Assembly (NCBI GenBank): GCA_013151735.1
Contig: JAADHR010000073.1
Span: 1 to 64,000, forward strand
Length of the DNA: 64,000 nucleotides
Origin: Calditrichota bacterium
GTDB lineage: Bacteria > Zhuqueibacterota > JdFR-76 > BMS3Abin05
Direction: 5' to 3'
A model generated the notes under the pieces. It searched no databases and was not told the DNA's origin. It saw only the letters and a program-made list of their open reading frames with translations. This document shows, one piece after another, positions 1-64,000 of this stretch. The position numbers and the translations under genes were made by a program. Positions within the stretch are counted from its first letter, which is position 1. Each line of letters begins with the position of its first letter.

Positions 1-20
1 TTTCCCTTCCGGGAGGGAAA
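1..20 (+). other. hairpin at left edge, upstream of fliK
   Basis: A 7-bp perfect inverted repeat (positions 1-7 with 14-20, loop TCCGGG) lies at the very edge of the window. There is no T-run after it, so it is not a convincing intrinsic terminator. If fliK starts at 42 this hairpin is in its leader; if the fliK frame continues upstream it would be coding sequence. Confidence 0.35.
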
Positions 21-41
21 CACATTTCGGCTGAGGCTCTT

Positions 42-2510
42 TTGAAACCCCTCTTAAAAAATCCGAAACGGGTTCAAAAAATTACGGTTGTAAAATCGGC
101 AAAAGAATCGGACAAAAAGGGTGCAAAGGAATCGGAAACGGTTTTTCTTGCCGTTCCCATTTCAATTTCCAGAAAGCAGTCCCCGACATCCGGAAAAAAT
201 GATATTGTTACTAAAGGAGATAAGGGTCCTGTTAAACCCCACCCGTCGGTGAAAACAGGTGCCCGGACGGACTGGTTGATTTCACTGGGTGTAAAAGACG
301 CCGGGAAGCACGGGGCGGATAAAACGCTGAAGACAAATGCTGCGCAAAAGGCGGAGAGTCTTTCGGTATCCCAAAACAAGGAACCTGTTATTCTTACAGA
401 GAAATCTGCCGGAAATCTTGATGGCAAAACCGCGCGGGGGACGTCTCCCAAAGTGCCGTTAAACAACACGCTTTCCTGGATGATAGTGCCTGTTTCTGAA
501 GAAACCAAAGCTCATCTGCCATTGGCATCTGCCGATCAACAGTCGAAAACAAAATCAGTGGAAACGATTGAAACGCCTGCGGGTAAAGCGAAAAATACGA
601 CAAAACCGAAAGTGGCTCATTCGGGGAAAGGGGCTCCGGGACAGGCGGTGGACAAGCCAGAATATCCCGTGGATCGGGAAGTGCGCCCCGGGAAGGTAAT
701 GGCCAAAGAAAGGCCAGAATCGGCTCCGTCTTCTGTTTTGTCCATTTTCGGAAAGGATGTTCCTTCAAAAGCCCTTCTTGTGTCGGTAGAAGGCCCCGTA
801 ACGATTTCAGGAAAAAACTCCGTCGAATTTATTTCGACCGGCGATTCCCGGAAACCGGCCCGCATCGTCATTCAGGAAGTCGAAATTCAGGCGGGAGAGG
901 GTGAAAAGCGTTGGGCGAAAAGGCTTTCTCAATTAATGGAAAAGGCACACGTCGTAAAAGTGGCAACAGACGGGTTTTCCCCAGAAAACTCCACGGTTTC
1001 TCAGGAGGTTTCGGGGAAAAAGGTTCTTCAAAACGGTGAGTCTGAAAAGAATGCGGTGCCTTTGACGAGAAGTCAAAAGGATGGGGGACAGGCGCAAAAT
1101 TCTGAGAGAAAGGCAGATCTTTTGGCGGAGAAGAAAGTCGCCGAAAGCAGTTTGAACCCCAAAAACAAAAGACCCCACACATCCGTTCTTGATCAAAACT
1201 CAAAGCCGTCTGTTTCGGAAAAATCAACATTTAGCGGGACCTCTGAACGAGGGTTGCATCGTGTCGGGTTAGAAAAATCAGAGAATGATCCCACTCAATG
1301 GGCCTTAAAACGCCGTTCGGATGATGCCAAACGGCCGGGCACACAAGAGATATCGGATCGTTTTGAAGAAAAGACGGCCGCCTCAGTTTCTAAAAAGAAC
1401 GTGCCGATGTTTGTCCGGAAGATTCAAACGCCGGCCTCTGAGGGAACGGATCCTTCCCAAAAATCCCCGAGGATTCAGGGTAAGAGATCGGGAGAGAACA
1501 GAGAGAGCGCCTCCGGCCCCGGTCGCCCTGAAAATTCCGGCAATACAGCGATGGAGCAAAGAGCTCCTGTAAATATGGCGGCGCACGATCAGCCTCTTGC
1601 ACAGAACAATCTTCTCAAACAAAGCCGGATGGCGACGGAACACCAGGTATCCTCAAATGCGGACCGGACATCGGGCCAAAAGCCGGACAGGAACGAGAAC
1701 GTGACATCCGAAAAAAGGGATAAAAATCAGGTCTGGCCGGGGACTAAAAATCGGCCGGATGCCACGCTCAATCCTTCAAAGAAGGGAGCCGCATCGCACC
1801 CTATTTTGACGCCATCTGACCCGGTGCCTGAAAATAGCCGTTCCGGTTCCGGAGAAGCGGAATCTGTGACCGGGAAAAAGCCGCCGCACGGAGGCTCATC
1901 GGATTCTTTAAAAAAAGAGGCTTTGCAAAAAACGGAGCCGGCGCAAAAAGGCCCGATAAATCATCCAATTTCAACGACTGATTTGGGTCGAGTGGAGACA
2001 CTTTCGCAAAGGGGGAAACCGGCCGCGCCGCTCTTTACGCAGGCAGGGCCCTCGATTCCGAAGGAAATCCTGAATAAGCTGGTGCAAAACACGCGCCTTT
2101 TGATTCAGCGGGGGGGGAGCGCCCAGATGCAGATTCAGCTAAAACCCGGCAATCTGGGGGCCATTCGGCTGCTGGTGGAAACGGTGCAAAACCAAATCAC
2201 AGTGAAAATCCTTGTGAATAAGCCCAAAACACAACATCTGCTGGAACAGCATATTCAATCGTTGCAGCAATCACTGGTACAACAGGGGTACAAAATTGAA
2301 CATATTCAGGTGGGTTTGAATGTTCAAAGTGAGCCCTTTCAGCAGGGACAAGCCTTTCAAAATCAAACACAGCAGGGAGGCGACTTCAGGCAAGGTCAGA
2401 GTAAGAATCAATTTACAGAATCGGGGAGTTTCTTGAATCAACCCAACGAATCTCAACAACAATCACGCAGCCGCAGATTTGGTTACAATTCTGTGGAATA
2501 TGTGGCGTGA
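42..2510 (+). CDS. fliK: flagellar hook-length control protein FliK
   Basis: The product is the secreted ruler that measures hook length and switches the export gate from hook to filament substrates. The first ~660 residues are low-complexity, rich in Lys/Ser/Glu/Pro, as expected for a disordered ruler. Residues ~670-765 form the conserved C-terminal Flg_hook domain (IPKEILNKLVQ, then MQIQLKPGNLGAIRL), followed by a Gln-rich tail, the usual FliK ending. At 822 residues it is long for the family. The start is a TTG at 42 with a possible TGAGG site 6 bases upstream, but the frame stays open to the window edge, so the true start could lie outside. The next gene, flgD, follows after 18 bases, consistent with one operon. 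Identification is firm from the C-domain and position. Confidence 0.9.
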   Translation: MKPLLKNPKRVQKITVVKSAKESDKKGAKESETVFLAVPISISRKQSPTSGKNDIVTKGDKGPVKPHPSVKTGARTDWLISLGVKDAGKHGADKTLKTNAAQKAESLSVSQNKEPVILTEKSAGNLDGKTARGTSPKVPLNNTLSWMIVPVSEETKAHLPLASADQQSKTKSVETIETPAGKAKNTTKPKVAHSGKGAPGQAVDKPEYPVDREVRPGKVMAKERPESAPSSVLSIFGKDVPSKALLVSVEGPVTISGKNSVEFISTGDSRKPARIVIQEVEIQAGEGEKRWAKRLSQLMEKAHVVKVATDGFSPENSTVSQEVSGKKVLQNGESEKNAVPLTRSQKDGGQAQNSERKADLLAEKKVAESSLNPKNKRPHTSVLDQNSKPSVSEKSTFSGTSERGLHRVGLEKSENDPTQWALKRRSDDAKRPGTQEISDRFEEKTAASVSKKNVPMFVRKIQTPASEGTDPSQKSPRIQGKRSGENRESASGPGRPENSGNTAMEQRAPVNMAAHDQPLAQNNLLKQSRMATEHQVSSNADRTSGQKPDRNENVTSEKRDKNQVWPGTKNRPDATLNPSKKGAASHPILTPSDPVPENSRSGSGEAESVTGKKPPHGGSSDSLKKEALQKTEPAQKGPINHPISTTDLGRVETLSQRGKPAAPLFTQAGPSIPKEILNKLVQNTRLLIQRGGSAQMQIQLKPGNLGAIRLLVETVQNQITVKILVNKPKTQHLLEQHIQSLQQSLVQQGYKIEHIQVGLNVQSEPFQQGQAFQNQTQQGGDFRQGQSKNQFTESGSFLNQPNESQQQSRSRRFGYNSVEYVA

Positions 2511-2528
2511 CAGAAAGGAGGTGATTTT

Positions 2529-3212
2529 ATGAGTGCCATATCGAGTGTGGCCAATTCGTCCGGATCAGGCGCAGATATGAGTAAGATAATGCAGATGAAC
2601 GGAGAAAGTCTGGGAAAAGAGGATTTTCTGAAATTACTGGTAACGCAATTAAAATATCAGAGTCCTCTTCAGCCGATGAAAAACGATGAGTTCATTGCCG
2701 AGCTGGCCCAATTCAGTTCACTGGAGGGAATCCAGAACCTGAATGACAAGTTTGACAAGAGTGTTCAGTCGAATACCTTGTTGGCGCAATCCATTGGAAA
2801 TTCAATGGCAACGACTTTAATTGGGAAGAATGTTAAGATTCAGACCAATCACTTTCAACTGAGCGAAAATGATGGAATGGAAATTCATTACAACCTGTCA
2901 AAGACGGTAGAACATGTATCCATTGAAATATACGATGATCAGGGAAATCTGGTGACCACCAAAACATTGGATGGGGAACCTTCAGGCGATCACGTGTTCC
3001 GATGGAATGGGGAAGATGAAGACGGCGAACTCATGGCCAGCGGAACGTACAAGGTCGTGGTTAAAGGAATTGATTCTGAAAAGAATGAAACCAATGCCCC
3101 GACGTATCTTGTCGGGGAGGTGGACAGCGTCCGTTATTCAAATGGCGGTGCTTATTTAATGGTGGATGGACAAATGTACGGAATTGGTGATGTTCAGGAG
3201 GTCCTAAAATGA
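2529..3212 (+). CDS. flgD: flagellar hook assembly (hook-cap) protein FlgD
   Basis: FlgD caps the growing hook and promotes FlgE polymerisation. The N-terminus has the family signature GKEDFLKLLVTQLKYQSPLQP, shortened here to GKEDFLKLLVTQLKYQSP (residues ~30-50), followed by FIAELAQFSSLEGIQNL. The C-terminal half has the FlgD Ig-like/tudor region (GDHVFRWNGEDEDGELMASG). The length of 227 residues is normal. It has an exceptionally strong ribosome binding site, AAAGGAGGTGA at 2514-2524, almost fully complementary to the 16S 3' end. It sits between fliK and a TIGR02530-type gene, the standard order before flgE. Confidence 0.96.
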   Translation: MSAISSVANSSGSGADMSKIMQMNGESLGKEDFLKLLVTQLKYQSPLQPMKNDEFIAELAQFSSLEGIQNLNDKFDKSVQSNTLLAQSIGNSMATTLIGKNVKIQTNHFQLSENDGMEIHYNLSKTVEHVSIEIYDDQGNLVTTKTLDGEPSGDHVFRWNGEDEDGELMASGTYKVVVKGIDSEKNETNAPTYLVGEVDSVRYSNGGAYLMVDGQMYGIGDVQEVLK

Positions 3213-3222
3213 TGAGGAACGT

Positions 3223-3615
3223 ATGAATGCCAGAATTAATGACCCGCGTCTGATCATTCAGCCGTTGCGTCCCAGACCTCAACCGGGCAAAAAACCGGGT
3301 GGGGCCGCTCCCGGTTCGTTTCGGAAGCTGTTTGATCAGAAACTCAAAGAAACAACGGGCCTGAAGTTTTCGGCGCATGCACTGAAGCGATTGGAATCAA
3401 GGAACATTCAGATGTCGCAGGCCGATCGTGAACGGTTGGAATCGGCGGTGAACCGGGCCGCTGAAAAAGGCGCAAACGATTCACTGATTTTGCTGAATCA
3501 GTTGGCATTTGTTGTGAATATTCCCAACCGGACCGTAGTGACAGCAATGGCCCGTGATCAAATGCAGAATGGAATGATCACAAATATTGACAGTGCCATG
3601 GTTATTCAGGATTAA
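3223..3615 (+). CDS. flagellar operon protein, TIGR02530 type
   Basis: A 130-residue protein of the small family found between flgD and flgE in many flagellar operons. The recognisable part is residues ~45-128: FSAHALKRLESRNIQMS, then a helical stretch and NQLAFVVNIPNRTVVTAM near the end. The N-terminal 40 residues are Pro/Arg-rich and probably disordered. Its molecular role is not established; position suggests a role in hook assembly or its regulation. There is a GAGGA site 6 bases before the ATG. A 246-base structured gap follows it, before flgE. Confidence 0.85.
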   Translation: MNARINDPRLIIQPLRPRPQPGKKPGGAAPGSFRKLFDQKLKETTGLKFSAHALKRLESRNIQMSQADRERLESAVNRAAEKGANDSLILLNQLAFVVNIPNRTVVTAMARDQMQNGMITNIDSAMVIQD

Positions 3616-3630
3616 GAAAAAAATGAGCGC

Positions 3631-3736
3631 ATTCCAAAAACCACACTGTACACAGGCGGGGCCGATGTCCGCAGGGTTGCCACAGGATGGACCTGTGACG
3701 ATTCGTGGAAATTAGTGGGTAGTATCTTTTTGGAAT
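3631..3736 (+). ncRNA. candidate structured RNA element upstream of flgE
   Basis: A closing stem of 10 perfect base pairs (ATTCCAAAAA at 3631-3640 with TTTTTGGAAT at 3727-3736) encloses about 86 bases. Inside are a GCGG/CCGC hairpin (3656-3672), a 6-bp CACAGG/CCTGTG hairpin with loop ATGGA (3681-3697), and a possible CCAC/GTGG extension (3641-3644 with 3705-3708). This closed multibranch layout resembles riboswitch-type leaders. I checked it by eye against the c-di-GMP-I riboswitch and it does not match. Function is unknown. Confidence 0.4.
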
Positions 3737-3780
3737 GAACTCCAAAGTTAAAAAATGAACAAAACAACGAATGGGCTGGA

Positions 3781-3838
3781 CTCCGAGAAGCCTCGCTTTC
3801 AGGAGAGGCCCGGAGCTGCTGACCGACAGAAGCAGCTC
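3781..3838 (+). other. tandem hairpins directly before the flgE ribosome binding site
   Basis: CTCCG (3781) pairs with CGGAG (3811-3815) around an inner GCCTC/GAGGC stem. An alternative, overlapping hairpin is formed by GAGCTGCT (3813-3820) with AGCAGCTC (3831-3838), 8 bp with a 10-base loop. The two share the GAG at 3813-3815 and so are mutually exclusive at that edge. The second ends 8 bases before the AGGAGGT at 3847-3853. There is no T-run, so this is not a terminator. It could modulate translation initiation or protect the mRNA end. Confidence 0.5.
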
Positions 3839-3861
3839 AGGAAAAAAGGAGGTATGTTATT

Positions 3862-5895
3862 ATGATGCGATCGTTATTTGCAGGCGTGAGTGGAATCAAA
3901 AGCCACCAAACACGGATGGATGTTATTGGCAACAACATTGCCAATATTAACACGATTGGTTTTAAGGCCGGGCGGGCCGTTTTTGCCCAGGCCATTGCGC
4001 AAACGGTGAGAGGGGCCACACGCCCTTACGATGGACAAGGTGGAACGAATCCCATGCAGGTCGGACTGGGAGTACAAATGGGAAGCGTCGACACAATTTT
4101 TACTCAGGGAAATCTGGAATCCACCGGCGTAAAAACGGACATGGCCATTCAGGGAAACGGATTTTTTGTTTTGAGTGATGGCTCCAACGAGTACTACACT
4201 CGAGCGGGCAATTTTCAATTTGATGCAGATGGGCGGCTGGTCAATCCCACCACGGGTTATGTGGTTCAGGGAATGCTGGCAGATTCCAACGGTGAAATTA
4301 AGCCGGGGACGCCTATTGGTGATCTGATTTTACCGTTCGGTCAGAAGGTCGCTGCAAAAGCCACAACCAAAGTGGAATTTACCGGAAATCTGAATGCTGA
4401 TGTCAAACCGGTGGGTACCATTTTGAAATCGAATGTGATGTTTGCCATCGAAAAAGCGGGCAGTAACAGCGATGTAAATGGCCTGTATGCCAAAGGTGTT
4501 TCCAACTCCGTTATGTCAGGAATTACACCCGGGGCAACAACGGTAACCGTTTCTGACGGGACCACGACCAAGGTCTACACGTATGCACAAAAGGACACCG
4601 GTGCCGGAAACGGCGATTTTCATTCTTTGGACGATTTGGTGGCCGAAATTAACAATGATTTTGGTACCGAATTTACAGCTACCTTAACCAATGATGGCTC
4701 CATTCAGGTAGCGGGCGTTTCGGGTGCAGGCGATACAACCGTGTCATTTTCAAGCAATAACGCTTCACTGAATGCGGCTCTTGCCGCCGCCGATGGAACG
4801 GTTAATGCATCAACCACAACCAGCACGGATAAGTTCTCCCACAAGGCGACAAAAGATGATCTTCTGACCGATCTGTTGAATTCCGTTGGCGATACGTTAA
4901 ACCTTGCCTCCGGTGACCAAATTGATCTAAGCGTGATGAAGAATGGCGAATTGGTTTCGGGTAATTTTACCGTTGCCGCGGATTCAAAATTATCCGATTT
5001 ACTGACGACAATTAATACCGTCTTTCAAATCCAGAATGACACCGGTGCTTACATCGATGATGGCGCCCTAACGGTAAAGGGCGATCCGGGCGAAGAAAAC
5101 ACGCTTCAGGCCATTTCCATTCGGGAAGGGGATAATGAAGCGCTCAATTCCATTATGAGCTTTGCCGAAATGCAGGCCGCCAAGGACGCCACGCACACGG
5201 CGAACATTACCGTCTACGATGCGATGGGACAAAAGCACACGATGATCATGGAATTCAAAAAAACGGATATCCGCAATCAATGGACCTGGAATATCACATT
5301 TAAGGGAGATGAAATCGTTTCCAGCGGGGGCAAAGGAAAAATTTCCTTTAATTCGGATGGTTCGATTGCCTCGTTTACCTATTCCGACGGAGCCAACAGC
5401 CTGCAATTCGATCCGAACAACGGATCCGTTCCGGTGAACATTAAACTGGACTTGGGTCGATTTGGTGAATTCAACGGCCTGACGCAGTTTTCTTCGCCGT
5501 CGGCCATGGTGACGAAATCTCAGGATGGATACGCGAGCGGAAATCTGAGTTCCATTTCAATTAACGGGCACGGCGAAATTACCGGTCTGTTTACAAATGG
5601 CGTAACCCAAAAACTGGGACAGCTCGTTTTGGCCTCCTTTAACAATCCCAGTGGTCTGACAAATGTCGGGAATAATCTTTACATGACCTCTGCCAATTCC
5701 GGTACGCCGGTAACGGGAAAGGCCGGGGAAATCATCCAGGCCGAAATTCTCCCGGGGTACCTGGAGATGTCGAATGTCGACCTGGCCCAGGAATTCACCA
5801 ACATGATTGTGGCCCAGCGCGGTTTTCAGGCCAATGCCCGGGTCATTACAACGAGTGATCAAATGTTAAATGAAATGGTCAACATTAAACGATAA
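3862..5895 (+). CDS. flgE: flagellar hook protein FlgE
   Basis: FlgE polymerises into the curved hook linking rod and filament. The N-terminus has the rod/hook signature (MDVIGNNIANINTIGFK, residues ~20-36). The C-terminus has NVDLAQEFTNMIVAQRGFQ and ends with MLNEMVNIKR, the axial-protein coiled-coil helix. At 677 residues it is longer than classical FlgE because of large insertions in the outer domains (residues ~225-420), including a module resembling one duplicated in FliD of this window. The start at 3862 is 8 bases after AGGAGGT; a second ATG at 3865 is possible. A structured leader precedes it and another structured gap follows it. Confidence 0.96.
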   Translation: MMRSLFAGVSGIKSHQTRMDVIGNNIANINTIGFKAGRAVFAQAIAQTVRGATRPYDGQGGTNPMQVGLGVQMGSVDTIFTQGNLESTGVKTDMAIQGNGFFVLSDGSNEYYTRAGNFQFDADGRLVNPTTGYVVQGMLADSNGEIKPGTPIGDLILPFGQKVAAKATTKVEFTGNLNADVKPVGTILKSNVMFAIEKAGSNSDVNGLYAKGVSNSVMSGITPGATTVTVSDGTTTKVYTYAQKDTGAGNGDFHSLDDLVAEINNDFGTEFTATLTNDGSIQVAGVSGAGDTTVSFSSNNASLNAALAAADGTVNASTTTSTDKFSHKATKDDLLTDLLNSVGDTLNLASGDQIDLSVMKNGELVSGNFTVAADSKLSDLLTTINTVFQIQNDTGAYIDDGALTVKGDPGEENTLQAISIREGDNEALNSIMSFAEMQAAKDATHTANITVYDAMGQKHTMIMEFKKTDIRNQWTWNITFKGDEIVSSGGKGKISFNSDGSIASFTYSDGANSLQFDPNNGSVPVNIKLDLGRFGEFNGLTQFSSPSAMVTKSQDGYASGNLSSISINGHGEITGLFTNGVTQKLGQLVLASFNNPSGLTNVGNNLYMTSANSGTPVTGKAGEIIQAEILPGYLEMSNVDLAQEFTNMIVAQRGFQANARVITTSDQMLNEMVNIKR

Positions 5896-5904
5896 TAAAC
5901 AGGG

Positions 5905-5992
5905 AAAGGGACCCGGCAAAGCAAAAGAAATTTCGCTTTTGTCCGATAAAAATAGTGGGTTACTCTTAGTTCTTGCTTTGGAGGGTCCCTTT
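5905..5992 (+). ncRNA. long interrupted stem between flgE and flbD
   Basis: AAAGGGACCC (5905-5914) pairs perfectly with GGGTCCCTTT (5983-5992). After a 2x2 internal loop, CAAAGCA (5917-5923) pairs with TGCTTTG (5974-5980). A small inner hairpin AAAG/CTTT follows. The last pairs run into a TTTT, so it can act as an intrinsic-terminator-like structure behind flgE. The GGAGGG at 5980-5985, the only purine-rich site before flbD, is buried in the stem. A sigma-28-like promoter lies in the loop region. It may therefore combine termination, reinitiation and translational control. Confidence 0.45.
5923..5949 (+). promoter_or_regulatory. possible sigma-28 promoter for flbD-motA-motB
   Basis: The -10-like TCCGATAA (5942-5949) matches 7 of 8 bases of the FliA consensus GCCGATAA. 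Exactly 15 bases upstream is AAAA (5923-5926) in place of TAAA. A late, FliA-dependent promoter would suit the stator genes motA and motB. It overlaps a long stem, and the -35 is imperfect, so support is moderate. Confidence 0.4.
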
Positions 5993-6001
5993 TAAATTTC
6001 A

Positions 6002-6220
6002 ATGATTAAAGTTACGCTGTTGGACGGTAAACCTATTTATGTGAATGCAGAGCTGATCGAAACCATACAGGAAACGCCGGATACAATTATTACGCTGACA
6101 AACGGAAAGAAAATGATTGTTCTGGACGACCCGCAGGATTTGCTTCAAAAAATCATTGCGTATAAACGAAAGATATTTGGAATAGCAAATGACGAATCGG
6201 ATTATGGCCATTATTACTAA
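6002..6220 (+). CDS. flbD: flagellar protein FlbD
   Basis: A 72-residue member of the small FlbD family (not the NtrC-type Caulobacter FlbD) that commonly sits between flgE and motA. The visible pattern is MIKVTLLDGKPIYVNAELIE, then TIITLTNGKKMIV and a C-terminal helix. Biochemical role is not known; it is a consistent flagellar operon marker. The only purine-rich site, GGAGGG at 5980-5985, is 16 bases upstream and inside a stem, so translation initiation may be weak or regulated. Confidence 0.92.
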   Translation: MIKVTLLDGKPIYVNAELIETIQETPDTIITLTNGKKMIVLDDPQDLLQKIIAYKRKIFGIANDESDYGHYY

Positions 6221-6240
6221 TGTATATGTGACGGGTTAAA

Positions 6241-7011
6241 ATGGATTTAGCAACCATTATTGGAATTGTTGTCGGTGTTTTTCTCATTCTCTTTGCCATT
6301 TTACAAAGTGGTCAATTAACAGGCTTTATTGATGTTGGTTCGATTATGATTGTATTTGGGGGGACAATTGGCGCAACGCTCATTAATTTTCCTTTATCCG
6401 ATGTGTTAAGCGTTATCGGTGTGATCAAGAAAGGCTTTCTGAATAAACCGCCCGATCCGACGGCAAACATTCGAATGCTGGTGGAATTTGCCGAAATTGC
6501 CAGGAGGGAAGGAATTCTGGCATTAGAGGATCGAATCAAAGATATCGATGATCCGTTCCTGAAAGAAGGAATTCAATTGGCTGTGGATGGAACCGAGCCG
6601 GATTTGATGAAAACCATTTTAGACACGGAGATTGAATCCCTGCAAAACCGACACGAATTGGGGGCCAGCATCATGAAAACCATGGGAACGTATGCCCCGG
6701 CCTACGGAATGATTGGGACCGTGATAGGGCTGATTCTTATGCTGGGAACCATGTCGGATCCTTCAACCATCGGCCCGTCCATGGCTGTGGCCTTGATTAC
6801 CACATTTTACGGGGCGGTGCTGGCAAACCTGATTTTTTTGCCGCTGGCCGGTAAATTGGAAACCATCAGCTCTCAGGAAGTTATGGTGAAGGAACTGGTA
6901 AGAGAGGGTGTATTATCCATCCAATCAGGCGATAATCCGAGAATTGTGGAACAAAAACTGGTGTCCTTTATCCCTCCCAAAAAGAGGGCAGTTTTTGAGG
7001 AGAAAGAATAA
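6241..7011 (+). CDS. motA: flagellar motor stator protein MotA
   Basis: MotA forms the ion-driven stator with MotB in the inner membrane. Four hydrophobic segments are visible (residues ~5-25, 32-52, ~146-168, ~180-203), with the large cytoplasmic loop between TM2 and TM3. The conserved TM3 motif reads YAPAYGMIGTVIGLILMLG. The length of 256 residues is typical of MotA/MotP/PomA. The coupling ion cannot be decided by eye. It is followed by motB after 8 bases. Confidence 0.96.
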   Translation: MDLATIIGIVVGVFLILFAILQSGQLTGFIDVGSIMIVFGGTIGATLINFPLSDVLSVIGVIKKGFLNKPPDPTANIRMLVEFAEIARREGILALEDRIKDIDDPFLKEGIQLAVDGTEPDLMKTILDTEIESLQNRHELGASIMKTMGTYAPAYGMIGTVIGLILMLGTMSDPSTIGPSMAVALITTFYGAVLANLIFLPLAGKLETISSQEVMVKELVREGVLSIQSGDNPRIVEQKLVSFIPPKKRAVFEEKE

Positions 7012-7019
7012 GATCAGAA

Positions 7020-7808
7020 ATGGCCAAGAGGGAAAAAAAATGTGAGGAAGGTGCACCGGGCTGGATGGTTACGTATGGGGATATGATGTCCCTGCTGCTC
7101 ACATTTTTTATCCTGATTGTGTCCTTTTCATCCATTCAGATGTCGGAATATCAAAAGGCCATGGGGTCTTTGAAGGGAGCCCTGGGGGTTTTAAAATACA
7201 AGCAATCATCGGTAAAACTGAGCCCCAAAAAGATGATTCAATTGAGCGGCTTTAAAAATACAACCGCCGGAAAAAAACTGAGTGACATTCAAAAATATAT
7301 TGAAAAAAATAATTTAACCGATTCTATTTCCGTTGAAATCACAAAATCCGGAATTGTTATTCGAATGATGAATCCTATTCTTTTTGATTTGGGCAAGGCC
7401 AATTTAAAAAAAAGCGGGCTGCCTTTGTTGAGTAAAATCATTGGTGTTGCCAAAAGTTTTCCCAACAAGATCCGGGTGGAGGGGCATACGGACGATTTGC
7501 CCATTCATACGCCGGAATTTCCATCGAACTGGGAGCTTTCGGCCATCCGGGCCATTAATGTCATTCACTATTTTCAGGATGTGGGCCACATCAACCCCAA
7601 GCGGCTGTATTATGCCGGTTACGGTTCAAATAAGCCGCTGGTACCCAATACATCCGATAAAAATCGTGCAAAAAACAGGCGTGTAGAGATTTATCTTGAA
7701 AATGTAAGTTCTCAGGAAGTTCGTGCAAATCCAAAATTATATGGCGTTGTTCCGGTTCCACAACTCAGAAAAGGTAAGTTGATCAGTCATTCGATGAAGA
7801 ACAAATGA
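7020..7808 (+). CDS. motB: flagellar motor stator protein MotB
   Basis: MotB anchors the stator to peptidoglycan. The N-terminus has the family motif PGWMVTYGDMMSLLLTFFI with the ion-binding aspartate at residue 21 and one membrane segment (~22-40). The C-terminal OmpA-like domain carries VEGHTDDLP (residues ~152-160) and NRAKNRRVEIYL, the peptidoglycan-binding core. At 262 residues it is a normal MotB. Cotranscribed with motA. Confidence 0.96.
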   Translation: MAKREKKCEEGAPGWMVTYGDMMSLLLTFFILIVSFSSIQMSEYQKAMGSLKGALGVLKYKQSSVKLSPKKMIQLSGFKNTTAGKKLSDIQKYIEKNNLTDSISVEITKSGIVIRMMNPILFDLGKANLKKSGLPLLSKIIGVAKSFPNKIRVEGHTDDLPIHTPEFPSNWELSAIRAINVIHYFQDVGHINPKRLYYAGYGSNKPLVPNTSDKNRAKNRRVEIYLENVSSQEVRANPKLYGVVPVPQLRKGKLISHSMKNK

Positions 7809-7827
7809 ATTCCATAGGACAATCAAC

Positions 7828-8358
7828 ATGGCAGATGAAGAAAAAAAAGCGAGTCAAACGGATGATAAAAAGGATGTGAAAAAGGGTGGATCGCTCAAAA
7901 AAGTGGTTATGATTTGGATTCCATTATTCCTTTTGCAATTGGCCCTTTCTTATATCATTGTAACAAAGGTCTTTAAAAGGAAGGCGATCCAGCAGGAAGC
8001 GGAGGCTGCCGAAATGACCACTCACGGCAAGAACAGGGCAAAAAAGCCGCAAAAACCGGGAGAAATCTATTTGGTAGAGGATGTTATTGTCAATCCCAAA
8101 AATACGGAAGGCCGCCATTTTGTGAATGTTTCCGTGGGGCTGGAGGAAGGAAACAAGAATATCGGCGATGAATTAAAAAATCGGGATGCCCAGATTCGCG
8201 ACACACTGATTGATATTTTTGTAAGCAAAACAATCCAGGAAATGGATGATGTGGCAGACAAGGATTCCCTCAAGAGCGAAATTGCCCGCAGACTCAACCG
8301 CCTTTTGGGGGCAGGGGCCATTCGCCATGTGTATTTTAGTAATTTTATTATTCAGTAA
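7828..8358 (+). CDS. fliL: flagellar basal body-associated protein FliL
   Basis: FliL surrounds the stator and supports torque. The sequence has a charged cytoplasmic N-terminus, one membrane segment at residues ~29-48 (MIWIPLFLLQLALSYIIV), and a periplasmic domain with the family pattern IVNPKNTEGRHFVNVSVGLE and a C-terminal RLNRLLGAGAIRHVYFSNF. Length 176 is normal. It follows motB by 19 bases and is the last gene before a 308-base gap. Confidence 0.94.
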   Translation: MADEEKKASQTDDKKDVKKGGSLKKVVMIWIPLFLLQLALSYIIVTKVFKRKAIQQEAEAAEMTTHGKNRAKKPQKPGEIYLVEDVIVNPKNTEGRHFVNVSVGLEEGNKNIGDELKNRDAQIRDTLIDIFVSKTIQEMDDVADKDSLKSEIARRLNRLLGAGAIRHVYFSNFIIQ

Positions 8359-8476
8359 ATTTCCCTTCCATTCTCATCTTTACGGTTTGATCCTAAACGG
8401 AAAGTAAAATGTCTCCGCTGCCCGGTTACCTGCATAAAAACTGAACCGGAAAGGTCCTGATTATACGACGTCAAAA

Positions 8477-8494
8477 TTCCCCGGAAAGGGGGAA
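8477..8494 (+). other. GC-rich hairpin in the fliL-fliM gap
   Basis: TTCCCC (8477-8482) and GGGGAA (8489-8494) form a 6-bp perfect stem with loop GGAAAG. It has no T-run, so intrinsic termination of the upstream operon is not clearly supported. Confidence 0.35.
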
Positions 8495-8623
8495 AACACT
8501 ACCCAGCACTCGGTAATAAATTCCTCCTTTTCATGCCATCCAATTTGGTACCCCTTTTGGACACAATACACTAACATAATAATAATCAATTAAATAACGA
8601 CTGAAATACATTGTTTTTTTCTC

Positions 8624-8638
8624 TGGTACAATATTTGT
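8624..8638 (+). promoter_or_regulatory. candidate promoter before fliM
   Basis: TGG-TACAAT (8624-8632) fits an extended -10 sigma-70 promoter (TGn-TATAAT with one change). The same stretch read as TGGTAC-N5-TTGT (8624-8638) also resembles a degenerate sigma-54 site, but the critical -12 GC is GT. Either way it suggests a new transcription start for the fliM-fliA genes. Confidence 0.3.
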
Positions 8639-8666
8639 GAAATAAGGAGAAAGAAAAAAACAAAAA

Positions 8667-9644
8667 GTGAGAAAAATCGTGGCACAAAAACTTTCACAAA
8701 AAGAGATTGATCAGCTTTTGAATTCCATACCGATCGCCGGAAAAGAGAATGGGGCATCCAACATAATGACGGATTTTTCAATTAAGCCTTACGATTTTAA
8801 AAATCCCGATCAACTGTCCAAAAGCGCCCGGCGCACATTGGAGCGCATTCACTATACATTTGCCAAATATCTCAGCCAGTTTTTGAATGATCATCTCCGG
8901 ATGAACGTCCAGGTGAACTATATTTCCAACGCTCACATGTCGGATACGGAGTACCTGGAATCCCTGCCTAATCCCAGTTGTTTATACACCTTTCCCGTGG
9001 AAAAATATGAAAAGAACATCCTTTTTGAGATTCAGCCTCAATTGATTTATTTCCTTGTGGATCGCGTGCTGGGGGGGCCAGGCAAACTGCTTGAAATCAA
9101 CAGGGAACTGACGGCCATTGAGCAGCGAATCATGGAACGGCTGCTCAAAAAATTGATCACGCAGTTCCAATCCGCCTGGTCGGTTGTTGAGGATATTTCA
9201 ATGGATGTGGGTAATTATTACAGCAATCCCAATTTTGTTCAGCTGGCCGATTCCGGCGAATCGGTGGTTTCCATCTCTTTGGAAGTCAATTTCGCCCAGA
9301 ATGTGGCTCTGTTCAACGTGGCCTATCCCTATTATCTTATTGATCGGCTGCTGGAGAAGGTTGAAAATGAACAGGTGGAAATATCCCAGGTCAATTCAAT
9401 AGACGAGAGGCGCATTCTCAAAAGGAATCTTGAAAAGACCCATGTGCCGATTTCTGTTAATCTGGGAGAAACACGGCTTTCTTTTCAGGAGCTCATGAAT
9501 CTCAGGGAGGGAGACGTTCTTTTTTTGGATCAAAAAACAACGGATCTGCTTCCTTTATATGTGGGGACGAAAGCAAAATTCTTGGGTAAGGCAGGGATTA
9601 TGAAAAAACGATTGGCATTTAAGGTGATGAAACAAGCACGGTAG
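8667..9644 (+). CDS. fliM: flagellar motor switch protein FliM
   Basis: FliM is the C-ring protein that binds CheY-P and sets rotation direction. The CheY-binding N-terminal motif reads LSQKEIDQLL. The middle CheC-like domain and the C-terminal SpoA/FliN-like domain (ISVNLGETRLSFQELMNL) follow in the usual order. At 325 residues it is normal. The start is uncertain: GTG at 8667 is nearest to the AAGGAGA at 8644-8650, but a second GTG at 8679 would give the more typical MAQKLSQKEI beginning. Confidence 0.94.
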   Translation: MRKIVAQKLSQKEIDQLLNSIPIAGKENGASNIMTDFSIKPYDFKNPDQLSKSARRTLERIHYTFAKYLSQFLNDHLRMNVQVNYISNAHMSDTEYLESLPNPSCLYTFPVEKYEKNILFEIQPQLIYFLVDRVLGGPGKLLEINRELTAIEQRIMERLLKKLITQFQSAWSVVEDISMDVGNYYSNPNFVQLADSGESVVSISLEVNFAQNVALFNVAYPYYLIDRLLEKVENEQVEISQVNSIDERRILKRNLEKTHVPISVNLGETRLSFQELMNLREGDVLFLDQKTTDLLPLYVGTKAKFLGKAGIMKKRLAFKVMKQAR

Positions 9645-9657
9645 ATGGAGAGGGTAC

Positions 9658-10104
9658 ATGGCTAAAGAAGATGAAACAATTCAGGAAGAAGTGCACGGCG
9701 ATCAGCCGGTTCAAGCGGCAGCCGAAACAGCCGAAACATCGGAAGGCGATTCGACAATGGTGTTGAATGATCAAGAGGAGCTGCCCTCAGTGGAGGCCGC
9801 CCCGTTCCAGAATATGGAAAACGAAGAGGTCCCCGGCAACAGTGTGAATTCTTTGGAAATCCTTTTCGATCTGGAACTGCCCGTATCGGTTGAGCTGGCC
9901 CGCAAAAATGTATTGATTAGCGATATCTTGCAATTGGGCGAAGGATCGATTCTGGAATTCGATAAAATGGCCGGTGAGCCGGTTGACCTTCTGGTGAACA
10001 GTAAAAAAATTGCTGAAGGGGAAGTCGTTGTTATTGACGATCGATTTGGTATTCGAATAACCAACCTTCTGGATCCGTCTGAGCGTGTAAAGGGGCTGCA
10101 ATAG
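9658..10104 (+). CDS. fliN: flagellar motor switch protein FliN
   Basis: FliN completes the C-ring and docks the export ATPase complex. The C-terminal SpoA domain is clear (residues ~65-145, LPVSVELARKNVLISDIL and VVVIDDRFGIRITNLL). The first ~60 residues are an acidic extension rich in Glu/Ala, longer than in short FliN proteins but without a CheC domain, so FliN rather than FliY. A purine-rich GGAGAGGG site precedes the ATG. It lies 13 bases after fliM. Confidence 0.94.
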   Translation: MAKEDETIQEEVHGDQPVQAAAETAETSEGDSTMVLNDQEELPSVEAAPFQNMENEEVPGNSVNSLEILFDLELPVSVELARKNVLISDILQLGEGSILEFDKMAGEPVDLLVNSKKIAEGEVVVIDDRFGIRITNLLDPSERVKGLQ

Positions 10105-10107
10105 AAA

Positions 10108-10590
10108 ATGAAAAAACACTATTCAAAAAAGAAGATTTGGCTGACAACGGGACTCACCGCCCTGTTTATGGGAATGTTTTTTTTGAATCTGGTTCTGGGG
10201 CGCAGCCTTCGAACAAGTGAAGACAAGTCGGGGATTTCCCTGACAGCACAGTTTATTAAATTGTTTCTTGTCTTCGGAATTATTGTGCTGTTGATTTACG
10301 GGACAATCTGGTTCCTGAACAAATTCATTTACCGCCGCGGAAACGGTTCGTCACTTTCCCACGTAACGGTTCTAAGTACAACATTGCTGGCCCCCAAAAA
10401 ATTCATCTATTTGGTAGAGGTTTTTGACCGGCTTCTGGTGTTGGGCGTGACAGAGAGTCAGATTTCAAATCTTACGGAAATTAGCGATCCGGAAATTCTA
10501 AAGACTCTGAAAAATGCCGGTCCTCCCCAAAATAAAAAATCCGGAAATCTGTTTCAGTCCCAACTGGAAGGATTTTTAAAAAAACCATGA
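10108..10590 (+). CDS. fliO: flagellar biosynthetic protein FliO
   Basis: FliO is a scaffold needed to assemble the FliP pore complex. It has two hydrophobic segments (residues ~12-30, then ~47-68 FGIIVLLIYGTIWFLN) and the cytoplasmic FliO motif LAPKKFIYLVEVFDRLLVLGV (shown here as KKFIYLVEVFDRLLVLGV, residues ~95-112). Length 160 is typical. The stop overlaps the fliP start (ATGA), which supports translational coupling and the assignment. Confidence 0.9.
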   Translation: MKKHYSKKKIWLTTGLTALFMGMFFLNLVLGRSLRTSEDKSGISLTAQFIKLFLVFGIIVLLIYGTIWFLNKFIYRRGNGSSLSHVTVLSTTLLAPKKFIYLVEVFDRLLVLGVTESQISNLTEISDPEILKTLKNAGPPQNKKSGNLFQSQLEGFLKKP

Positions 10591-11354
10591 AGATGAATCG
10601 ACGAATCACCCTGATACTATTTGCTCTGGCCATTCTATTGCTCGGAGCCGTGCTGTTTCCGACGGGAGCGCAGGCTCAGCCGTTTCCAAAATTGTCATTG
10701 AGCGTGGGCAGCGGCAAGGCACCAAATGATCTGGCAGTAACCATTGAAATTCTGCTGCTGCTAACCATTCTTTCGCTGGCACCGGCCATTTTAATTCTCA
10801 CAACAGCCTTTACGCGGATCATTGTGGTACTGCATTTTTTACGCCAGGCACTGGGACTGCAGCAAATGCCGCCCAACCAACTGCTTATCGGATTGGCCTT
10901 ATTTTTGACGTACTTCATCATGCAGCCCGTTTTTTCGGATGTGAACCAGAATGCCCTGCAGCCCTATTTGCAGAAGAAAATCTCCTACGAGGTTGCCCTC
11001 AAACGGGGACAAGAACCCCTGCGCCGGTTTATGCTTCGGCAGACCCGCGAAAAAGATTTAGCCCTTTTTATGAGCTTAGACAAAGGCCCCAAACCCAAAA
11101 ACCAGATGGACGTGCCCATTTTTAAAATTATTCCGGCCTTTGTAATTAGCGAATTACGCCTGGCCTTTGAAATTGGTTTTCTGCTGTATATTCCCTTTTT
11201 AGTAATTGACCTGGTGGTTGCCAGCGTGCTGATGAGCATGGGGATGCTCATGCTGCCGCCGGTAATGATTTCACTCCCCTTTAAAATTCTGTTATTTGTT
11301 TTGGTCGACGGGTGGTATCTCATTATCGGGTCTGTAGTGAAAAGTTTTATGTGA
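10587..11354 (+). CDS. fliP: flagellar export gate protein FliP
   Basis: FliP builds the core of the flagellar type III export pore. It has an N-terminal signal-like segment (residues ~7-30, ending near GAQAQ) and further membrane segments. Family motifs are visible: FTRIIVVLHFLRQALGLQQ and, near the C-terminus, MSMGMLMLPPVMISLPFKI. Length 255 is normal. It overlaps fliO by 4 bases and is followed by fliQ after 11 bases. Confidence 0.97.
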   Translation: MKMNRRITLILFALAILLLGAVLFPTGAQAQPFPKLSLSVGSGKAPNDLAVTIEILLLLTILSLAPAILILTTAFTRIIVVLHFLRQALGLQQMPPNQLLIGLALFLTYFIMQPVFSDVNQNALQPYLQKKISYEVALKRGQEPLRRFMLRQTREKDLALFMSLDKGPKPKNQMDVPIFKIIPAFVISELRLAFEIGFLLYIPFLVIDLVVASVLMSMGMLMLPPVMISLPFKILLFVLVDGWYLIIGSVVKSFM

Positions 11355-11365
11355 CGGGAGAGACA

Positions 11366-11635
11366 ATGACGGAACAATTTGTATTGCACCTTGGCAAACA
11401 GGCCATGATGACAACCTTGCTTTTATCGGCGCCCATGCTTTTGTCGGGGCTTATTGTGGGTCTGGCCATCGGAATTTTTCAGGCCGTCACACAAATCAAT
11501 GAAATGACCCTGACATTTATTCCTAAAATTCTTGTGGTCGTAGTTGTTTTTCTGATCTTTATGCCTTGGATGATGCACATCCTCCTTAATTTTACAACCA
11601 GTATTTTTAACAATATTTCGCTCTTAACGCATTAG
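11366..11635 (+). CDS. fliQ: flagellar export gate protein FliQ
   Basis: A small two-helix membrane subunit of the export gate. The protein from the ATG at 11366 is 89 residues, the standard size, starting MTEQFVLHLGKQAM. Conserved pieces are GLIVGLAIGIFQAVTQINE and TLTFIPKILVV. The frame is open further upstream into fliP, but 11366 is preceded by GGGAGAGAC and matches the family start. Confidence 0.96.
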   Translation: MTEQFVLHLGKQAMMTTLLLSAPMLLSGLIVGLAIGIFQAVTQINEMTLTFIPKILVVVVVFLIFMPWMMHILLNFTTSIFNNISLLTH

Positions 11636-11654
11636 ATTCTTGCTGCCCAAAGTC

Positions 11655-11741
11655 GGTAAAAAATGCAGACAATCGGGCACCAGTCAAAACGGGCAAAACA
11701 TGGTGTCAAATCTGCCTTCGGCAGGCCGTTTTGCCTTTACC
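11655..11741 (+). ncRNA. structured gap before fliR
   Basis: In the 123-base gap between fliQ and fliR there are nested stems. GGTAAA (11655-11660) pairs with TTTACC (11736-11741), GGCAAAAC (11692-11699) with GTTTTGCC (11728-11735), and CTGCC (11712-11716) with GGCAG (11720-11724) around a TTC loop. The 3' halves of the two outer stems are directly adjacent. The structure ends 17 bases before the fliR start. Function is unknown; translation control of fliR is one possibility. Confidence 0.45.
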
Positions 11742-11758
11742 AATATGGGAAGATTTTT

Positions 11759-12532
11759 ATGAACCAGTTTGGTTTTTCTGTCCAGGAAATACAAGTTTTT
11801 CTGCTTATTTTTGTGCGGGTAGCGGCCATGATGGCTGTTCTGCCCATCTTTGGTGATCAGGCTGTTCCGGTGATGGTTCGTCTGGGACTGTCTTTTTTCC
11901 TGGCTGTGATTATTTATCCCATTGTTCCCAAATCATCCCTGATGACGCAGGGAGTTTCAGAATTCTTTTTTCAATTGTCACAGATGTTTTTCACGGGATT
12001 ATTTATTGGCTTTTTTGGAATCGTTTTTTTCGGGGCCATTCAACTGGCAGGAGAAATCGCCGGTTTCCAGATGGGGTTTGCCATCGTCAGCGTTTTGGAT
12101 CCGATGTCCCGAATTCAGATGTCCATTATTGCCCAGTTTCAGAATTTCATGGCCATTCTTATTTTTCTATTATTGAATGGTCATCACTTGATGATTCGCG
12201 GAATCGTGGAAAGTTTTCAATACATCCCATTACTGGGCGCCACATGGTCGGGTAATCTGGGCCAGATATTAATTCAGATGACCGGGCACATGTTCGTGAT
12301 CGCGGTTAAAATCAGTGCACCGGTTTTTGTCACACTTCTCCTCACCAATGTGGGGCTGGGGATTGTGGCCCGCACGCTTCCCCAAATGAATGTGTTTATT
12401 GTGGGATTTCCCCTGCAAATCGGCATTGGTTTGGCCACGCTTGCGCTTTCGGTCCCCCTGTTTTTTTATGTTTTTGAAAAATACTTTGTGCAGTTTGGCA
12501 CAAACTGGATACGAATGATTCGCTTGTTTTAA
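11759..12532 (+). CDS. fliR: flagellar export gate protein FliR
   Basis: FliR is the third subunit of the FliPQR export pore. From the ATG at 11759 the protein is 257 residues, the family size, with six hydrophobic segments. Typical motifs are VQEIQVFLLIFVRVAAMM at the N-terminus and GFQMGFAIVSVLDP (~residue 105). The frame stays open to 11663, but that extension would be charged, unlike the family, and covers the stem structures above. GGGAAG lies 7 bases before the chosen ATG. Confidence 0.95.
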   Translation: MNQFGFSVQEIQVFLLIFVRVAAMMAVLPIFGDQAVPVMVRLGLSFFLAVIIYPIVPKSSLMTQGVSEFFFQLSQMFFTGLFIGFFGIVFFGAIQLAGEIAGFQMGFAIVSVLDPMSRIQMSIIAQFQNFMAILIFLLLNGHHLMIRGIVESFQYIPLLGATWSGNLGQILIQMTGHMFVIAVKISAPVFVTLLLTNVGLGIVARTLPQMNVFIVGFPLQIGIGLATLALSVPLFFYVFEKYFVQFGTNWIRMIRLF

Positions 12533-12604
12533 TTGAAGGTGATCTCCCGCAATTTTGGAAGGAAACAACCCGGCAACACACTAACGGAGTAATTTGAAGA
12601 CATT

Positions 12605-13672
12605 ATGGCTGATCAAAGCTCAGACAAAACCGAACAACCGACACCCAAGCGTCTTGAAGACGCACGCAAAAAAGGGAATGTTGCCAAAAGCATGGAAATC
12701 AATTCGGCGTTCATCCTGCTGACAGGGACGCTTACGTTGTTTTTTATTTCCGGGTATATGTTTCAAAATTTCTCGATGTTTATGCGTCATGTTTTCGGGG
12801 ATTTAATGACTTACCAGATTGCCCAGGATTCCATTCGAGCTTATGCCACTTCCCTGATCGCCATTTCCCTGAAATTAATGGCCCCGTTGATGCTGGCGAT
12901 TCTGGTTATTGGTGTTCTTTCAAATGTGGGACAGGTCGGGTTCCTGTTTACGCTGGAACCGGTCATTCCAAATCCCGAAAAAATTGATCCCATTAAGGGA
13001 TTCCAAAGAATATTTTCCATGCGTTCGGTTGAGGAATTGGTCAAGGGTGTTTTAAAAATCGCGATTATTGGTTATGTGATGTATCGGGTGATCAAAGGAC
13101 ACTACAACGACTATTTTCTGCTGATGGATCAGGGAACCGGACAGATCATTTCCTTTATGATGAAGGTGATTTTTCAGATGGCCATCTGGGCCTCGCTGAT
13201 CTTGGTGGTTTTGGCGGTTGCGGATTTTGCCTTCCAGAAGTGGAATTACATGAAAGACATGCGGATGACGAAGCAGGAAGTAAAAGAAGAGATGAAAGAG
13301 TATGAGGGAGATCCGCAGGTAAAGGGACACATCAGAAGCTTGCAAAGGGAAATGGCCCGAAAACGGATGATGTCCGATGTGCCCAAAGCCGATGTGGTTA
13401 TTACCAACCCAACCCACTACGCAGTGGCGCTTAAGTACGAGCCGGACGGAATGGATGCCCCCCGCGTGTTGGCCAAAGGCAGCCGGAAACTGGCCCTGAA
13501 AATTAAGGAAATTGCCAAAGAAAATGGCGTCCCGATTGTTGAGGACCCGCCGCTGGCCAGGGCGTTGTTCAAATCGACCGAAGTCGGAATGGAAATTCCC
13601 ATTGACCTGTTTCAGAGTGTGGCTGAGGTGCTGGCGTACATTTATCGATTGAAAGGGAAACAGCTCGCATGA
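12605..13672 (+). CDS. flhB: flagellar export switch protein FlhB
   Basis: FlhB sets export specificity after self-cleavage. Four membrane segments occupy residues ~25-215. The cytoplasmic domain has the autocleavage motif N268-P-T-H271 followed by YAVALKYE, almost at the E. coli position. Start motif DKTEQPTPKRLEDARKKGN is classic. Length 355 is normal. The stop overlaps the flhA start (ATGATGA). A second, free-standing FlhB C-domain gene occurs at 27265. Confidence 0.98.
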   Translation: MADQSSDKTEQPTPKRLEDARKKGNVAKSMEINSAFILLTGTLTLFFISGYMFQNFSMFMRHVFGDLMTYQIAQDSIRAYATSLIAISLKLMAPLMLAILVIGVLSNVGQVGFLFTLEPVIPNPEKIDPIKGFQRIFSMRSVEELVKGVLKIAIIGYVMYRVIKGHYNDYFLLMDQGTGQIISFMMKVIFQMAIWASLILVVLAVADFAFQKWNYMKDMRMTKQEVKEEMKEYEGDPQVKGHIRSLQREMARKRMMSDVPKADVVITNPTHYAVALKYEPDGMDAPRVLAKGSRKLALKIKEIAKENGVPIVEDPPLARALFKSTEVGMEIPIDLFQSVAEVLAYIYRLKGKQLA

Positions 13673-15747
13673 TGACCGCCGAACTAAATCGACCCAATAT
13701 CCTGCAGCGGATACTTCAACAAAGCGACATCGGACTTGCCATTGGCGTGATTATGATCCTCACGATCATGATCCTTCCCATGCCGACAGGCATGCTGGAC
13801 CTGTTTCTTGTGATCAACATCAGCATCAGCCTTACGGTGCTTATGGTTTCGATGTATCTGAATGAGCCGGTGGAATTCTCGGTTTTTCCGGGATTACTGC
13901 TGGTCATGACCCTGTACCGGTTGTCCCTTAACATTGCCTCCACGCGCTTGATTTTGGGGGATGCCTATGCCGGAAAGGTCATTGCGGCCTTTGGAAATTT
14001 TGTGGTCAAGGGGAACTATATCGTCGGATTTGTGATTTTCCTCATTTTGGTGGTCATTCAGTTTGTGGTGATCACGAAGGGCGCCGGCCGGATTGCTGAA
14101 GTGGCGGCTCGCTTTACATTGGACGCCATGCCCGGAAAGCAGATGGCCATCGATGCTGATCTGAATGCGGGTCTGATTGACGATGGCGAGGCCAGAGAAC
14201 GCCGGAAAAAAATTGCTCAGGAGGCCGATTTTTATGGGGCTATGGACGGGGCATCGAAATTCGTCCGGGGAGATGCCATTGCCGGACTGATTATTACGTC
14301 GATTAATATTCTGGGCGGTTTTGTGATTGGCGTTCTGCAGAAGGGAATGTCGCTGGGCGACGCCGTTCACACCTACACGCTTCTGACGGTTGGCGACGGA
14401 CTGGTATCTCAAATTCCTGCACTCATCCTTTCGACCTCCGCCGGCATCGTAGTTACACGGGCTGCTTCGGAGGAAAATCTGGGCCACGATATCAGCCACC
14501 AGCTATTGGGGAAACCCCGGGCCTTGTATGTGGTTTCCGGTGCCTTGCTTATTTTTGGATTTGCACCGGGTTTACCCACGCTCCCGTTTTTTATCCTATC
14601 CGGTGTGGCTTTTGTTGTGGCCAAAACCGCCGAAAGCCTCGAGAAACGTGCGGCTCTGGAAGAAACAATTGCCGAACAGGAAGAAGCGGTTGAGTCCGAT
14701 GACACTCTGGAAAATTACCTCCAGGTTGACCCGCTGGAAATCGAAATTGGCTACGGTCTGATTCCTTTGGTAGATGAAGAACAGGGCGGTGATTTGCTGA
14801 ATCGCATTACAACCATTCGAAAACAATTGGCCATTGAATTGGGTGTGGTCATTCCGCCGATCCGCATCCGGGATAATATCAGCCTGAAACCGGATGAATA
14901 CGTGGTCAAAATTCGGGGAGCCGACATTGCCAAAGGAGAACTCCTGACCAGCCGCCTGCTGGCTCTTGCCGCCGATGAGAATGGCTCGAATCTGGAGGGA
15001 ATCCCCACGCGCGATCCCGCCTTCGGATTGCCTGCGTATTGGATTCCGGATAAACTTAAAGAAAAGGCTGAAACCATGGGCTTTACCGTTGTGGAACCGG
15101 TGGCCGTTCTGGCCACTCATCTTAAGGAAATTCTGAAGCAAAATGCCCATTTGGTCTTGAGTCGTGAGGATGTTCACGAACTGATCGAAACCGTCAAAAA
15201 GGAGTCTCCAACTGTGGTTGAGGAATTGATACCCAATTTATTGAATATTGGCCAGATTCAAAAAGTACTTCAGAATCTGCTTCGGGAGCAGGTGCCCATT
15301 CGCGATATGGTTACGATTCTGGAAACACTGGCCGATTACGCCGGAACCACCAAGGATCCGGATATTCTGACCGAGTACGTTCGAAATGCCCTGTCAAAAA
15401 TCATTTACAAGAATTATCTTGCCGAGGACGGCAGAATGTACGGGATGATGTTGGACCCCCAGCTGGAAAATGTTCTGGTGGACAATTTAAATCAAAATAA
15501 GGGTGCGGGTTTGAATTTGTCCCCGGATATTTTGAAGTCACTTTTTCAGCAGATCAAAGCCGGTACGGATAAAATGACCGAGGACGGCTTTACTCCGCTG
15601 ATCCTGGCGTCTCCGATGATTCGATCCAGTTTTAAACGGCTCATTGAAATGGCGTTTCCTCAGGTTGCCGTTCTGTCGTACAATGAAATTCCTGCAGATG
15701 TGGAAATTCAAACAATAGGAATAATTGGGTTGCAAAATGAAAATTAA
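13669..15747 (+). CDS. flhA: flagellar export gate protein FlhA
   Basis: FlhA is the large export gate that receives chaperone-substrate complexes. Membrane segments occupy the first ~320 residues, with the FHIPEP-family signature RFTLDAMPGKQMAIDADLN (residues ~144-162) and GDGLVSQIPALILSTSAGI. The C-terminal cytoplasmic domain starts around residue 350. Length 692 is standard. ATG codons at 13669 and 13672 both overlap the flhB stop. Confidence 0.98.
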   Translation: MMTAELNRPNILQRILQQSDIGLAIGVIMILTIMILPMPTGMLDLFLVINISISLTVLMVSMYLNEPVEFSVFPGLLLVMTLYRLSLNIASTRLILGDAYAGKVIAAFGNFVVKGNYIVGFVIFLILVVIQFVVITKGAGRIAEVAARFTLDAMPGKQMAIDADLNAGLIDDGEARERRKKIAQEADFYGAMDGASKFVRGDAIAGLIITSINILGGFVIGVLQKGMSLGDAVHTYTLLTVGDGLVSQIPALILSTSAGIVVTRAASEENLGHDISHQLLGKPRALYVVSGALLIFGFAPGLPTLPFFILSGVAFVVAKTAESLEKRAALEETIAEQEEAVESDDTLENYLQVDPLEIEIGYGLIPLVDEEQGGDLLNRITTIRKQLAIELGVVIPPIRIRDNISLKPDEYVVKIRGADIAKGELLTSRLLALAADENGSNLEGIPTRDPAFGLPAYWIPDKLKEKAETMGFTVVEPVAVLATHLKEILKQNAHLVLSREDVHELIETVKKESPTVVEELIPNLLNIGQIQKVLQNLLREQVPIRDMVTILETLADYAGTTKDPDILTEYVRNALSKIIYKNYLAEDGRMYGMMLDPQLENVLVDNLNQNKGAGLNLSPDILKSLFQQIKAGTDKMTEDGFTPLILASPMIRSSFKRLIEMAFPQVAVLSYNEIPADVEIQTIGIIGLQNEN

Positions 15748-16900
15748 GAAATTCCGTGCACAGACAATGAATGAGGCCTTTAAAAAAATTAAGGCCGAAC
15801 TGGGATCCGATGCCGTTATTCTGAATGTTCAGGAACAGAAAAAAACAGGGGCATTCGGAGTCGTCCAGGCCCGTTTTCTGGAGGTTACGGCCGCCGTCGA
15901 TGAGAAGCCCATCCGGCATTCCGGGACTCCATTGCGGTCAAAAGAAACAGATGACGTCTTTCAGACGTATTCCCGCCCCAAAGGACGCTCCAACACATCC
16001 ACCCAATATGGAGCGATTGAAAAGCTTCAAAAGGAGTTGGAGGATCTGCGGTCGAAATACGAGCAGCTGCACACGCACTTTGGAACGGATTTTCGTTCGG
16101 AACAGGTGCCGCCGCACTTGGCGGATGCCTACCGGGTTCTTTTGGAATCGGGTGTCGATGAAACACTGGCGCGCTCACTTTTAAGACGTGTGGCGGATGA
16201 AATCCCAAGGGGTGAGACCACACGGGCCGTGCTCGATCGGGTGTTGCTGCAACACATGAGCCGCCTCATCCCTGAAACGGATGTTTCGCTGAAGCCATCT
16301 AACCGGCCGCGGGTGGTTGCATTAATTGGCCCCACGGGCGTGGGGAAAACAACAACCATCGCAAAACTGGCTGCCACGGACGCTATTTTTCATCATAAAA
16401 AGGTCGGACTTCTGTCGATGGATACGTACCGAATTGCGGCCATCGACCAGCTGCGCGTTTTTGCTGATTTGTCCAAAATACCAATGGAAGTAGCCTACAC
16501 CCCGGACGATATGAGCCGGGCTCTGCGGAAATTTGATGACAAGGATGTCCTTTACATCGATACCCCGGGACGCAGCCCCCGGGACGGCCGGGGAATTCGG
16601 GAAATTCAGGACTATTTGGCCGCCGTTCAGCCGGATGAGGTGCACCTGACGGTGAATCTGTCCACACGATCAGAAGACCTTTTGGATACCCTGAAACGAT
16701 TTCAGATGATTCCATCCAACCGAATGATCTTTAGCAAACTGGATGAAACAGACCGTTATGGAAATATGTTGACCGTGCTTAAGCAGTACCGGCTTCCTGT
16801 CTCGTTTGTTACGTTTGGTCAGGATGTGCCGAAAACCTTTCAGCCGGCAACACCATCATTTTTGAGCCGACTCATTTTAGGAATGGAGACACTTGGATGA
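15737..16900 (+). CDS. flhF: flagellar SRP-type GTPase FlhF
   Basis: FlhF determines flagellar placement and number together with FlhG. The N-terminus has the family start MKIKKFRAQTMNEAF. The GTPase domain shows the P-loop GPTGVGKTTTIAKL (~residues 198-211), SMDTYRIAAIDQLR, a G3 motif DTPGR (D275; usually DTAGR) and SKLDETD (~333). The 387-residue length is normal. The ATG at 15737 overlaps flhA by 11 bases; an upstream GTG/TTG-type extension of four residues is less likely. Confidence 0.95.
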   Translation: MKIKKFRAQTMNEAFKKIKAELGSDAVILNVQEQKKTGAFGVVQARFLEVTAAVDEKPIRHSGTPLRSKETDDVFQTYSRPKGRSNTSTQYGAIEKLQKELEDLRSKYEQLHTHFGTDFRSEQVPPHLADAYRVLLESGVDETLARSLLRRVADEIPRGETTRAVLDRVLLQHMSRLIPETDVSLKPSNRPRVVALIGPTGVGKTTTIAKLAATDAIFHHKKVGLLSMDTYRIAAIDQLRVFADLSKIPMEVAYTPDDMSRALRKFDDKDVLYIDTPGRSPRDGRGIREIQDYLAAVQPDEVHLTVNLSTRSEDLLDTLKRFQMIPSNRMIFSKLDETDRYGNMLTVLKQYRLPVSFVTFGQDVPKTFQPATPSFLSRLILGMETLG

Positions 16901-17748
16901 GAGATCAAGCCTGGCAATTGCGGGAATTGGTTCCCGCCTACGAACTATTTCCCAAATCGAATATCCCCTTAAAAGCGAAACGCATTGCCGTTACCAGTGG
17001 AAAAGGAGGCGTAGGGAAAACAACCATTGCCCTGAATATGGGGATTTTACTGGCGGCAAACGGAATAAAAACCCTGCTGATTGATGGTGATGTCAATCTC
17101 TCCAATCTTCCGATTTTGTCGGGAACGGCTCCGGAATTGCACTTTGCCGATGTTCTTGAAAAAAAACTCAGCTTAATGGAAATTATTTATCCCTTCCGAA
17201 ATGATTTGTACATTCTGCCGTCTGGCCTGGGGTCCGTTGACCTTGTTGAGCAGGAGGAAAAATTTCTGGATCACATGCGGCATGAGTTCATGGATTTGGA
17301 TGCGTTTTTCGATGTGATTTTAATTGACACGGCCTCGGGCATTTCATCGACGGTCATGGGAGAAATCTTTTCGGCGGATGAGGTGTTTGTAATCACCACA
17401 CCGGAACCGTCGGCCATTGGGGATGCCTACGCTATTGTGAAAGTCCTCACTTTTTTTATGCCGGTTCTTTCGGTGCGCGTCTTATTCAATTGGGTAAAGA
17501 GCGAAAAACAGGGACAGGATTCCCACGAAAAATTTAACAGTATTACCGAAAAATTTCTGGGCAGGAGTGTACGCTATTTGGGGGCGCTTCCGTATGATGA
17601 GAATGTACGGAAGGCCGCCATGTCCCAGGTGCCGCAATTAATTCAATATCCGCGGTCAAAGTTTTCACGCCAGCTCAGACAAATTGTAACGGAATTAACC
17701 AATCCAAAAAATGAATTAATGTATGCACTCAATATACGGAAAAATTAA
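16897..17748 (+). CDS. flhG: MinD-like ATPase FlhG (FleN)
   Basis: FlhG is the ParA/MinD-type ATPase that limits flagellar number and stimulates FlhF. It has the deviant Walker A KGGVGKTTIALNMG (residues ~36-49), LLIDGDVNLSNLPI, and VILIDTASGISSTVM as Walker B/switch II. The N-terminal DQAWQLREL resembles the FlhF-activating DQAxxLR motif. Length 283 is usual. Start overlaps the flhF stop (ATGA). It precedes fliA, the standard flhF-flhG-fliA order. Confidence 0.95.
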   Translation: MRDQAWQLRELVPAYELFPKSNIPLKAKRIAVTSGKGGVGKTTIALNMGILLAANGIKTLLIDGDVNLSNLPILSGTAPELHFADVLEKKLSLMEIIYPFRNDLYILPSGLGSVDLVEQEEKFLDHMRHEFMDLDAFFDVILIDTASGISSTVMGEIFSADEVFVITTPEPSAIGDAYAIVKVLTFFMPVLSVRVLFNWVKSEKQGQDSHEKFNSITEKFLGRSVRYLGALPYDENVRKAAMSQVPQLIQYPRSKFSRQLRQIVTELTNPKNELMYALNIRKN

Positions 17749-17832
17749 CCCGTTAGCGAATGTTCGGGTCAAATGGGTCAGGCAGGTATTGAAATCGGGA
17801 AAACACGACATAATGGCGGGATGGAGGTTTTG

Positions 17833-18636
17833 ATGGCAGTCAGTTTTATTGCGAAAAAGGCACAAGAATCCTATCGGGAAGAAATGGATATCCAGAAGCT
17901 CTGGTTGAAGTATGTACGGACCAGAGACGGTCAGATGAAAGAGCAGCTTCTGGTTCACTACTTGCCGGTGGTCAAATTTGTGGTGGGGCGAATGATGGTT
18001 TCGCTTCCGAACTCCGTCAATTTTGATGATCTGGAAAGCGCAGGCATTATGGGCCTGATTTCTGCCATCGATCGGTACAATCCCCAACTGGGCGTAAAAT
18101 TTGAGACCTTTGTTGTTCCCCGTATTCGGGGCGCTATTTTGGACGAATTACGCTCGTTGGACTGGGTTCCCCGTTCCGTGCGCAGCAAGGCCCGGCAGTT
18201 GGAAAAGGCTATTGAGGAGGTAGAAGCCAAAACCGGGAAGGCCGCCGATCCGATTGCGGTTGCTCAGCAGTTGAACATCAGTCTGGAAGAATATGATGCC
18301 ATGATCGGAAAAGTGGCGGCGGGTAATTCACTGCTCTCTCTGGATCGGGAATTTTCCGATGGAGATGATAAAAACGGTTCGATGTATGACCTGGTAAAAA
18401 ATGCCAAATCGGAGAATCCGGAGGGACAGTTAATTGATGAAGAGTTAAAGCAGGTGCTTATTGACGAAATCAACAATCTGCCGGAAAATGAACGCATGGT
18501 GATTTCTCTTTACTACTATGAAGAGTTAACGCTCAAAGAAATTGGAGTGATTCTCAATATTTCCGAATCGCGTGTGTCACAAATCCACACAAAGGCGATT
18601 AACCGCCTTAAGCATCGGTTAAAGACACACGTCTAA
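17833..18636 (+). CDS. fliA: flagellar sigma factor FliA (sigma-28)
   Basis: FliA directs transcription of late flagellar genes such as flagellin. Sigma region 2 (FDDLESAGIMGLISAIDRY, FETFVVPRIRGAILDELR), region 3 and region 4 (LPENERMVISLYYYEELT, ISESRVSQIHTKAINRL) are all present. The ATG at 17833 follows GGAGG by 6 bases and gives 267 residues; an upstream ATG at 17773 would add 20 unconserved residues. A matching promoter is seen before flagellin (46468-46494). Confidence 0.96.
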   Translation: MAVSFIAKKAQESYREEMDIQKLWLKYVRTRDGQMKEQLLVHYLPVVKFVVGRMMVSLPNSVNFDDLESAGIMGLISAIDRYNPQLGVKFETFVVPRIRGAILDELRSLDWVPRSVRSKARQLEKAIEEVEAKTGKAADPIAVAQQLNISLEEYDAMIGKVAAGNSLLSLDREFSDGDDKNGSMYDLVKNAKSENPEGQLIDEELKQVLIDEINNLPENERMVISLYYYEELTLKEIGVILNISESRVSQIHTKAINRLKHRLKTHV

Positions 18637-18665
18637 CGTTACACGCACGTGACAAAGGAGGACGT

Positions 18666-18983
18666 ATGGTACGTCCAATCGATGTTCAGGATAACCTGTC
18701 AAAAATCAGTTATATCGAAAAAATACAGCAGGCCCAGCAGGCCTCGGAGCAGACAGGACACGAACAATTCGTAAAGAATCTGAACCGTTTAGCGGAACAA
18801 AAGGCGAAAAAGACTCAGGATTCCAAAGAGACGGAAAAATCCAGGTACCGTGAGAAGCGCGAAAAACGGCGGAAAAAGAAATCATCCACCCAATTTTCGG
18901 GCACCCAAAAACCCATTGAAATGGAAACCGAAGACGACCAGCAGCATTTGATTCTTCATCATCACATTGATATTATTATTTGA
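18666..18983 (+). CDS. small conserved flagellar-operon hypothetical protein
   Basis: A 105-residue, very charged protein with no recognised domain. It begins MVRPIDVQDNLSKISYIEKI, continues as a Gln/Lys/Glu-rich, coil-prone stretch with a poly-basic segment (KREKRRKKK), and ends in a His/Ile-rich tail. Proteins with a similar R-P-I/V-D-x-Q start near fliA occur, as far as I recall, in other flagellar operons, so it may belong to a small conserved family. AAAGGAGG lies 5 bases before the ATG, indicating real translation. Function unknown. Confidence 0.75.
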   Translation: MVRPIDVQDNLSKISYIEKIQQAQQASEQTGHEQFVKNLNRLAEQKAKKTQDSKETEKSRYREKREKRRKKKSSTQFSGTQKPIEMETEDDQQHLILHHHIDIII

Positions 18984-19001
18984 ACGGAAAGGAACAGGCG
19001 A

Positions 19002-19952
19002 GTGAAATCGGGTTTGACGCCTCGAAAAGTGAAAGCGTTGGTCAATCATATTTACGATTTACCAACCCTGCCGACCACCATTGCCAAATTGTTGGAGTTA
19101 ATCGACAATCCCCGTTCCACCGCCTATCAGGTGGGACAAATGATTTCTGAAGATCAGGTCCTGACGGCTCATGTGCTTAAGTTGGCCAATTCGGCCTATT
19201 ACGGGTTTTCAAGGCGGATTAAAACCATTCCGCTGGCCATTGTGGTGCTGGGCTATGAAACACTCAAGAATGTTCTGTTAACCGTGTCGATTATCGACCG
19301 CTTTTCCCGGCAACCCAATGGCCTTCGATTTGATTTCTCCTTATTCTGGGATCATACCCTGGCAACAGCCGTTGCCAGTAAGGTATTGGCCAGAGATGTG
19401 GGCTACCAATTAACCGGAGAGGCCTTTGTGGCAGGCCTGCTTCACGACCTGGGAAAACTTATTCTGAGCCAGTATCTGCCGGAAGAATTTTCGAAAATTT
19501 ACCGGTTGAGTTTTCAGAATCGGGAGCCGATGTATAATATGGAGAAAAGGATGCTGAAAGGGGTTACTCACGCCGAGGTGGGGGCGTGGCTGGCTGAACA
19601 CTGGCATTTGCCGGGGTCTTTGGTGCAGGCCATCCGGTACCATCACGAACCGGCAAAAGCGCCTGTGGAGTCTTCTTTGGCCGCTCTTGTTCACATCGGG
19701 GATTATTTTGCGCGCAAGTATAAAATTGGATTTTCCGGGGATGTGTCTTTCCCGGTTCTTTCGAAAGACATCTGGAAGAAAATGTCATTGAATTCCAGCG
19801 GAGCCTTGGATTTGACCGATTTGAGCGCGTACGAAAAATATTTTTCTCAAAAGTTGGAGGGAGAATCAAGGCTTTTTGAGGCCTTGCGTGTGGAAAACTG
19901 GGGTGTGGTACGGCATTCGGAAACGCAGACGATGGCCGTTGAGATGATCTGA
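19002..19952 (+). CDS. HDOD domain signalling protein
   Basis: A 316-residue HDOD protein, a metal-less relative of HD phosphohydrolases used as a signalling scaffold. The family pattern is clear: IYDLPTLPTTIAKLLELID, ISEDQVLTAHVLKLANSAYY and VVLGYETLKNVLL in residues ~10-100. A second HD-like part includes AGLLHDLGKLILSQYLP (~residue 148) and HAEVGAWLAEHWHLP. The start is a GTG at 19002 with AAAGGA upstream. It opens the signalling island between fliA and flgF. Output or partners are not visible from sequence. Confidence 0.9.
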   Translation: MKSGLTPRKVKALVNHIYDLPTLPTTIAKLLELIDNPRSTAYQVGQMISEDQVLTAHVLKLANSAYYGFSRRIKTIPLAIVVLGYETLKNVLLTVSIIDRFSRQPNGLRFDFSLFWDHTLATAVASKVLARDVGYQLTGEAFVAGLLHDLGKLILSQYLPEEFSKIYRLSFQNREPMYNMEKRMLKGVTHAEVGAWLAEHWHLPGSLVQAIRYHHEPAKAPVESSLAALVHIGDYFARKYKIGFSGDVSFPVLSKDIWKKMSLNSSGALDLTDLSAYEKYFSQKLEGESRLFEALRVENWGVVRHSETQTMAVEMI

Positions 19953-19989
19953 GGATTGACGGGATAATTTCAATTCAGGGAAAAATACG

Positions 19990-21273
19990 ATGAATGCTTT
20001 TGGAACCTCCGAAGCAATTTTAAACAATTTAAATTTTGACAGAAAAAACGATCCTTTTTTATCGCCCAAGGCGGGAAATCTTTTCACATCAAAGTTTTAT
20101 AAAGAATTTCATTCCCTTACCAGTGAAAAGGACTTTTTTCAGTTTTCTCAAAAGTATTTAAAAAGACTACTGGGTTCAACGACGATCAGTTTTTACATCT
20201 GGAATGAGAAAACTCAGCAGTTTGAACCCGAGATTTTTGATGACTCGCTTGGATCCATCATTTCTTACCAGATTGAAGAAGGAATTGTGGAATGGCTTTT
20301 TAGTGAAGAAAACCTCATTTTTCTTCGGCCTGAAAAGGAACTAAATCTCTTCTCGAAACCGCTTTATGGAAAATTGCTGGTGCTGATCCCCTTGAAATTG
20401 TTGGGTAAGCCCATCGGCTTTTTTGAGGTTGTGACCCGTCGCTTCCGGCCGGATACCCTTCAGGAAAAACGCGTTCAGCTTCGGATGCTGGCCGCTCTTC
20501 TGTCGGGTCTGTTTGTTTCGCTTCACCTGAATCATAAAATTCAGAAGATTGAAAAAAACAGCCGGCAGATTGAATCCCAGATGTTTCAGTCAGGAAAACT
20601 TATTGCACTTGGCGAGCTGGTTGGGGGAATTGCCCACGAGATCAACAACCCCATGACAACGATTCTCGGGCGGCTTCAGATTATGAAAATAAAAAACAAC
20701 ATTCCAGAGGTGATGCGGGAAAAGCTGAAAATCGTGGAAAGTGAGGCCCAGCGCGTATCGGAAATCGTCAGGGATTTGCTCAATTTTGCCCGAAATAACC
20801 CGGAAAAGGACCGGCACGAAATTGTAAACATCAACCGGGTAATTGAAAAATCACTTGACCTCACGCGCCACAATCTGGAGGTGGACGGGATAGAGATCCG
20901 CTTAAAACTGGACCCCGAAATTCAGCATTTCCTGGGTAACACCCATCAGTGGCTGCAGGTTTTTGTGAACTTACTGGTCAATGCCCAGCAGGCTCTTCAA
21001 AGAAACGGAATAATAGCCATTGAAACCCGGCAAAAGAAACGGGAACTGATCATCCGGTTTAGAGACAATGGTCCGGGAATTCCGAAGGAGATTCAATCCA
21101 AAATATTCGATTCTTTTTACACTACCAAAGCCGGACGCGGCGGAACAGGGCTGGGACTGGCCATTACAAAAAAGATTGTGGAGTATCATGGCGGCAGGAT
21201 TTCTGTAAGAAATGTTTCCGGATGGGGAGCCGAATTTGAAATCCGCATCCCCGTAAAGGAGGAGGAAAACTAA
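19990..21273 (+). CDS. GAF-domain sensor histidine kinase
   Basis: A 427-residue, apparently cytoplasmic histidine kinase without membrane segments. Residues ~35-180 look like a GAF sensor domain. The phosphoacceptor motif GGIAHEINNPMTTILG places the histidine at H216. The ATPase domain shows the N box (NLLVNAQQAL), FRDNGPGIP and GGTGLGLAITKKIVEYHGG. All catalytic motifs appear intact. No dedicated response regulator is adjacent; the CheY-like protein at 23367 or the later receivers may be partners. The next gene begins one base after its stop. Confidence 0.92.
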   Translation: MNAFGTSEAILNNLNFDRKNDPFLSPKAGNLFTSKFYKEFHSLTSEKDFFQFSQKYLKRLLGSTTISFYIWNEKTQQFEPEIFDDSLGSIISYQIEEGIVEWLFSEENLIFLRPEKELNLFSKPLYGKLLVLIPLKLLGKPIGFFEVVTRRFRPDTLQEKRVQLRMLAALLSGLFVSLHLNHKIQKIEKNSRQIESQMFQSGKLIALGELVGGIAHEINNPMTTILGRLQIMKIKNNIPEVMREKLKIVESEAQRVSEIVRDLLNFARNNPEKDRHEIVNINRVIEKSLDLTRHNLEVDGIEIRLKLDPEIQHFLGNTHQWLQVFVNLLVNAQQALQRNGIIAIETRQKKRELIIRFRDNGPGIPKEIQSKIFDSFYTTKAGRGGTGLGLAITKKIVEYHGGRISVRNVSGWGAEFEIRIPVKEEEN

Positions 21274-21274
21274 G

Positions 21275-22678
21275 ATGAAATCATTCAAAAAAATGGCATG
21301 GATATTACTTCTCTCGTTGCTTTGTTTTTCGGCAAAGAGCAGTTTCGCACAGTTGACACTCATCACCAATGTTAAATATGTGTCTGGCGAAACGGAGGAC
21401 ATTTTGGATTTTACAACCACCTCCACCGTGCACGCCGTGAAGAAGGTATTCCCCCGGACGCAGTCTATTCTGATTCAATTGGTGCATACCGAATTTATGC
21501 CGGATTCGGAAGAGCGGTTTGTGAACATTGTGAAGCGGTGTTTTTTGCGGCCCAATGTGGCACAATTGAGCGATGGAACAATTTTCATTCTCTTTAAGGG
21601 GATTTCCGCATCCAAAATTCGGGTAGTAGAGGGCAGACACCGCCTGCGTTTCCGGATTCTGAAACGATCGCCGCAAACGGCCTATCTGGACAATTTCCGT
21701 AAGGGGGTCACTCTGGTCAAAAAGAAAAAATACCAGGCGGCATTGATCCATTTGCGACGCGCACTTCGCTACCGTCCCGGCGATGCAGCCGCCTATTTCT
21801 GGGCAGGCAAAGCGCGGTTTGCGTTGGGTGACTGGAAGGCGGCCCGATTTAATCTTGAACAGGCACGGCACGCGCCCTCTTTTGCGCGTGAAAGCGGACA
21901 ATTACTGGCCTTCATTCAGGCCAAGCAGGCGAAACCATCCGGTATCAAACGACCGGCCAATATATTCCGGGACGCAAACAGCGCTTCTGCTGCCAAATCC
22001 CCTTCCCGGGTGGCAGCAAAAGAGGAGGTGTCCCGGGCGGAAAATGCTGCCGCGGCCAGCCCGGACTCTCTGAAAGCGGCGGCGGTAGTCATAAAAAGAT
22101 CAACCGCCCAAAGGATTTCCACGAATCCGCCCGTCAAAACAGCCGGGGGGGTTACCCTACGGTCTGAAAATTCACTGGAAGGAAATGCCTCTTCCGGAAG
22201 CATCCAGTTGATTTTATTTCTGACGATTCTGGTTTTGTTGGTCTCTTTGCCCTTTTTGTGGCTCTGGAACAGGCGGGTTACACGCAGAAAATTGGTGCAG
22301 GCGGCGGAACCCTTCGAGAAAAATCTGGAGACCTTTCAGGTGCGCCAGCAGCATTTGCTTCGTCAATTTGAGGCCGAAAAAAATAAGGCCATGGTGGAAA
22401 CGGATTCCGTGTTAAAAAATCCGGCGGTTTCCCCGCCGCCGCGACCCAAAAAAGGTCCTGTCCCTTCGGATGAACCCCTCATTCGGAACCACTATTCGGA
22501 AAATGAAATTGTCAAAAAGACGAAGCGTTTTGCTTCCAGGGGATATACGTACGATGAAATTGCCCAAAAACTGGGCATGGGAAAGGGGGAATTGCAGCTC
22601 ATTATGAATCTGGCCGGTGAAACCATTGAGATGGCACAGAAAAGCGGGATGCGTTTAACCTTTGCTGAGGATCGTTAA
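21275..22678 (+). CDS. membrane TPR protein with C-terminal HTH-like motif
   Basis: Not a firmly named family. The 467-residue protein has a signal peptide or anchor (residues 1-26, ending SFAQ), a beta-rich exported domain (~27-130), one or two TPR units (~133-200), a low-complexity Ala/Ser/Lys linker, a membrane segment at ~309-331 (LILFLTILVLLVSLPFLWLW), and a cytoplasmic tail with GYTYDEIAQKLGMGKGELQL, resembling the DUF6115-type motif seen in some flagellar operons. It could link an envelope event to cytoplasmic control of flagellar genes; that is inference. Confidence 0.7.
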   Translation: MKSFKKMAWILLLSLLCFSAKSSFAQLTLITNVKYVSGETEDILDFTTTSTVHAVKKVFPRTQSILIQLVHTEFMPDSEERFVNIVKRCFLRPNVAQLSDGTIFILFKGISASKIRVVEGRHRLRFRILKRSPQTAYLDNFRKGVTLVKKKKYQAALIHLRRALRYRPGDAAAYFWAGKARFALGDWKAARFNLEQARHAPSFARESGQLLAFIQAKQAKPSGIKRPANIFRDANSASAAKSPSRVAAKEEVSRAENAAAASPDSLKAAAVVIKRSTAQRISTNPPVKTAGGVTLRSENSLEGNASSGSIQLILFLTILVLLVSLPFLWLWNRRVTRRKLVQAAEPFEKNLETFQVRQQHLLRQFEAEKNKAMVETDSVLKNPAVSPPPRPKKGPVPSDEPLIRNHYSENEIVKKTKRFASRGYTYDEIAQKLGMGKGELQLIMNLAGETIEMAQKSGMRLTFAEDR

Positions 22679-23361
22679 TGCTGTCACAGATCTTGGCAAA
22701 AGCGAATCTGAATCTGGATTTCATTTCCTTTTCCCGCATTCAGAATAGGTTCAGGCCGGAGCAGGTGGTGCGCGGCCGAATCATCCAACAGTTGCAGGGC
22801 CGTCTGTTTATCTTTCGGGCCAAAGGGCTGAGCCTGATTGCGGAGGCTACCGTTCCCCTGCAGGTTGGGGACAGGGTTACGGTAAAAGTGCAAAGAAATC
22901 GGAAACGGATCGAACTCAAACTTTTGGAGGTTAACGGAAAACCGGTAAAAGAAGGACAGAACATTCCGTTACCCAATGTTCATTATGCCAGGCTTCCGGT
23001 ACCCAAGGAGTTTTTGGGAAGGGACGGGTTCCTGGAGATTTATGATTACAAAAAGGAAGAAAACGATTTTACAGAGGATCAGGGGCAGGCACTTAGTTTT
23101 CAATTGCTTTTGGAGATCGGGGATTCTGACTTTGTGGTACTGAAGGCTTATCGCTCAAAAAACAGCCGCAATTTTAAGATATTTTCAACCGATCCGGAAT
23201 TTTCAAAGAGGATGAACAGCCATTTATCTCTTTTAGCGGATTGGCTTTCGAAACCGGAAGACGAATCGGTTTTTGTACAGGTGATGTATCGAAAATATCG
23301 GGATTTATTTCACTCCGCAACGGAACTGACTTCTGAAAAATCACTGAATGTGAGGGTGTAG
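22678..23361 (+). CDS. FliK-related protein (N-terminal OB-like part)
   Basis: A 227-residue protein. The stretch VVRGRIIQQLQGRLFIFRAK and VPLQVGDRVTVKVQ (residues ~30-85) resembles the beta-rich domain of the second type of FliK/YlqG proteins in Gram-positive and other bacteria. It lacks the C-terminal Flg_hook domain, at least by eye. Its ATG overlaps the previous stop by one base. The paired partner in such systems is a free FlhB C-domain, and one is encoded at 27265. Assignment to the FliK superfamily is tentative. Confidence 0.5.
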   Translation: MLSQILAKANLNLDFISFSRIQNRFRPEQVVRGRIIQQLQGRLFIFRAKGLSLIAEATVPLQVGDRVTVKVQRNRKRIELKLLEVNGKPVKEGQNIPLPNVHYARLPVPKEFLGRDGFLEIYDYKKEENDFTEDQGQALSFQLLLEIGDSDFVVLKAYRSKNSRNFKIFSTDPEFSKRMNSHLSLLADWLSKPEDESVFVQVMYRKYRDLFHSATELTSEKSLNVRV

Positions 23362-23366
23362 TGTCT

Positions 23367-23750
23367 ATGAAAAAAAAGCGGTTGATGTTTGTCGATGATG
23401 AACCGGAAATTCTGGAAATATTGCAGGATATTTTTGAGCGTTCCTCATTTGAAATTATGACGGCGGGTACCGGAGGAAAAGCGATCAAACTCGTCCAGGA
23501 GTCCTTCATTGATCTTATTCTTTGCGATCTGAAATTGCCGGATATTTCAGGCCTTGAAGTTTTGAAAAAGGCGAAGGAGAAACAGCCTGGTGTGAAAGCG
23601 GTGTTAACCACCGGATATTATGACCCCCTGAACAGTCAAAAAGAAGACCACACACGTTTTATTGATAAATTTATTCCGAAACCATGGGACATTATGAATT
23701 TGAAACGAGAAATTCAAAGTCTTTTGGGCACGGCTTCTGTAAACCGGTGA
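23367..23750 (+). CDS. CheY-like single-domain response regulator
   Basis: A 127-residue receiver domain without an output domain. Acidic pocket FVDDE, phosphorylation site D54 in LILCDLKLPD, Thr in AVLTTGYYD and Lys in IPKPWD are present, so it should be phosphorylatable. It lies between the FliK-like gene and a receiver-kinase hybrid, whose coding frame starts just downstream. The ATG at 23367 is preferred over a GTG at 23361 that overlaps the previous stop. Whether it binds FliM like true CheY is unknown. Confidence 0.92.
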   Translation: MKKKRLMFVDDEPEILEILQDIFERSSFEIMTAGTGGKAIKLVQESFIDLILCDLKLPDISGLEVLKKAKEKQPGVKAVLTTGYYDPLNSQKEDHTRFIDKFIPKPWDIMNLKREIQSLLGTASVNR

Positions 23751-23779
23751 ATTTTGGGCCACTTATTTTGGAGAAAAAA

Positions 23780-25132
23780 ATGGAGCAGGTTCCCAAAAGT
23801 CCATTGCGTGAAAATACCATTCTAATCGTTGATGATGATAAATTCTTTCTGAATTTTATCCATTTGGTATTGAAAAAACAAGGATACCAGGTATTGACAG
23901 GGAACAATGGGAAAGAAGGGCTGGCTATTCTGGAAAAGAAAACGCCTGACCTCATTATTTCCGATGTCATGATGCCGGAAATGAATGGGATCGAGTTTTG
24001 CAAGGCGGTTAAAGCAAATCCCAAAACTAAGGACGTCTATTTTCTGGTATTGACCTCGAAATCGGAGATCTCGGAGAAAATCAGGCTGTTGGATATTGGG
24101 GCGGATGATTTCCTCAGCAAGCCGGTGAACAACGACGAACTCCTGGCCAAGGTTCGGGCCAGCATGAGAATCCGGGACTTGCAGCGCGAATTAAAGGAAA
24201 GCAACCAGCGTCTGACCCAGTTGAATACCCAGCTTCAACAAACCACGCAGTACCTGCAAAAAGCCAATCGTGAAATCAAGGAGGCGCAATCCCAGCTGCT
24301 TCAACACGAAAAGATGGCCTCAATTGGTCAGTTGGCTGCGGGAGTGGCGCACGAAATCAACAATCCTATCGGATTTATTTATTCCAATCTCTCGGTTTTG
24401 CAGGACTACATTGCAGACCTGCTTTCCTTTTTTCAAAGGTACAGGGCATTGAAAAAGGCCGTTCAAACCGGACGAATGGAAACCGTTCTGTCCGCATTCA
24501 AGGAGTTGGAGAAGGCGGAAAAAGAAATAGACCTTGATTTTATAATGGATGATTTTGAAAAGATTGTTCGGGAATCTTTGGATGGGGCCGAGCGCGTTAA
24601 GGTAATTGTTCAGGATTTGAAGGATTTTTCACACATTGATCAGGCGGAAGTAAAATATTTCAACCTGAATCAGGGGCTGGAAAGCACGCTAAATATTGTC
24701 TGGAATGAAATCAAGTACAAGGCAAAGGTTATTAAGGAATATGGGGACATTCCTGAGGTCCGCTGTTATCCCATGCAGCTCAATCAGGTTTTTATGAATT
24801 TGCTTGTGAATGCGGCCCAGGCGATTGAAAAGAACGGGCTGATCAAAATAAAGACATTTGCCAAAAAGAATCGGATTTATGTCCAAATTACCGACAATGG
24901 CTGTGGGATTCCGAAAAAAAATCTGCATCGGATTTTTGATCCCTTTTTTACGACCAAAGAAGTGGGTAAAGGCACAGGGTTGGGATTGAGCACCGCCTAC
25001 AATATCATTAAAAAACACAACGGGGAAATCCGTGTCGAGAGCAAGGTAGGCAAGGGTACGCGGTTTACAATTGAATTGCCCATTGAGGCCGTGCCTGAAA
25101 AAGAAGAAGCGGAACAAATGTTAAAAAAATAG
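23780..25132 (+). CDS. receiver-histidine kinase hybrid protein
   Basis: The protein (450 residues from the ATG at 23780) has an N-terminal receiver with D62 ([12 protein letters not shown]), a long coiled coil (~residues 135-180), a HisKA motif with H191 ([15 protein letters not shown]), and a complete ATPase domain ([37 protein letters not shown]). It is cytoplasmic. A receiver in front of a kinase lets phosphorylation by another kinase modulate activity. An upstream extension to 23684 would overlap the previous gene and read as out-of-frame shadow. GGAG lies ~8 bases upstream of the chosen ATG. Confidence 0.92.
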
Positions 25133-25151
25133 AACAGAAATGGTATGAACC

Positions 25152-25970
25152 ATGCAAAAAAAATACAATGTTTTGTGTGTAGATGACGAGGAAAATGTCC
25201 TTCGGGCGCTTCAAAGAAGTTTTCGGAAGGAAATGTTTAATGTTTTTGTAGCCTCGTCCGGCCGTGAAGGGCTGAAAATACTGAATAATCTGGCCGTCCA
25301 CTTGATTATTGCGGATTTCCGGATGCCTGAAATGAATGGTGTGGAGTTTTTTACCCAGGCCAGGAAAATACAGCCGGATGCCATTCGTATCCTGCTGAGC
25401 GGCTACGCCTCTATCGAAATGGTGACAAAGGCGGTAAACAAAGGCGGGATCTATCGTCTCTTAACCAAGCCCTGGAATGAAATTGAATTGCGGCAGGAAG
25501 TAAACCTGGCGCTTCAGCACTGGGAATTGGTGCAGAGAAACCGAAAGTTAAACAAAAAGATTGAAGAACAGCTCCTGGAATTGAAAAGCATGAATCGCCA
25601 GTTGGAAGATATCGTGGAAGAGCGTACGCGTGAAATTCTGATTAAGAATCAGGCGCTTGAGTTATCCCATCAAATATTGGACAATCTCCCCACGGCCGTT
25701 ATGGGCGTGGCCACGGAAAAATATATTGTCTATTTAAATAAAGAAGCTGAAGAAATCCTTCAGACGCAGGAAATCAAGCCTATTGGCAAAAAAGTGGACG
25801 ATGTTTTCCCGAGAGAGATTTCACAGACAATCGGTGAAAGCATCGACAAAAATCAAAAGTCGGAATTGAGTCGTTACGACTATCTGGGTAAGACGTTTCA
25901 CATAAAAGCCGGTCCGGTTCAGGATGAATTTGCTACGCGTGGAGCAACGGTTGTGTTTTTCGAGATTTAA
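25152..25970 (+). CDS. receiver-PAS protein
   Basis: A 272-residue protein with an RpfG-type receiver (D55 in LIIADFRMPEMNG, LSGYASIEMVTKAVNKG, LLTKPWNEIELRQEV), a coiled-coil linker (~residues 130-168), and a C-terminal PAS-like domain starting at ILDNLPTAVMGV. There is no catalytic output domain. The receiver type usually precedes HD-GYP domains, and the next gene has exactly that architecture, suggesting a duplicated receiver with divergent outputs. It probably signals by protein-protein contact. Confidence 0.88.
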   Translation: MQKKYNVLCVDDEENVLRALQRSFRKEMFNVFVASSGREGLKILNNLAVHLIIADFRMPEMNGVEFFTQARKIQPDAIRILLSGYASIEMVTKAVNKGGIYRLLTKPWNEIELRQEVNLALQHWELVQRNRKLNKKIEEQLLELKSMNRQLEDIVEERTREILIKNQALELSHQILDNLPTAVMGVATEKYIVYLNKEAEEILQTQEIKPIGKKVDDVFPREISQTIGESIDKNQKSELSRYDYLGKTFHIKAGPVQDEFATRGATVVFFEI

Positions 25971-25988
25971 TGAATATGGAGATTGCTA

Positions 25989-27278
25989 ATGTCCTCACAT
26001 AAAATTTTATTCGTTGATGATGAAGAAAATATCTTGCACACGCTCATGCGGATCTTCCGAAAGGACGATATTGACGTTCTTACGGCAACCAGCGGGATGA
26101 AAGGACTTGAATTGGTTCGGTCCAACGATATCTCCGTTGTGGTTTCTGACCAGAGAATGCCGCACATGACCGGTACGGAATTCCTCTCACGGGTTAAAAA
26201 GATTTCCCCCGAATCCATTCGTATGATCTTAACCGGCTATGCCGATATCAAGGCCACCATGGCGGCCATCAATAGTGGAGAGGTGTACCGGTATATCACA
26301 AAACCCTGGAAAGAAGATGAGTTTCGCCAAATTATTCACGAAGCCCTGCAAAAATATGACCTGTCTCAGGAAAATAAGCGTCTCAGAAACCTGATCGTTA
26401 AACAGAATAACATGCTCAAAAAATTAACGGAGGACCTGGAAGAAGAAGTTCTGAAAAAGAATCAGGAATTGATTTCAAAAAATAAGACACTGGAAAAACT
26501 TAATAAAGACCTGGAAGACAGTATTTTTGAAACCATTAAGACCTTTTCCAGCCTGTTGGAAATGCGTGATTTTTATGTGGGAAGTCACTCAAAACGTGTG
26601 GCAACGGCATCCAGATTTATCGCACGGCGCCTGGGCCTGTCCGATTCTGAAGTGAATCAGATTGAAATGGCGGCCATATTGCATGACATTGGAAAAATCA
26701 GTGTGCCGGATCCGGTTTTGCAAAAAAGTCCCTCTCAAATGTCAAAGAATGAATTCTTGATCTACCGGAATCACCCCATTGTCGGCCAAACGACTTTGAT
26801 GACGATCAAGAAACTTGAAGGATTGGGACAAATTGTCCGAAGCCATCACGAACTGCTGAACGGGACGGGATTCCCGGATCAGCTGAAGGGAGAAAACATT
26901 CCCTTTGGGGCACGAATTATTAGTGTTCCCAACGCTTATGACAATCTGATTTACAGGAGGGGAACCTATCGAAAAAGCCTTGAAGAAGATGCCATCACCT
27001 ACCTCAAAGGGAACCGGAATGTTTTATTCCAGGGGAAATTTGTGGACTACTTTCTGGAGTATTTGAAATATCAGGATGAAGAAGATAGAAATACCAGCGA
27101 AATGAAGGTGGATGTTTCCGATTTGCGTGAGGGAATGGTCTTGACGCGGGATGTGTACACGGCCAAGGGGGTGCTTCTGGCACCAAAAGGCGAGCGGTTG
27201 AAACAATCCTACATCAATCGGATTATTCAATACAATCGGATAGATCCGATTATTGAGGGAATTTATGTCCACAATTGA
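25989..27278 (+). CDS. receiver-HD-GYP protein (candidate c-di-GMP phosphodiesterase)
   Basis: A 429-residue RpfG-like protein. The receiver has D54 (VVVSDQRMPHMTG) and LTGYADIKATMAAINSG. A coiled coil (~115-175) leads to an HD-GYP domain with HSKRVA, ILHDIGK (H232-D233) and NHPIVGQ. The signature motif reads HHELLNGTGFP rather than HHExxDGxGYP, so the GYP is GFP. The HHE and HD metal ligands are retained, so activity is plausible but uncertain. A C-terminal ~60-residue extension follows the HD-GYP fold. In flagellar context it could lower c-di-GMP to favour motility. ATG at 25989 has GGAG upstream. Confidence 0.9.
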   Translation: MSSHKILFVDDEENILHTLMRIFRKDDIDVLTATSGMKGLELVRSNDISVVVSDQRMPHMTGTEFLSRVKKISPESIRMILTGYADIKATMAAINSGEVYRYITKPWKEDEFRQIIHEALQKYDLSQENKRLRNLIVKQNNMLKKLTEDLEEEVLKKNQELISKNKTLEKLNKDLEDSIFETIKTFSSLLEMRDFYVGSHSKRVATASRFIARRLGLSDSEVNQIEMAAILHDIGKISVPDPVLQKSPSQMSKNEFLIYRNHPIVGQTTLMTIKKLEGLGQIVRSHHELLNGTGFPDQLKGENIPFGARIISVPNAYDNLIYRRGTYRKSLEEDAITYLKGNRNVLFQGKFVDYFLEYLKYQDEEDRNTSEMKVDVSDLREGMVLTRDVYTAKGVLLAPKGERLKQSYINRIIQYNRIDPIIEGIYVHN

Positions 27279-27576
27279 TACCGATCGTGAAAAACATTTG
27301 CCCGTCACAGGTGCGGCTGCACTAACATACGATCCCGAAAGAGATGAAGCTCCCCGCATAATTGCCCGGGGGAGAGGGGTACTGGCTGAAAAAATTATCG
27401 ACGAGGCAAGGAAAAACGGAATTCCCCTGATTGAAGACCGAATGTTATTTGAAATCCTGTACCAATTGGAGATAGGCTCTGAAATACCGGCCACTATTTA
27501 TGAACCTGTGGCAAAAATATTAACGTTTATTTACACGATGTATCAAAAACAGAATAAAAAGAGCGGAGAGTTTTGA
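27265..27576 (+). CDS. free-standing FlhB C-terminal domain protein (FhlB/YlqH-like)
   Basis: A 103-residue protein matching only the C-terminal cytoplasmic domain of FlhB: AAALTYDPERDEAPRIIARG, AEKIIDEARKNGIPLIED and YQLEIGSEIPATIYEPVAKI. The NPTH autocleavage site of FlhB is absent, as in FhlB/YlqH proteins. The full-length flhB is at 12605. The ATG at 27265 overlaps the preceding gene by 14 bases and has GAGGGA 4 bases upstream. FhlB can functionally replace the FlhB fragment in other bacteria, so this may be a modulator of export specificity. Confidence 0.9.
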   Translation: MSTIDTDREKHLPVTGAAALTYDPERDEAPRIIARGRGVLAEKIIDEARKNGIPLIEDRMLFEILYQLEIGSEIPATIYEPVAKILTFIYTMYQKQNKKSGEF

Positions 27577-28037
27577 TGAAATATGGCGGTGGGGATAAGA
27601 AATGCGTCCAATCCATCAAAATTGAGTTTGACGGAAGTCCGGAATTATTGAGAGTTGTGCGGGCCTGCATTTCCGAATTTGGCTTAAATAGGGGATTTAA
27701 TTCACAGGAAATTTACGACATGAATTTATCGGTTAATGAGGTTTGTGCCAATATTATGGAGCATGTGTACGGCTGGGACGCGGAATCAAAAATTACAATA
27801 CGCATTAAAGCCGACGCCGAGGGCATCACCATTTGGGTGAGAGACTACGGTGAATCAAAGGACCCGACGCAATTTAAATCCAGGAATTTGAATGAGATGG
27901 AGGGAAGCGGACTCGGTATATTCTTGGTCAACGAACTCATGGATGAGGTTCAATACAACAATGAAATAAACGAGGGAAATGAGATTATCATGAAAAAATA
28001 CCATGGTCGAGGAATGGAGGAAATGAATGAAATATAA
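27576..28037 (+). CDS. RsbW/SpoIIAB-like serine kinase (anti-sigma type)
   Basis: A 153-residue HATPase_c_2 protein, the kinase part of a partner-switching module. The N box reads NLSVNEVCANIMEHVYG, the nucleotide pocket WVRDYGES, and the glycine-rich lid EGSGLGIFLVNELMD. In known systems such kinases bind a sigma factor or effector and are released when the STAS partner is dephosphorylated. The STAS gene follows, overlapping by 11 bases. Its start overlaps the fhlB-like stop (ATGA). Its target here is unknown. Confidence 0.93.
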   Translation: MKYGGGDKKCVQSIKIEFDGSPELLRVVRACISEFGLNRGFNSQEIYDMNLSVNEVCANIMEHVYGWDAESKITIRIKADAEGITIWVRDYGESKDPTQFKSRNLNEMEGSGLGIFLVNELMDEVQYNNEINEGNEIIMKKYHGRGMEEMNEI

Positions 28038-28362
28038 CATTCAAAGGCAGGGAGATGTTGTTGTGTTAGTTCCTGAGGGAGAATTGGATGTCTCAAATGT
28101 ACCGGAATTACAAAACGCGTTTGAAAAAATCTTGGGAGAGGGGTACACAAAGGTTGTCATTGATTTAAGCAAGGTGACGTACATGGATAGTTCGGCGCTT
28201 GGGGTTTTGGTGAATGGTTTGAAAGAGCTTCGCAAAAAAAACGGCATGCTAAAAATTGCCAATCTCAATGGAAATGTGGAACGCATTTTCCAGTTAACAC
28301 GGCTTATTAAGTTTTTTGAAACCTATCCAACGACCGAAGAAGCAGCGCTGTCATTGGGTTAG
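28027..28362 (+). CDS. STAS-domain anti-anti-sigma protein (SpoIIAA/RsbV-like)
   Basis: A 111-residue STAS protein. The phosphorylation motif YMDSSALGVLVN carries S55-S56, equivalent to the serine phosphorylated by RsbW-type kinases. It overlaps the kinase gene and has GGAGG shortly upstream of its ATG, typical of a partner-switching pair. No PP2C phosphatase (RsbU/SpoIIE type) is present in the window, so the dephosphorylating input must lie elsewhere. Confidence 0.94.
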   Translation: MKYNIQRQGDVVVLVPEGELDVSNVPELQNAFEKILGEGYTKVVIDLSKVTYMDSSALGVLVNGLKELRKKNGMLKIANLNGNVERIFQLTRLIKFFETYPTTEEAALSLG

Positions 28363-28395
28363 TCGGTTTTGAATGTAATCGGAAGAGGAAAGCAA

Positions 28396-28869
28396 ATGGA
28401 ACTCGTATTAAAAGATTGGTCGTATGATTGGAATGAGAATACCCTGCTCCAATCGGATGATTGGACAGAGTCGTTTTTTGAAGAAATGGTTCATGGGGTT
28501 CGGAATGAGGTGGGATTTCAGTGGATTTCTCTCTATTGGGTTCGGGACAGAGATGGCTCATTGATGGAAGTTGGTATTACCGAACACGGATTTAACATGA
28601 TTAACGATATCCAGTTTGAAAATGGTAATGGGTTGGCGGGTTGGGTTGCAAAATATCAACGTCCCATTGTCTTGCGTCACGTACATCGCGGCCAGCGCTT
28701 TCGAAGCAATCCCATTAAATCGTTTATGTGCGTTCCCATCATTTGGGAAGGAAAAACGAAGGGTGTGGTAAATCTGGGACACATCAGACCCAACCACTAT
28801 TCAGACAGAAGTCTTAAAAAACTGCTTGCCTATTTTGAACTATTTTTTACGAAGAGGATTTTGGAGTAA
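28396..28869 (+). CDS. GAF-domain protein
   Basis: A 157-residue single-domain protein with GAF features: FEEMVHGVRNEVGFQWISLY at the N-terminus, NGLAGWVAKYQRPIVL in the middle and FMCVPIIWEGKTKGVVNLGH toward the end. It has no output domain and could sense a small ligand for the neighbouring signalling proteins. The ATG at 28396 has GAGGAAA upstream; a TTG at 28369 would add nine residues. The stop overlaps the next start by one base. Confidence 0.8.
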   Translation: MELVLKDWSYDWNENTLLQSDDWTESFFEEMVHGVRNEVGFQWISLYWVRDRDGSLMEVGITEHGFNMINDIQFENGNGLAGWVAKYQRPIVLRHVHRGQRFRSNPIKSFMCVPIIWEGKTKGVVNLGHIRPNHYSDRSLKKLLAYFELFFTKRILE

Positions 28870-29942
28870 TGCTGGGCAATAGGAAAATTCTGCTTATTGA
28901 TGATAATCCTGAAATCCACATGATGATGCGCATTATTTTGCGCCAGAATGGATATCAGCTTTTTTCGGCCTATAATGGCGAAGAGGGATTGACGAAAATC
29001 ACAGAGGTGAATCCTGATGTTATTATTCTGGATTATATGATGCCCAAAATAAGCGGGGAACAGGTATTTGAAACCTTCATTACCGATGAAAAATATGCAA
29101 ACTATCAGCACATTCCTGTTCTCATGCTGACGGCCCGGACAGAGAATCGCCTGCGCCGTCAGGAATTTTTGGAAAAGGGGCTTTACGGTTACCTGACCAA
29201 ACCCTTTGGCATGCGGGAACTGGTTGAAATTATTGATTCTACTTTGCAAAAGGCCAGGGATTTCAGGCAGCAGCGGAATCTGTTCAAGGTCACCAAAGAG
29301 GCAAAAGATTTTCTTGAAGATTTGGTGGAATCCATTCCGGATGCTATTTTTATTGTCAACCAGGAGTTCAAAATCACCTATTTTAAACGGTGTTTCTCCG
29401 GCATTTTGGGCCTTTCTGAGAAGGATGTTTTGGGAAAGGACTTCAGACAACTTGTCCACAACGATTCTCTTCGGTCAGTGAGTGACCTGTTGGAAGGAAA
29501 GAAAGAAAAGAATCAGATGGTTGAAGTGGTGCTGAAAACGGCAACCGGAGAGGGTGTACCGTTCTACATTACAATTACCCAAATGAAAAATGAAAACCAA
29601 AAGAAAATTGGAAGCCTGATTGTGGCTACCGATATTTCGGATTTAAAAAAATTGCAGGAGAAAATTATTCAGCAAGAAAAAGCGGCCATGTTTATGGAAA
29701 CAGCGGTTGCAGTCAATCACGAAATAAACAATCCTCTGGCGCCCATTCTCGGAAATGCGCAGCTCCTTCTCAAAGACAAAGACAAACTGGATGCAGTTTC
29801 TGTTAAGCGGCTTAAAGCCATTGAACGAAATGCCCACCGCATTTTTGAAATTACCCAAAAACTGCGGAAAATCAAGGATCCTGTCAGCACAGAATATTTG
29901 GGAGAAACCAAAATGCTCGATCTCAAGGAATCTCTGAAATAG
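28869..29942 (+). CDS. receiver-PAS-phosphoacceptor protein lacking the ATPase domain
   Basis: A 357-residue protein with a receiver (D55 in IILDYMMPKISG), a PAS domain (~residues 150-260, starting LVESIPDAIFIVNQ), and a HisKA-type dimerisation helix pair with H284 in VAVNHEINNPLAPILG. It stops about 70 residues later, without N, G1 or G2 boxes of a HATPase. The end MLDLKESLK is followed by a clean stop and no kinase-like reading frame continues, so it does not look like a fresh truncation. It may be a phospho-histidine relay or a scaffold using another kinase's ATPase. Confidence 0.85.
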   Translation: MLGNRKILLIDDNPEIHMMMRIILRQNGYQLFSAYNGEEGLTKITEVNPDVIILDYMMPKISGEQVFETFITDEKYANYQHIPVLMLTARTENRLRRQEFLEKGLYGYLTKPFGMRELVEIIDSTLQKARDFRQQRNLFKVTKEAKDFLEDLVESIPDAIFIVNQEFKITYFKRCFSGILGLSEKDVLGKDFRQLVHNDSLRSVSDLLEGKKEKNQMVEVVLKTATGEGVPFYITITQMKNENQKKIGSLIVATDISDLKKLQEKIIQQEKAAMFMETAVAVNHEINNPLAPILGNAQLLLKDKDKLDAVSVKRLKAIERNAHRIFEITQKLRKIKDPVSTEYLGETKMLDLKESLK

Positions 29943-30069
29943 GAAAAAAGCGCCCCATAATGGGCCCCAAACGGAAAATCTTGCCTACGAATTTCCTTTC
30001 TGGATAATTTCATAAATCACAACTTCAATATTAACAAGAAATAATAATTCCATCCTCATAATAATATTT

Positions 30070-30085
30070 TGGCACGCCTGTTGCT
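30070..30085 (+). promoter_or_regulatory. sigma-54 (RpoN) promoter for flgF-flgG
   Basis: TGGCACG at 30070-30076, four bases, then TTGCT at 30081-30085 is a perfect match to the -24/-12 consensus, with GG and GC 10 bases apart. It lies 54 bases before the flgF start. No sigma-54 activator gene is seen in the window. Confidence 0.88.
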
Positions 30086-30138
30086 CTAATCCGATACGGA
30101 CGGTGACAATCACCTCAATAGAATAAGGATAACGTTTT

Positions 30139-30870
30139 ATGATCAGAGGACTTTACATTTCAGCAGCCGGTATGCTGCCACAAGACATGGAGCAGGAGGT
30201 TGCCGCAAATAATTTGGCCAATATCAATACAACCGGTTATAAAAAGGATGCGGTTCACTTTAAGCGTCTTTTGGATGAACGGCTTTCCCTCGATTCACTT
30301 CACGGCGGGGAAAGCGATGTGTCCAATTCCGAAGAAACCCTGATTAATTTTTCCCAGGGTGAGCTTCAGCCCACCGATGTCAAAACAGACCTGGCCATTG
30401 ATGGCGACGGCTTTTTTTCCATTGAAACACCTGACGGCGTGCGTTTTACCCGTGATGGAAACTTTACATTGAATGAAGAAAATCAATTGGTAACGAAAAG
30501 CGGAAACCCCGTCCTGGGGGAATCCGGCCCCATTCAGCTCTTTGATGGAGATTTTGAAGTCAAACAAAACGGGGATATTTTTCAGAACGGGAATTTGGTT
30601 GATCGATTGAGCATCGTAACGTTTCCCAGGCCGCTGCCGCTTAAAAAGGCGGGAGAAGGTCTGTTTGAACTGACCGTGCCCAGTATTCATCCACAGGAAT
30701 CGGAGCACTTTACCGTACAGCAGGGGTTTTTGGAAGGATCCAATGTAAATGCCATCTCGGAGATGGTGAAGATGATTACGATCGACAAAAGTTTCCAGGC
30801 CGGACAGAAGGCCATTCAGGCCCAGAACGAAACGCTTGGAAAGCTCATTAACCAGACGGCTCGATATTAA
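30139..30870 (+). CDS. flgF: flagellar rod protein FlgF
   Basis: A 243-residue proximal rod protein. N-terminal signature EVAANNLANINTTGYKKD and C-terminal NVNAISEMVKMITIDKSFQ are typical of rod/hook family. Its shorter size and order before flgG support FlgF. It is the first gene after a clear sigma-54 promoter. Ribosome binding site AAGGA lies about 10 bases before the ATG. Confidence 0.92.
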   Translation: MIRGLYISAAGMLPQDMEQEVAANNLANINTTGYKKDAVHFKRLLDERLSLDSLHGGESDVSNSEETLINFSQGELQPTDVKTDLAIDGDGFFSIETPDGVRFTRDGNFTLNEENQLVTKSGNPVLGESGPIQLFDGDFEVKQNGDIFQNGNLVDRLSIVTFPRPLPLKKAGEGLFELTVPSIHPQESEHFTVQQGFLEGSNVNAISEMVKMITIDKSFQAGQKAIQAQNETLGKLINQTARY

Positions 30871-30884
30871 TTTGTGCGTTATAA

Positions 30885-30919
30885 TTCATTTTCCACTTTC
30901 AAAAAAAGCGGAAAATGAA
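30885..30919 (+). other. long hairpin between flgF and flgG
   Basis: TTCATTTTCC (30885-30894) pairs perfectly with GGAAAATGAA (30910-30919); after one mismatch a further CTTT/AAAG pair extends the stem. There is no T-run, so it is probably not a terminator. It may be an mRNA processing or stability element. Confidence 0.5.
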
Positions 30920-30985
30920 GGTACCCCATAAAATGTTAAAATCGTTACACAAAATCCGTCAACGGCGGAATAGGAGGTTTCTCAC

Positions 30986-31774
30986 ATGATTCGTTCACTT
31001 CGAACAGCGGCTACGGGAATGTATGCCCAGGAAATGGTTGTTGATGTGATTTCGAACAACCTGGCCAATTTGAATACAACAGGTTTCAAGAAAAGCAAGG
31101 TTGAATTTCAGGACTTGCTGTATCAAACCATTCAAAATCCGGGCGCCTCAACCAATGGGAGCGCGGCTCCCACATCGGAAATACAAATCGGGCACGGAAC
31201 AAAACCCGTGTCTGTACTCAAAATATTCTCTCAGGGCGATGTGAGTCCCACGGATAATCCCCTGGATTTGGCCATTGACGGCGAGGGTTTTTTCAAGGTT
31301 CAGATGCCCGACGGACGCATCACGTACACACGGGATGGCACATTCAAGATATCGGCCGACGGACGGCTGGTGACGTCCGATGGATACGTACTCGATCCCG
31401 AAATATCCCTTCCTGAAAATACAACCGGCGTCAACATCAGTTCCGAGGGGGTGATTAGTGCTCAGGTTGTTGGTGAAACGGAGCCCGAAGTGCTGGGTCA
31501 AATTGAATTGGCCAAATTTGTAAATCCTGCCGGTCTGAAAAATATTGGGCGTAACCTGTTTGAAGAAACCGGCGCCTCCGGCGCGCCCCAATACGGCACT
31601 CCCGATTCAGATGGCTTTGGACGCGTTCTTCAGGGATATATTGAAACCTCCAACGTCGACGTCGTTCAGGAAATGGTCAATATGATCGTTGCGCAGCGGG
31701 CCTACGAAATCAATTCAAAAGCCATTAAAACATCAGAAGAAATGCTGACCATGGCGAACAATTTAAAACGATAA
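30986..31774 (+). CDS. flgG: flagellar distal rod protein FlgG
   Basis: A 262-residue distal rod protein, the normal length. N-terminus MIRSLRTAATGMYAQEM with VISNNLANLNTTGFKKSK, and C-terminus NVDVVQEMVNMIVAQRAYE and MLTMANNLKR are diagnostic. TAGGAGGTT lies 9 bases before the ATG. It is followed by flgA. Confidence 0.96.
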   Translation: MIRSLRTAATGMYAQEMVVDVISNNLANLNTTGFKKSKVEFQDLLYQTIQNPGASTNGSAAPTSEIQIGHGTKPVSVLKIFSQGDVSPTDNPLDLAIDGEGFFKVQMPDGRITYTRDGTFKISADGRLVTSDGYVLDPEISLPENTTGVNISSEGVISAQVVGETEPEVLGQIELAKFVNPAGLKNIGRNLFEETGASGAPQYGTPDSDGFGRVLQGYIETSNVDVVQEMVNMIVAQRAYEINSKAIKTSEEMLTMANNLKR

Positions 31775-31792
31775 TTGAAAAAGGGTGACGGA

Positions 31793-32554
31793 ATGAAAAG
31801 GAGAACCATTTTTGCGGCGGCATTAATCGGATTGATTTTATTGGGTACGACCCATATCCGGGCACAGGAAAACGGGGATTACGCCGATGTTATCTTGTCA
31901 AAAAGTGGTAATTTGGTAACCCTCAGTCCCAAAATTATTCACGATCGAATTGAGATGTACATCCTGGAAAATTACAAGGAGAATCATGACGATATTGTCA
32001 TTGAATGCCAGAACTTTCCCACGGACATCATGGTTCGCAGCAACGACTGGGATGTGAAGATCGATCCAAAATACGGGGCGATTAAAAACGGAAGCAATCT
32101 TCTGGATGTGACGGTCTATTCCCTGGGCGGCGTGTACAAAGAATTCAGCACAATTGCCCGTGTGAAAACCTTTGATCAGGTTGTTGTGGCCAAACGCATG
32201 CTGGACCGGCATCAGAAGATTACCGAAGACGATATTCAGATTCAGCGTGTAGAAACCACCCAATTTAGACGGCACTTTTTTCGAAGAGATGAGGCCATTG
32301 TGGGGCATCGGACGCGTCAGATTATCCAGAAGGGAAAGGTGATTTTTGCCAATATGGTGGAATTACCCCCGGTGGTCAAGCGGGGTGATGTCGTGAAGAT
32401 CAAGATTATTCTGAAGAACGTTGAGGTTACGGCGCTTGGACAGGCGTTAGAAGATGGCCGTTTAGGACAGACCATTCACGTGAAAAATATCTCGTCCGGA
32501 AAACGCCTTCAGGCCAAGGTTATTAATGAAAAAACAGTGAAGGTCTTGCTTTGA
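31793..32554 (+). CDS. flgA: P-ring assembly chaperone FlgA
   Basis: FlgA helps FlgI assemble into the periplasmic P ring. It has a signal peptide (residues 1-25, ending HIRAQ) and a C-terminal SAF domain (VVVAKRMLDRHQKITEDDIQ, TRQIIQKGKVIFANMV) with the expected ending KRLQAKVINEKTVKVLL. 253 residues from the ATG at 31793. The stop overlaps flgH coding context by 4 bases when the TTG at 32551 is considered. Confidence 0.94.
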   Translation: MKRRTIFAAALIGLILLGTTHIRAQENGDYADVILSKSGNLVTLSPKIIHDRIEMYILENYKENHDDIVIECQNFPTDIMVRSNDWDVKIDPKYGAIKNGSNLLDVTVYSLGGVYKEFSTIARVKTFDQVVVAKRMLDRHQKITEDDIQIQRVETTQFRRHFFRRDEAIVGHRTRQIIQKGKVIFANMVELPPVVKRGDVVKIKIILKNVEVTALGQALEDGRLGQTIHVKNISSGKRLQAKVINEKTVKVLL

Positions 32555-32571
32555 AAAGGAGAACACGTTTC

Positions 32572-33144
32572 ATGAACAGAATGACGGTGATCCTCGCTTT
32601 TTTCAGTCTGTTTGGTCTGGGATTTTCACAAGCGTACAGTCAACCGCAATCCCTTTTTGCCGATTACAAGGCCCACAGTGTGGGCGACATTGTAACGATC
32701 TACATTGTTGAGTTTTCCACAGCCAGCAATACCGCTTCTTCCAAAACAGACAATTCCAATAAATCGGGTCTGACTTCCGGCGGAGGAACGGGGGCTCTCA
32801 AATTCCTGCCCCTTTTTGGCGCCGATCTGTCCTATGGAAACACATTTAGCGGAAAAGGGGAAACCAGCCAAAGGGGACAGCTTAAGGCCAAAATGAGTGC
32901 AAAAATTGTCAGCCAGTCACCGAACGGCTCCCTTAAAATCGAAGGGAAGAAAGTCGTTGAAATCAATGGCGATAAACAGATTACGGTTTTGACCGGGTGG
33001 ATCCGTCCGGAAGATATTTCGACGGATAATGTGGTATATTCCTACAATATTGCGGATGCACAAATTTCCTACCAGGGGAAGGGCGTGGTGAACGCCGCTC
33101 AAAAACCCGGGTGGATAACCAAACTAATCAATTGGGTGTTTTAA
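32572..33144 (+). CDS. flgH: flagellar L-ring protein FlgH
   Basis: FlgH builds the outer-membrane L ring. Family motifs are SLFADYKAHSVGDIVTIYIVE, shortened to LFADYKAHSVGDIVTIYI, and WIRPEDISTDNVVYSYNIAD with GKGVVNAAQKPGW at the end. It has a signal peptide but no cysteine at the cleavage region, so it is not an obvious lipoprotein, unlike the enteric FlgH. The ATG at 32572 has AAAGGAG ~10 bases upstream. 190 residues. Confidence 0.94.
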   Translation: MNRMTVILAFFSLFGLGFSQAYSQPQSLFADYKAHSVGDIVTIYIVEFSTASNTASSKTDNSNKSGLTSGGGTGALKFLPLFGADLSYGNTFSGKGETSQRGQLKAKMSAKIVSQSPNGSLKIEGKKVVEINGDKQITVLTGWIRPEDISTDNVVYSYNIADAQISYQGKGVVNAAQKPGWITKLINWVF

Positions 33145-34247
33145 TGATGCAGCGTCTTTTGGCACTTGTTCTGATTCTTTTATCCCTGCCGTCGCTTGCG
33201 GCGGTGCGCCTGAAGGATATGGCCCAGATTGAAAATATCTCCAAAAAGCAGGTTATTGGATACGGGCTGGTGGTGGGACTGGATGGAAGCGGCGATTCCA
33301 GGCGCTCGTTAATGGCCAATCAATCACTTAAGAACATGGTGAAACACTTTGGGTTAACGCTTCCGAATACGGTCCCCATGCGGGTCAAAAATGTGGCGGC
33401 CGTGATGGTTACGGCCGAAATATCTCCGTTTCTGAAAAAGGGAAACTCCTTCGATGTGCAGGTGTCGTCGATGGGGGACGCCAAAAGCCTGGAAGGGGGC
33501 ATTCTTTTATTAACCCCCCTTATCGGGAACGACCAGCAGGTCTACGGGCATGCACAGGGAGCGATTTCAATTGGCGGGTTCAATATCGAGACCAATGGAG
33601 GGGAAAAAATCCGGCAAAATTATGCTCTGGTGGGGCGGATTCCGGGAGGCGGAATTCTTCAAAAGGATCTGGGTACCCAATTTTCACCCGATTCGGTGCT
33701 TTACCTGTCTTTACGGGAGCCCGATTTCACAACCGCTTTTCGCGCCGCTCAGGCAATCAATCAGGCTTTCAGAAGTCAAATTGCTCAGGCAACTGATGCG
33801 GGTCACATTAAAATCAGAATTCCCCCGCAAATGAAGACAGAGGGGGGGCGTGTTCAATTCATGGCCAGATTGGAAGAAGTGGAAGTGACGCCGGATGAAT
33901 TTGCGCGGGTAGTCGTCAACGAACGGACGGGGACAATTGTGGTAGGGGCCAATGTAACCATCTCGCAGGTGGCGATTTCTCACGGGAATCTGAGTGTGGA
34001 GGTGTCTGCCCAGCCGGTTATTTCACAGCCAGCCCCCTTTTCGAGGGGACAAACCGTTGTGGTTCCGCAAACCCAGACGCAGGTTAATGTGCAGGATTCC
34101 AAATTAACGGTCGTAAACCAAACGGCCAGTATTCAGGATCTGGCCAAGGCGCTGAATGCCCTGGGGGTGACTCCCCGCGATATGATTGCCATCTTTCAGG
34201 CACTGAAAGAAGCGGGCGCTCTTAAGGCCGAACTGGTCATTATGTGA
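33144..34247 (+). CDS. flgI: flagellar P-ring protein FlgI
   Basis: FlgI forms the periplasmic P ring. A signal peptide (LALVLILLSLPSLAAVRLKD) is followed by the family motif QVIGYGLVVGLDGSGD and C-terminal VTPRDMIAIFQALKEAGAL. 367-368 residues depending on which of two adjacent ATGs (33144, 33147) is used. The first ATG overlaps the flgH stop by one base (TAATG), supporting this start. Confidence 0.96.
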   Translation: MMQRLLALVLILLSLPSLAAVRLKDMAQIENISKKQVIGYGLVVGLDGSGDSRRSLMANQSLKNMVKHFGLTLPNTVPMRVKNVAAVMVTAEISPFLKKGNSFDVQVSSMGDAKSLEGGILLLTPLIGNDQQVYGHAQGAISIGGFNIETNGGEKIRQNYALVGRIPGGGILQKDLGTQFSPDSVLYLSLREPDFTTAFRAAQAINQAFRSQIAQATDAGHIKIRIPPQMKTEGGRVQFMARLEEVEVTPDEFARVVVNERTGTIVVGANVTISQVAISHGNLSVEVSAQPVISQPAPFSRGQTVVVPQTQTQVNVQDSKLTVVNQTASIQDLAKALNALGVTPRDMIAIFQALKEAGALKAELVIM

Positions 34248-34284
34248 AGTGCAGGTTTATCTTGTTAAACAATGGATTCAATGC

Positions 34285-35070
34285 ATGAAAACGATCGATC
34301 CAATTAAATTACACAGCCTGTCACAATCGATTAAAACCGACCCGCAAAAGAAACAGGCCGAGCTGAAAAAAGCTGCCAAGGAATTTGAATCCTTGTTCTT
34401 GAATTACATGCTTAAAACCATGAGAGAGACCGTGCCAAAGGGAGGCTTATTCAAAGAGGGAGTTGCCAACGATATCTACACCTCGATGTTTGATTCTTAC
34501 CTTTCCGAAAAGGCTTCCGCTCACCAGAGCATGGGATTGGCAAACATGATTTACAAACAATTATCCGGGAGGCTGCACATGAATCCGGAAGAAATCAAAA
34601 CGGACAAGACCATGAAATCCATCCAAACAAAAGGACACCAGGTACGGGACTTCAAAAAGCTGTCGGTACCGGAACGTTTTCGGAAGCTGGATCCCATCAT
34701 TCAAAAAGCGGGCAAAACATTTGGCGTGGACCCCGATCTCATTCGTTCCGTCATTTACCACGAGTCGGGCCTAAACCCGGAAGCCGTTTCTCCAAGCGGG
34801 GCAAAGGGGCTTATGCAATTAATGGACACCACCGCCAGTGAGATGGGTGTGAAAAATATCTGGGACCCGGTCGAAAATATTTTTGGAGGGACGCGCTATC
34901 TGAAGTCACTGCTTAACCGTTTCGGAGGCGACGAGGTTCTGGCGCTGGCGTCCTACAATGCCGGCCCGGGTAACGTGGAAAAATATCGCGGCGTTCCGCC
35001 ATTTGCCGAAACCAAACAATACGTAAAACGCGTGATGCAAGGCTATTTGGCATTTAAACTGAACCGTTAA
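34285..35070 (+). CDS. flgJ: FlgJ-type rod-binding protein fused to an SLT lytic transglycosylase
   Basis: Two domains: an N-terminal FlgJ rod-cap domain (ELKKAAKEFESLFLNYMLKTM and IYTSMFDSYLSEKAS, residues ~25-90) and a C-terminal soluble lytic transglycosylase domain (catalytic E160 in IYHESGLNPEAVSP, then SGAKGLMQLM and ALASYNAGPGNVEKY). It should open peptidoglycan for the rod. Enteric FlgJ has a glucosaminidase-type domain here instead. 261 residues from the ATG at 34285; a GTG at 34249 would add 12 residues. Confidence 0.93.
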   Translation: MKTIDPIKLHSLSQSIKTDPQKKQAELKKAAKEFESLFLNYMLKTMRETVPKGGLFKEGVANDIYTSMFDSYLSEKASAHQSMGLANMIYKQLSGRLHMNPEEIKTDKTMKSIQTKGHQVRDFKKLSVPERFRKLDPIIQKAGKTFGVDPDLIRSVIYHESGLNPEAVSPSGAKGLMQLMDTTASEMGVKNIWDPVENIFGGTRYLKSLLNRFGGDEVLALASYNAGPGNVEKYRGVPPFAETKQYVKRVMQGYLAFKLNR

Positions 35071-35089
35071 TGAATTTAACAGGTGCCTT

Positions 35090-35611
35090 ATGAAAACGAA
35101 AACAACGCCGATCCGTTCCGGCGACCGGGACACACTTTTTTACCGGGAATTGCTGCACATTCTGCGGAAAGAAAATGCTCTCCTGAAAGAATTGTTAAAC
35201 AACTACGAGATTCAAAGAGAAGCCCTAATTAAGAATGATCTGCAGGTATTTATAAAAAATCTTGAAGAACAACAGATTTTGGTCTGGGAAGCCGACTCGA
35301 CCGAGAAAAAACGTAAGGACCTGTTAATCCGACATTTCCCGGAACGCGAGGCAGATGAGATGGTTTTAACCGAACTGCTTCATGACGCGCCTGGAGAGTT
35401 GCAGGAAGACCTGCAGCAACAACGAGAATCTATTCGCCTGCTCATTTCAAAAGTGAATCTTTACCGGGAAACCAATCGGCGCCTCATTCAAAAATCCCTC
35501 GAAATGCTCAATTACCGCATTCGGTTACTCACCCAGTGGAGTGAAAGATTTTATACGCAGGATGGAAATCACGAGAATTCACTGCCAAAATTAGTCAATA
35601 AAAAGGCCTGA
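35090..35611 (+). CDS. flgN: FlgN-like flagellar export chaperone
   Basis: A 173-residue, almost all-helical protein (ELLHILRKENALLKELLNNY, then coiled-coil and ETNRRLIQKSLEMLNYRIRL) matching the FlgN family by pattern and by position directly before flgK and flgL, whose products FlgN chaperones. Sequence identity of FlgN proteins is always low, so context carries much of the call. Confidence 0.83.
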   Translation: MKTKTTPIRSGDRDTLFYRELLHILRKENALLKELLNNYEIQREALIKNDLQVFIKNLEEQQILVWEADSTEKKRKDLLIRHFPEREADEMVLTELLHDAPGELQEDLQQQRESIRLLISKVNLYRETNRRLIQKSLEMLNYRIRLLTQWSERFYTQDGNHENSLPKLVNKKA

Positions 35612-35613
35612 TT

Positions 35614-36978
35614 ATGGGAATATTTGGAGTTTTATCTCTTGGAAAACAAGGCATCTTTGCCAGTCAATTCGGGCTCAACACAACCAGCAACAATATTACA
35701 AATGCAAACACACCCGGGTATGCGCGGGAACGAGCCAGTTTTGTGCCGTCCTATCCCCAATACACCGCCTTTGGTCCTCTCGGAAATGGTGTGGACGTGG
35801 CCACGGTACAGCGCCTCCGTGACCGTGCACTGGATTTTCAATATTGGAACCAACATTCCTTTCTGGGAAATGCGGAATCCAAAGAGAAATATCTCGACCA
35901 GATTCAATATATTTTTAATGATTTAAATGGGAATGGTTTTTCAAATGCCCTGGATGACTTCTGGAACAGCTGGATGGATTTGTCCAATCACCCGGCAGAC
36001 ATGGCCTCTCGTTCGTTGGTTATTGAAAAGTCGAAGGCACTGGTCAGCAAATTTCACGAAAAGGCCAGCCGATTACAATCGCTGTCGGCGTCAATGGTAA
36101 ACGACATCCAGCTCACGGTTAATCGGATCAATACCCTGTCGAAGCAGATTGCCGATATAAACAACAAGATTGTACAAACAGCAGGGGCAAAATTTGATAA
36201 TATTACGCTTATGGACAAGCGGGATCAATTAATTGACGAGCTTTCAAGCCTGATTAACGTAAGCGCTACAGACGGGAAAAACGGTGTAACCAACGTCAAT
36301 GTGGGTTCCGTTTCTCTTGTAGACGGGGTCACAGCCAACCTGTTGGAGTTAGACCAATCAAAAGCGCAGGCCGCTCTGAAATTTAAGAACGGAAGTGATA
36401 TTGAAGACGTGGGCGGAAAAATCGGGGGATTATTGGAGATTAATAATCACGTCATTTCAAAATTAAAAACTCAGCTTAATGATTTTGCTAAGAATTTTGT
36501 GTCGTCTGTAAATACACTTCACAAGAAATACTACGGATTGGACGGATACAATGGACGGAACTTTTTTGATCCTGCGGGAATCTCTGCAGATACCATTGCG
36601 CTGAACAAAGAACTTATAAAAGACCCTAAACAAATCGCGGTTTCGTCCGATGGTTCAATAGGGGATAATTCGGGGGCTCTGGCCCTGGCCCATCTAAAGG
36701 ATCAGGCGGTTATGAATTCCGGCGAATCAACGTTTTCGGAGTTTTACGGTCAGTTAATCAGCGAGGTGGGTGAAATGGCTGATCAAAACGCCCTTTCTAT
36801 TTCGGAGAATCGGGCGATTGTTCAGTCTCTTGACAATCAGCGCCAGTCGGTAATGGGTGTTTCAATAGAGGAAGAAATGGTGAACATGATTAAATACCAG
36901 CATTCACTTCAAGCCGCAAGCAAGGTCATTTCCACAACCGACGAAATGATTCAATCGATTTTGAATATGGTGAGGTAG
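35614..36978 (+). CDS. flgK: hook-filament junction protein FlgK
   Basis: FlgK (HAP1) joins hook and filament. N-terminal SQFGLNTTSNNITNANTPGY and C-terminal GVSIEEEMVNMIKYQHSLQ with a terminal VISTTDEMIQSILNMVR are diagnostic. 454 residues is toward the short side of the family. It starts 2 bases after the FlgN-like stop. Confidence 0.97.
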   Translation: MGIFGVLSLGKQGIFASQFGLNTTSNNITNANTPGYARERASFVPSYPQYTAFGPLGNGVDVATVQRLRDRALDFQYWNQHSFLGNAESKEKYLDQIQYIFNDLNGNGFSNALDDFWNSWMDLSNHPADMASRSLVIEKSKALVSKFHEKASRLQSLSASMVNDIQLTVNRINTLSKQIADINNKIVQTAGAKFDNITLMDKRDQLIDELSSLINVSATDGKNGVTNVNVGSVSLVDGVTANLLELDQSKAQAALKFKNGSDIEDVGGKIGGLLEINNHVISKLKTQLNDFAKNFVSSVNTLHKKYYGLDGYNGRNFFDPAGISADTIALNKELIKDPKQIAVSSDGSIGDNSGALALAHLKDQAVMNSGESTFSEFYGQLISEVGEMADQNALSISENRAIVQSLDNQRQSVMGVSIEEEMVNMIKYQHSLQAASKVISTTDEMIQSILNMVR

Positions 36979-36982
36979 CCCG

Positions 36983-37885
36983 ATGCGCGTGACCAATCAG
37001 ATGATGTCCAGTAATTTTATCATGAATGTGAACAGCCATCTGGAAAAACTGAATCGGCTGCAGGAGGAAATTTCATCCGGGAAACGGGTGAATAAACCAT
37101 CGGATGATCCCTCGAGCGCGTCCAGGATAATGGAACTCGAACACCGGCTGAAAATGAACGGCCAATATCAAAAGAACATTCAGAACGGAATCACCCGCCT
37201 GAATGATACGGAGAGCAATCTGAATACGCTTCAAAATATCATAACGCGGGCGAGGAATTTGGCTATTCAGGGATCAAATTCCACACTTTCAAGGGATGAT
37301 ATGGACGGGCTGGCTATTGAAGTAAATCACATTCTGGAGGAGACGGTTTCTTTATCAAACAAGAAATCGTTTGATGACTATCTATTTGCCGGTACCTACG
37401 GGAAGGAACCGTTTAAAGTCACAAGAGATGGGGACGGAGAAATTGTGGGGGTTCAGCCGGCCGGGGACGTCTCCGGAAAGGTCAACAGGCAGGTCAATGC
37501 CAGCGAAACGATTCAAATTAACATTGAGAATAAGGGCCTCTTTACGGGTGATCAGACCGTGTTTGAGGACCTGATCGATCTTCGGGACGCCCTGCGTGAG
37601 GGTGACAAGGACAAAGTTTCAGATGTATTGGGACAGCTGAATACCCGATTGGATACGATTACCGAAAGAATGAGTGAAGTGGGTGTCAAAATAAATGCTC
37701 TGGATGACCGGAATAATTTAATTGAGACGGAAAATCTTTCTCTCAGCCAATTTTTGGGAGACCTTCAGGATACCGATATTGCGCAAGCGATCGTCAATTA
37801 CCAACAGGAACAATTGGCCTATCAAGCGGCTCTTCAGGCGGGCGGACAAATGTTGCAGCAGGCGGCCTTAAACTTTTTTAAATAG
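36983..37885 (+). CDS. flgL: hook-filament junction protein FlgL
   Basis: FlgL (HAP3) is the flagellin-like junction protein. N-terminus MRVTNQMMSSNFIMNVN with EEISSGKRVNKPSDDPSSA, and C-terminus DTDIAQAIVNYQQEQLAYQ are typical. 300 residues. It lies 4 bases after flgK and precedes fliW-csrA, a common order. Confidence 0.96.
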   Translation: MRVTNQMMSSNFIMNVNSHLEKLNRLQEEISSGKRVNKPSDDPSSASRIMELEHRLKMNGQYQKNIQNGITRLNDTESNLNTLQNIITRARNLAIQGSNSTLSRDDMDGLAIEVNHILEETVSLSNKKSFDDYLFAGTYGKEPFKVTRDGDGEIVGVQPAGDVSGKVNRQVNASETIQINIENKGLFTGDQTVFEDLIDLRDALREGDKDKVSDVLGQLNTRLDTITERMSEVGVKINALDDRNNLIETENLSLSQFLGDLQDTDIAQAIVNYQQEQLAYQAALQAGGQMLQQAALNFFK

Positions 37886-37897
37886 GAGAGTACGGAC

Positions 37898-38353
37898 GTG
37901 TTAGGTGTGAAAAGAAAAACCAACCATTATTTTTTGGACACGGCCCGATGGGGCGTTCTCGAAATTAACCCGGACGAAGTGATCCGGTTTCCAAGAGGAA
38001 TCCCGGGTTTTGAGTCGTGCAAACAATTTGCAATTTTCGATATGGATGATATCAAGCCCTTTCAGTGGCTTATTTGTCTGGACAATCCGGATATTGGATT
38101 CGTCATTATAAATCCCCTGCTGTTTTGTCCGGATTACAAACCGAAGCCGTACGATAGTGATCTGACGGACATCGCATTTACGAAATCGGATCAACTGGTC
38201 TTCTACACGATTGTTACGATTGAAGATGATCCCAAAATGTCGACAGCAAATCTGCAGGGACCGCTTGTAATTAATCTGACCAAGAAAATCGGCAAGCAAA
38301 TTGTCGTCGTTGATGAAAGATATTCCGTAAAATACAGAATTCTTTCAGACTAA
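37898..38353 (+). CDS. fliW: flagellar assembly factor FliW
   Basis: FliW binds CsrA and flagellin and so couples flagellin secretion to its translation. Family pattern: VIRFPRGIPGFESCKQFAIF and FQWLICLDNPDIGFVIINP. 151 residues from the GTG at 37898, 4 bases after a TAGGAGAG site; a GTG at 37907 is possible. Adjacent to csrA, its antagonistic partner. Confidence 0.94.
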   Translation: MLGVKRKTNHYFLDTARWGVLEINPDEVIRFPRGIPGFESCKQFAIFDMDDIKPFQWLICLDNPDIGFVIINPLLFCPDYKPKPYDSDLTDIAFTKSDQLVFYTIVTIEDDPKMSTANLQGPLVINLTKKIGKQIVVVDERYSVKYRILSD

Positions 38354-38382
38354 TTTGAAATTGGAAAATCAAGGAAGATGCC

Positions 38383-38631
38383 ATGCTCGTGTTGACAAGG
38401 AAGTCAGGCGAAAGTTTAATGATTGGTGAAACCATCGTCATTACGGTTATTGAGGTCCGCGGGGGACAGGTAAAAATTGGAGTGGAGGCCCCCAGGGAAA
38501 TTGCAGTTTACCGGAAAGAATTATTGGAAAAGATTCGCAAGGAGAATGTGGAAGCCGGAAAAATTCAGAAAAAGGACAAAAAAATCACCTCTCTTGCAGA
38601 GATTATTTTGAAAAATAAAATAGGCAAATAG
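38383..38631 (+). CDS. csrA: RNA-binding regulator CsrA
   Basis: CsrA binds GGA motifs in mRNA leaders. The start MLVLTRKSGESLMIGETIVI and VKIGVEAPREIAVYRKEL are diagnostic. 82 residues, slightly long because of a basic C-terminal tail. With fliW upstream and GGA sites in the flagellin leader at 46563-46601, it probably represses flagellin translation. An intrinsic terminator overlaps its stop codon. Confidence 0.97.
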   Translation: MLVLTRKSGESLMIGETIVITVIEVRGGQVKIGVEAPREIAVYRKELLEKIRKENVEAGKIQKKDKKITSLAEIILKNKIGK

Positions 38632-38644
38632 GCCTATTTTTTTT
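38617..38644 (+). terminator. intrinsic terminator after csrA
   Basis: AAAATAGGC (38617-38625) pairs perfectly with GCCTATTTT (38632-38640), loop AAATAG, followed by four more T. The stop codon TAG of csrA lies in the loop. This ends the flgF-csrA unit. Confidence 0.93.
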
Positions 38645-38698
38645 GATTGGAATAAACACATTAGACAAAGATGTGGAAAGAGGAAAGGTAAAAAGTTA

Positions 38699-41600
38699 AT
38701 GTCCGAAACCATCGAACACTTTCAACGGAATGCAGATTACGATATTTATTTCCCCAAAAATTTTGATAAACAACCGTTCAATTATTCCGACGGCCAGGAT
38801 GCAGAGAACTATGTTTATTCGGTCATAAAAAATGCAAGGGACAGGCGGTCCTTTTCCATCGAATTGGCCTCAAAGATTCGGGATTGGCCAAGCCTGTATC
38901 ATCTCAGTCCCCTGCGTGCTAATTTGTTTCGAGCCCTCTATTTTGATCAGCCGCGTGATATGAAAGTTCTGGAGCTTGGCGCAGGTTGCGGAGCGATTAC
39001 CCGATATTTGGGAGAGCATTTTGGAGAGGTTCATGCCATTGAAGGGAGCACCAAGCGTGCAATCATTGCCCGGGAAAGATGTTCCGGGCTGGATAATGTG
39101 CGAATTTTTAATGCCAATTTTTTACAGGTCGACGTCACATCCCGTTACGATCTGACAACGCTCATCGGGGTGCTGGAATACAGTCCCATTTACCATCCCA
39201 ACGCATCCTATTCAAGAGAGGAAAAGGTAATTGACGTTCTCAAAAGGGCATTTCATACGTTGGCTGAAAACGGCCAATTGGTTGTGGCCATCGAAAATAA
39301 GCTGGGTCTTAAGTACTGGGCCGGCTCGCATGAGGATCACACAAACGCCTTGTTTGAAGGAATCATGGGGTATCCGCACAAAAACAGGCCTATTACCTTC
39401 AGCCGAAAGGAATTGGAAAATATGCTCCATTCGGCCGGTTTTAGAGACGTTCAAATCCTGTCCGTGTTTCCCGATTACAAGCTCCCGACCACATTTTTAA
39501 ATGTTACTTCGGATGAGGGTGAGGATCTGAATCTTTATCATTGGATAGAAACCCCTTTTCCTGATCGTGCCGGGCAGTCCGGAAATCTCTTCAGCGAGGC
39601 GCTGGCTTTAAGGGAATTGGATCGTGCCGGGCTTCTTGCTGAATTTGCCAATTCCTTTCTGATTATTGCCAGTAAAAATCCACCCAAAGAGAAACCGTCC
39701 TGGCTTGCAAAACGCATCAGTTCCAACAGGCACCCGGCTTTTGCCGCAGAAACCACGTTGAATCGAGATTCGCTTAAAAAAATTCAAAAGAAAAAACTAT
39801 TTCCCGACACAGCTCTGCCAAATGAGTTTATTAAACAGACGATATCGAATGAACGGTACATAAAGGGTGAATTGTGGGTTTATGAGTTGTATGAGGCGCT
39901 TGCTCGAAAAACCTTTGAACAGGATTTAATCAAGAACCTAAAGAAACTCAATGCCCTGGCTCTGGCCCGGTTTTCAAAACAGAAAGAGGATAGTGAGGGT
40001 TTTCAGCTACTTGATGGCAAAGCATTTGATTTTGCATTTTGGAATATTATTCACAAAAATGACGATTATATGTTTTTCGATCGTGAATGGGATTATTTAA
40101 AACCCTTTTCAATAGATTACCTGCTCTTCAGAAATCTCACCCATTTTATTATCCGACAAAATGGGAATTTGCCTTTCCTGGGTAATATTGACTATTTTAC
40201 ACTCAAAATGATTCAGACAATTTATCCTCATTTTCATTCGGATCGACTGATGAAATTAAAGCGGCAGGAAGACGACGTCACACAGATTATTTCTTTTGGT
40301 GAAATCAATAGACCGGAAATTGATTTGTCTTCCAGGCGGCAGGCGGCTCGGGCGCGGGCATCTATCATCATTCCCGTTCTTAATCAAGTTAAGTACACCC
40401 GGCAATGCCTGGATGCCCTTTTTGACGTTACCCCCGAAGAGTCTTTTGAAGTCATTGTAGTGGATAACGGGTCTACCGACGGCACACAGGCGTATCTTGA
40501 ATCGATAAGGGAAAAGATAAAAGTTATTCGCAACGAAGAAAATCTGGGGTTTGCAAAGGCGTGTAATCAGGGAGCAAGGGCGGCTTCCGGAGATGTGCTT
40601 GTATTTTTAAACAATGACACCGTTCCGCAAAAAGGCTGGTTGGAATCGTTGGTTGAAACGTTGAATCGAGAAAACGTCGGTATTGTCGGAAGCAAACTGA
40701 TTTTTCCCGACGGCAGCACCCAACACGCGGGTGTGGTTTTTACGACCAATCAGCTTCCCTACCATATTTATGAAGGATTGCCGGAAAATCTTGATTTTAT
40801 TAATCAAGAGGAAACCTATTCTGCTGTAACAGGGGCCTGTCTGGCGCTGTCAAAGGAATTGTTTTTTCAGGTAGGTCTGTTTGATGAATCTTATCTAAAC
40901 GGGTTGGAAGACATTGATCTGTGTTTGAAGGTAAAAAAACTGGGAAAGAAAATAATCTACCAGCCTAAAAGCCAGTTGATCCATTTTACCTCGAAAACGG
41001 AAGGCAGACAAGATTATATGGAAAAGAATAAAGAAATATTTTTAAAAAAATGGATCTCGTTCATTAAAAGAGATGACTTCCATTATTATTTGAAAAACAA
41101 CTATGTTCCGTACTTTCACAAGGAAAGCCATAAAATTAGTTGGATCTATTCCAGTCATCCACTCTTTTCCATTGTAATCGTTACCTATCATTCCGAGCGA
41201 ACTTTGGGTACGACTCTAAAAAGCATTTACGAAAACACAACCATTCCTTATGAAATAATCATTGTGGATAATGCCTCGAAAAAGGATGTGCAGGATGTCA
41301 TTGAGGAATTGGACATCCAACTTCCCGTATCGGTTATTCGGAATTCGGAAAATCTGGGGTTTTCCAAAGCCTGTAATCAGGGCATTCGGCAGGCAAAGGG
41401 GGATTACATTGTTCTTCTTAATCCCGATACGGCCGTTACGTCCGATTGGCTCAGTCGGATGCTTCGTCATTTCTCACCGGATACGGGGGCGGTTGGTCCC
41501 ATTTCAAATTATGCGGCCGGTTTGCAAAATTATATTCATTATGTGGATCCCAAATGGCAGGGGGATTTTCCCCTGGAAAAACTGGCCGAGCTCATCGCCC

Positions 41601-44347
41601 GTCAAAACGTTAGAAAATCCGTCGAAACCAAACTCCTCATTGGTTTTTGTATGATGATTCGCCGGGAGGCTATTGAAAAAGTGGGACTGCTGGACGAAGA
41701 GCTGTTTCTGGGGAATGACGACCTGGATTATTCCCTGCGCTTGCGAGAAGCCGGATACACGTTGAAAATAGCCACCGACACATTTGTGTACCACGAAGGG
41801 CAGCACAGCTTTAAAACACTGGAATCGGCGGAAAAAGAGCGGCTCATGCAGGAATCACTGGATAGGTTTTATGCGAAACTGGAGCGCACGTACGGCGAGG
41901 GAAAGGTGCCCAGTTCCACCGAACTTTGGGGCATAGACATTCTGGGCGTGCCGACAAAATTCAAGCAAATGCCTCCCATGCCGCCGCTCTTAACCGCTCA
42001 AAAGCCCACGGCATGGCTGAAGAATAAACGCGTGGCGCTTATTTACGACAATCAGATTCGGCCGGATACAACCGGCGAATACGGGAAACGGGCACTGGCA
42101 TCCCTTTGCCGGGTAACACATTTTCTCCCGGAAGAGATGGACAAAATCAAACCGGGAGACTTTGATCTGTACCTGTTTGTGGATGACGGATTGCGGTATC
42201 CCATCCCCTTCCAGTTGCGGCCGAATGCCTGGTGGGTGATTGACACACATTTGCAATACGACTATGACCGGGAAAAGGCAAAACTATTCGATTACGTTTT
42301 CGCAGCTCAAAAAGACGGGGCACAGAGGCTGTTGCAGGATGGCATTCGGAATGTGTTCTGGCTGCCCCTGGCGGCCGATCCCCAGATTCACAAAAAACTT
42401 CCGGCGAGGAAAGAATACACCGTTTCCTTTGTCGGGCATTTTGCCGAGGGACCGCGAAATCACCTGCTAAAGGTTATTCAGGCCAATTTTAACTCGGTGT
42501 TTATCGGGCAAAAGTTCTTCAAGGAAATGGCGCAAATTTACTCAAAATCCAAAATAGTTTTTAACCGCAGCCTGAAAAACGACATCAACATGCGCGTGTT
42601 TGAAGCCATGGCCACCGGCAGTTTGTTGGTGACCAACGACTTGTCTGACAACGGGCTAACCGAGCTGGCCACCCCGGATGAACACCTCGTAACCTACACC
42701 GATGAAAAAGAATTGCTTGAAAAGCTCCACTACTATTTGGAGCATCCCGCCGAGCGGGAGAAAATTGCACGAAACGGACGCAATTGGGCGCTGCGGAAAC
42801 ACACCTACCGGCACCGAATGGCCGCTCTCCTGGAAACCGTGTTTACTCAGGAAAAACAGAGACAGCCTGAAGAAGTCAAAAGTCTCACATCAATCGTTCT
42901 GCTCACGTACAACGGATTGGAGTACACCCAAAAGTGCATTGAAAGTATCCGGAAACACACCCATGTGCCTTACGAATTAATCGTAGTGGATAACGGCTCC
43001 ACGGATGGAATGGTGAACTATTTGAAATCTCAGAAAGATGTTCACCTCATTCAAAATAAGAAGAATAGGGGATTTGCGGCCGGGAATAATCAGGGCATCC
43101 GGGCGAGCAAGGGGGATTTCATCGTCCTCTTAAATAACGACACGGTTGTTACGGATGGATGGCTCAGGCGGCTCCTGCGGGGGTTTCACCTGTCGCCGAA
43201 GGTCGGAATGGTGGGTCCCAAATCCAATTACGTTCAGAATCCGCTTCAGGTGGTGAATGACGTTGGGTATGAGAATTTGGAGGAAATGCAGGTTTTTGCC
43301 CAAAAATTTGCCCGCAAGAACAAAAACGCCTACTGGACCACCACCAAATTGGTGGGATTTTGTTTGGCTCTGAAACGAGAGGTAGTGGATCGCGTGGGGC
43401 TTCTGGATGAGTCCTTTGGACTGGGCAATTTTGAGGATGACGATTACTGCGTCCGGGCCCGAAAAGCCGGCTATTATCTGATTATTGCCGGGGACGTGTT
43501 CATTCATCATTACGGCAATCGCGCATTTCAGGAAAATAAAATTTCGTACGAAAAAATGATGCGGGAAAATCTTCGCAGATTCCAGGAAAAGTGGAAACAT
43601 GATGTGGAATTTCGGGGCGAACGCTACTACCTCAAGGAAGATATTCACGGATTTGCTCTTTCGGAGATCGCCGCCGGGGAACGGGCATTTGCCCGTGGTG
43701 AAATTGAATCCGCCCGAAAACACTTTTTAAAGGCTCTCGAATGGGAACCCGAGAATGCCCAGGCCTTAAATGATCTGGGGGTGGTCACCTGGAAATTGAA
43801 CCGGCCGGACGAAGCACTGGATTGTTTTGTACGGGCCGTTTCTGCTTCGCCGGAAAATTCCGACGCAAAAGAGAATCTCCTTCAGCTTGTGCAGAATACG
43901 GAGATTTCCGGTAAATTGAAACAGACACTGAATCGGCTCATTCAGTCCTTGAAGGACGTTCCGTTTCTGTATAAATTGGGGACGCTTCTATTGGAAAAAA
44001 ACCGGGTTTCTGAAAGCGAAGCCTGTTTTGGCCGGATTCCTGAGCTGGATCAATCTGCCATTCTGGGGGAAATTGGTTTTGCTTTGATTGATTGGGAACA
44101 GGGGCGTCTGGAGGAGGCCATGCAGAAAATGGACAACGCCAGCCGCAGGGATCCCCAGAATCGGGATCTGATTCTGCAGTATGCCTTGATGGCCTTTCAA
44201 ATCGGGCAGGGGGAAGAGGCCGTTCAATTATTGAAGGAATACCTGCGCGCCCATTCGGATCCGGAAATTCAGCAAACCCTGCAGTTTTTGGAGGAAAACA
44301 CCGGGGGTGAAAAAGTGCGGCAGCCGGAAGTCGAAGAGGTATTCTGA
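38699..44347 (+). CDS. giant methyltransferase/multi-glycosyltransferase protein, probable flagellin glycosylation
   Basis: An 1882-residue polypeptide with, in order: a class I SAM methyltransferase (LELGAGCGAITRYLGE, ~residues 88-104); an unassigned stretch (~360-540); a family 2 glycosyltransferase (ASIIIPVLNQ, VVDNGSTDGT, FLNNDT ~634); a second GT2 (SIVIVTYHSERT ~820, LLNPDT ~905); a CgeB/GT1-like domain (~1105-1380, VSFVGHFAEGPRN, MRVFEAMATGSLLVTND); a third GT2 (SIVLLTYNG ~1398, LLNNDT ~1477); and TPR repeats (~1660-1870). Four transferase domains on one chain could build a glycan stepwise. Its place between csrA and flagellin, and the following GT, suggest flagellin as acceptor, an inference. 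RBS GAGGAAAGG upstream. Confidence 0.88.
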   Translation: MSETIEHFQRNADYDIYFPKNFDKQPFNYSDGQDAENYVYSVIKNARDRRSFSIELASKIRDWPSLYHLSPLRANLFRALYFDQPRDMKVLELGAGCGAITRYLGEHFGEVHAIEGSTKRAIIARERCSGLDNVRIFNANFLQVDVTSRYDLTTLIGVLEYSPIYHPNASYSREEKVIDVLKRAFHTLAENGQLVVAIENKLGLKYWAGSHEDHTNALFEGIMGYPHKNRPITFSRKELENMLHSAGFRDVQILSVFPDYKLPTTFLNVTSDEGEDLNLYHWIETPFPDRAGQSGNLFSEALALRELDRAGLLAEFANSFLIIASKNPPKEKPSWLAKRISSNRHPAFAAETTLNRDSLKKIQKKKLFPDTALPNEFIKQTISNERYIKGELWVYELYEALARKTFEQDLIKNLKKLNALALARFSKQKEDSEGFQLLDGKAFDFAFWNIIHKNDDYMFFDREWDYLKPFSIDYLLFRNLTHFIIRQNGNLPFLGNIDYFTLKMIQTIYPHFHSDRLMKLKRQEDDVTQIISFGEINRPEIDLSSRRQAARARASIIIPVLNQVKYTRQCLDALFDVTPEESFEVIVVDNGSTDGTQAYLESIREKIKVIRNEENLGFAKACNQGARAASGDVLVFLNNDTVPQKGWLESLVETLNRENVGIVGSKLIFPDGSTQHAGVVFTTNQLPYHIYEGLPENLDFINQEETYSAVTGACLALSKELFFQVGLFDESYLNGLEDIDLCLKVKKLGKKIIYQPKSQLIHFTSKTEGRQDYMEKNKEIFLKKWISFIKRDDFHYYLKNNYVPYFHKESHKISWIYSSHPLFSIVIVTYHSERTLGTTLKSIYENTTIPYEIIIVDNASKKDVQDVIEELDIQLPVSVIRNSENLGFSKACNQGIRQAKGDYIVLLNPDTAVTSDWLSRMLRHFSPDTGAVGPISNYAAGLQNYIHYVDPKWQGDFPLEKLAELIARQNVRKSVETKLLIGFCMMIRREAIEKVGLLDEELFLGNDDLDYSLRLREAGYTLKIATDTFVYHEGQHSFKTLESAEKERLMQESLDRFYAKLERTYGEGKVPSSTELWGIDILGVPTKFKQMPPMPPLLTAQKPTAWLKNKRVALIYDNQIRPDTTGEYGKRALASLCRVTHFLPEEMDKIKPGDFDLYLFVDDGLRYPIPFQLRPNAWWVIDTHLQYDYDREKAKLFDYVFAAQKDGAQRLLQDGIRNVFWLPLAADPQIHKKLPARKEYTVSFVGHFAEGPRNHLLKVIQANFNSVFIGQKFFKEMAQIYSKSKIVFNRSLKNDINMRVFEAMATGSLLVTNDLSDNGLTELATPDEHLVTYTDEKELLEKLHYYLEHPAEREKIARNGRNWALRKHTYRHRMAALLETVFTQEKQRQPEEVKSLTSIVLLTYNGLEYTQKCIESIRKHTHVPYELIVVDNGSTDGMVNYLKSQKDVHLIQNKKNRGFAAGNNQGIRASKGDFIVLLNNDTVVTDGWLRRLLRGFHLSPKVGMVGPKSNYVQNPLQVVNDVGYENLEEMQVFAQKFARKNKNAYWTTTKLVGFCLALKREVVDRVGLLDESFGLGNFEDDDYCVRARKAGYYLIIAGDVFIHHYGNRAFQENKISYEKMMRENLRRFQEKWKHDVEFRGERYYLKEDIHGFALSEIAAGERAFARGEIESARKHFLKALEWEPENAQALNDLGVVTWKLNRPDEALDCFVRAVSASPENSDAKENLLQLVQNTEISGKLKQTLNRLIQSLKDVPFLYKLGTLLLEKNRVSESEACFGRIPELDQSAILGEIGFALIDWEQGRLEEAMQKMDNASRRDPQNRDLILQYALMAFQIGQGEEAVQLLKEYLRAHSDPEIQQTLQFLEENTGGEKVRQPEVEEVF

Positions 44348-46374
44348 TGGCTAAGGGACAGAAAAAAGGCAAAAAGAAACGACGCACGGGGCGACAGAAA
44401 AAGACCGCCGAAAGTCAGTCGAACCTGCGCCCGGGAATCAGTATTTGCATGATTGTGAAGGATGAAGAAAAGCACCTGCCGAAATGCCTGGAAAGCGTGA
44501 AGGGCCTGGGTGCAGAACTCGTCATTGTGGACACGGGTTCCACGGACCGCACCATTGAAATTGCCCGAGGCTACGGGGCCCGTGTTTTTCATTTTCCCTG
44601 GAACAACAATTTTTCCGATGCCCGGAACGAATCTCTGAAACATGCCACAAAGGACTGGATTATTTGGTTGGATGCCGACGACCGGCTGCCCAAAAGCGAG
44701 CACGAAAAAATCCGCAGGCTGGCTCGTCAAAAGCCGGACAGGGGATTCCATTTTATCCTGCGCAATCAGGGATTAGACGATTCCAGGTGTTTCCAGCTTC
44801 GCATGTTTCCCAATCACCCGGATATTCGATTTGAAGGAGCGGTTCACGAACAGGCGGCCAGTGCGCTGAAGCGGCTGCATCTGCCTATTGAAAATACCGA
44901 CGTTACCCTGATCCACACCGGCTATGCAACCGAGGAAATTGTCCGCGCGAAAAAGAAGAAATATGTGAACATGATGGAGGCCTGGCTGGCTGATCATCCG
45001 GACGACTGCCTCATCCAATACCAATTTGCATTGACCAATCACACAATGGATAATCACAAAAGAGCCGTACAGGAATTTGAAAAATTTCTGTCGCATTCCG
45101 GCTGTTTAAATCAGGATAAAAATGTAACCTTTTACGCGCTGATTTTAACGGGACGCTCCTATCTGAATCTGGGAAATACAGACAAGGCCCTGCACTATTT
45201 GCTGGAGGCAGAAAAGCTGAACGCCCAATCCGATTTCCTGAAAATGTCTCTGGCGGAGGTGTACACCAATCGCTCCGACCCCAAAAAGGCCATTCAGTAT
45301 CTTGAAAGTGTGGGTGATTTGACGACGCCCCAAATTACATTTATGCCGCTGGATTTCAGTGTTCTTCACTTTGGGCAGATGGCCCTTTTGGCCTCAAATT
45401 GGATGAAGCTGGGGGAGCTGGAAAAGGCCCGCTACTATCTTGAGGAAGCAGAGAAGCTGAAACCCGAACGCGCTGAAATTGATTACTACTGGGGAGAGTG
45501 GTACGAAAGAAGCGGATATTCGGAAAAGGCGCTTTCATTTTATAAGCAGGCCACCCAAAAATCTCCTGAAACATTTTTGTACCATTTTAAAAAGGGCACA
45601 CTGCATTTGGCCATGGGAGATGCCCTGCACGCCAGCCAGGAATACGAAATGTGTCAAAACCTTCTTCCGGGCAAGAAAGAGGTGCTGGTAAATCTTGGCG
45701 TTCTGGAGCGAAATTATGGCCGTTTAGAGAAATCGGAGGCCTTTTTGAAAAAGGCTCTCGAAAAATACAGCCATGATGCCGATGTGTCGTACCACTACGC
45801 TCAAACCCTTTTTGATGCCGGAAACTATGAAGGAAGCCTGGCCATTTTGCGAGAGGGCGAACCCTTTCGCCGAACGGAAAAAATGGTTTTGCTCTTGCTT
45901 TTGAATCTTTTTCATTTGCAAAAGATGAATGAATTCGGGCAGGAATTAGAAAAATTTCGTACCGCGTTTGTGCCGGGCATCCCCGGGGACCAACCGGGTT
46001 TATCTGAGGGATTTTTTGATCTGGCCTATTCCTATCAACAAGCCGTCCGGCCTGTTGAAGCTGAGTTGGCTTATTCCCTATTTATTCAGATAAAGTCAGA
46101 ACCCAAACAGGCTGAGTTTCAAAAATGGGTCGAATTTCAAATGAAGGCCTTTCATTTAAATGCCGCGATTTCAAATCTTGAAACCCTCATTCTGAACACA
46201 AAGGGCTCCGCATCACTCATGCGGTATTTCCACTATCTGAGCCAATGTTATGCGTCACTCGGTATACGGGAAGCGGTTGAGATGTGTCGACAGAAAATAT
46301 CCGTTTTATCGGAAGAATCGGACCATGCGCACGTGACTGTTCACGACAACCGCCTTGACGTACAGACGGTTTAA
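44347..46374 (+). CDS. family 2 glycosyltransferase with TPR repeats
   Basis: A 675-residue protein. The N-terminal GT2 domain reads GISICMIVKDEEKHLPKCLE, LVIVDTGSTDRT and a DxD-type WLDADD (residues ~30-120), the SunS/WcaA-like class that often modifies proteins. About 400 residues of TPR repeats follow (for example GRSYLNLGNTDKALHYLLEA, YWGEWYERSGYSEKALSFY). The start overlaps the preceding stop by one base, so it is coexpressed with the giant transferase. TPR regions probably bind the protein acceptor. Flagellin is the next gene. Confidence 0.9.
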   Translation: MAKGQKKGKKKRRTGRQKKTAESQSNLRPGISICMIVKDEEKHLPKCLESVKGLGAELVIVDTGSTDRTIEIARGYGARVFHFPWNNNFSDARNESLKHATKDWIIWLDADDRLPKSEHEKIRRLARQKPDRGFHFILRNQGLDDSRCFQLRMFPNHPDIRFEGAVHEQAASALKRLHLPIENTDVTLIHTGYATEEIVRAKKKKYVNMMEAWLADHPDDCLIQYQFALTNHTMDNHKRAVQEFEKFLSHSGCLNQDKNVTFYALILTGRSYLNLGNTDKALHYLLEAEKLNAQSDFLKMSLAEVYTNRSDPKKAIQYLESVGDLTTPQITFMPLDFSVLHFGQMALLASNWMKLGELEKARYYLEEAEKLKPERAEIDYYWGEWYERSGYSEKALSFYKQATQKSPETFLYHFKKGTLHLAMGDALHASQEYEMCQNLLPGKKEVLVNLGVLERNYGRLEKSEAFLKKALEKYSHDADVSYHYAQTLFDAGNYEGSLAILREGEPFRRTEKMVLLLLLNLFHLQKMNEFGQELEKFRTAFVPGIPGDQPGLSEGFFDLAYSYQQAVRPVEAELAYSLFIQIKSEPKQAEFQKWVEFQMKAFHLNAAISNLETLILNTKGSASLMRYFHYLSQCYASLGIREAVEMCRQKISVLSEESDHAHVTVHDNRLDVQTV

Positions 46375-46467
46375 CATGGCGGCAATTAAAAAATGAGCCC
46401 GTTTTATCACGCATAATCCTCCTCCTGTCACCTCCTTTAAATCTTACAAAATTTTAAAATATTCCAC

Positions 46468-46494
46468 TAAAGAAATGAACAATGATGACGATAA
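46468..46494 (+). promoter_or_regulatory. sigma-28 (FliA) promoter of flagellin
   Basis: TAAA (46468-46471), exactly 15 bases, then GACGATAA (46487-46494) matches the FliA consensus TAAA-N15-GCCGATAA with one change. The expected start of transcription near 46501 gives a leader of about 105 bases. Confidence 0.85.
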
Positions 46495-46514
46495 TTTAAA
46501 TGAAGTAAAAAGAC

Positions 46515-46578
46515 TTCAGCTTACCGGTAGCTGGAAGGGAATTGCCAACCCGTAATTGGCACTTAGCACGGATGCTAA
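46515..46578 (+). promoter_or_regulatory. three leader hairpins of flagellin mRNA, one with a CsrA-type loop
   Basis: Hairpin 1: TTCAGCT/AGCTGGA (46515-46535, one G-U). Hairpin 2: TGCCAA/TTGGCA (46543-46561). Hairpin 3: TTAGCA/TGCTAA with loop CGGA (46563-46578). The context CACGGATG in hairpin 3 presents GGA in the loop, as CsrA prefers (consensus ACAnGGAnGU). This is the likely upstream CsrA site. Confidence 0.65.
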
Positions 46579-46592
46579 ATTAACACACTTAA

Positions 46593-46601
46593 CACGGAGG
46601 T
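46593..46601 (+). promoter_or_regulatory. flagellin ribosome binding site overlapping a second CsrA-type site
   Basis: CACGGAGGT contains the Shine-Dalgarno GGAGG (46596-46600), 6 bases before the ATG at 46607, and is also an A/C-GGA CsrA-type motif. CsrA bound here and at hairpin 3 would block translation, as known for B. subtilis hag. Confidence 0.6.
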
Positions 46602-46606
46602 TTATT

Positions 46607-47749
46607 ATGAGTTTACGTATTTATCACAACATTACTGCGATGACTGCGTATCGCAATTTGACCGTATCGGACAACATGCTGAGTAAATCGTTGGAACGCT
46701 TGTCATCCGGCTTGCGCATTAATAAGGCTGCTGATGACGCCGCAGGTCTGGGTATTTCTCAGAGAATGCGTGCGCAAATCAGTGGCTTGCAAATGGCCAG
46801 CCGGAATGCCAGTCAGGCCGTAAATGTGGTTCAGACGGCTGAAGGTTCCATGAACGAAATTCACAACATGTTGACCCGTATGCGGGAATTGGCTGTCCAG
46901 GCATCTTCGGACAGTGTTGGTTCCGATGACCGGGGTTACCTGAATTCTGAATTTACGGCGTTGAAGAACGAAATCGACCGTATTGCAACATCCACCGAAT
47001 ACAACGGGACCAAACTGATCAACGGAAGTTACACCGGCAACACGGTCAGTTCCACGGCCAGCGTAACAACGGCTACACCGGAGCTTGGTGTTCAGGAAAT
47101 TGCCCTGAATGGAGCCAATGCCGGTACGTATACGATTACGGATTCCAGCGGCAGTACTTTGACAATGACCAATGGAACCACCACGCAGACCATCACGCTG
47201 ACCGGTACAGGCACCAGTGGCGCGCCTGCTGATGGTGAAACCATTACGGCCAATTTTTCGGAACTGGGAATTACGCTGACCCTGAATCAGGCCTACGATG
47301 ACGCAGACCTGGATGGAAAGAAAATTGTAGTCGAATCGGGTAGTGGCGGCCAGTTCCAGGTAGGGGCCGATAATGCGGCCGACAACCGAATCAGCTTTAC
47401 GATTGGAAATCTGCAGGCCAGCGGGACTACACTGGGATTGAGCAGTGTCGTTATTAGTTCCAAATCGGCGGCCCAGAGTGCGATTGATTCGATCGATACG
47501 GCCATCGATGCGGTGAACTCCCAGAGAAGTAATCTGGGTGCTGTTCAAAATCGATTGGGTTACACGATTGCAAGCGTGAACAACCAGGCAGAAAATATTC
47601 AGGCATCCGAATCAACCATTCGGGATGCGGACTTTGCTCTGGAAATGTCCAGCTACACACGGGCACAAATCCTTGTCCAGGCGGGTACATCCATGTTAGC
47701 ACAGGCAAATGCCACCCCTCAGACTGTTTTAACACTGCTCAGAGGGTAG
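46607..47749 (+). CDS. fliC: flagellin
   Basis: The filament subunit, 380 residues. The N-terminal D0/D1 region (residues 1-~150: MTAYRNLTVSDNMLSKSLE, SGLRINKAADDAAGLGISQ) and the C-terminal region (NQAENIQASESTIRDADFA, ILVQAGTSMLAQANATPQT) are canonical. The central variable region (~155-290) is Thr/Ser/Gly-rich and small, with sites suitable for O-glycosylation. The start at 46607 is chosen over an in-frame ATG at 46556 because of the GGAGG site and the standard flagellin N-terminus. Confidence 0.97.
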   Translation: MSLRIYHNITAMTAYRNLTVSDNMLSKSLERLSSGLRINKAADDAAGLGISQRMRAQISGLQMASRNASQAVNVVQTAEGSMNEIHNMLTRMRELAVQASSDSVGSDDRGYLNSEFTALKNEIDRIATSTEYNGTKLINGSYTGNTVSSTASVTTATPELGVQEIALNGANAGTYTITDSSGSTLTMTNGTTTQTITLTGTGTSGAPADGETITANFSELGITLTLNQAYDDADLDGKKIVVESGSGGQFQVGADNAADNRISFTIGNLQASGTTLGLSSVVISSKSAAQSAIDSIDTAIDAVNSQRSNLGAVQNRLGYTIASVNNQAENIQASESTIRDADFALEMSSYTRAQILVQAGTSMLAQANATPQTVLTLLRG

Positions 47750-47767
47750 GTCAAAAAATCGTTATCA

Positions 47768-47806
47768 AAAGGGGAGGAGGAATGGATTCTTCTTCCCCTT
47801 TATTTT
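47768..47806 (+). terminator. intrinsic terminator after flagellin
   Basis: A stem of about 15 pairs (47768-47782 with 47787-47801, two G-U pairs, loop TGGA) with AAAGGGGA at its base, followed by ATTTT. It lies 19 bases after the flagellin stop and separates flagellin from flaG-fliD. Confidence 0.85.
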
Positions 47807-47824
47807 GAAAGAAGGTGATCGCAA

Positions 47825-48202
47825 ATGAGTGCCATATATGCCATGAAAACCGTTGCCAATGAACTGCCCAGGGTGGAAGCGGTTAGGCTGCCTGTGCATT
47901 ATCCAAATTCCTTTTCCGGAGCAGAAAAAAAAGTTGATCATAGGCCTCCAAAACAAAGAGAATCGGTACCCAAACAGGAGATTGCTGATCTCCAGAAACA
48001 AACAGATAAATTGAATCGGATAATGGATATTTTTAGTCGGAAAATCCGATTTTTCGTTGATTCAAAAGAAAATAAGGTCGTTATCAAAATTATCGATTCC
48101 CGATCCGGAGAGGTCATCCGGCAAATTCCACCGGAAAAAATGATCAATTTTGTTAATCGGATTAACACTATGATTGGTTTTGTCCTTGATGAAAAAGCAT
48201 AA
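47825..48202 (+). CDS. flaG: FlaG-family flagellar protein
   Basis: A 125-residue FlaG protein, usually encoded between flagellin and fliD and affecting filament length. The conserved C-terminal part reads IRFFVDSKENKVVIKIIDS, SGEVIRQIPPEKMINFV (residues ~75-115). The N-terminus is variable. GAAGGTGATC precedes the ATG. Confidence 0.92.
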   Translation: MSAIYAMKTVANELPRVEAVRLPVHYPNSFSGAEKKVDHRPPKQRESVPKQEIADLQKQTDKLNRIMDIFSRKIRFFVDSKENKVVIKIIDSRSGEVIRQIPPEKMINFVNRINTMIGFVLDEKA

Positions 48203-48237
48203 ATCACTTTTTCGTATGGGATAAATTGGAGAATTAA

Positions 48238-51200
48238 ATGCCAGGCACATTTTCAGTTGGTGGTTTAGCTTCCGGTTTGGATACACAAAACATCCTGGAC
48301 CAATTGGTGGCCATTGAAAGACGGCCCATTACATTGTTGCAGAACAGAAAGGATGGGTACAAAAAGAAACTGGATGTTTGGAATCAGGTATCCTCCAAGT
48401 TGTCCGATCTAATTTCTTCGCTGGGAAAATTGCGTACTGAGAGCAATTTTAAAGCATTTACAACCAACAGTGAAAATGAAGACATTGTCACTCTGTCTGC
48501 CACATCGTCGGCTGAGGCCGCAGAACATTCCATTAAAGTTTTACAGATCGCACAGCAGCGAAAAATATCCTCTCAATCCTTTGAAAGCAAAACAGAAAAT
48601 CTTGGGCTGACGGGCGATTTTTTAATTGACGGCAAGCTTATTTCCGTAAGCACAACAGACAGCCTGATGGATATCCGGGACAAAATCAATAATGCAAATG
48701 CCGGGGTTCAGGCCTCCATTCTTGAGCTTGCAGACAATGAATTCCGGCTGGTGATTGCCAGTAAATCAACGGGGGAAGACGGATTTCACATCCTGGATGC
48801 CAGTACGACAAATATCCTGCAGAATCTTGGTCTGACTACAGGCACGGAATCCATAAAGAATCAAATCACGGGAGGGGTCGAATCCGATAGCTTTTCAGAT
48901 ATTTCTGCAACCATCGGAAGTGTGCTTAATCTTTCATCTCCCCAAAGCGGAACGGTTACCATTGGTGATAAAACGGTCTCCATTGATTTATCTTCAGATA
49001 CACTGTCCACAATAAAGGATAAAATAAATGCGGCGAGCCCAACAGGAGTTGTGGCCTCCATTGTTTCAGATACCGAGAATAATCAAACCATTTACAAGCT
49101 GAGAATTGAGGGAACCTCCACATTTTCCGACGATAACAACATATTGCAAACACTGGGGATTCTTGAAGGGGATACCGGCGCTCCTGCTACGGCACAAGTC
49201 ATTACCGGGAGTGCTGTCAATACGACAGACGGATCAACGGCCATCACGGCCGCAACAACCTTTGGCAGCATTTACAATGCGAATGTTTCCAACGGGGATA
49301 CCATCACAATTGTAGGAAAAGATCACAGTGGAACAGATGTTTCCAGTACATTTACGATTACGGATACGTCCACAACCACGGTTCAGGATCTTCTGGATGC
49401 GATTGAATCGGCGTTTTCAGGAGCTGTTACGGCATCCGTTAACAGTTCGGGAAAAATTGTAGTCACCGATAATTCCACCGGTACCAGCCAATTGGATGTA
49501 AATCTTATTGAAAATAATGAAGGCGGAGGCAGCCTTAATTTTGGGACATTTTCAACCACAACCACCGGTCGGGATGCAATTTCTGGAGATCTCCAGGCGG
49601 GGCAGGACGCTTCTATTGAAGTGGACGGCATTCAGCTCACCCGAAGTTCCAATTCCATTTCGGATATTTTGCAGGGTGTCACACTTAATTTACATAAGGC
49701 GGATACAACATCCACCGTCAATATTTCGGTTTCCCGAGATTTTGATACGATCAAAAGCAATATTAATGATTTCATTAAAAAATATAATGGCATTATTGAT
49801 TTTATTAATAAGCAATTTACGTATGATACAGACAAGGAAAAAGCCGGCACTCTGTTGGGAGATACAACATTGATTTCGGTTCAATCTGAAATTAAGAATA
49901 TTGTTTCGGATAGAATTAGCGGTTTACCGGAGACGCTTCGTTCGCTTGCTCAGATTGGAATCGACACCGATAGCGACGGAAAACTCTCAATGGACGAATC
50001 GAAATTTGATGAAAAAATTCAGGATAATTTTGATGGCGTGGTCAAGATTTTTTCGGCTATCGGAGAAACCACAGATAGTGATATTTCCTATATTAACCAT
50101 ACAAAGGACACCCTCCCCGGAACTTACGCCGTAAATATTACCCAGGCTGCCACCCAGGCAGAAGTTCTGGGAACGACCAATTTGCAAACGGGAATTGCGG
50201 GTTCGGAGGTGTTAACGCTTGCTGACAAATATACGGGGCAAACGGCGTCCATTACACTTGATTCAGGGTTAACCATTGATGAAATTGTCAGCAAAATCAA
50301 TGCGGAAACCTCTCAAACATACAGCCAGAAAAGGACGTCTTCGGGAACCATTCTCACGAGTGGAAATCCGGCGACCTCCAGCACGCTCTGGAGTGATGTT
50401 GATGGGGATATAACCTCTGGCGACACGATTACGATTAGCGGCACCACGCATAATGGAAACAGCGTCTCCAGTGTTTATACGGTTTCGGATGGAGATACGG
50501 TAGGTGATTTTCTCACGGCCATCCAGGACGCTTTTGATAATACGGTTACGGCAACCATTAACGACCAGGGAGAAATTGTGGTCACGGATGTGGATTCCGG
50601 AACCAGCCAGATGGATATTTCGCTGACCCCCAACAATGAGGGAGGCGGGTCGCTCGATCTGGGGACAATGGACCTGACCCAAACGGGGCGGTATGATTTG
50701 GAAATAACCGCGTACAATGATAATGGCTATCTGAAAATAGTTCACGATAGCTACGGCTCTGCATATGGCTTTTCTGTGACACAAAGTACAAACTATCTGG
50801 GGATTACGGATGGAAGCTATGCCGGTCAGGATGTGGCCGGTACCATAAATGGTGAAAATGCCACGGGAACGGGTCAAATACTCACGGGCGACAGCGGGGA
50901 TTCCAATATCGACGGATTGAGCATTCAGGTTACCTTAACGCCCTCACAATTAAGCGACCAGGGGGCAGACCAGGGCAGCATTTCGCTGACTTACGGCGTG
51001 GCTGAGCAATTATATACGCATCTGAAAAAAATTACCGATGAATTTGACGGATATGTTTCACTGCGGGAAAAGAACATTCAAGACACAATGGATGATATCC
51101 AGGATCGAATTGATCTAATGGAACAACGGGTGGCAAAGAAAAAGCAAAATCTCGAAGATCAATTTCTGAATTTAGAGCGGTCAATGGCTGCGTTGAATTC

Positions 51201-51255
51201 CTTACAAAGCTATTTGGGCCCCCAATTGGCGCATCTGAGTAGTTCATTTGGTTAA
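48238..51255 (+). CDS. fliD: oversized filament cap protein FliD
   Basis: FliD caps the filament and folds incoming flagellin. N-terminus GGLASGLDTQNILDQLVAIE and the C-terminal coil (KNIQDTMDDIQDRIDLMEQRV) are diagnostic. At 1005 residues it is about twice the usual size. The extra length includes two related ~115-residue modules (~331-447 and ~699-820), each with GDTITI, VSS-x-FTI or VYTV, a D-x-L-x-A-I pattern, VTD and NNEGGGSL. Outer-domain insertions of this kind could expose extra surface at the filament tip. Confidence 0.95.
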   Translation: MPGTFSVGGLASGLDTQNILDQLVAIERRPITLLQNRKDGYKKKLDVWNQVSSKLSDLISSLGKLRTESNFKAFTTNSENEDIVTLSATSSAEAAEHSIKVLQIAQQRKISSQSFESKTENLGLTGDFLIDGKLISVSTTDSLMDIRDKINNANAGVQASILELADNEFRLVIASKSTGEDGFHILDASTTNILQNLGLTTGTESIKNQITGGVESDSFSDISATIGSVLNLSSPQSGTVTIGDKTVSIDLSSDTLSTIKDKINAASPTGVVASIVSDTENNQTIYKLRIEGTSTFSDDNNILQTLGILEGDTGAPATAQVITGSAVNTTDGSTAITAATTFGSIYNANVSNGDTITIVGKDHSGTDVSSTFTITDTSTTTVQDLLDAIESAFSGAVTASVNSSGKIVVTDNSTGTSQLDVNLIENNEGGGSLNFGTFSTTTTGRDAISGDLQAGQDASIEVDGIQLTRSSNSISDILQGVTLNLHKADTTSTVNISVSRDFDTIKSNINDFIKKYNGIIDFINKQFTYDTDKEKAGTLLGDTTLISVQSEIKNIVSDRISGLPETLRSLAQIGIDTDSDGKLSMDESKFDEKIQDNFDGVVKIFSAIGETTDSDISYINHTKDTLPGTYAVNITQAATQAEVLGTTNLQTGIAGSEVLTLADKYTGQTASITLDSGLTIDEIVSKINAETSQTYSQKRTSSGTILTSGNPATSSTLWSDVDGDITSGDTITISGTTHNGNSVSSVYTVSDGDTVGDFLTAIQDAFDNTVTATINDQGEIVVTDVDSGTSQMDISLTPNNEGGGSLDLGTMDLTQTGRYDLEITAYNDNGYLKIVHDSYGSAYGFSVTQSTNYLGITDGSYAGQDVAGTINGENATGTGQILTGDSGDSNIDGLSIQVTLTPSQLSDQGADQGSISLTYGVAEQLYTHLKKITDEFDGYVSLREKNIQDTMDDIQDRIDLMEQRVAKKKQNLEDQFLNLERSMAALNSLQSYLGPQLAHLSSSFG

Positions 51256-51275
51256 AATTGAGTGGAGGTAAATGT

Positions 51276-51713
51276 ATGGTGGCAAAGCAGGGATTGGAAT
51301 CCTATTTAAATACGAGTATCGATACGCTGGATGCCGGGAAACTTATTGTGCTGTTATATGATAAACTGGAAGAAAAGCTGCAATTGGCCATTGATCGGCT
51401 CAATGATGGGGATATGATGGGAAAGGGAAATGCAATTCTCAAAAGTCAGGATATTATAATGGAATTATTGTCTTCTCTGAATTTAAAAACAGGCCAAATC
51501 GCTATAAATCTTCAGGCTATTTACCTTTTTATGTTTCGAGAACTCAATCGGATTAATCTTGAAAAAGATGTGAATGCACTGAAAAAGGTGCTCAGAGCGG
51601 TTCAGGAGTTAAAAAGTGCATGGGTTGAAATTACCACAAAGAAAAAAAGTGAAACAACGCAAGCAAAGCATCCGGACAAACGGCAGCAGAAAACACTGGC
51701 CATTGTTGCTTGA
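51276..51713 (+). CDS. fliS: flagellin export chaperone FliS
   Basis: A 145-residue helical chaperone of flagellin. Family pattern: GLESYLNTSIDTLDAGKLIV-LLYD near the N-terminus and INLQAIYLFMFRELNRINLE. The ATG at 51276 follows GGAGGT by 5 bases; an in-frame start at 51258 would lack a ribosome binding site. It follows fliD, the standard fliD-fliS order. Confidence 0.94.
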   Translation: MVAKQGLESYLNTSIDTLDAGKLIVLLYDKLEEKLQLAIDRLNDGDMMGKGNAILKSQDIIMELLSSLNLKTGQIAINLQAIYLFMFRELNRINLEKDVNALKKVLRAVQELKSAWVEITTKKKSETTQAKHPDKRQQKTLAIVA

Positions 51714-51729
51714 CGAAAGGATAATGGAA

Positions 51730-52176
51730 ATGCCGATTCATCAATATAAAGAGGGGTTATTGACAGCATTAAGCGATCACTATCGAACCTATCAGAATTT
51801 GTACAGGCTTTCTAAAAAGCAGAACGATTTTCTGAAAAACAAGGAGATGGATTCCCTTTTTGAAACGACTCCCAAAAAAGAAAATCTCGTTGAAAGCCTC
51901 AAATTAAGTGAGAAGGAGATTAACCATTATCAAAGAAAATGGAGTGATTTGCGGGATAATCTTTCATTTGAGGATCGGCAGGAAGTGCAGAGGGTTCTGG
52001 AAAATATTCAATCCGTTGTAAAAGATTTGCTTTCGATGGAAAATGAAAATAAAAAATTACTCGAACATCAAAAAAGCGAAGTAAAAAGTAATTTGTCAAG
52101 ACTTTCGGTGAACAAAAGGAATATTCGGAAGTATATGTTACAAGAGCAGCTCTATAAGCAGGAAAAAATGCAATAG
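51730..52176 (+). CDS. FlgN/FliT-like flagellar chaperone
   Basis: A 148-residue helical, Lys/Glu-rich protein (LLTALSDHYRTYQNLYRLS, KENLVESLKLSEKEINHYQ) with the size and coiled-coil nature of FliT or FlgN chaperones. In the fliD-fliS-x order it is most like FliT. Sequence signatures are weak. The ATG at 51730 lies 9 bases after AAAGGA; an ATG at 51724 is too close to it. Called mainly from context. Confidence 0.6.
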   Translation: MPIHQYKEGLLTALSDHYRTYQNLYRLSKKQNDFLKNKEMDSLFETTPKKENLVESLKLSEKEINHYQRKWSDLRDNLSFEDRQEVQRVLENIQSVVKDLLSMENENKKLLEHQKSEVKSNLSRLSVNKRNIRKYMLQEQLYKQEKMQ

Positions 52177-52190
52177 GAGACGTCCGCTTT

Positions 52191-52643
52191 ATGAAAATTA
52201 ATGAAATAAATTCCCAAAAATATATCTCCAATATAAACCAGCACGCTGCCAAGAAGGAACCGGTTGTCAAGAAACAGGCTCCAAATGGGAAGGATGAGAT
52301 TCAGCTTTCCCTCAAAGGAAAACAACTTAGCCAATCCAAGCATTTATTGGGGATTGCCAAAGAAAAACTAAAAAATATTCCGGATGTTCGGTTTGATAAA
52401 ATTGAAGAAGCCGTTAAAAATATTCAGGAAGGAAAATACAATCAACCTGAGGTGGTAGAAAAGGTTGCTCATGCTATCATTCAACAGGCTGATTTTCAGG
52501 AGATTATTGGACAAAAGGCACAAAGCCAGACACTTTCCCCTGAAAGAATTCAGGACATTCAGACGAAGATGAGTTCTGGTTTTTATTCAAAGCCGGAAGT
52601 AGTCGACAAAATTGCTCAAAAAATATTAAGGGATTTTGAGTAG
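52191..52643 (+). CDS. flgM: FlgM-like anti-sigma-28 protein with duplicated binding motif
   Basis: A 150-residue protein. An FlgM-like N-terminus (MKINEINSQKYISNIN, then KDEIQLSLKGKQLSQS) is followed by two copies of the sigma-binding pattern: RFDKIEEAVKNIQEGKYNQP (~residues 67-86) and SPERIQDIQTKMSSGFYSKP (~115-134), each leading into a V-V-x-K-(I/V)-A helix. Classical FlgM is ~95 residues with one copy. It should hold FliA inactive until exported. The call is good, the duplication is unusual. Confidence 0.83.
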   Translation: MKINEINSQKYISNINQHAAKKEPVVKKQAPNGKDEIQLSLKGKQLSQSKHLLGIAKEKLKNIPDVRFDKIEEAVKNIQEGKYNQPEVVEKVAHAIIQQADFQEIIGQKAQSQTLSPERIQDIQTKMSSGFYSKPEVVDKIAQKILRDFE

Positions 52644-52660
52644 AGGGAGTAAAAATATTC

Positions 52661-52689
52661 TTGACTTTTAGGAAAAAAATTCATATAAT
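52661..52689 (+). promoter_or_regulatory. sigma-70 promoter of tRNA-Ala
   Basis: TTGACT (52661-52666), 17 bases, then TATAAT (52684-52689). The tRNA begins 13 bases after the -10, so transcription should start within a few bases of the mature 5' end. Confidence 0.9.
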
Positions 52690-52701
52690 TACTATCAATT
52701 T

Positions 52702-52774
52702 GGGGCTATAGTTCAGCTGGGAGAACGCTTGACTGGCAGTCAAGAGGTCGCCGGTTCGAGTCCGGCTAGCTCCA
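52702..52774 (+). tRNA. tRNA-Ala (anticodon GGC)
   Basis: A full cloverleaf: acceptor GGGGCTA/TAGCTCC with the G3-U70 pair that identifies alanine tRNAs, D arm GTTC/GAAC, anticodon stem CTTGA/TCAAG with loop CTGGCAG (anticodon GGC), and T arm GCCGG/CCGGC with TTCGAGT. CCA is not encoded. It reads alanine GCC codons. It marks the border between the flagellar cluster and the surface/polysaccharide locus. Confidence 0.97.
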
Positions 52775-52806
52775 CAAATAAAATCACGTATTTACATTTA
52801 AAAACA

Positions 52807-52840
52807 GGGAATTAGCAAGTTAAGGCTGATTCCCTTTTTT
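52807..52840 (+). terminator. intrinsic terminator after tRNA-Ala
   Basis: GGGAATTAGC (52807-52816) pairs with GCTGATTCCC (52825-52834) with one G-U pair, loop of 8, followed by six T (52835-52840). Confidence 0.93.
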
Positions 52841-52878
52841 GCTTTATTTTACGCCATTTTTCTTTCCTTTTCGATTCA

Positions 52879-52900
52879 AATGGTAGCAAAATGGTAGCAA
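52879..52900 (+). repeat. tandem direct repeat, 11-base unit
   Basis: AATGGTAGCAA occurs twice in tandem (52879-52889 and 52890-52900), with a looser third trace (CAAAATGGC) at 52911. Placed about 100 bases after a tRNA it could be recombinase-related, but no integrase gene or second tRNA-end copy is visible. Confidence 0.5.
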
Positions 52901-53163
52901 AAAATCAGCGCAAAATGGCTGTCTTTCCTTGTCTTTCGAAATTTAGAATCCAGAACAATTCTCAAAACGGCAGGTCCTTTTTATAATCTTCCCAGGCGGA
53001 TTAGCGAATTTCCTCTAATTCTTTTTGAAAAAAAGAAACAATTGCCGCGAATGCATGCCAAAAAAAGGAAATAAAAAGAGAACGAGTGTTCAAATATAAC
53101 GTTAATGGCTCCATTATGAGGAAAAACACAGTACACAAAATAGAGAAAAAAATAAAAAAGTGC

Positions 53164-53192
53164 TTGACAATAATAAATATAATTAATATAAT
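53164..53192 (+). promoter_or_regulatory. consensus sigma-70 promoter upstream of the TonB receptor gene
   Basis: TTGACA (53164-53169), 17 bases, TATAAT (53187-53192): perfect hexamers and spacing. Transcription from about 53199 would give a leader of some 510 bases before the receptor gene. Confidence 0.8.
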
Positions 53193-53443
53193 GGGTATAT
53201 ATTATTTTGCTCTTCTCCCCATAAAACTTATTCAGGGTCTACTATAAATGAGGAATATAAGTTAATCAATAAAAATTGAAAGGAAGCTATTAGATTATTA
53301 TAACCCACTTAATATTATATATGATATATTAATTCCCAAACCCAGACGATACATTATGGTTATTTAACCCGTCCAAAATTAGTTCCCAGAAAGAGAGTGT
53401 AATTTGTTTTTAAATCAATAGAATTTTGTTGTGTAAACAGCAC

Positions 53444-53455
53444 GCAAACGTTTGT
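53444..53455 (+). promoter_or_regulatory. LacI-type operator-like palindrome
   Basis: GCAAACGTTTGT holds the perfect 10-base palindrome CAAACGTTTG with a central CG, the usual layout of LacI/GalR-family operators. It lies about 250 bases downstream of the promoter. A regulator with a LacI-type sensor domain starts at 63322, but its DNA-binding domain is GntR type, so the link is only suggestive. Confidence 0.45.
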
Positions 53456-53554
53456 TTGTCGGCGGGGGTTATTCCTTATGTGGAAAGAGGAACCCAGGGC
53501 TTCTTTTAAATTATGTTTAAAACCTGAACTGAATAGGAAAGGAGGGTGATACCA

Positions 53555-53575
53555 ATGCACCAAATCGGATTTTGA
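53555..53575 (+). CDS. possible 6-residue leader peptide
   Basis: ATG-CAC-CAA-ATC-GGA-TTT-TGA encodes MHQIGF after a strong Shine-Dalgarno AAAGGAGGGTGAT (53538-53550). There is no other frame for this site to serve. It may be a regulatory leader peptide, or chance. Confidence 0.3.
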   Translation: MHQIGF

Positions 53576-53605
53576 GGTGAAGTTAAATAACAAAAAGGTG
53601 TTTGG

Positions 53606-53716
53606 ATGTCATTTATGGAAGGAGGTGGATGGAATAACTACAAAATGCTTTTTAAGAAAAGTTTATTATTAGACCAAAAATCCTCAACCAATCAAATGAG
53701 GAGGGAGGAAAGATGA
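53606..53716 (+). CDS. possible 36-residue upstream frame coupled to the receptor gene
   Basis: A short frame beginning MSFMEGGGWNNYKM, with AAGGTG 8 bases upstream, whose TGA stop overlaps the ATG of the TonB receptor gene (ATGA). The composition is not distinctive and it could be chance; the overlap is what makes it worth recording. No function is assigned. Confidence 0.25.
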   Translation: MSFMEGGGWNNYKMLFKKSLLLDQKSSTNQMRREER

Positions 53717-56700
53717 AGCGTTTAGCAGGCATTTTTGTTTTACTTTTTCTATTTTCTGTAAACGTAATGGCTGGAACCACCGGAAAAATCGCCGGTCGCG
53801 TCACGGATATGAAGACCGGAGAGCCCCTGCCCGGCGTCAATATTATTGTAGAAGGAACAAACCTTGGAGCTGCAACCGACGCCAAGGGCTATTACTTCAT
53901 CATTAATTTGCCTCCGGGTGAATACACGCTGCGGGCTTCAATGATTGGATATGAAACCCTGCGAAAAACCCATGTGGAAGTCATTATTGACCGAACCACA
54001 ACAATTGATTTTAAACTCTCCCCCACGGTTATTCACGGAAAGGCAGTAACCATCACGGCTCAACGTGTGGTTGTGCCATTAGATGTGTCCAACACACAAC
54101 TTGTTGTGGAACCCCAAAAGATTGAGAATGCGGATTACCATGAAATAACAGATGTACTGGCTTCTCAGCCGGGAATCGCCGGCTTTGGCGCCAATTCCGA
54201 CAAGCCCATGATTCGCGGGTCCGATTATCGGGAATCCGCTTTCGTGGTTGACGGCATCCGTCTGACCGACCAGCTCACGAGCCGCCCTTTTTATCAGATT
54301 GATCTGGATGCCATTAAACAAATCAAAATTGTAACAGGCGGATTTAATGCGGAATATGGCAATGTGCGGTCAGGTGTGGTCAATGTGGTTACAAAAGACG
54401 GCGGTAATAATTACACAGGTGCTGTTAATTTCCGCTACAGCCCGCCAGGACGCAAACATTTTGGTCCGATGCTTTACGGAAAGGATTCTCCTATTGTCAA
54501 GCCTTTTACAAGGGAGGATTACGGCGCTTTTACCGGAAATAACTTTTTTGAAGGCTGGAATAAATACGCCAACGAAACCCTGAAACCAGGCGATCCCCAT
54601 TATGGAAAACCCTATGAATTGCTAGCCCTCTGGCTCTGGCGGCATCGTTCGCCCGACAATTTAAACATGCTGCGCCAATTGGCCAAAGAGGGAAAAGTGG
54701 ATGTGGATCTCAGCAAGGTAACCGACGACGACGCAGTTTTCAATGAAGGAAATCTGGCTGACTGGCAGGGGAACCTTAGTTTGGGTGGCCCCGTCCCGTT
54801 TCTCAATCACAAGGTCACCTTCTTTTCAACTTACAAGCGGGAATTCAGCCAATACGCGGCTCGCTTACCCCAAAATTATGGCGGCCGGTTTGGCACGCTG
54901 AAATTAACAACCAATCTGAGCAATTCAATCAAATTGCACATAAACTTCTTGTACGGCTGGCAAAAAGGGACCGGCGGAGGTGGACAGGGACCACGAATCA
55001 CCGATGCTATTACAAACAATGCCTTTACGCCAAATGGCGCCGGTGTTTTTGGCGATGTGTACCGCGAAATGGGAAGTGCCAACAAAATGTGGTATCCCGA
55101 TTGTGCGACGGCGGGCCAGCAATGGCGCTATGCCGGTGGCTTCCAATTAACGCACACGCTTTCGCCCCGTACTTTTTATGAAATTCACTTTACGGAAATG
55201 CTCACGCAATTTGGCGAAATTCACCATCTGCGCAACACGGCACCCATCCCCGGAAATCCGTACCATGCCACGCATTTAAACTACGGCCGCATCGGAACCG
55301 AAGCCTACGCCGATTCGCTGGCCAGTGCAGGCGTCTACGGCTGGAACGACTGGCGCAATTGGAGCAAGATTAAAATTGGCGGCATCTGGTACGACGAAGC
55401 GCCCTGGGGTTACGGCCCCACCCAGTGGCGGGATGTCACTGGTGAATACCGAATGGAATCTTGTAACTACCAGCGAAACCTTTCCATGACACGTACCTAC
55501 AATTTACGCTGGGATTTAACCAGTCAGATCAACCGAAACAACCAGGTAAAAACCGGTATTTCAATTATTCACGATCTGATTCACGGGTATTTTGATCGGG
55601 TTGACCCTGCGGTAAACAACGGCTACATTTACACCTCGATGGCCAAGCCCTGGCGCGGTGCCTTTTACGCGCAGGACAAACTGGAATTTCAGGGCATGAT
55701 TGCCAACCTGGGCGTCCGTGTGGACTGGATGCACGAAGACAAAATGATTACCCTGGATGGCCCGATATCGGATAAAGTCAATGGGCCTTACTCCGTTTAC
55801 CTGGAGGCGGGCAGAAAGGACAGCCTCAATATGATGCCCTGGAAAAGCCGGAATCTGGTGCGTATTAGTCCGCGTTTTGGCATTTCCCACCCGCTCTCTG
55901 ACAATGCAAAAATCTTCTTCAACTATGGGCATTTTTACCAGTGGCCGTTTGCCTACGATTTGTACCACTACCAACAGAAAATCAATAAAGGCTACCAGAT
56001 TACCGATCTGGGCAATCCCCGACTGGATCCTCCTCGGACTATCGAATACGAAGTGGGCTACGCCCAGAATATTATGAATATGATGGAATTGAAACTCACA
56101 GGTTATTACAAAGATGTAAACGGTGAATATCGCAGTGTTCGGTATTACTATTTGGATGGAACTCATTATACCACACAGATCAACGGTCAATATAAGGACA
56201 TTCGCGGATTGGAAGCTCTTCTGGACATTCGGCGGGGCCGATTTGTTTCCGGTTGGGCAAGCGCCAATTACATGGTGTGGAGCGAAGGGTATTACGGATT
56301 TGACCGGTTCTACGAAGATCCAAACAAACAACCGCGCCGGGTGCCGACCACCATCACGCAGCCTTATTCGCGGCCAGTCTACAAAGTGGATTTGAATTTC
56401 CACACGCCGGAAAAATTCGGGCCACGCGTCGCGGGAATGTTTCCTCTGGCCGATTTCAACGTGAATTTCCTGTATACCTGGCGTGCCGGTGAAAAATTCA
56501 CATGGAATCCTCAGGGCATTCCGTATGTGGAAGACAATATGCAATGGCGTCCGTATCAGATGACCGATTTCCGACTGACGAAACGCCTGTTCAAGAAATG
56601 GCGGATTGAACCCGTTTTCTACATCGATGTGCACAATCTTTTCAATAACAAAAATATGAATTACCCGCGTCAATACTATTACAACAATGACGTGAATCGC

Positions 56701-56922
56701 GTCCTCACAGGCGTTCGCGGAAGCTGGACCTGGAACGGACACCGGTGGTGGAAACACGAATTTTTGGACTACATGAATTCACTGAAACTGGACAAAGGCG
56801 ACCGGCCTGGAGATTATCCCCACAATGGGAAGAAAACCTACATCAAAATGCCGAATTTTACTCCCTGGACCTTTTTGGACAGACGCGATATCTTTTTCGG
56901 CATCAAAATTAATTTTTATTGA
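53713..56922 (+). CDS. TonB-dependent outer-membrane receptor
   Basis: A 1069-residue receptor. Signal peptide at residues 1-21 (LLFLFSVNVMAG), a carboxypeptidase-regulatory-like beta-sandwich (~22-105: GKIAGRVTDMKTGEPLPGVN, YYFIINLPPGEYTLRASMIG), a plug domain (~135-235: PMIRGSDYRESAFVVDGIRL, GGFNAEYGNVRSGVVNVVT), and a long beta-barrel ending with INFY (terminal aromatic). It resembles SusC-like transporters without a SusD partner. It opens the surface locus with a FN3 protein and a PorV/PorQ protein downstream, so uptake of a large substrate, perhaps a glycan, is likely. GGAGGGAGGAAAG precedes the ATG. Confidence 0.93.
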   Translation: MKRLAGIFVLLFLFSVNVMAGTTGKIAGRVTDMKTGEPLPGVNIIVEGTNLGAATDAKGYYFIINLPPGEYTLRASMIGYETLRKTHVEVIIDRTTTIDFKLSPTVIHGKAVTITAQRVVVPLDVSNTQLVVEPQKIENADYHEITDVLASQPGIAGFGANSDKPMIRGSDYRESAFVVDGIRLTDQLTSRPFYQIDLDAIKQIKIVTGGFNAEYGNVRSGVVNVVTKDGGNNYTGAVNFRYSPPGRKHFGPMLYGKDSPIVKPFTREDYGAFTGNNFFEGWNKYANETLKPGDPHYGKPYELLALWLWRHRSPDNLNMLRQLAKEGKVDVDLSKVTDDDAVFNEGNLADWQGNLSLGGPVPFLNHKVTFFSTYKREFSQYAARLPQNYGGRFGTLKLTTNLSNSIKLHINFLYGWQKGTGGGGQGPRITDAITNNAFTPNGAGVFGDVYREMGSANKMWYPDCATAGQQWRYAGGFQLTHTLSPRTFYEIHFTEMLTQFGEIHHLRNTAPIPGNPYHATHLNYGRIGTEAYADSLASAGVYGWNDWRNWSKIKIGGIWYDEAPWGYGPTQWRDVTGEYRMESCNYQRNLSMTRTYNLRWDLTSQINRNNQVKTGISIIHDLIHGYFDRVDPAVNNGYIYTSMAKPWRGAFYAQDKLEFQGMIANLGVRVDWMHEDKMITLDGPISDKVNGPYSVYLEAGRKDSLNMMPWKSRNLVRISPRFGISHPLSDNAKIFFNYGHFYQWPFAYDLYHYQQKINKGYQITDLGNPRLDPPRTIEYEVGYAQNIMNMMELKLTGYYKDVNGEYRSVRYYYLDGTHYTTQINGQYKDIRGLEALLDIRRGRFVSGWASANYMVWSEGYYGFDRFYEDPNKQPRRVPTTITQPYSRPVYKVDLNFHTPEKFGPRVAGMFPLADFNVNFLYTWRAGEKFTWNPQGIPYVEDNMQWRPYQMTDFRLTKRLFKKWRIEPVFYIDVHNLFNNKNMNYPRQYYYNNDVNRVLTGVRGSWTWNGHRWWKHEFLDYMNSLKLDKGDRPGDYPHNGKKTYIKMPNFTPWTFLDRRDIFFGIKINFY

Positions 56923-56988
56923 GACTAAAAAAGAAGCCGACCTGAATTGCGGTTCGACTTAAGGATATGACACAGGGAGGAATTAAAT

Positions 56989-59076
56989 ATGACTAAACTA
57001 GGAAATTTCATTGGATTGACATTTCTGGGATTACTCGTTTTAGCCGGCACGGTTTTGGGACAGGCAAAACGAGACATACCCCTTGGGCTGCTCAATTTTG
57101 TAGCCGACGAGGCGTTCTCCGAAGACCAGCTCTATTGGCCCATTGGCTGGAACAACTTTGACACAAAAGTCATGGACGTTTCCGGTGTGGACATCGGCGT
57201 GAAAATGAGCTGGACGGACAAAGCCGGTGTGCAGTGGCCCGTTAAAGTGGCGGAAGCCGTCTACCACAAATTTTCGGATGTTGAAAATGTTGTGGTTCCG
57301 GTTCCCGGTGCTTTTGGCCGAACCTTCAAATACCGCCCGCCCCACAAAATTGTGGACGGACAGGACTGGACCAACGTCCTTTTCGACAAGGACAAAGTGG
57401 ATCCCAACATTCCCTCCGATGTGGTCATTTACAATCACTGTACCACCTGGGTAGGAATCGATGTGGAACGCTGGGCCTACGGTTTTACCGATGCCAAGGA
57501 TCAGAGCTACGTCATTTTGGAGTACAAATTCACCAATACGTCTGGCGAACCCCGAAATGATGTCTACTTTGGTCTGCGAGCGGAGCTGAACACCTCCAGC
57601 TATTACCCCGGAAACCTGTGGTCCAATTACTACGGCGCCACGTACAAAGATTACGTCGCAGGCGACCCCACCGCCGACTCCATGCGGGTGTACTACGAAT
57701 GGATCGCTGATCAGATCAGCGCCACACCCAATGTGGACGACCGCGCCAACCCGGATCAAATCTGGGGCAATTTTACAAAGCCGCAATACACCGCTTTTGC
57801 CGTTTTGCATGCGGACAAAAGCACGGATGACGAAAGTGACGACCCGGCTCAACCCGTCAAAGCGGGCTGGTCACAACGAGAGCTTTCTCCGGATTTAAAC
57901 GTAGCCACGCCCAGTGTGGTTTACGATTTTCTTTCCAAACCCTGGGACCCCAACAACCCCGGTCTGTACACGGTTGGAAACGGCATGTACCGGGTGTTGC
58001 CCCCCACGTGGGATCCCACCAAAGACGATCCTCTGACGGAACAGGAAAAAACAGGCCTGTTCAGTTTTGGCCCTTATCAGATGAAAGCGGGCGATGACGT
58101 GCACATTGTCGTTGCATACGCTTCGGGCAGCATTTCGTCGCGACTGGCCATCGATTTGGGTCGGGCTTACGAGCCCGGCTATCAGGCCATGCAGCCTCGG
58201 GTTCCCATGCCTTACGATGTCAAAGACAGCCAAGGCAATGTGGCTTTTCAGGTGAAGGGCAAAATTGTGGACAAAGCCACAAAGGACGCCATTTTGAATA
58301 CAAGCAAAGATTCTGTTTTTGCTACGGCCAGTCGGGCTATTCGCGTCTGGAAAAATTCCAGCGTAAAATACGGCCAGGGGACATTCGATGTTCAGGCGGC
58401 CCCTCCTTCTCCCTCGTTAACTGTAAAATCCCTTCCAGGCAAAATTGTACTCTCCTGGGGAAATGAGGCGGAGCAATCGGGAGATGTGGCCGGCTATCGA
58501 ATTTACCGGAATTATTGGCGGCCGCCGTCAATAACATCACCCACGGACACCACATTTACTTTAATTAAAGACATCGCCGGCACCAGTGTCCACCAATATG
58601 AGGATAAAGACGTCATTCGCGGGCAGAACTACTACTACTATGTGACGGCCTACAACAGTCAGGGTGTTGAGAGCAGCCGGCTGCTCAATCAAACGGGCGC
58701 CTATAAAACAGGAGCGGATAAACTGCAGGAAGCCGCCTCTCCCTCAAGAGCCCCGGATAACAACTGGCAAAAGGAAGTGGTCGTGGTTCCCAATCCTTAC
58801 CACGCACGTGCCATGCATAAATACGAAGGAGCAGAGATTAAATTCCTCAATTTGCCGGCGTATTGCAACATCTACATTTACACCGCTACAGGTGACAAAG
58901 TGCAAACCCTCCATCACAATTCCGGTACAGGAGATGAGCCCTGGGAACGGCAGGAAACATTTTCTACCATGGCCATTGTGAGCGGAATTTACATCTACGT
59001 TGTGCAAGAATTGGATGGGCCCAATGGAAATCCCACCGGAAAGTTTTCCAAGGGGAAGTTTATCGTTGTTAAATAA
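56989..59076 (+). CDS. exported surface protein with FN3 and T9SS-like C-terminal domain
   Basis: A 695-residue secreted protein: signal peptide (residues 1-25, ending GTVLGQ), a large N-terminal region of unknown family, a fibronectin type III domain (~485-590: LPGKIVLSWGNEAEQSGDVA, GYRIYRNYW, YYYYVTAYNSQGVESS), and a C-terminal beta domain (VVVVPNPYHARAM, SGIYIYVVQE) resembling the Por/T9SS sorting or FlgD-Ig-like domains. In this phylum such proteins often follow TonB receptors. It may be a surface-bound partner of the receptor. No catalytic motif was seen. Confidence 0.8.
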   Translation: MTKLGNFIGLTFLGLLVLAGTVLGQAKRDIPLGLLNFVADEAFSEDQLYWPIGWNNFDTKVMDVSGVDIGVKMSWTDKAGVQWPVKVAEAVYHKFSDVENVVVPVPGAFGRTFKYRPPHKIVDGQDWTNVLFDKDKVDPNIPSDVVIYNHCTTWVGIDVERWAYGFTDAKDQSYVILEYKFTNTSGEPRNDVYFGLRAELNTSSYYPGNLWSNYYGATYKDYVAGDPTADSMRVYYEWIADQISATPNVDDRANPDQIWGNFTKPQYTAFAVLHADKSTDDESDDPAQPVKAGWSQRELSPDLNVATPSVVYDFLSKPWDPNNPGLYTVGNGMYRVLPPTWDPTKDDPLTEQEKTGLFSFGPYQMKAGDDVHIVVAYASGSISSRLAIDLGRAYEPGYQAMQPRVPMPYDVKDSQGNVAFQVKGKIVDKATKDAILNTSKDSVFATASRAIRVWKNSSVKYGQGTFDVQAAPPSPSLTVKSLPGKIVLSWGNEAEQSGDVAGYRIYRNYWRPPSITSPTDTTFTLIKDIAGTSVHQYEDKDVIRGQNYYYYVTAYNSQGVESSRLLNQTGAYKTGADKLQEAASPSRAPDNNWQKEVVVVPNPYHARAMHKYEGAEIKFLNLPAYCNIYIYTATGDKVQTLHHNSGTGDEPWERQETFSTMAIVSGIYIYVVQELDGPNGNPTGKFSKGKFIVVK

Positions 59077-59118
59077 GTATTTCCAATGAATGAAGGGCTC
59101 GAAAAAGGAGGCATAAAG

Positions 59119-60147
59119 ATGAAAAAAATAATCTTATCTTTTCTAATCCTTGGGCTTGTCCTGCTCGCAATGCATACGTCATTGCAAGCCCAGGCAACAA
59201 AATACGGTCAAGCAGGAATGACGTTTTTGCAAATTGATGTGGGAGGCCGGACGGCTGGCATGGGCGGCACGAGCGTAGGCATTGCCAATGACGCATCGGC
59301 CATGTTTTCGAATCCGGCTGGATTAGCTGGCATCAGCGGCCTGGACATCTTACTGAACCAGACCAACTGGATTGTGGACATCAAACAATATGCGGGTGCA
59401 GTCGCCTATGGCACGGGAAACTGGGGTACGTTTGGCGTCAGTTTCATTAATATGGATTATGGTACGTTTACAGAAACCTGGCCCTACGAGGGATTTGACC
59501 CTGAACTTATGGACAAAGGCTACATTCGCGGCAATGATTTTACCGTGAACGAATTCGCCCTGGGTTTCTCCTACGCCCGCCAAATGACCAACAAGTTTTC
59601 CATTGGCGGACAAATTAAATATGTGAAGCAGGATTTATATAAAACCCTCATCTGGAGTGAATTCCAGGGAAAGCAAATCTGGGTCAACAACAATTTGGGC
59701 GTTCTGGCTCTGGATTTTGGAACCCTGTATTACACCGGATTCAAAGATTTGCGGTTCGGAATGTCCATGCGGAACTTTTCACGCCAGGCACGTTACGCCA
59801 TTCAGCGCTTTGACCTGCCACTGACATTTAAAATGGGCGTGGCCATGGACATTTTGACCCTGTTCAATGACGGCCATAGTGACAATCATTTAACTCTGGC
59901 CATCGATGCTCTGCATCCCAGAGACTACGACGAACGGTTGCAGGTGGGAGCTGAATATGAATTTATGAACCTGTTCTCGCTGCGGGCCGGATACAAATTC
60001 CGGTACGATGAAGAGAGTTTTTCCGCCGGATTTGGCGTAAAGAAGTGGTTCGGCAATTTCGGCGTGCGCTTGGATTACGCCTATTCCGATTTTGGGAAAT
60101 TCTTTGGATCAGTGCATCGATTATCCTGGGATTTTTACTACAAGTAA
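59119..60147 (+). CDS. PorV/PorQ-family outer-membrane protein
   Basis: A 342-residue protein with a signal peptide (ending SLQAQ) and the PorV/PorQ (UPF0164) pattern: FLQIDVGGRTAGMGGTSVGI, SAMFSNPAGLAGI, then alternating beta strands of a FadL-like barrel. PorV carries T9SS cargo; PorQ-type relatives have other outer-membrane roles, so the exact function is open. The ATG at 59119 follows AAAGGAGG by 7 bases. It neighbours two proteins with T9SS-like C-terminal domains. Confidence 0.88.
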   Translation: MKKIILSFLILGLVLLAMHTSLQAQATKYGQAGMTFLQIDVGGRTAGMGGTSVGIANDASAMFSNPAGLAGISGLDILLNQTNWIVDIKQYAGAVAYGTGNWGTFGVSFINMDYGTFTETWPYEGFDPELMDKGYIRGNDFTVNEFALGFSYARQMTNKFSIGGQIKYVKQDLYKTLIWSEFQGKQIWVNNNLGVLALDFGTLYYTGFKDLRFGMSMRNFSRQARYAIQRFDLPLTFKMGVAMDILTLFNDGHSDNHLTLAIDALHPRDYDERLQVGAEYEFMNLFSLRAGYKFRYDEESFSAGFGVKKWFGNFGVRLDYAYSDFGKFFGSVHRLSWDFYYK

Positions 60148-60194
60148 TTGATTCGGAGGTCATGTTCTTTATTTCGGACTAAACGTTCCCATAA

Positions 60195-60231
60195 AAGTGT
60201 TGCCCTGTTGGAACTGTACAGGGCAACACTT
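60195..60231 (+). terminator. 14-bp perfect hairpin after the PorV/PorQ gene
   Basis: AAGTGTTGCCCTGT (60195-60208) pairs perfectly with ACAGGGCAACACTT (60218-60231), loop of 9. The following bases (CATTGTTTAG) form only a weak T-run. It is probably a terminator or a transcript-end stabiliser for the receptor operon. Confidence 0.7.
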
Positions 60232-60255
60232 CATTGTTTAGTAAGGAGTGTTGTT

Positions 60256-61116
60256 ATGCGGATAAAAATAAAAAATATCCAGGTTCTTGCAATTCCCCTT
60301 ATCCTGCTACTGACGTTTGCAACCGGTTTCTCACAGGTAAAAGATACAGTTGAACTTGCCTACGATGACGGGAGTCATTCATTCCCTATCAGTTACAGAG
60401 TTAATGCATACAAATTAGTCGCTGTCCGGTTTACTCCGCCTTCGGATTCCATTCAAATTCTTAGAGCAAGATATTTTATAGCAGACACAACGTATGGGAC
60501 CAAATTTCAATTTGCCATTATGGGTGAAAAATTCGACGAACCCACAAAAAATATTTTTGGCCCTGTGGAAATCACGGCAAAACAAATTGGTTGGAATGAA
60601 TACGATTTAGAATCGCGGCCAATTTTTGTTCGGGGTGATTTTTATTTTGTTTTAACTCTGAGTGATTCTTCCCCCACTTTTGGTGGAGAAATAAATCAAC
60701 CGTATGGTGAACGGACCTATTGTTATTGTACCTGAACGGGCTGGACACTGTGGGAAGATATCGATTTTCCCCTTCGGGCAGTTGTCCGAATGTGCTTTCC
60801 GACCCATGTTAATAAAAGTCGGATGAATTTACATGCCAAAAGATTTTTGTTAGAACAGAATTATCCGAATCCATTTAACGCATCAACTGAAATTCACTAT
60901 TATATTCGAAATAATGGGAAGATTCAAATAAATATCTTAAATTCAAGGGGACAAGAAGTGCTTACCCTGCAAAACAGGAACGAGACTGCAGGGGAGCATA
61001 CAATTCGTTGGAACGGAAAGGACGTGAATGGAAATGATGTAACGTCCGGTTTGTATTTTTGTCAGATTCAATGGAATCACAGAATTAAAACTTGCAAGCT
61101 AATTTTGTTGCGATAA
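60256..61116 (+). pseudogene. T9SS-targeted exported protein interrupted by an in-frame TGA
   Basis: Signal peptide (MRIKIKNIQVLAIPLILLL, ending GFSQ) and an exported domain (to residue 159), then TGA at 60733-60735. Reading on in the same frame gives TGWTLWEDIDFPLRAVV, then NYPNPFNASTEIHYYI and SGLYFCQIQWNH, a good T9SS type A sorting domain ending CKLILLR. The two halves are clearly one gene of 286 sense-plus-stop codons. A GGA to TGA change, sequencing error or readthrough could explain it. TGA works as a stop in many genes here, so codon reassignment is unlikely. TAAGGAG lies 8 bases before the ATG. Confidence 0.85.
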
Positions 61117-61226
61117 ATGGGCTAACAGCGTGCAGCAGACAAAAGATTAAATCGGGCAGCGAGAACGGAAAAAAACACATACGGATGAGAAAAAACGAAT
61201 TTGTTCTACACATGGGAGAAAAACAA

Positions 61227-62711
61227 ATGAAGAGTCGACATTTTGTGACACTGGCCATTGTCCTGTTTGTTGTTAATCTTTCGATGGCCGGAGGGCCGGT
61301 AGTTTTCAACGTAAGGGATTACGGCGCGACGGGAAAGGGAAAAATCCTGGACACGCAGGCCATTAATCAGGCGATAGATGTGTGTGCAAAATCGGGAGGT
61401 GGAACGGTTTATTTCCCGGCAGGGGTGTATTTGTCCGGCTCGGTTCACCTGAAGAGCAACGTCACGCTCTATTTCGATTCGGGTGCTGTCCTGAAAGGAG
61501 CCCCCAATTCGATGCACGTTTACGACCCTCCAGAACCGCTGGGGTTTAAGGCCTATCAGGATTTTGGGCACAGTCATTGGCACAATGCTCTCATTTGGGG
61601 CGAAAAGCTTCACGATATCGCCATAATGGGACCCGGCATGATTGACGGAGGAGGCATGAGTCGAGGCAATCCGAAACCGGGCGGTGGAGATAAGACAATT
61701 TCGTTAAAATTGTGCAGAAATATTCTAATAAAAGATATTACCATCAAGCACGCCGGGCATTTTGGCATTCTTCCCACCGGCTGTGACAATATGACAATCG
61801 ACCATATTAAAATCGATACCAATCGCGATGGAATTAATGTGGATTGCTGCCGAAATGTTAAAATTTCAAATTGCAGCATTAATTCCCCAAGAGATGACGG
61901 CATTGTGCTGAAAAGCAGCTATGCCTTGGGGTACAACCGGGCAACTGAAGATGTTACAATCACCAATTGCTTAGTAAGCGGGTTTAAGGAAGGAACGCTT
62001 CTGGATGGAACTTTCCAGGGCGGCGGGGGAACGGGTCGAATTAAATTTGGTACCGAATCAAACGGCGGATTTAAAAATATTACAATCAGTAATTGTGTGT
62101 TTGATCACTGCCGGGGGCTCGCACTGGAAGAAGTAGATGGCGGAACGCTTGAAAATGTAACGATTTCAAATATCGCCATGAGAGATATTTCCAATTCTCC
62201 CATTTTTATTCGTCTGGGAAATCGAGCAAGAGGTCCTAAAGGAACTCCCGTTGGCAGCGTGAGGAACATTGACATCAGCAATGTGACCGTTATGGGAGTT
62301 AATCCGAAATATTCGGTTCTAATTGTTGGAATTCCGGGGCATTCCATTGAGCATATCCGTCTTAATACCATTCGTATTATTACCGATGGCGGGGGGACAA
62401 AGGAGGACGAAAAAATTATTCCGCCCGAATTGGAAAAAGCGTACCCGAGTCCGAATAGATTTGGAAGAATGCCTGCCTATGGCTTTTTCTGCCGACATGT
62501 GAAAGATTTGGAGCTCCACGAAGTTTCAGTTAGTTTCGAAAAAAAGGACATGCGACCGAGCTTAATGGCGGATGACGTGAACGGTTTGGAATTGGATAAC
62601 TACCGGGCTGAACGGGCCGTTGCAAATGAAAAACCAATTGTACTAAAAAAGGTCAGCGGATTGTTCCTTCACGATTGTCCGAATATTCGCCCGAGCACAT
62701 TGACCCATTAA
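61227..62711 (+). CDS. GH28-family polygalacturonase-like enzyme
   Basis: A 494-residue exported right-handed beta-helix. Signal peptide (residues 1-20, ending NLSMAG), pectate-lyase-type start VFNVRDYGATGKGKILDTQA, and GH28 catalytic region: D201 in NRDGINVD, D223-D224 in SPRDDGIVLKSS, and GRIKFGTES (RIK motif). The usual GHG (catalytic-site His) is not obvious at the expected position, so activity should be treated with care. Expected substrate: polygalacturonan or a related plant glycan. The ATG at 61227 follows GGGAG; earlier in-frame starts would put charged residues before the signal peptide. Confidence 0.87.
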   Translation: MKSRHFVTLAIVLFVVNLSMAGGPVVFNVRDYGATGKGKILDTQAINQAIDVCAKSGGGTVYFPAGVYLSGSVHLKSNVTLYFDSGAVLKGAPNSMHVYDPPEPLGFKAYQDFGHSHWHNALIWGEKLHDIAIMGPGMIDGGGMSRGNPKPGGGDKTISLKLCRNILIKDITIKHAGHFGILPTGCDNMTIDHIKIDTNRDGINVDCCRNVKISNCSINSPRDDGIVLKSSYALGYNRATEDVTITNCLVSGFKEGTLLDGTFQGGGGTGRIKFGTESNGGFKNITISNCVFDHCRGLALEEVDGGTLENVTISNIAMRDISNSPIFIRLGNRARGPKGTPVGSVRNIDISNVTVMGVNPKYSVLIVGIPGHSIEHIRLNTIRIITDGGGTKEDEKIIPPELEKAYPSPNRFGRMPAYGFFCRHVKDLELHEVSVSFEKKDMRPSLMADDVNGLELDNYRAERAVANEKPIVLKKVSGLFLHDCPNIRPSTLTH

Positions 62712-63321
62712 ACCTTATCCGTATCTTCAGAAACAAAGGTAAAATGCATACGGTGTGCGAATCCAAGCTTAATGAGATTAATCGGAGGAAATTTATAAAA
62801 AATTTAATTTTTAAATAATGGGATCATTGATTCTTTTTGATGGAATAATTGGTTTAAAATGCATAAATGATACTTGACAAAATGGCATATAATAGATATA
62901 TTTTAGAGTAAAAAACTTGCTTTTAAGACTGCAAATTGTATAAATTACCTGCATTTGATTCCAATAAAACCAATTCATAAAAAAATCGTGGCGTTTGGGA
63001 ACAAAAGTTTTTTGAGTAAGTGTATTAATTGTTTGAAACTAAATGGAAACAATAGTCATTATCAAAAAGTATTTCACCATTATTCGGTGTGACTGATTTG
63101 TTTCATTCACCATTTTTAGTGGCAATGGCACCTTTACGACACAACCCAATCTGTTTTTAAAATTTGTAGAAGCACAAGGTTTTGCGCCTGTCCAATTCTA
63201 TCTTTCGGGCTTGCCTTGTAGACTTATTAGTCATAGAAAATTCAATTAGATGTGATATCGAACGGGCCGTGTCTGATCTGTCTCTGTCGGGTAAAATATT
63301 TCAGTTTTAATTGGGTAAGAA
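62712..63321 (+). other. 610-base gap between the GH28 gene and the regulator gene
   Basis: AT-rich, no supported gene. A sigma-70-like promoter is at 62874-62902. A small hairpin CACC/GGTG lies around 63074-63088. No terminator for the GH28 gene was recognised. Confidence 0.5.
62874..62902 (+). promoter_or_regulatory. sigma-70-like promoter upstream of the GntR-LacI regulator
   Basis: TTGACA (62874-62879), 17 bases, TATATT (62897-62902). It would leave a leader of over 400 bases before the regulator start at 63322, so it may instead serve an unrecognised small RNA. Confidence 0.5.
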
Positions 63322-64000
63322 ATGGGTATCGACTTTCAAAATCCGCAACCTTTGTATCAACAAATTGCGAATGATATTGCTGACAAGATCAATCGCAAAA
63401 AACTGAAAGCCGGGAGTAAACTGGGCACTCAAAGAGAGTTAGCTCAAGAATACAATGTCAGTTTAATTACGATAAAAAAAGCCATATCGGATTTGGTTCA
63501 AAAGGGTCTTCTTTTTGCAAGGGCCGGTAAGGGGACTTTTGTGGCTGAGAAACATGATTTCGCCGATTTTTCAAAGCATAGAATCATCGGGCTGGTACTC
63601 AGGGATCTTTCCAGTCCATTTTTTTCCAAAATCGTTCAAGGGGTTGAAAAAGCAGCTTCAGAAAATGGCTACAATTTACTTCTTTCAAGTTCATCAAATA
63701 TGAAAGAAAAAGAAGAAAATCAAATACAGCATTTCCTGGATTTGAATGTAAGTGGATTAGTTATCGCTTCGATGGCCCATATTTTCAAACCCACTCCCAT
63801 TATTAAAAAACTCCATCAGTCACATTTTCCCTATGTTATGGTTTCATATATTGAAGATGAAAACACCTATTTCGTCGGGACGGATCATGAAAAGGGTGGA
63901 TTTATGGCGGCAGAACATTTGATTAAACTGGGCTATCGGCGTATTGGTTACATAAATGGAGAAAAAGGTAATTTGGTTGGGGAAAAACGTAGAAAGGGAT
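63322..64000 (+). CDS. GntR-LacI hybrid transcription regulator (partial, AraR-like layout)
   Basis: The gene starts at the ATG at 63322 and runs off the right edge (226 codons visible). Residues ~8-72 are a GntR winged helix (LYQQIANDIADKINRKKLKA, GTQRELAQEYNVSLITIKKA, GKGTFVAEK). From ~80 on is a LacI-type periplasmic-binding-like sensor (HRIIGLVLRDLSSPFFSKIV, NVSGLVIASM, GTDHEKGGFMAAEHLIKLGY, RRIGYING). This combination is that of AraR, a sugar-responsive repressor. It probably senses a sugar from the locus and controls the surface and glycan genes upstream or genes beyond the window. Confidence 0.92.
   Translation, partial: MGIDFQNPQPLYQQIANDIADKINRKKLKAGSKLGTQRELAQEYNVSLITIKKAISDLVQKGLLFARAGKGTFVAEKHDFADFSKHRIIGLVLRDLSSPFFSKIVQGVEKAASENGYNLLLSSSSNMKEKEENQIQHFLDLNVSGLVIASMAHIFKPTPIIKKLHQSHFPYVMVSYIEDENTYFVGTDHEKGGFMAAEHLIKLGYRRIGYINGEKGNLVGEKRRKG

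Follow-up and report, generated by a model that had tools for sequence, protein, structure and literature searches.

Why should about 14 signalling and export-control genes be packed into a single operon that separates fliA from flgF in a Calditrichota bacterium? In the stretch of 64,000 nucleotides analysed here (the window), these genes occupy positions 18666-29942, where the export-apparatus/fliA operon meets the sigma-54 controlled flgF operon (Table 1). A first-pass annotation of this DNA had described a compact gene run, and this was borne out: all island genes are on the plus strand, with intergenic gaps of -26 to +37 bases. The gene orf105, which has no Pfam match, is an additional small member beyond the genes listed at that stage. 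An independently assembled congener (G001) has the same 13 genes in identical order, so the block is not an assembly accident.

Table 1. Features of the window discussed in the text
Feature	Positions	Strand	Description and evidence
FliK, canonical	42-2510		822 aa
fliA, sigma-28	17773..18636	+	Upstream block border; NCBIfam FliA_WhiG 271.9 bits (cut-off 189.6)
orf105, small polar protein	18666..18983	+	Follows fliA; orthologues at that site in almost every block-bearing genome
HDOD protein	19002..19952	+	PF08668 214.8 bits
GAF-type histidine kinase	19990..21273	+	DHp and ATPase domain; HisKA and HATPase_c
FipT	21275..22678	+	Signal peptide, AMIN-like domain, TPR, membrane helix about 307-332, coiled coil, SwrB/FipA-type HTH
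FliK2	22678..23361	+	S1/OB-like N domain and FliK/PscP substrate-switch (T3S4) C domain
Stand-alone receiver	23361..23750	+	PF00072 71.1 bits
Receiver-histidine kinase	23684..25132	+	Receiver-HisKA-HATPase; mechanical ORF, likelier start ATG at 23780
Receiver-PAS protein	25152..25970	+	Pfam; only in this genus among genomes searched
Receiver-HD-GYP (NosR-type)	25983..27278	+	Receiver-HD_5; NF053512 461 bits (cut-off 400)
FlhX/FhlB	27253..27576	+	Bac_export_2 C-domain PF01312 70.1 bits; TIGR00789 96.0 bits, below cut-off 117.35
RsbW-like serine kinase	27573..28037	+	PF13581 (HATPase_c_2) 88.5 bits; ATG at 27576 likely
STAS anti-anti-sigma-like protein	28027..28362	+	STAS 90.9 bits; TIGR00377 94.5 bits (cut-off 53.45)
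GAF protein	28369..28869	+	PF13185/PF01590
RPD, receiver-PAS-DHp	28869..29942	+	HisKA; phosphoacceptor His284, no ATPase domain
Sigma-54 type site TGGCACGCCTGTTGC	30070..30084	+	Upstream of flgF; downstream block border
FlgM, anti-sigma-28 factor	52191..52643	+	Outside block; PF04316 34.7 bits (cut-off 25)

The domain calls made earlier agreed with Pfam, which returned the HDOD, kinase, TPR, receiver, HD_5, FlhB C-domain, HATPase_c_2, STAS and GAF families. The protein called a GAF-kinase has its kinase domains by Pfam, but its GAF part was unmatched. Likewise, the FliK-like label is not supported by a Pfam match in the window protein alone; however, Flg_hook was matched in 5/9 members of this orthologue group, and the predicted C-domain of the window protein resembles the PscP switch domain 5cuk (probability 0.99, E 0.14, model mean pLDDT 71).

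Next, we compared the locus among relatives. Among 33 flagellated genomes from the phylum, 15 had the block, and these belong to six families; where the contig was long enough, it lay downstream of fliA in every case and nearly always reached flgF. Thus the genes are linked, and the scattering that the first-pass annotation had named as refuting its proposal was not seen. Signalling members were gained and lost across lineages around a stable trio of FipT, FliK2 and FlhX. The GAF protein almost always accompanied this trio, and the ATPase-less DHp protein and the HDOD protein usually did (the HDOD gene is absent from the block in G054 and G032). Other phyla have reduced forms of the block, and in two of them GAF-DHp fusions occupy the same site. 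A DUF2802 search of ten proteobacterial genomes gave sub-threshold matches only, which were used because of their gene context. A Magnetococcales locus (L205) reads flhG-fliA-DUF2802-FliK(Flg_hook)-FlhX, without signalling genes. From the scan of genome contigs, hybrid sensor kinases that had only receiver or DHp segments in common with the block (most of L059-L134) were left out of the comparison. Judged from these gene orders, the stable core of the block is an export-control set of FipT, FliK2 and FlhX beside fliA, and not a phosphorelay or partner switch.

FipT had been recognized as a TPR membrane protein, which is correct as to the TPR but misses its SwrB/FipA-like nature and the putatively older unit that it forms with the FliK-like protein and FlhX. 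About 280 residues (AMIN-like domain, TPR and linker) precede its membrane helix, and the predicted order of membrane helix, coiled coil and small helical domain is that of FipA. DUF6115 was matched in 9/9 FipT members and DUF2802 in 6/9 (E<=0.1); the window protein falls below the curated cut-off of DUF6115/DUF2802, and other members lie above it. Alignment of the C-domain with a set of SwrB proteins from Bacilli gave 98.4% over 39 columns in hhalign, and the pattern G-x15-E-x2-L was found in 9/9 FipT and 8/8 SwrB-type proteins (G423, E439 and L442 in the C-terminal HTH of the window protein). On this profile and motif evidence, the FipT C-domain is homologous to the C-terminal domain of SwrB. 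The whole-chain fold match of FipT to the flagellar scaffold 9hmf_K was loose (rmsd 21).

SwrB (DUF6115) of Bacillus is encoded downstream of sigD and activates flagellar export through FliP. It shares with FipT the homologous HTH, identical triad spacing, one membrane helix followed by a coiled region, and a gene position downstream of the sigma-28 gene. However, SwrB-type proteins have about 160-190 aa, whereas FipT adds the periplasmic AMIN-like and TPR part, and several genes separate the FipT gene from fliA. FipA (DUF2802), the FlhF partner of gamma-proteobacteria, is likewise encoded near flhF-flhG-fliA, and has a membrane helix, a coiled region and the triad G110/E126/L129 at the spacing seen in FipT; G110 and L129 are required for FlhF binding (PMC11620751). 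Unlike FipT, FipA has almost no periplasmic part, and FlhF is a candidate partner of FipT. The sub-module of sigma-28, FapA, YjfB and TM+HTH genes around FlgV likewise pairs sigma-28 in many phyla with a membrane protein of HTH type and with small genes, but FlhX, FliK2, HDOD, GAF-DHp and a partner switch do not appear in its description (PMC11607428).

The other two core proteins resemble the two sides of the export specificity switch. FliK2 (227 aa) has no long ruler region, unlike FliK, and a canonical FliK is encoded separately in the window. FlhX is a free FlhB C-domain: aligned with the FlhB of the window, it starts at the FlhB cut point, with no NPTH and no membrane part. In Bacillus, ylqG-ylqH is an FlhX-FliK pair. 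In the pairs of Campylobacterota, including Nitratiruptor, a free FlhB C-domain either directly neighbours a FliK-type switch domain or lies at a distance of one to several genes (PMC9321776), as is the case here. In contrast to other such pairs, FliK2 is short and has an OB-like N domain, and receiver and kinase genes lie between FliK2 and FlhX. In Salmonella, FliK is proposed to work by removing the cut FlhB C-domain (PMC13344023).

The signalling genes are distributed less evenly. The stand-alone receiver was found in family f1 and in G002, G004 and G006; the GAF-type kinase was confined to order-level relatives among the genomes searched; and both histidine kinases are missing from the block of family f12. 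RPD has 73 residues beyond its phosphoacceptor His and no G1/G2 box, and 10/10 of its orthologues stop after the DHp domain without an ATP-binding CA domain. The consensus of HD-GYP phosphodiesterases comprises HD, HHE-DGxGYP and a metal-ligand Asp in VaDxyDA. The receiver-HD-GYP protein was seen in only two of the genomes searched, both of this genus; both copies keep HD, but DGTGYP is replaced by NGTGFP and VaDxyDA by VPNAYDN, a deviation from the consensus at a metal-ligand position. The proposed c-di-GMP step is thus not supported as part of the core. HDOD proteins such as SadB and GsmR affect flagellar gene expression but, as far as described, are not encoded in a flagellar operon with genes like these (PMC6543031), whereas the HDOD protein of the block is. 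A literature search found nothing that joins FlhF, HDOD and a flagellar gene cluster.

The output of the block could instead be FliA itself. As initially proposed, a phosphorelay and a c-di-GMP step would feed the RsbW-STAS partner switch, which would hold or free FliA. Both proteins keep the residues that a partner switch needs: the N-box E and N of the kinase are conserved in 6/6 proteins and its G boxes are present (equivalog cut-offs of named RsbW/SpoIIAB were not reached), and the phosphorylatable Ser of STAS lies in DSSALG (DS(S/A)ALG in 7/7). Moreover, fliA is adjacent, and its sigma factor belongs to the SigB/SigF-related group. No PP2C (SpoIIE/RsbU) phosphatase was found in the block by Pfam, although eight SpoIIE phosphatases elsewhere in the genome could serve. 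However, the partner switch is not found in every block: RsbW and STAS are both absent in G002, G005 and G006, which keep fliA and the other block genes, and G004 has STAS alone. The genus-restricted, motif-altered HD-GYP protein also speaks against this account. Furthermore, FlgM, a canonical anti-FliA factor, is encoded in the window. A phylum-wide FlgM search and a custom FlgM profile found RsbW and FlgM together in G000, G032 and G054, with weak support in G050, and found no FlgM on the examined stretches of G015 and G034, which cover part of their flagellar genes. Since the two coexist, replacement of FlgM by RsbW was rejected as a general rule. Thus, RsbW is not simply the anti-sigma factor of FliA, any control of FliA by it is putative, and we consider this account very unlikely. 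Alternatively, unphosphorylated STAS would sequester FlgM and thereby release FliA, with RsbW setting STAS phosphorylation. Pseudomonas HsbA binds FlgM and is tied to flagellar genes and c-di-GMP, and the HptB-HsbR-HsbA-HsbD system, like the block, links STAS, receivers and a c-di-GMP enzyme to flagellar genes (PMC5085249). The presence of FlgM in the window and of STAS without RsbW in G004 would agree with such a mechanism. Yet the block proteins include no HptB and no HsbR (receiver-phosphatase-kinase), with an RsbW-type kinase instead, in part of the lineages only; and G002 and G005, of family f2, keep FlgM without STAS. This version is quite unlikely.

The kinases and the DHp protein might have as their chief task signalling to an NtrC-type activator, through which the sigma-54 promoter in front of flgF would be fired, as happens with FlgS-FlgR or FlrB-FlrC; the block would then supply the sensory half of a four-tier cascade. 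The pattern TGGCAY-N5-TTGC was found before flgF at the same place in 10/10 genomes, while 0.055 were expected at <=1 mismatch. A scan of the window for promoters of sigma-28 type gave no match beyond chance, and sigma-70-like and terminator-like scans, at or near shuffle level, were not used. The GAF-type kinase has its closest NCBIfam resemblance, under cut-off, to AtoS/ZraS, which are partners of such activators, and the genome encodes about 32 activators. However, this genome shows no linked activator gene, either in the window or on contig C84, and in family f12 the block persists although a separate kinase-activator pair lies near flgB and chemotaxis genes (L198). A cascade of this kind is therefore unlikely to be the main role. 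Finally, unrelated regulators might merely have gathered in a highly expressed operon, as the differing signalling gene sets of the lineages would allow; this is hardly credible given the core order shared by six families at one site, the translational overlaps, and the GAF-DHp fusions of two other phyla.

We therefore weigh most heavily, at a probability of roughly one half, the reading that the block is a signal-fed checkpoint of flagellar export and assembly, an older checkpoint that acquired a signalling system. The conserved core order, the FipT-SwrB homology, the FliK2 and FlhX domains, the bare Magnetococcales set and the sigma-54 site all point to it. In such a checkpoint, the AMIN/TPR part of FipT would be an envelope anchor, and its SwrB/FipA-type cytoplasmic domain, partnered by FlhF or FliP, would license or position the export apparatus. 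FliK2 and FlhX, as soluble copies of both faces of the FliK-FlhB specificity switch, would modulate early and late export. Phosphoryl groups or ligands would reach the GAF protein and RPD from a set of kinases that varies by lineage, and these two proteins would relay the state of assembly or of the environment to the export switch, to the expression of late or sigma-54 genes, or to both. RsbW-STAS would be an optional output arm. Accordingly worded, the initial model survives as one conserved, flagellum-linked unit, but not with the phosphorelay and partner switch as its core; of its two outputs, action on FliA fits less well than an effect on export specificity by way of the FhlB-like protein. 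A bolder version is a long shot: FlhX, as a preformed FlhB C-domain of uncleavable type, would re-dock on the export gate after FliK ejects the original, governed by FliK2 and by the GAF/DHp/HDOD (and RsbW-STAS) arm, and an early-to-late switch that is ordinarily irreversible would become reversible and signal-dependent.

The block physically connects, and in a conserved manner, proteins of environmental signalling with the components that determine the substrates of the flagellar export gate. In the model proposed by a 2026 Salmonella study, removal of the cut FlhB C-domain is what flips the switch (PMC13344023). With a separate FlhB C-domain, a FliK switch domain and an ATPase-less DHp protein in one operon, a regulated or reversible switch becomes testable. 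SwrB of Bacillus and FipA of Vibrio and Pseudomonas, described separately, would be joined as one family beside fliA in several phyla, with FipT as a new, envelope-anchored form.

Pfam agreed with the domain list of the first-pass annotation for the block, the island of signalling and export-control genes inside the flagellar cluster (see table). Neighbouring block genes are separated by -26 to +37 bases, the last gap, from the block to flgF, is 196 bases, and the composition profile did not distinguish the block from the remaining flagellar cluster. The window is one contig (C73) of genome G000, which totals 3.95 Mb across 225 contigs; a separate contig of 11.9 kb (C84, L203) carries other basal-body genes, flgC to fliJ, beside a Der-like GTPase gene, and no sigma-54 activator gene was found on it. 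In the window flhG and fliA are 24 bases apart, and the small membrane protein that family f12 encodes between them is not present; that protein occupies the same position as FlgV (PMC11607428).

Coordinates of the block, its neighbours and compared loci
Feature	Location	Coordinates	Strand	Remark
Block	window	18666-29942	+	flanked by fliA and flgF
fliA	window	17773-18636	+	one border of block
flgF	window	30139-30870	+	other border of block
FliK, ordinary	window	42-2510		Flg_hook 55.2 bits
FlhB, ordinary	window	12605-13672
FlgM	window	52191-52643
FlgN-type chaperone genes (two)	window	35090-35611; 51616-52176
1882-aa protein	window	38699-44347		between csrA and flagellin
Small membrane protein	L036; L037; L139 (f12)	6938-7216; 6072-6344; 4450-4767		between flhG and fliA
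HDOD, then PAS-DHp	L089 (Gemmatimonadetes); L093	8821-10681; 4113-5989		outside flagellar clusters
HEINNPL-type DHp without ATPase	L074; L085; L099; L076; L081; L083	2953-4116; 2957-3721; 1499-2290;;;		Zixibacteria/GN15
AtoS/AtoC-like kinase and sigma-54 activator	L198 (f12)	3789-6439		near chemotaxis and flgB genes
Three STAS-containing proteins	L141 (G067)	7340-9653		at block's position, after AMIN-TPR-DUF6115 protein, before flgF

The short FliK-like protein FliK2, the most specific member of the block, served as the census marker. Its alignment profile identified it as a block gene in 15 genomes (82 searched, 33 with flagellar FlhA); a weak match in G067, inside a very long frame, was left out of the count. 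Each gene was also surveyed with orthologue-built profiles against six-frame translations of the loci. The congener (G001) has 13 genes, identical to the block. Five genomes of the same taxonomic order (G002, G003, G004, G005, G006), in which order was read only to contig ends, have HDOD, a GAF-type histidine kinase, FipT (a TPR membrane protein), FliK2, a receiver and/or receiver-histidine kinase, FlhX (a free FlhB C-domain), GAF and RPD (receiver-PAS-DHp). In f12 (G034, G015, G054, G032, G061, G045) the series is orf105 (a small protein gene after fliA), HDOD, FipT, FliK2, FlhX, RsbW, STAS, GAF, RPD and flgF; the survey of these loci found neither HDOD in G054 and G032 nor the two histidine kinases in any f12 block, and the G045 contig stops after FlhX. 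In family f9, the block of G050 runs to GAF and then flgF, RPD not being found, and G023 has fliA, orf105, HDOD, FipT, FliK2, RsbW, STAS and GAF, with FlhX not detected. In f7, f8, f10, f11, f18 and f21, fliA mostly lies directly before flgF or other genes intervene. The scattering in relatives that the first-pass annotation named as counter-evidence was thus not seen. The stable members are orf105, FipT, FliK2, FlhX and GAF, followed by RPD and HDOD.

FipT is predicted to begin with a signal peptide, after which come a confidently modelled beta domain (28-129) and TPR helices reaching to about 219. In the prediction a disordered linker then leads to a membrane helix (307-332), followed by one long helix (344-381) and three short ones (409-447). 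In the protein at the FipT position, AMIN scored 30.6 bits in G067, over the cut-off of 20.5, and 19.4 bits in G032, slightly under it. The C-terminal part matched DUF6115 in 9/9 members and DUF2802 in 6/9, with curated cut-offs passed by some and missed by others. DUF6115 was also matched in Bacillus subtilis, and in Bacilli a DUF6115 gene lies downstream of the sigma-28 gene, the place of SwrB, either directly (L211) or after one small ORF (L215, L216). Comparison of FipT and SwrB-type profiles gave a probability of 98.4% over 39 columns. In FipA, G110, E126 and L129 are invariant, and G110 and L129 are required for FlhF binding (PMC11620751); this spacing recurs in every FipT (G423, E439, L442) and every SwrB-type sequence. 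The best PDB fold match of the whole chain was to one chain from the periplasmic flagellar scaffold of Campylobacter; this match was given no weight because the superposition was loose and the remaining matches were mostly generic TPRs.

FliK2 has 227 aa (model mean pLDDT 71) and an OB/S1-like N part. Among the matches listed for its modelled C part is 5cuk, the substrate-switch domain of PscP (prob 0.99, E 0.14), which, together with Flg_hook matches in 5/9 members, supports the FliK-like label. The alignment of FlhX with the window FlhB begins just past the NPTH cleavage site, and FlhX has no NPTH. Since the window also encodes ordinary FliK and FlhB, the block contains a second, soluble version of both specificity-switch faces. 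In Magnetococcales (L205) flhG, fliA, a DUF2802 protein, FliK (Flg_hook 38.4 bits) and FlhX follow one another with no signalling genes between, and in Desulfuromonas (L207) the DUF2802 protein stands alone between fliA and flgF. We read these arrangements as the probable bare form of the module, to which the signalling genes would later have been added.

The signalling arm is more variable. RPD combines receiver and PAS domains with a complete DHp that contains HEINNP, and lacks an ATPase domain; as ten orthologues share its end point, this is no truncation artefact. The GAF gene immediately precedes RPD in ten genomes, and Glassbacteria (L087) and Hatepunaea (L121, between fliA and flgF) have one GAF-DHp protein without ATPase near fliA, so the GAF and DHp parts probably act together. 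Elsewhere, a PAS-DHp gene without ATPase domain directly follows HDOD at two loci, which suggests a joint role for HDOD proteins and orphan DHp proteins. A recurring Zixibacteria/GN15 family also ends in such a DHp, several members lying beside a purF-like gene at non-flagellar loci. A c-di-GMP step had been proposed; the receiver-HD-GYP gene is present, but among the genomes surveyed it and the receiver-PAS gene were seen only in G000 and G001, and its motifs read NGTGFP and VPNAYDN, where the consensus is DGTGYP and VaDxyDA. Its catalysis therefore cannot be assumed.

In the gap preceding flgF, TGGCAY-N5-TTGC occurs in 10/10 genomes, where shuffling of the gaps predicts 0.055 (at most one mismatch), and is the sole exact match within the window. 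Given this recurrence, the block probably closes the fliA transcript, and flgF would open a sigma-54 unit. The AtoS/AtoC-like pair of f12 is a candidate activator of this promoter.

The first-pass annotation further proposed that a phosphorelay feeds an RsbW-STAS partner switch acting on FliA or export specificity. RsbW and STAS retain the expected residues and occur together in eight of the 12 genomes with a visible FlhX-GAF interval; STAS occurs without RsbW in one (G004), and both are missing from three (G002, G005, G006). This loss, the presence of FlgM in the window and the co-occurrence of FlgM with RsbW argue against RsbW as an essential FliA regulator. With 150 aa, the window FlgM exceeds the usual length; its C-terminus carries a second helix pair resembling the first, an extended form shared by G003, G032 and G054. 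The 1882-aa protein, which combines a methyltransferase with TPRs and several glycosyltransferases, is conserved among block-bearing relatives and probably serves flagellin glycosylation.

The individual parts are already known: the sigma-28 and TM+HTH sub-module (PMC11607428), flhX-fliK (PMC9321776) and partner switching acting on FlgM (PMC5085249) have all been noted; no description of the combined block was found in the literature searched, which covers few subscription papers. In Salmonella, FliK triggers the switch by taking away the cleaved C-domain of FlhB (PMC13344023). SwrB acts through FliP to activate the export gate (PMC4526659); both processes converge on proteins that the FipT-FliK2-FlhX core resembles. 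The signalling arm may act on the export gate, on FlgM/FliA or on the sigma-54 step. The best-supported reading of the block is that FipT, FliK2 and FlhX would form an export and assembly checkpoint, into which the variable signalling arm may feed.
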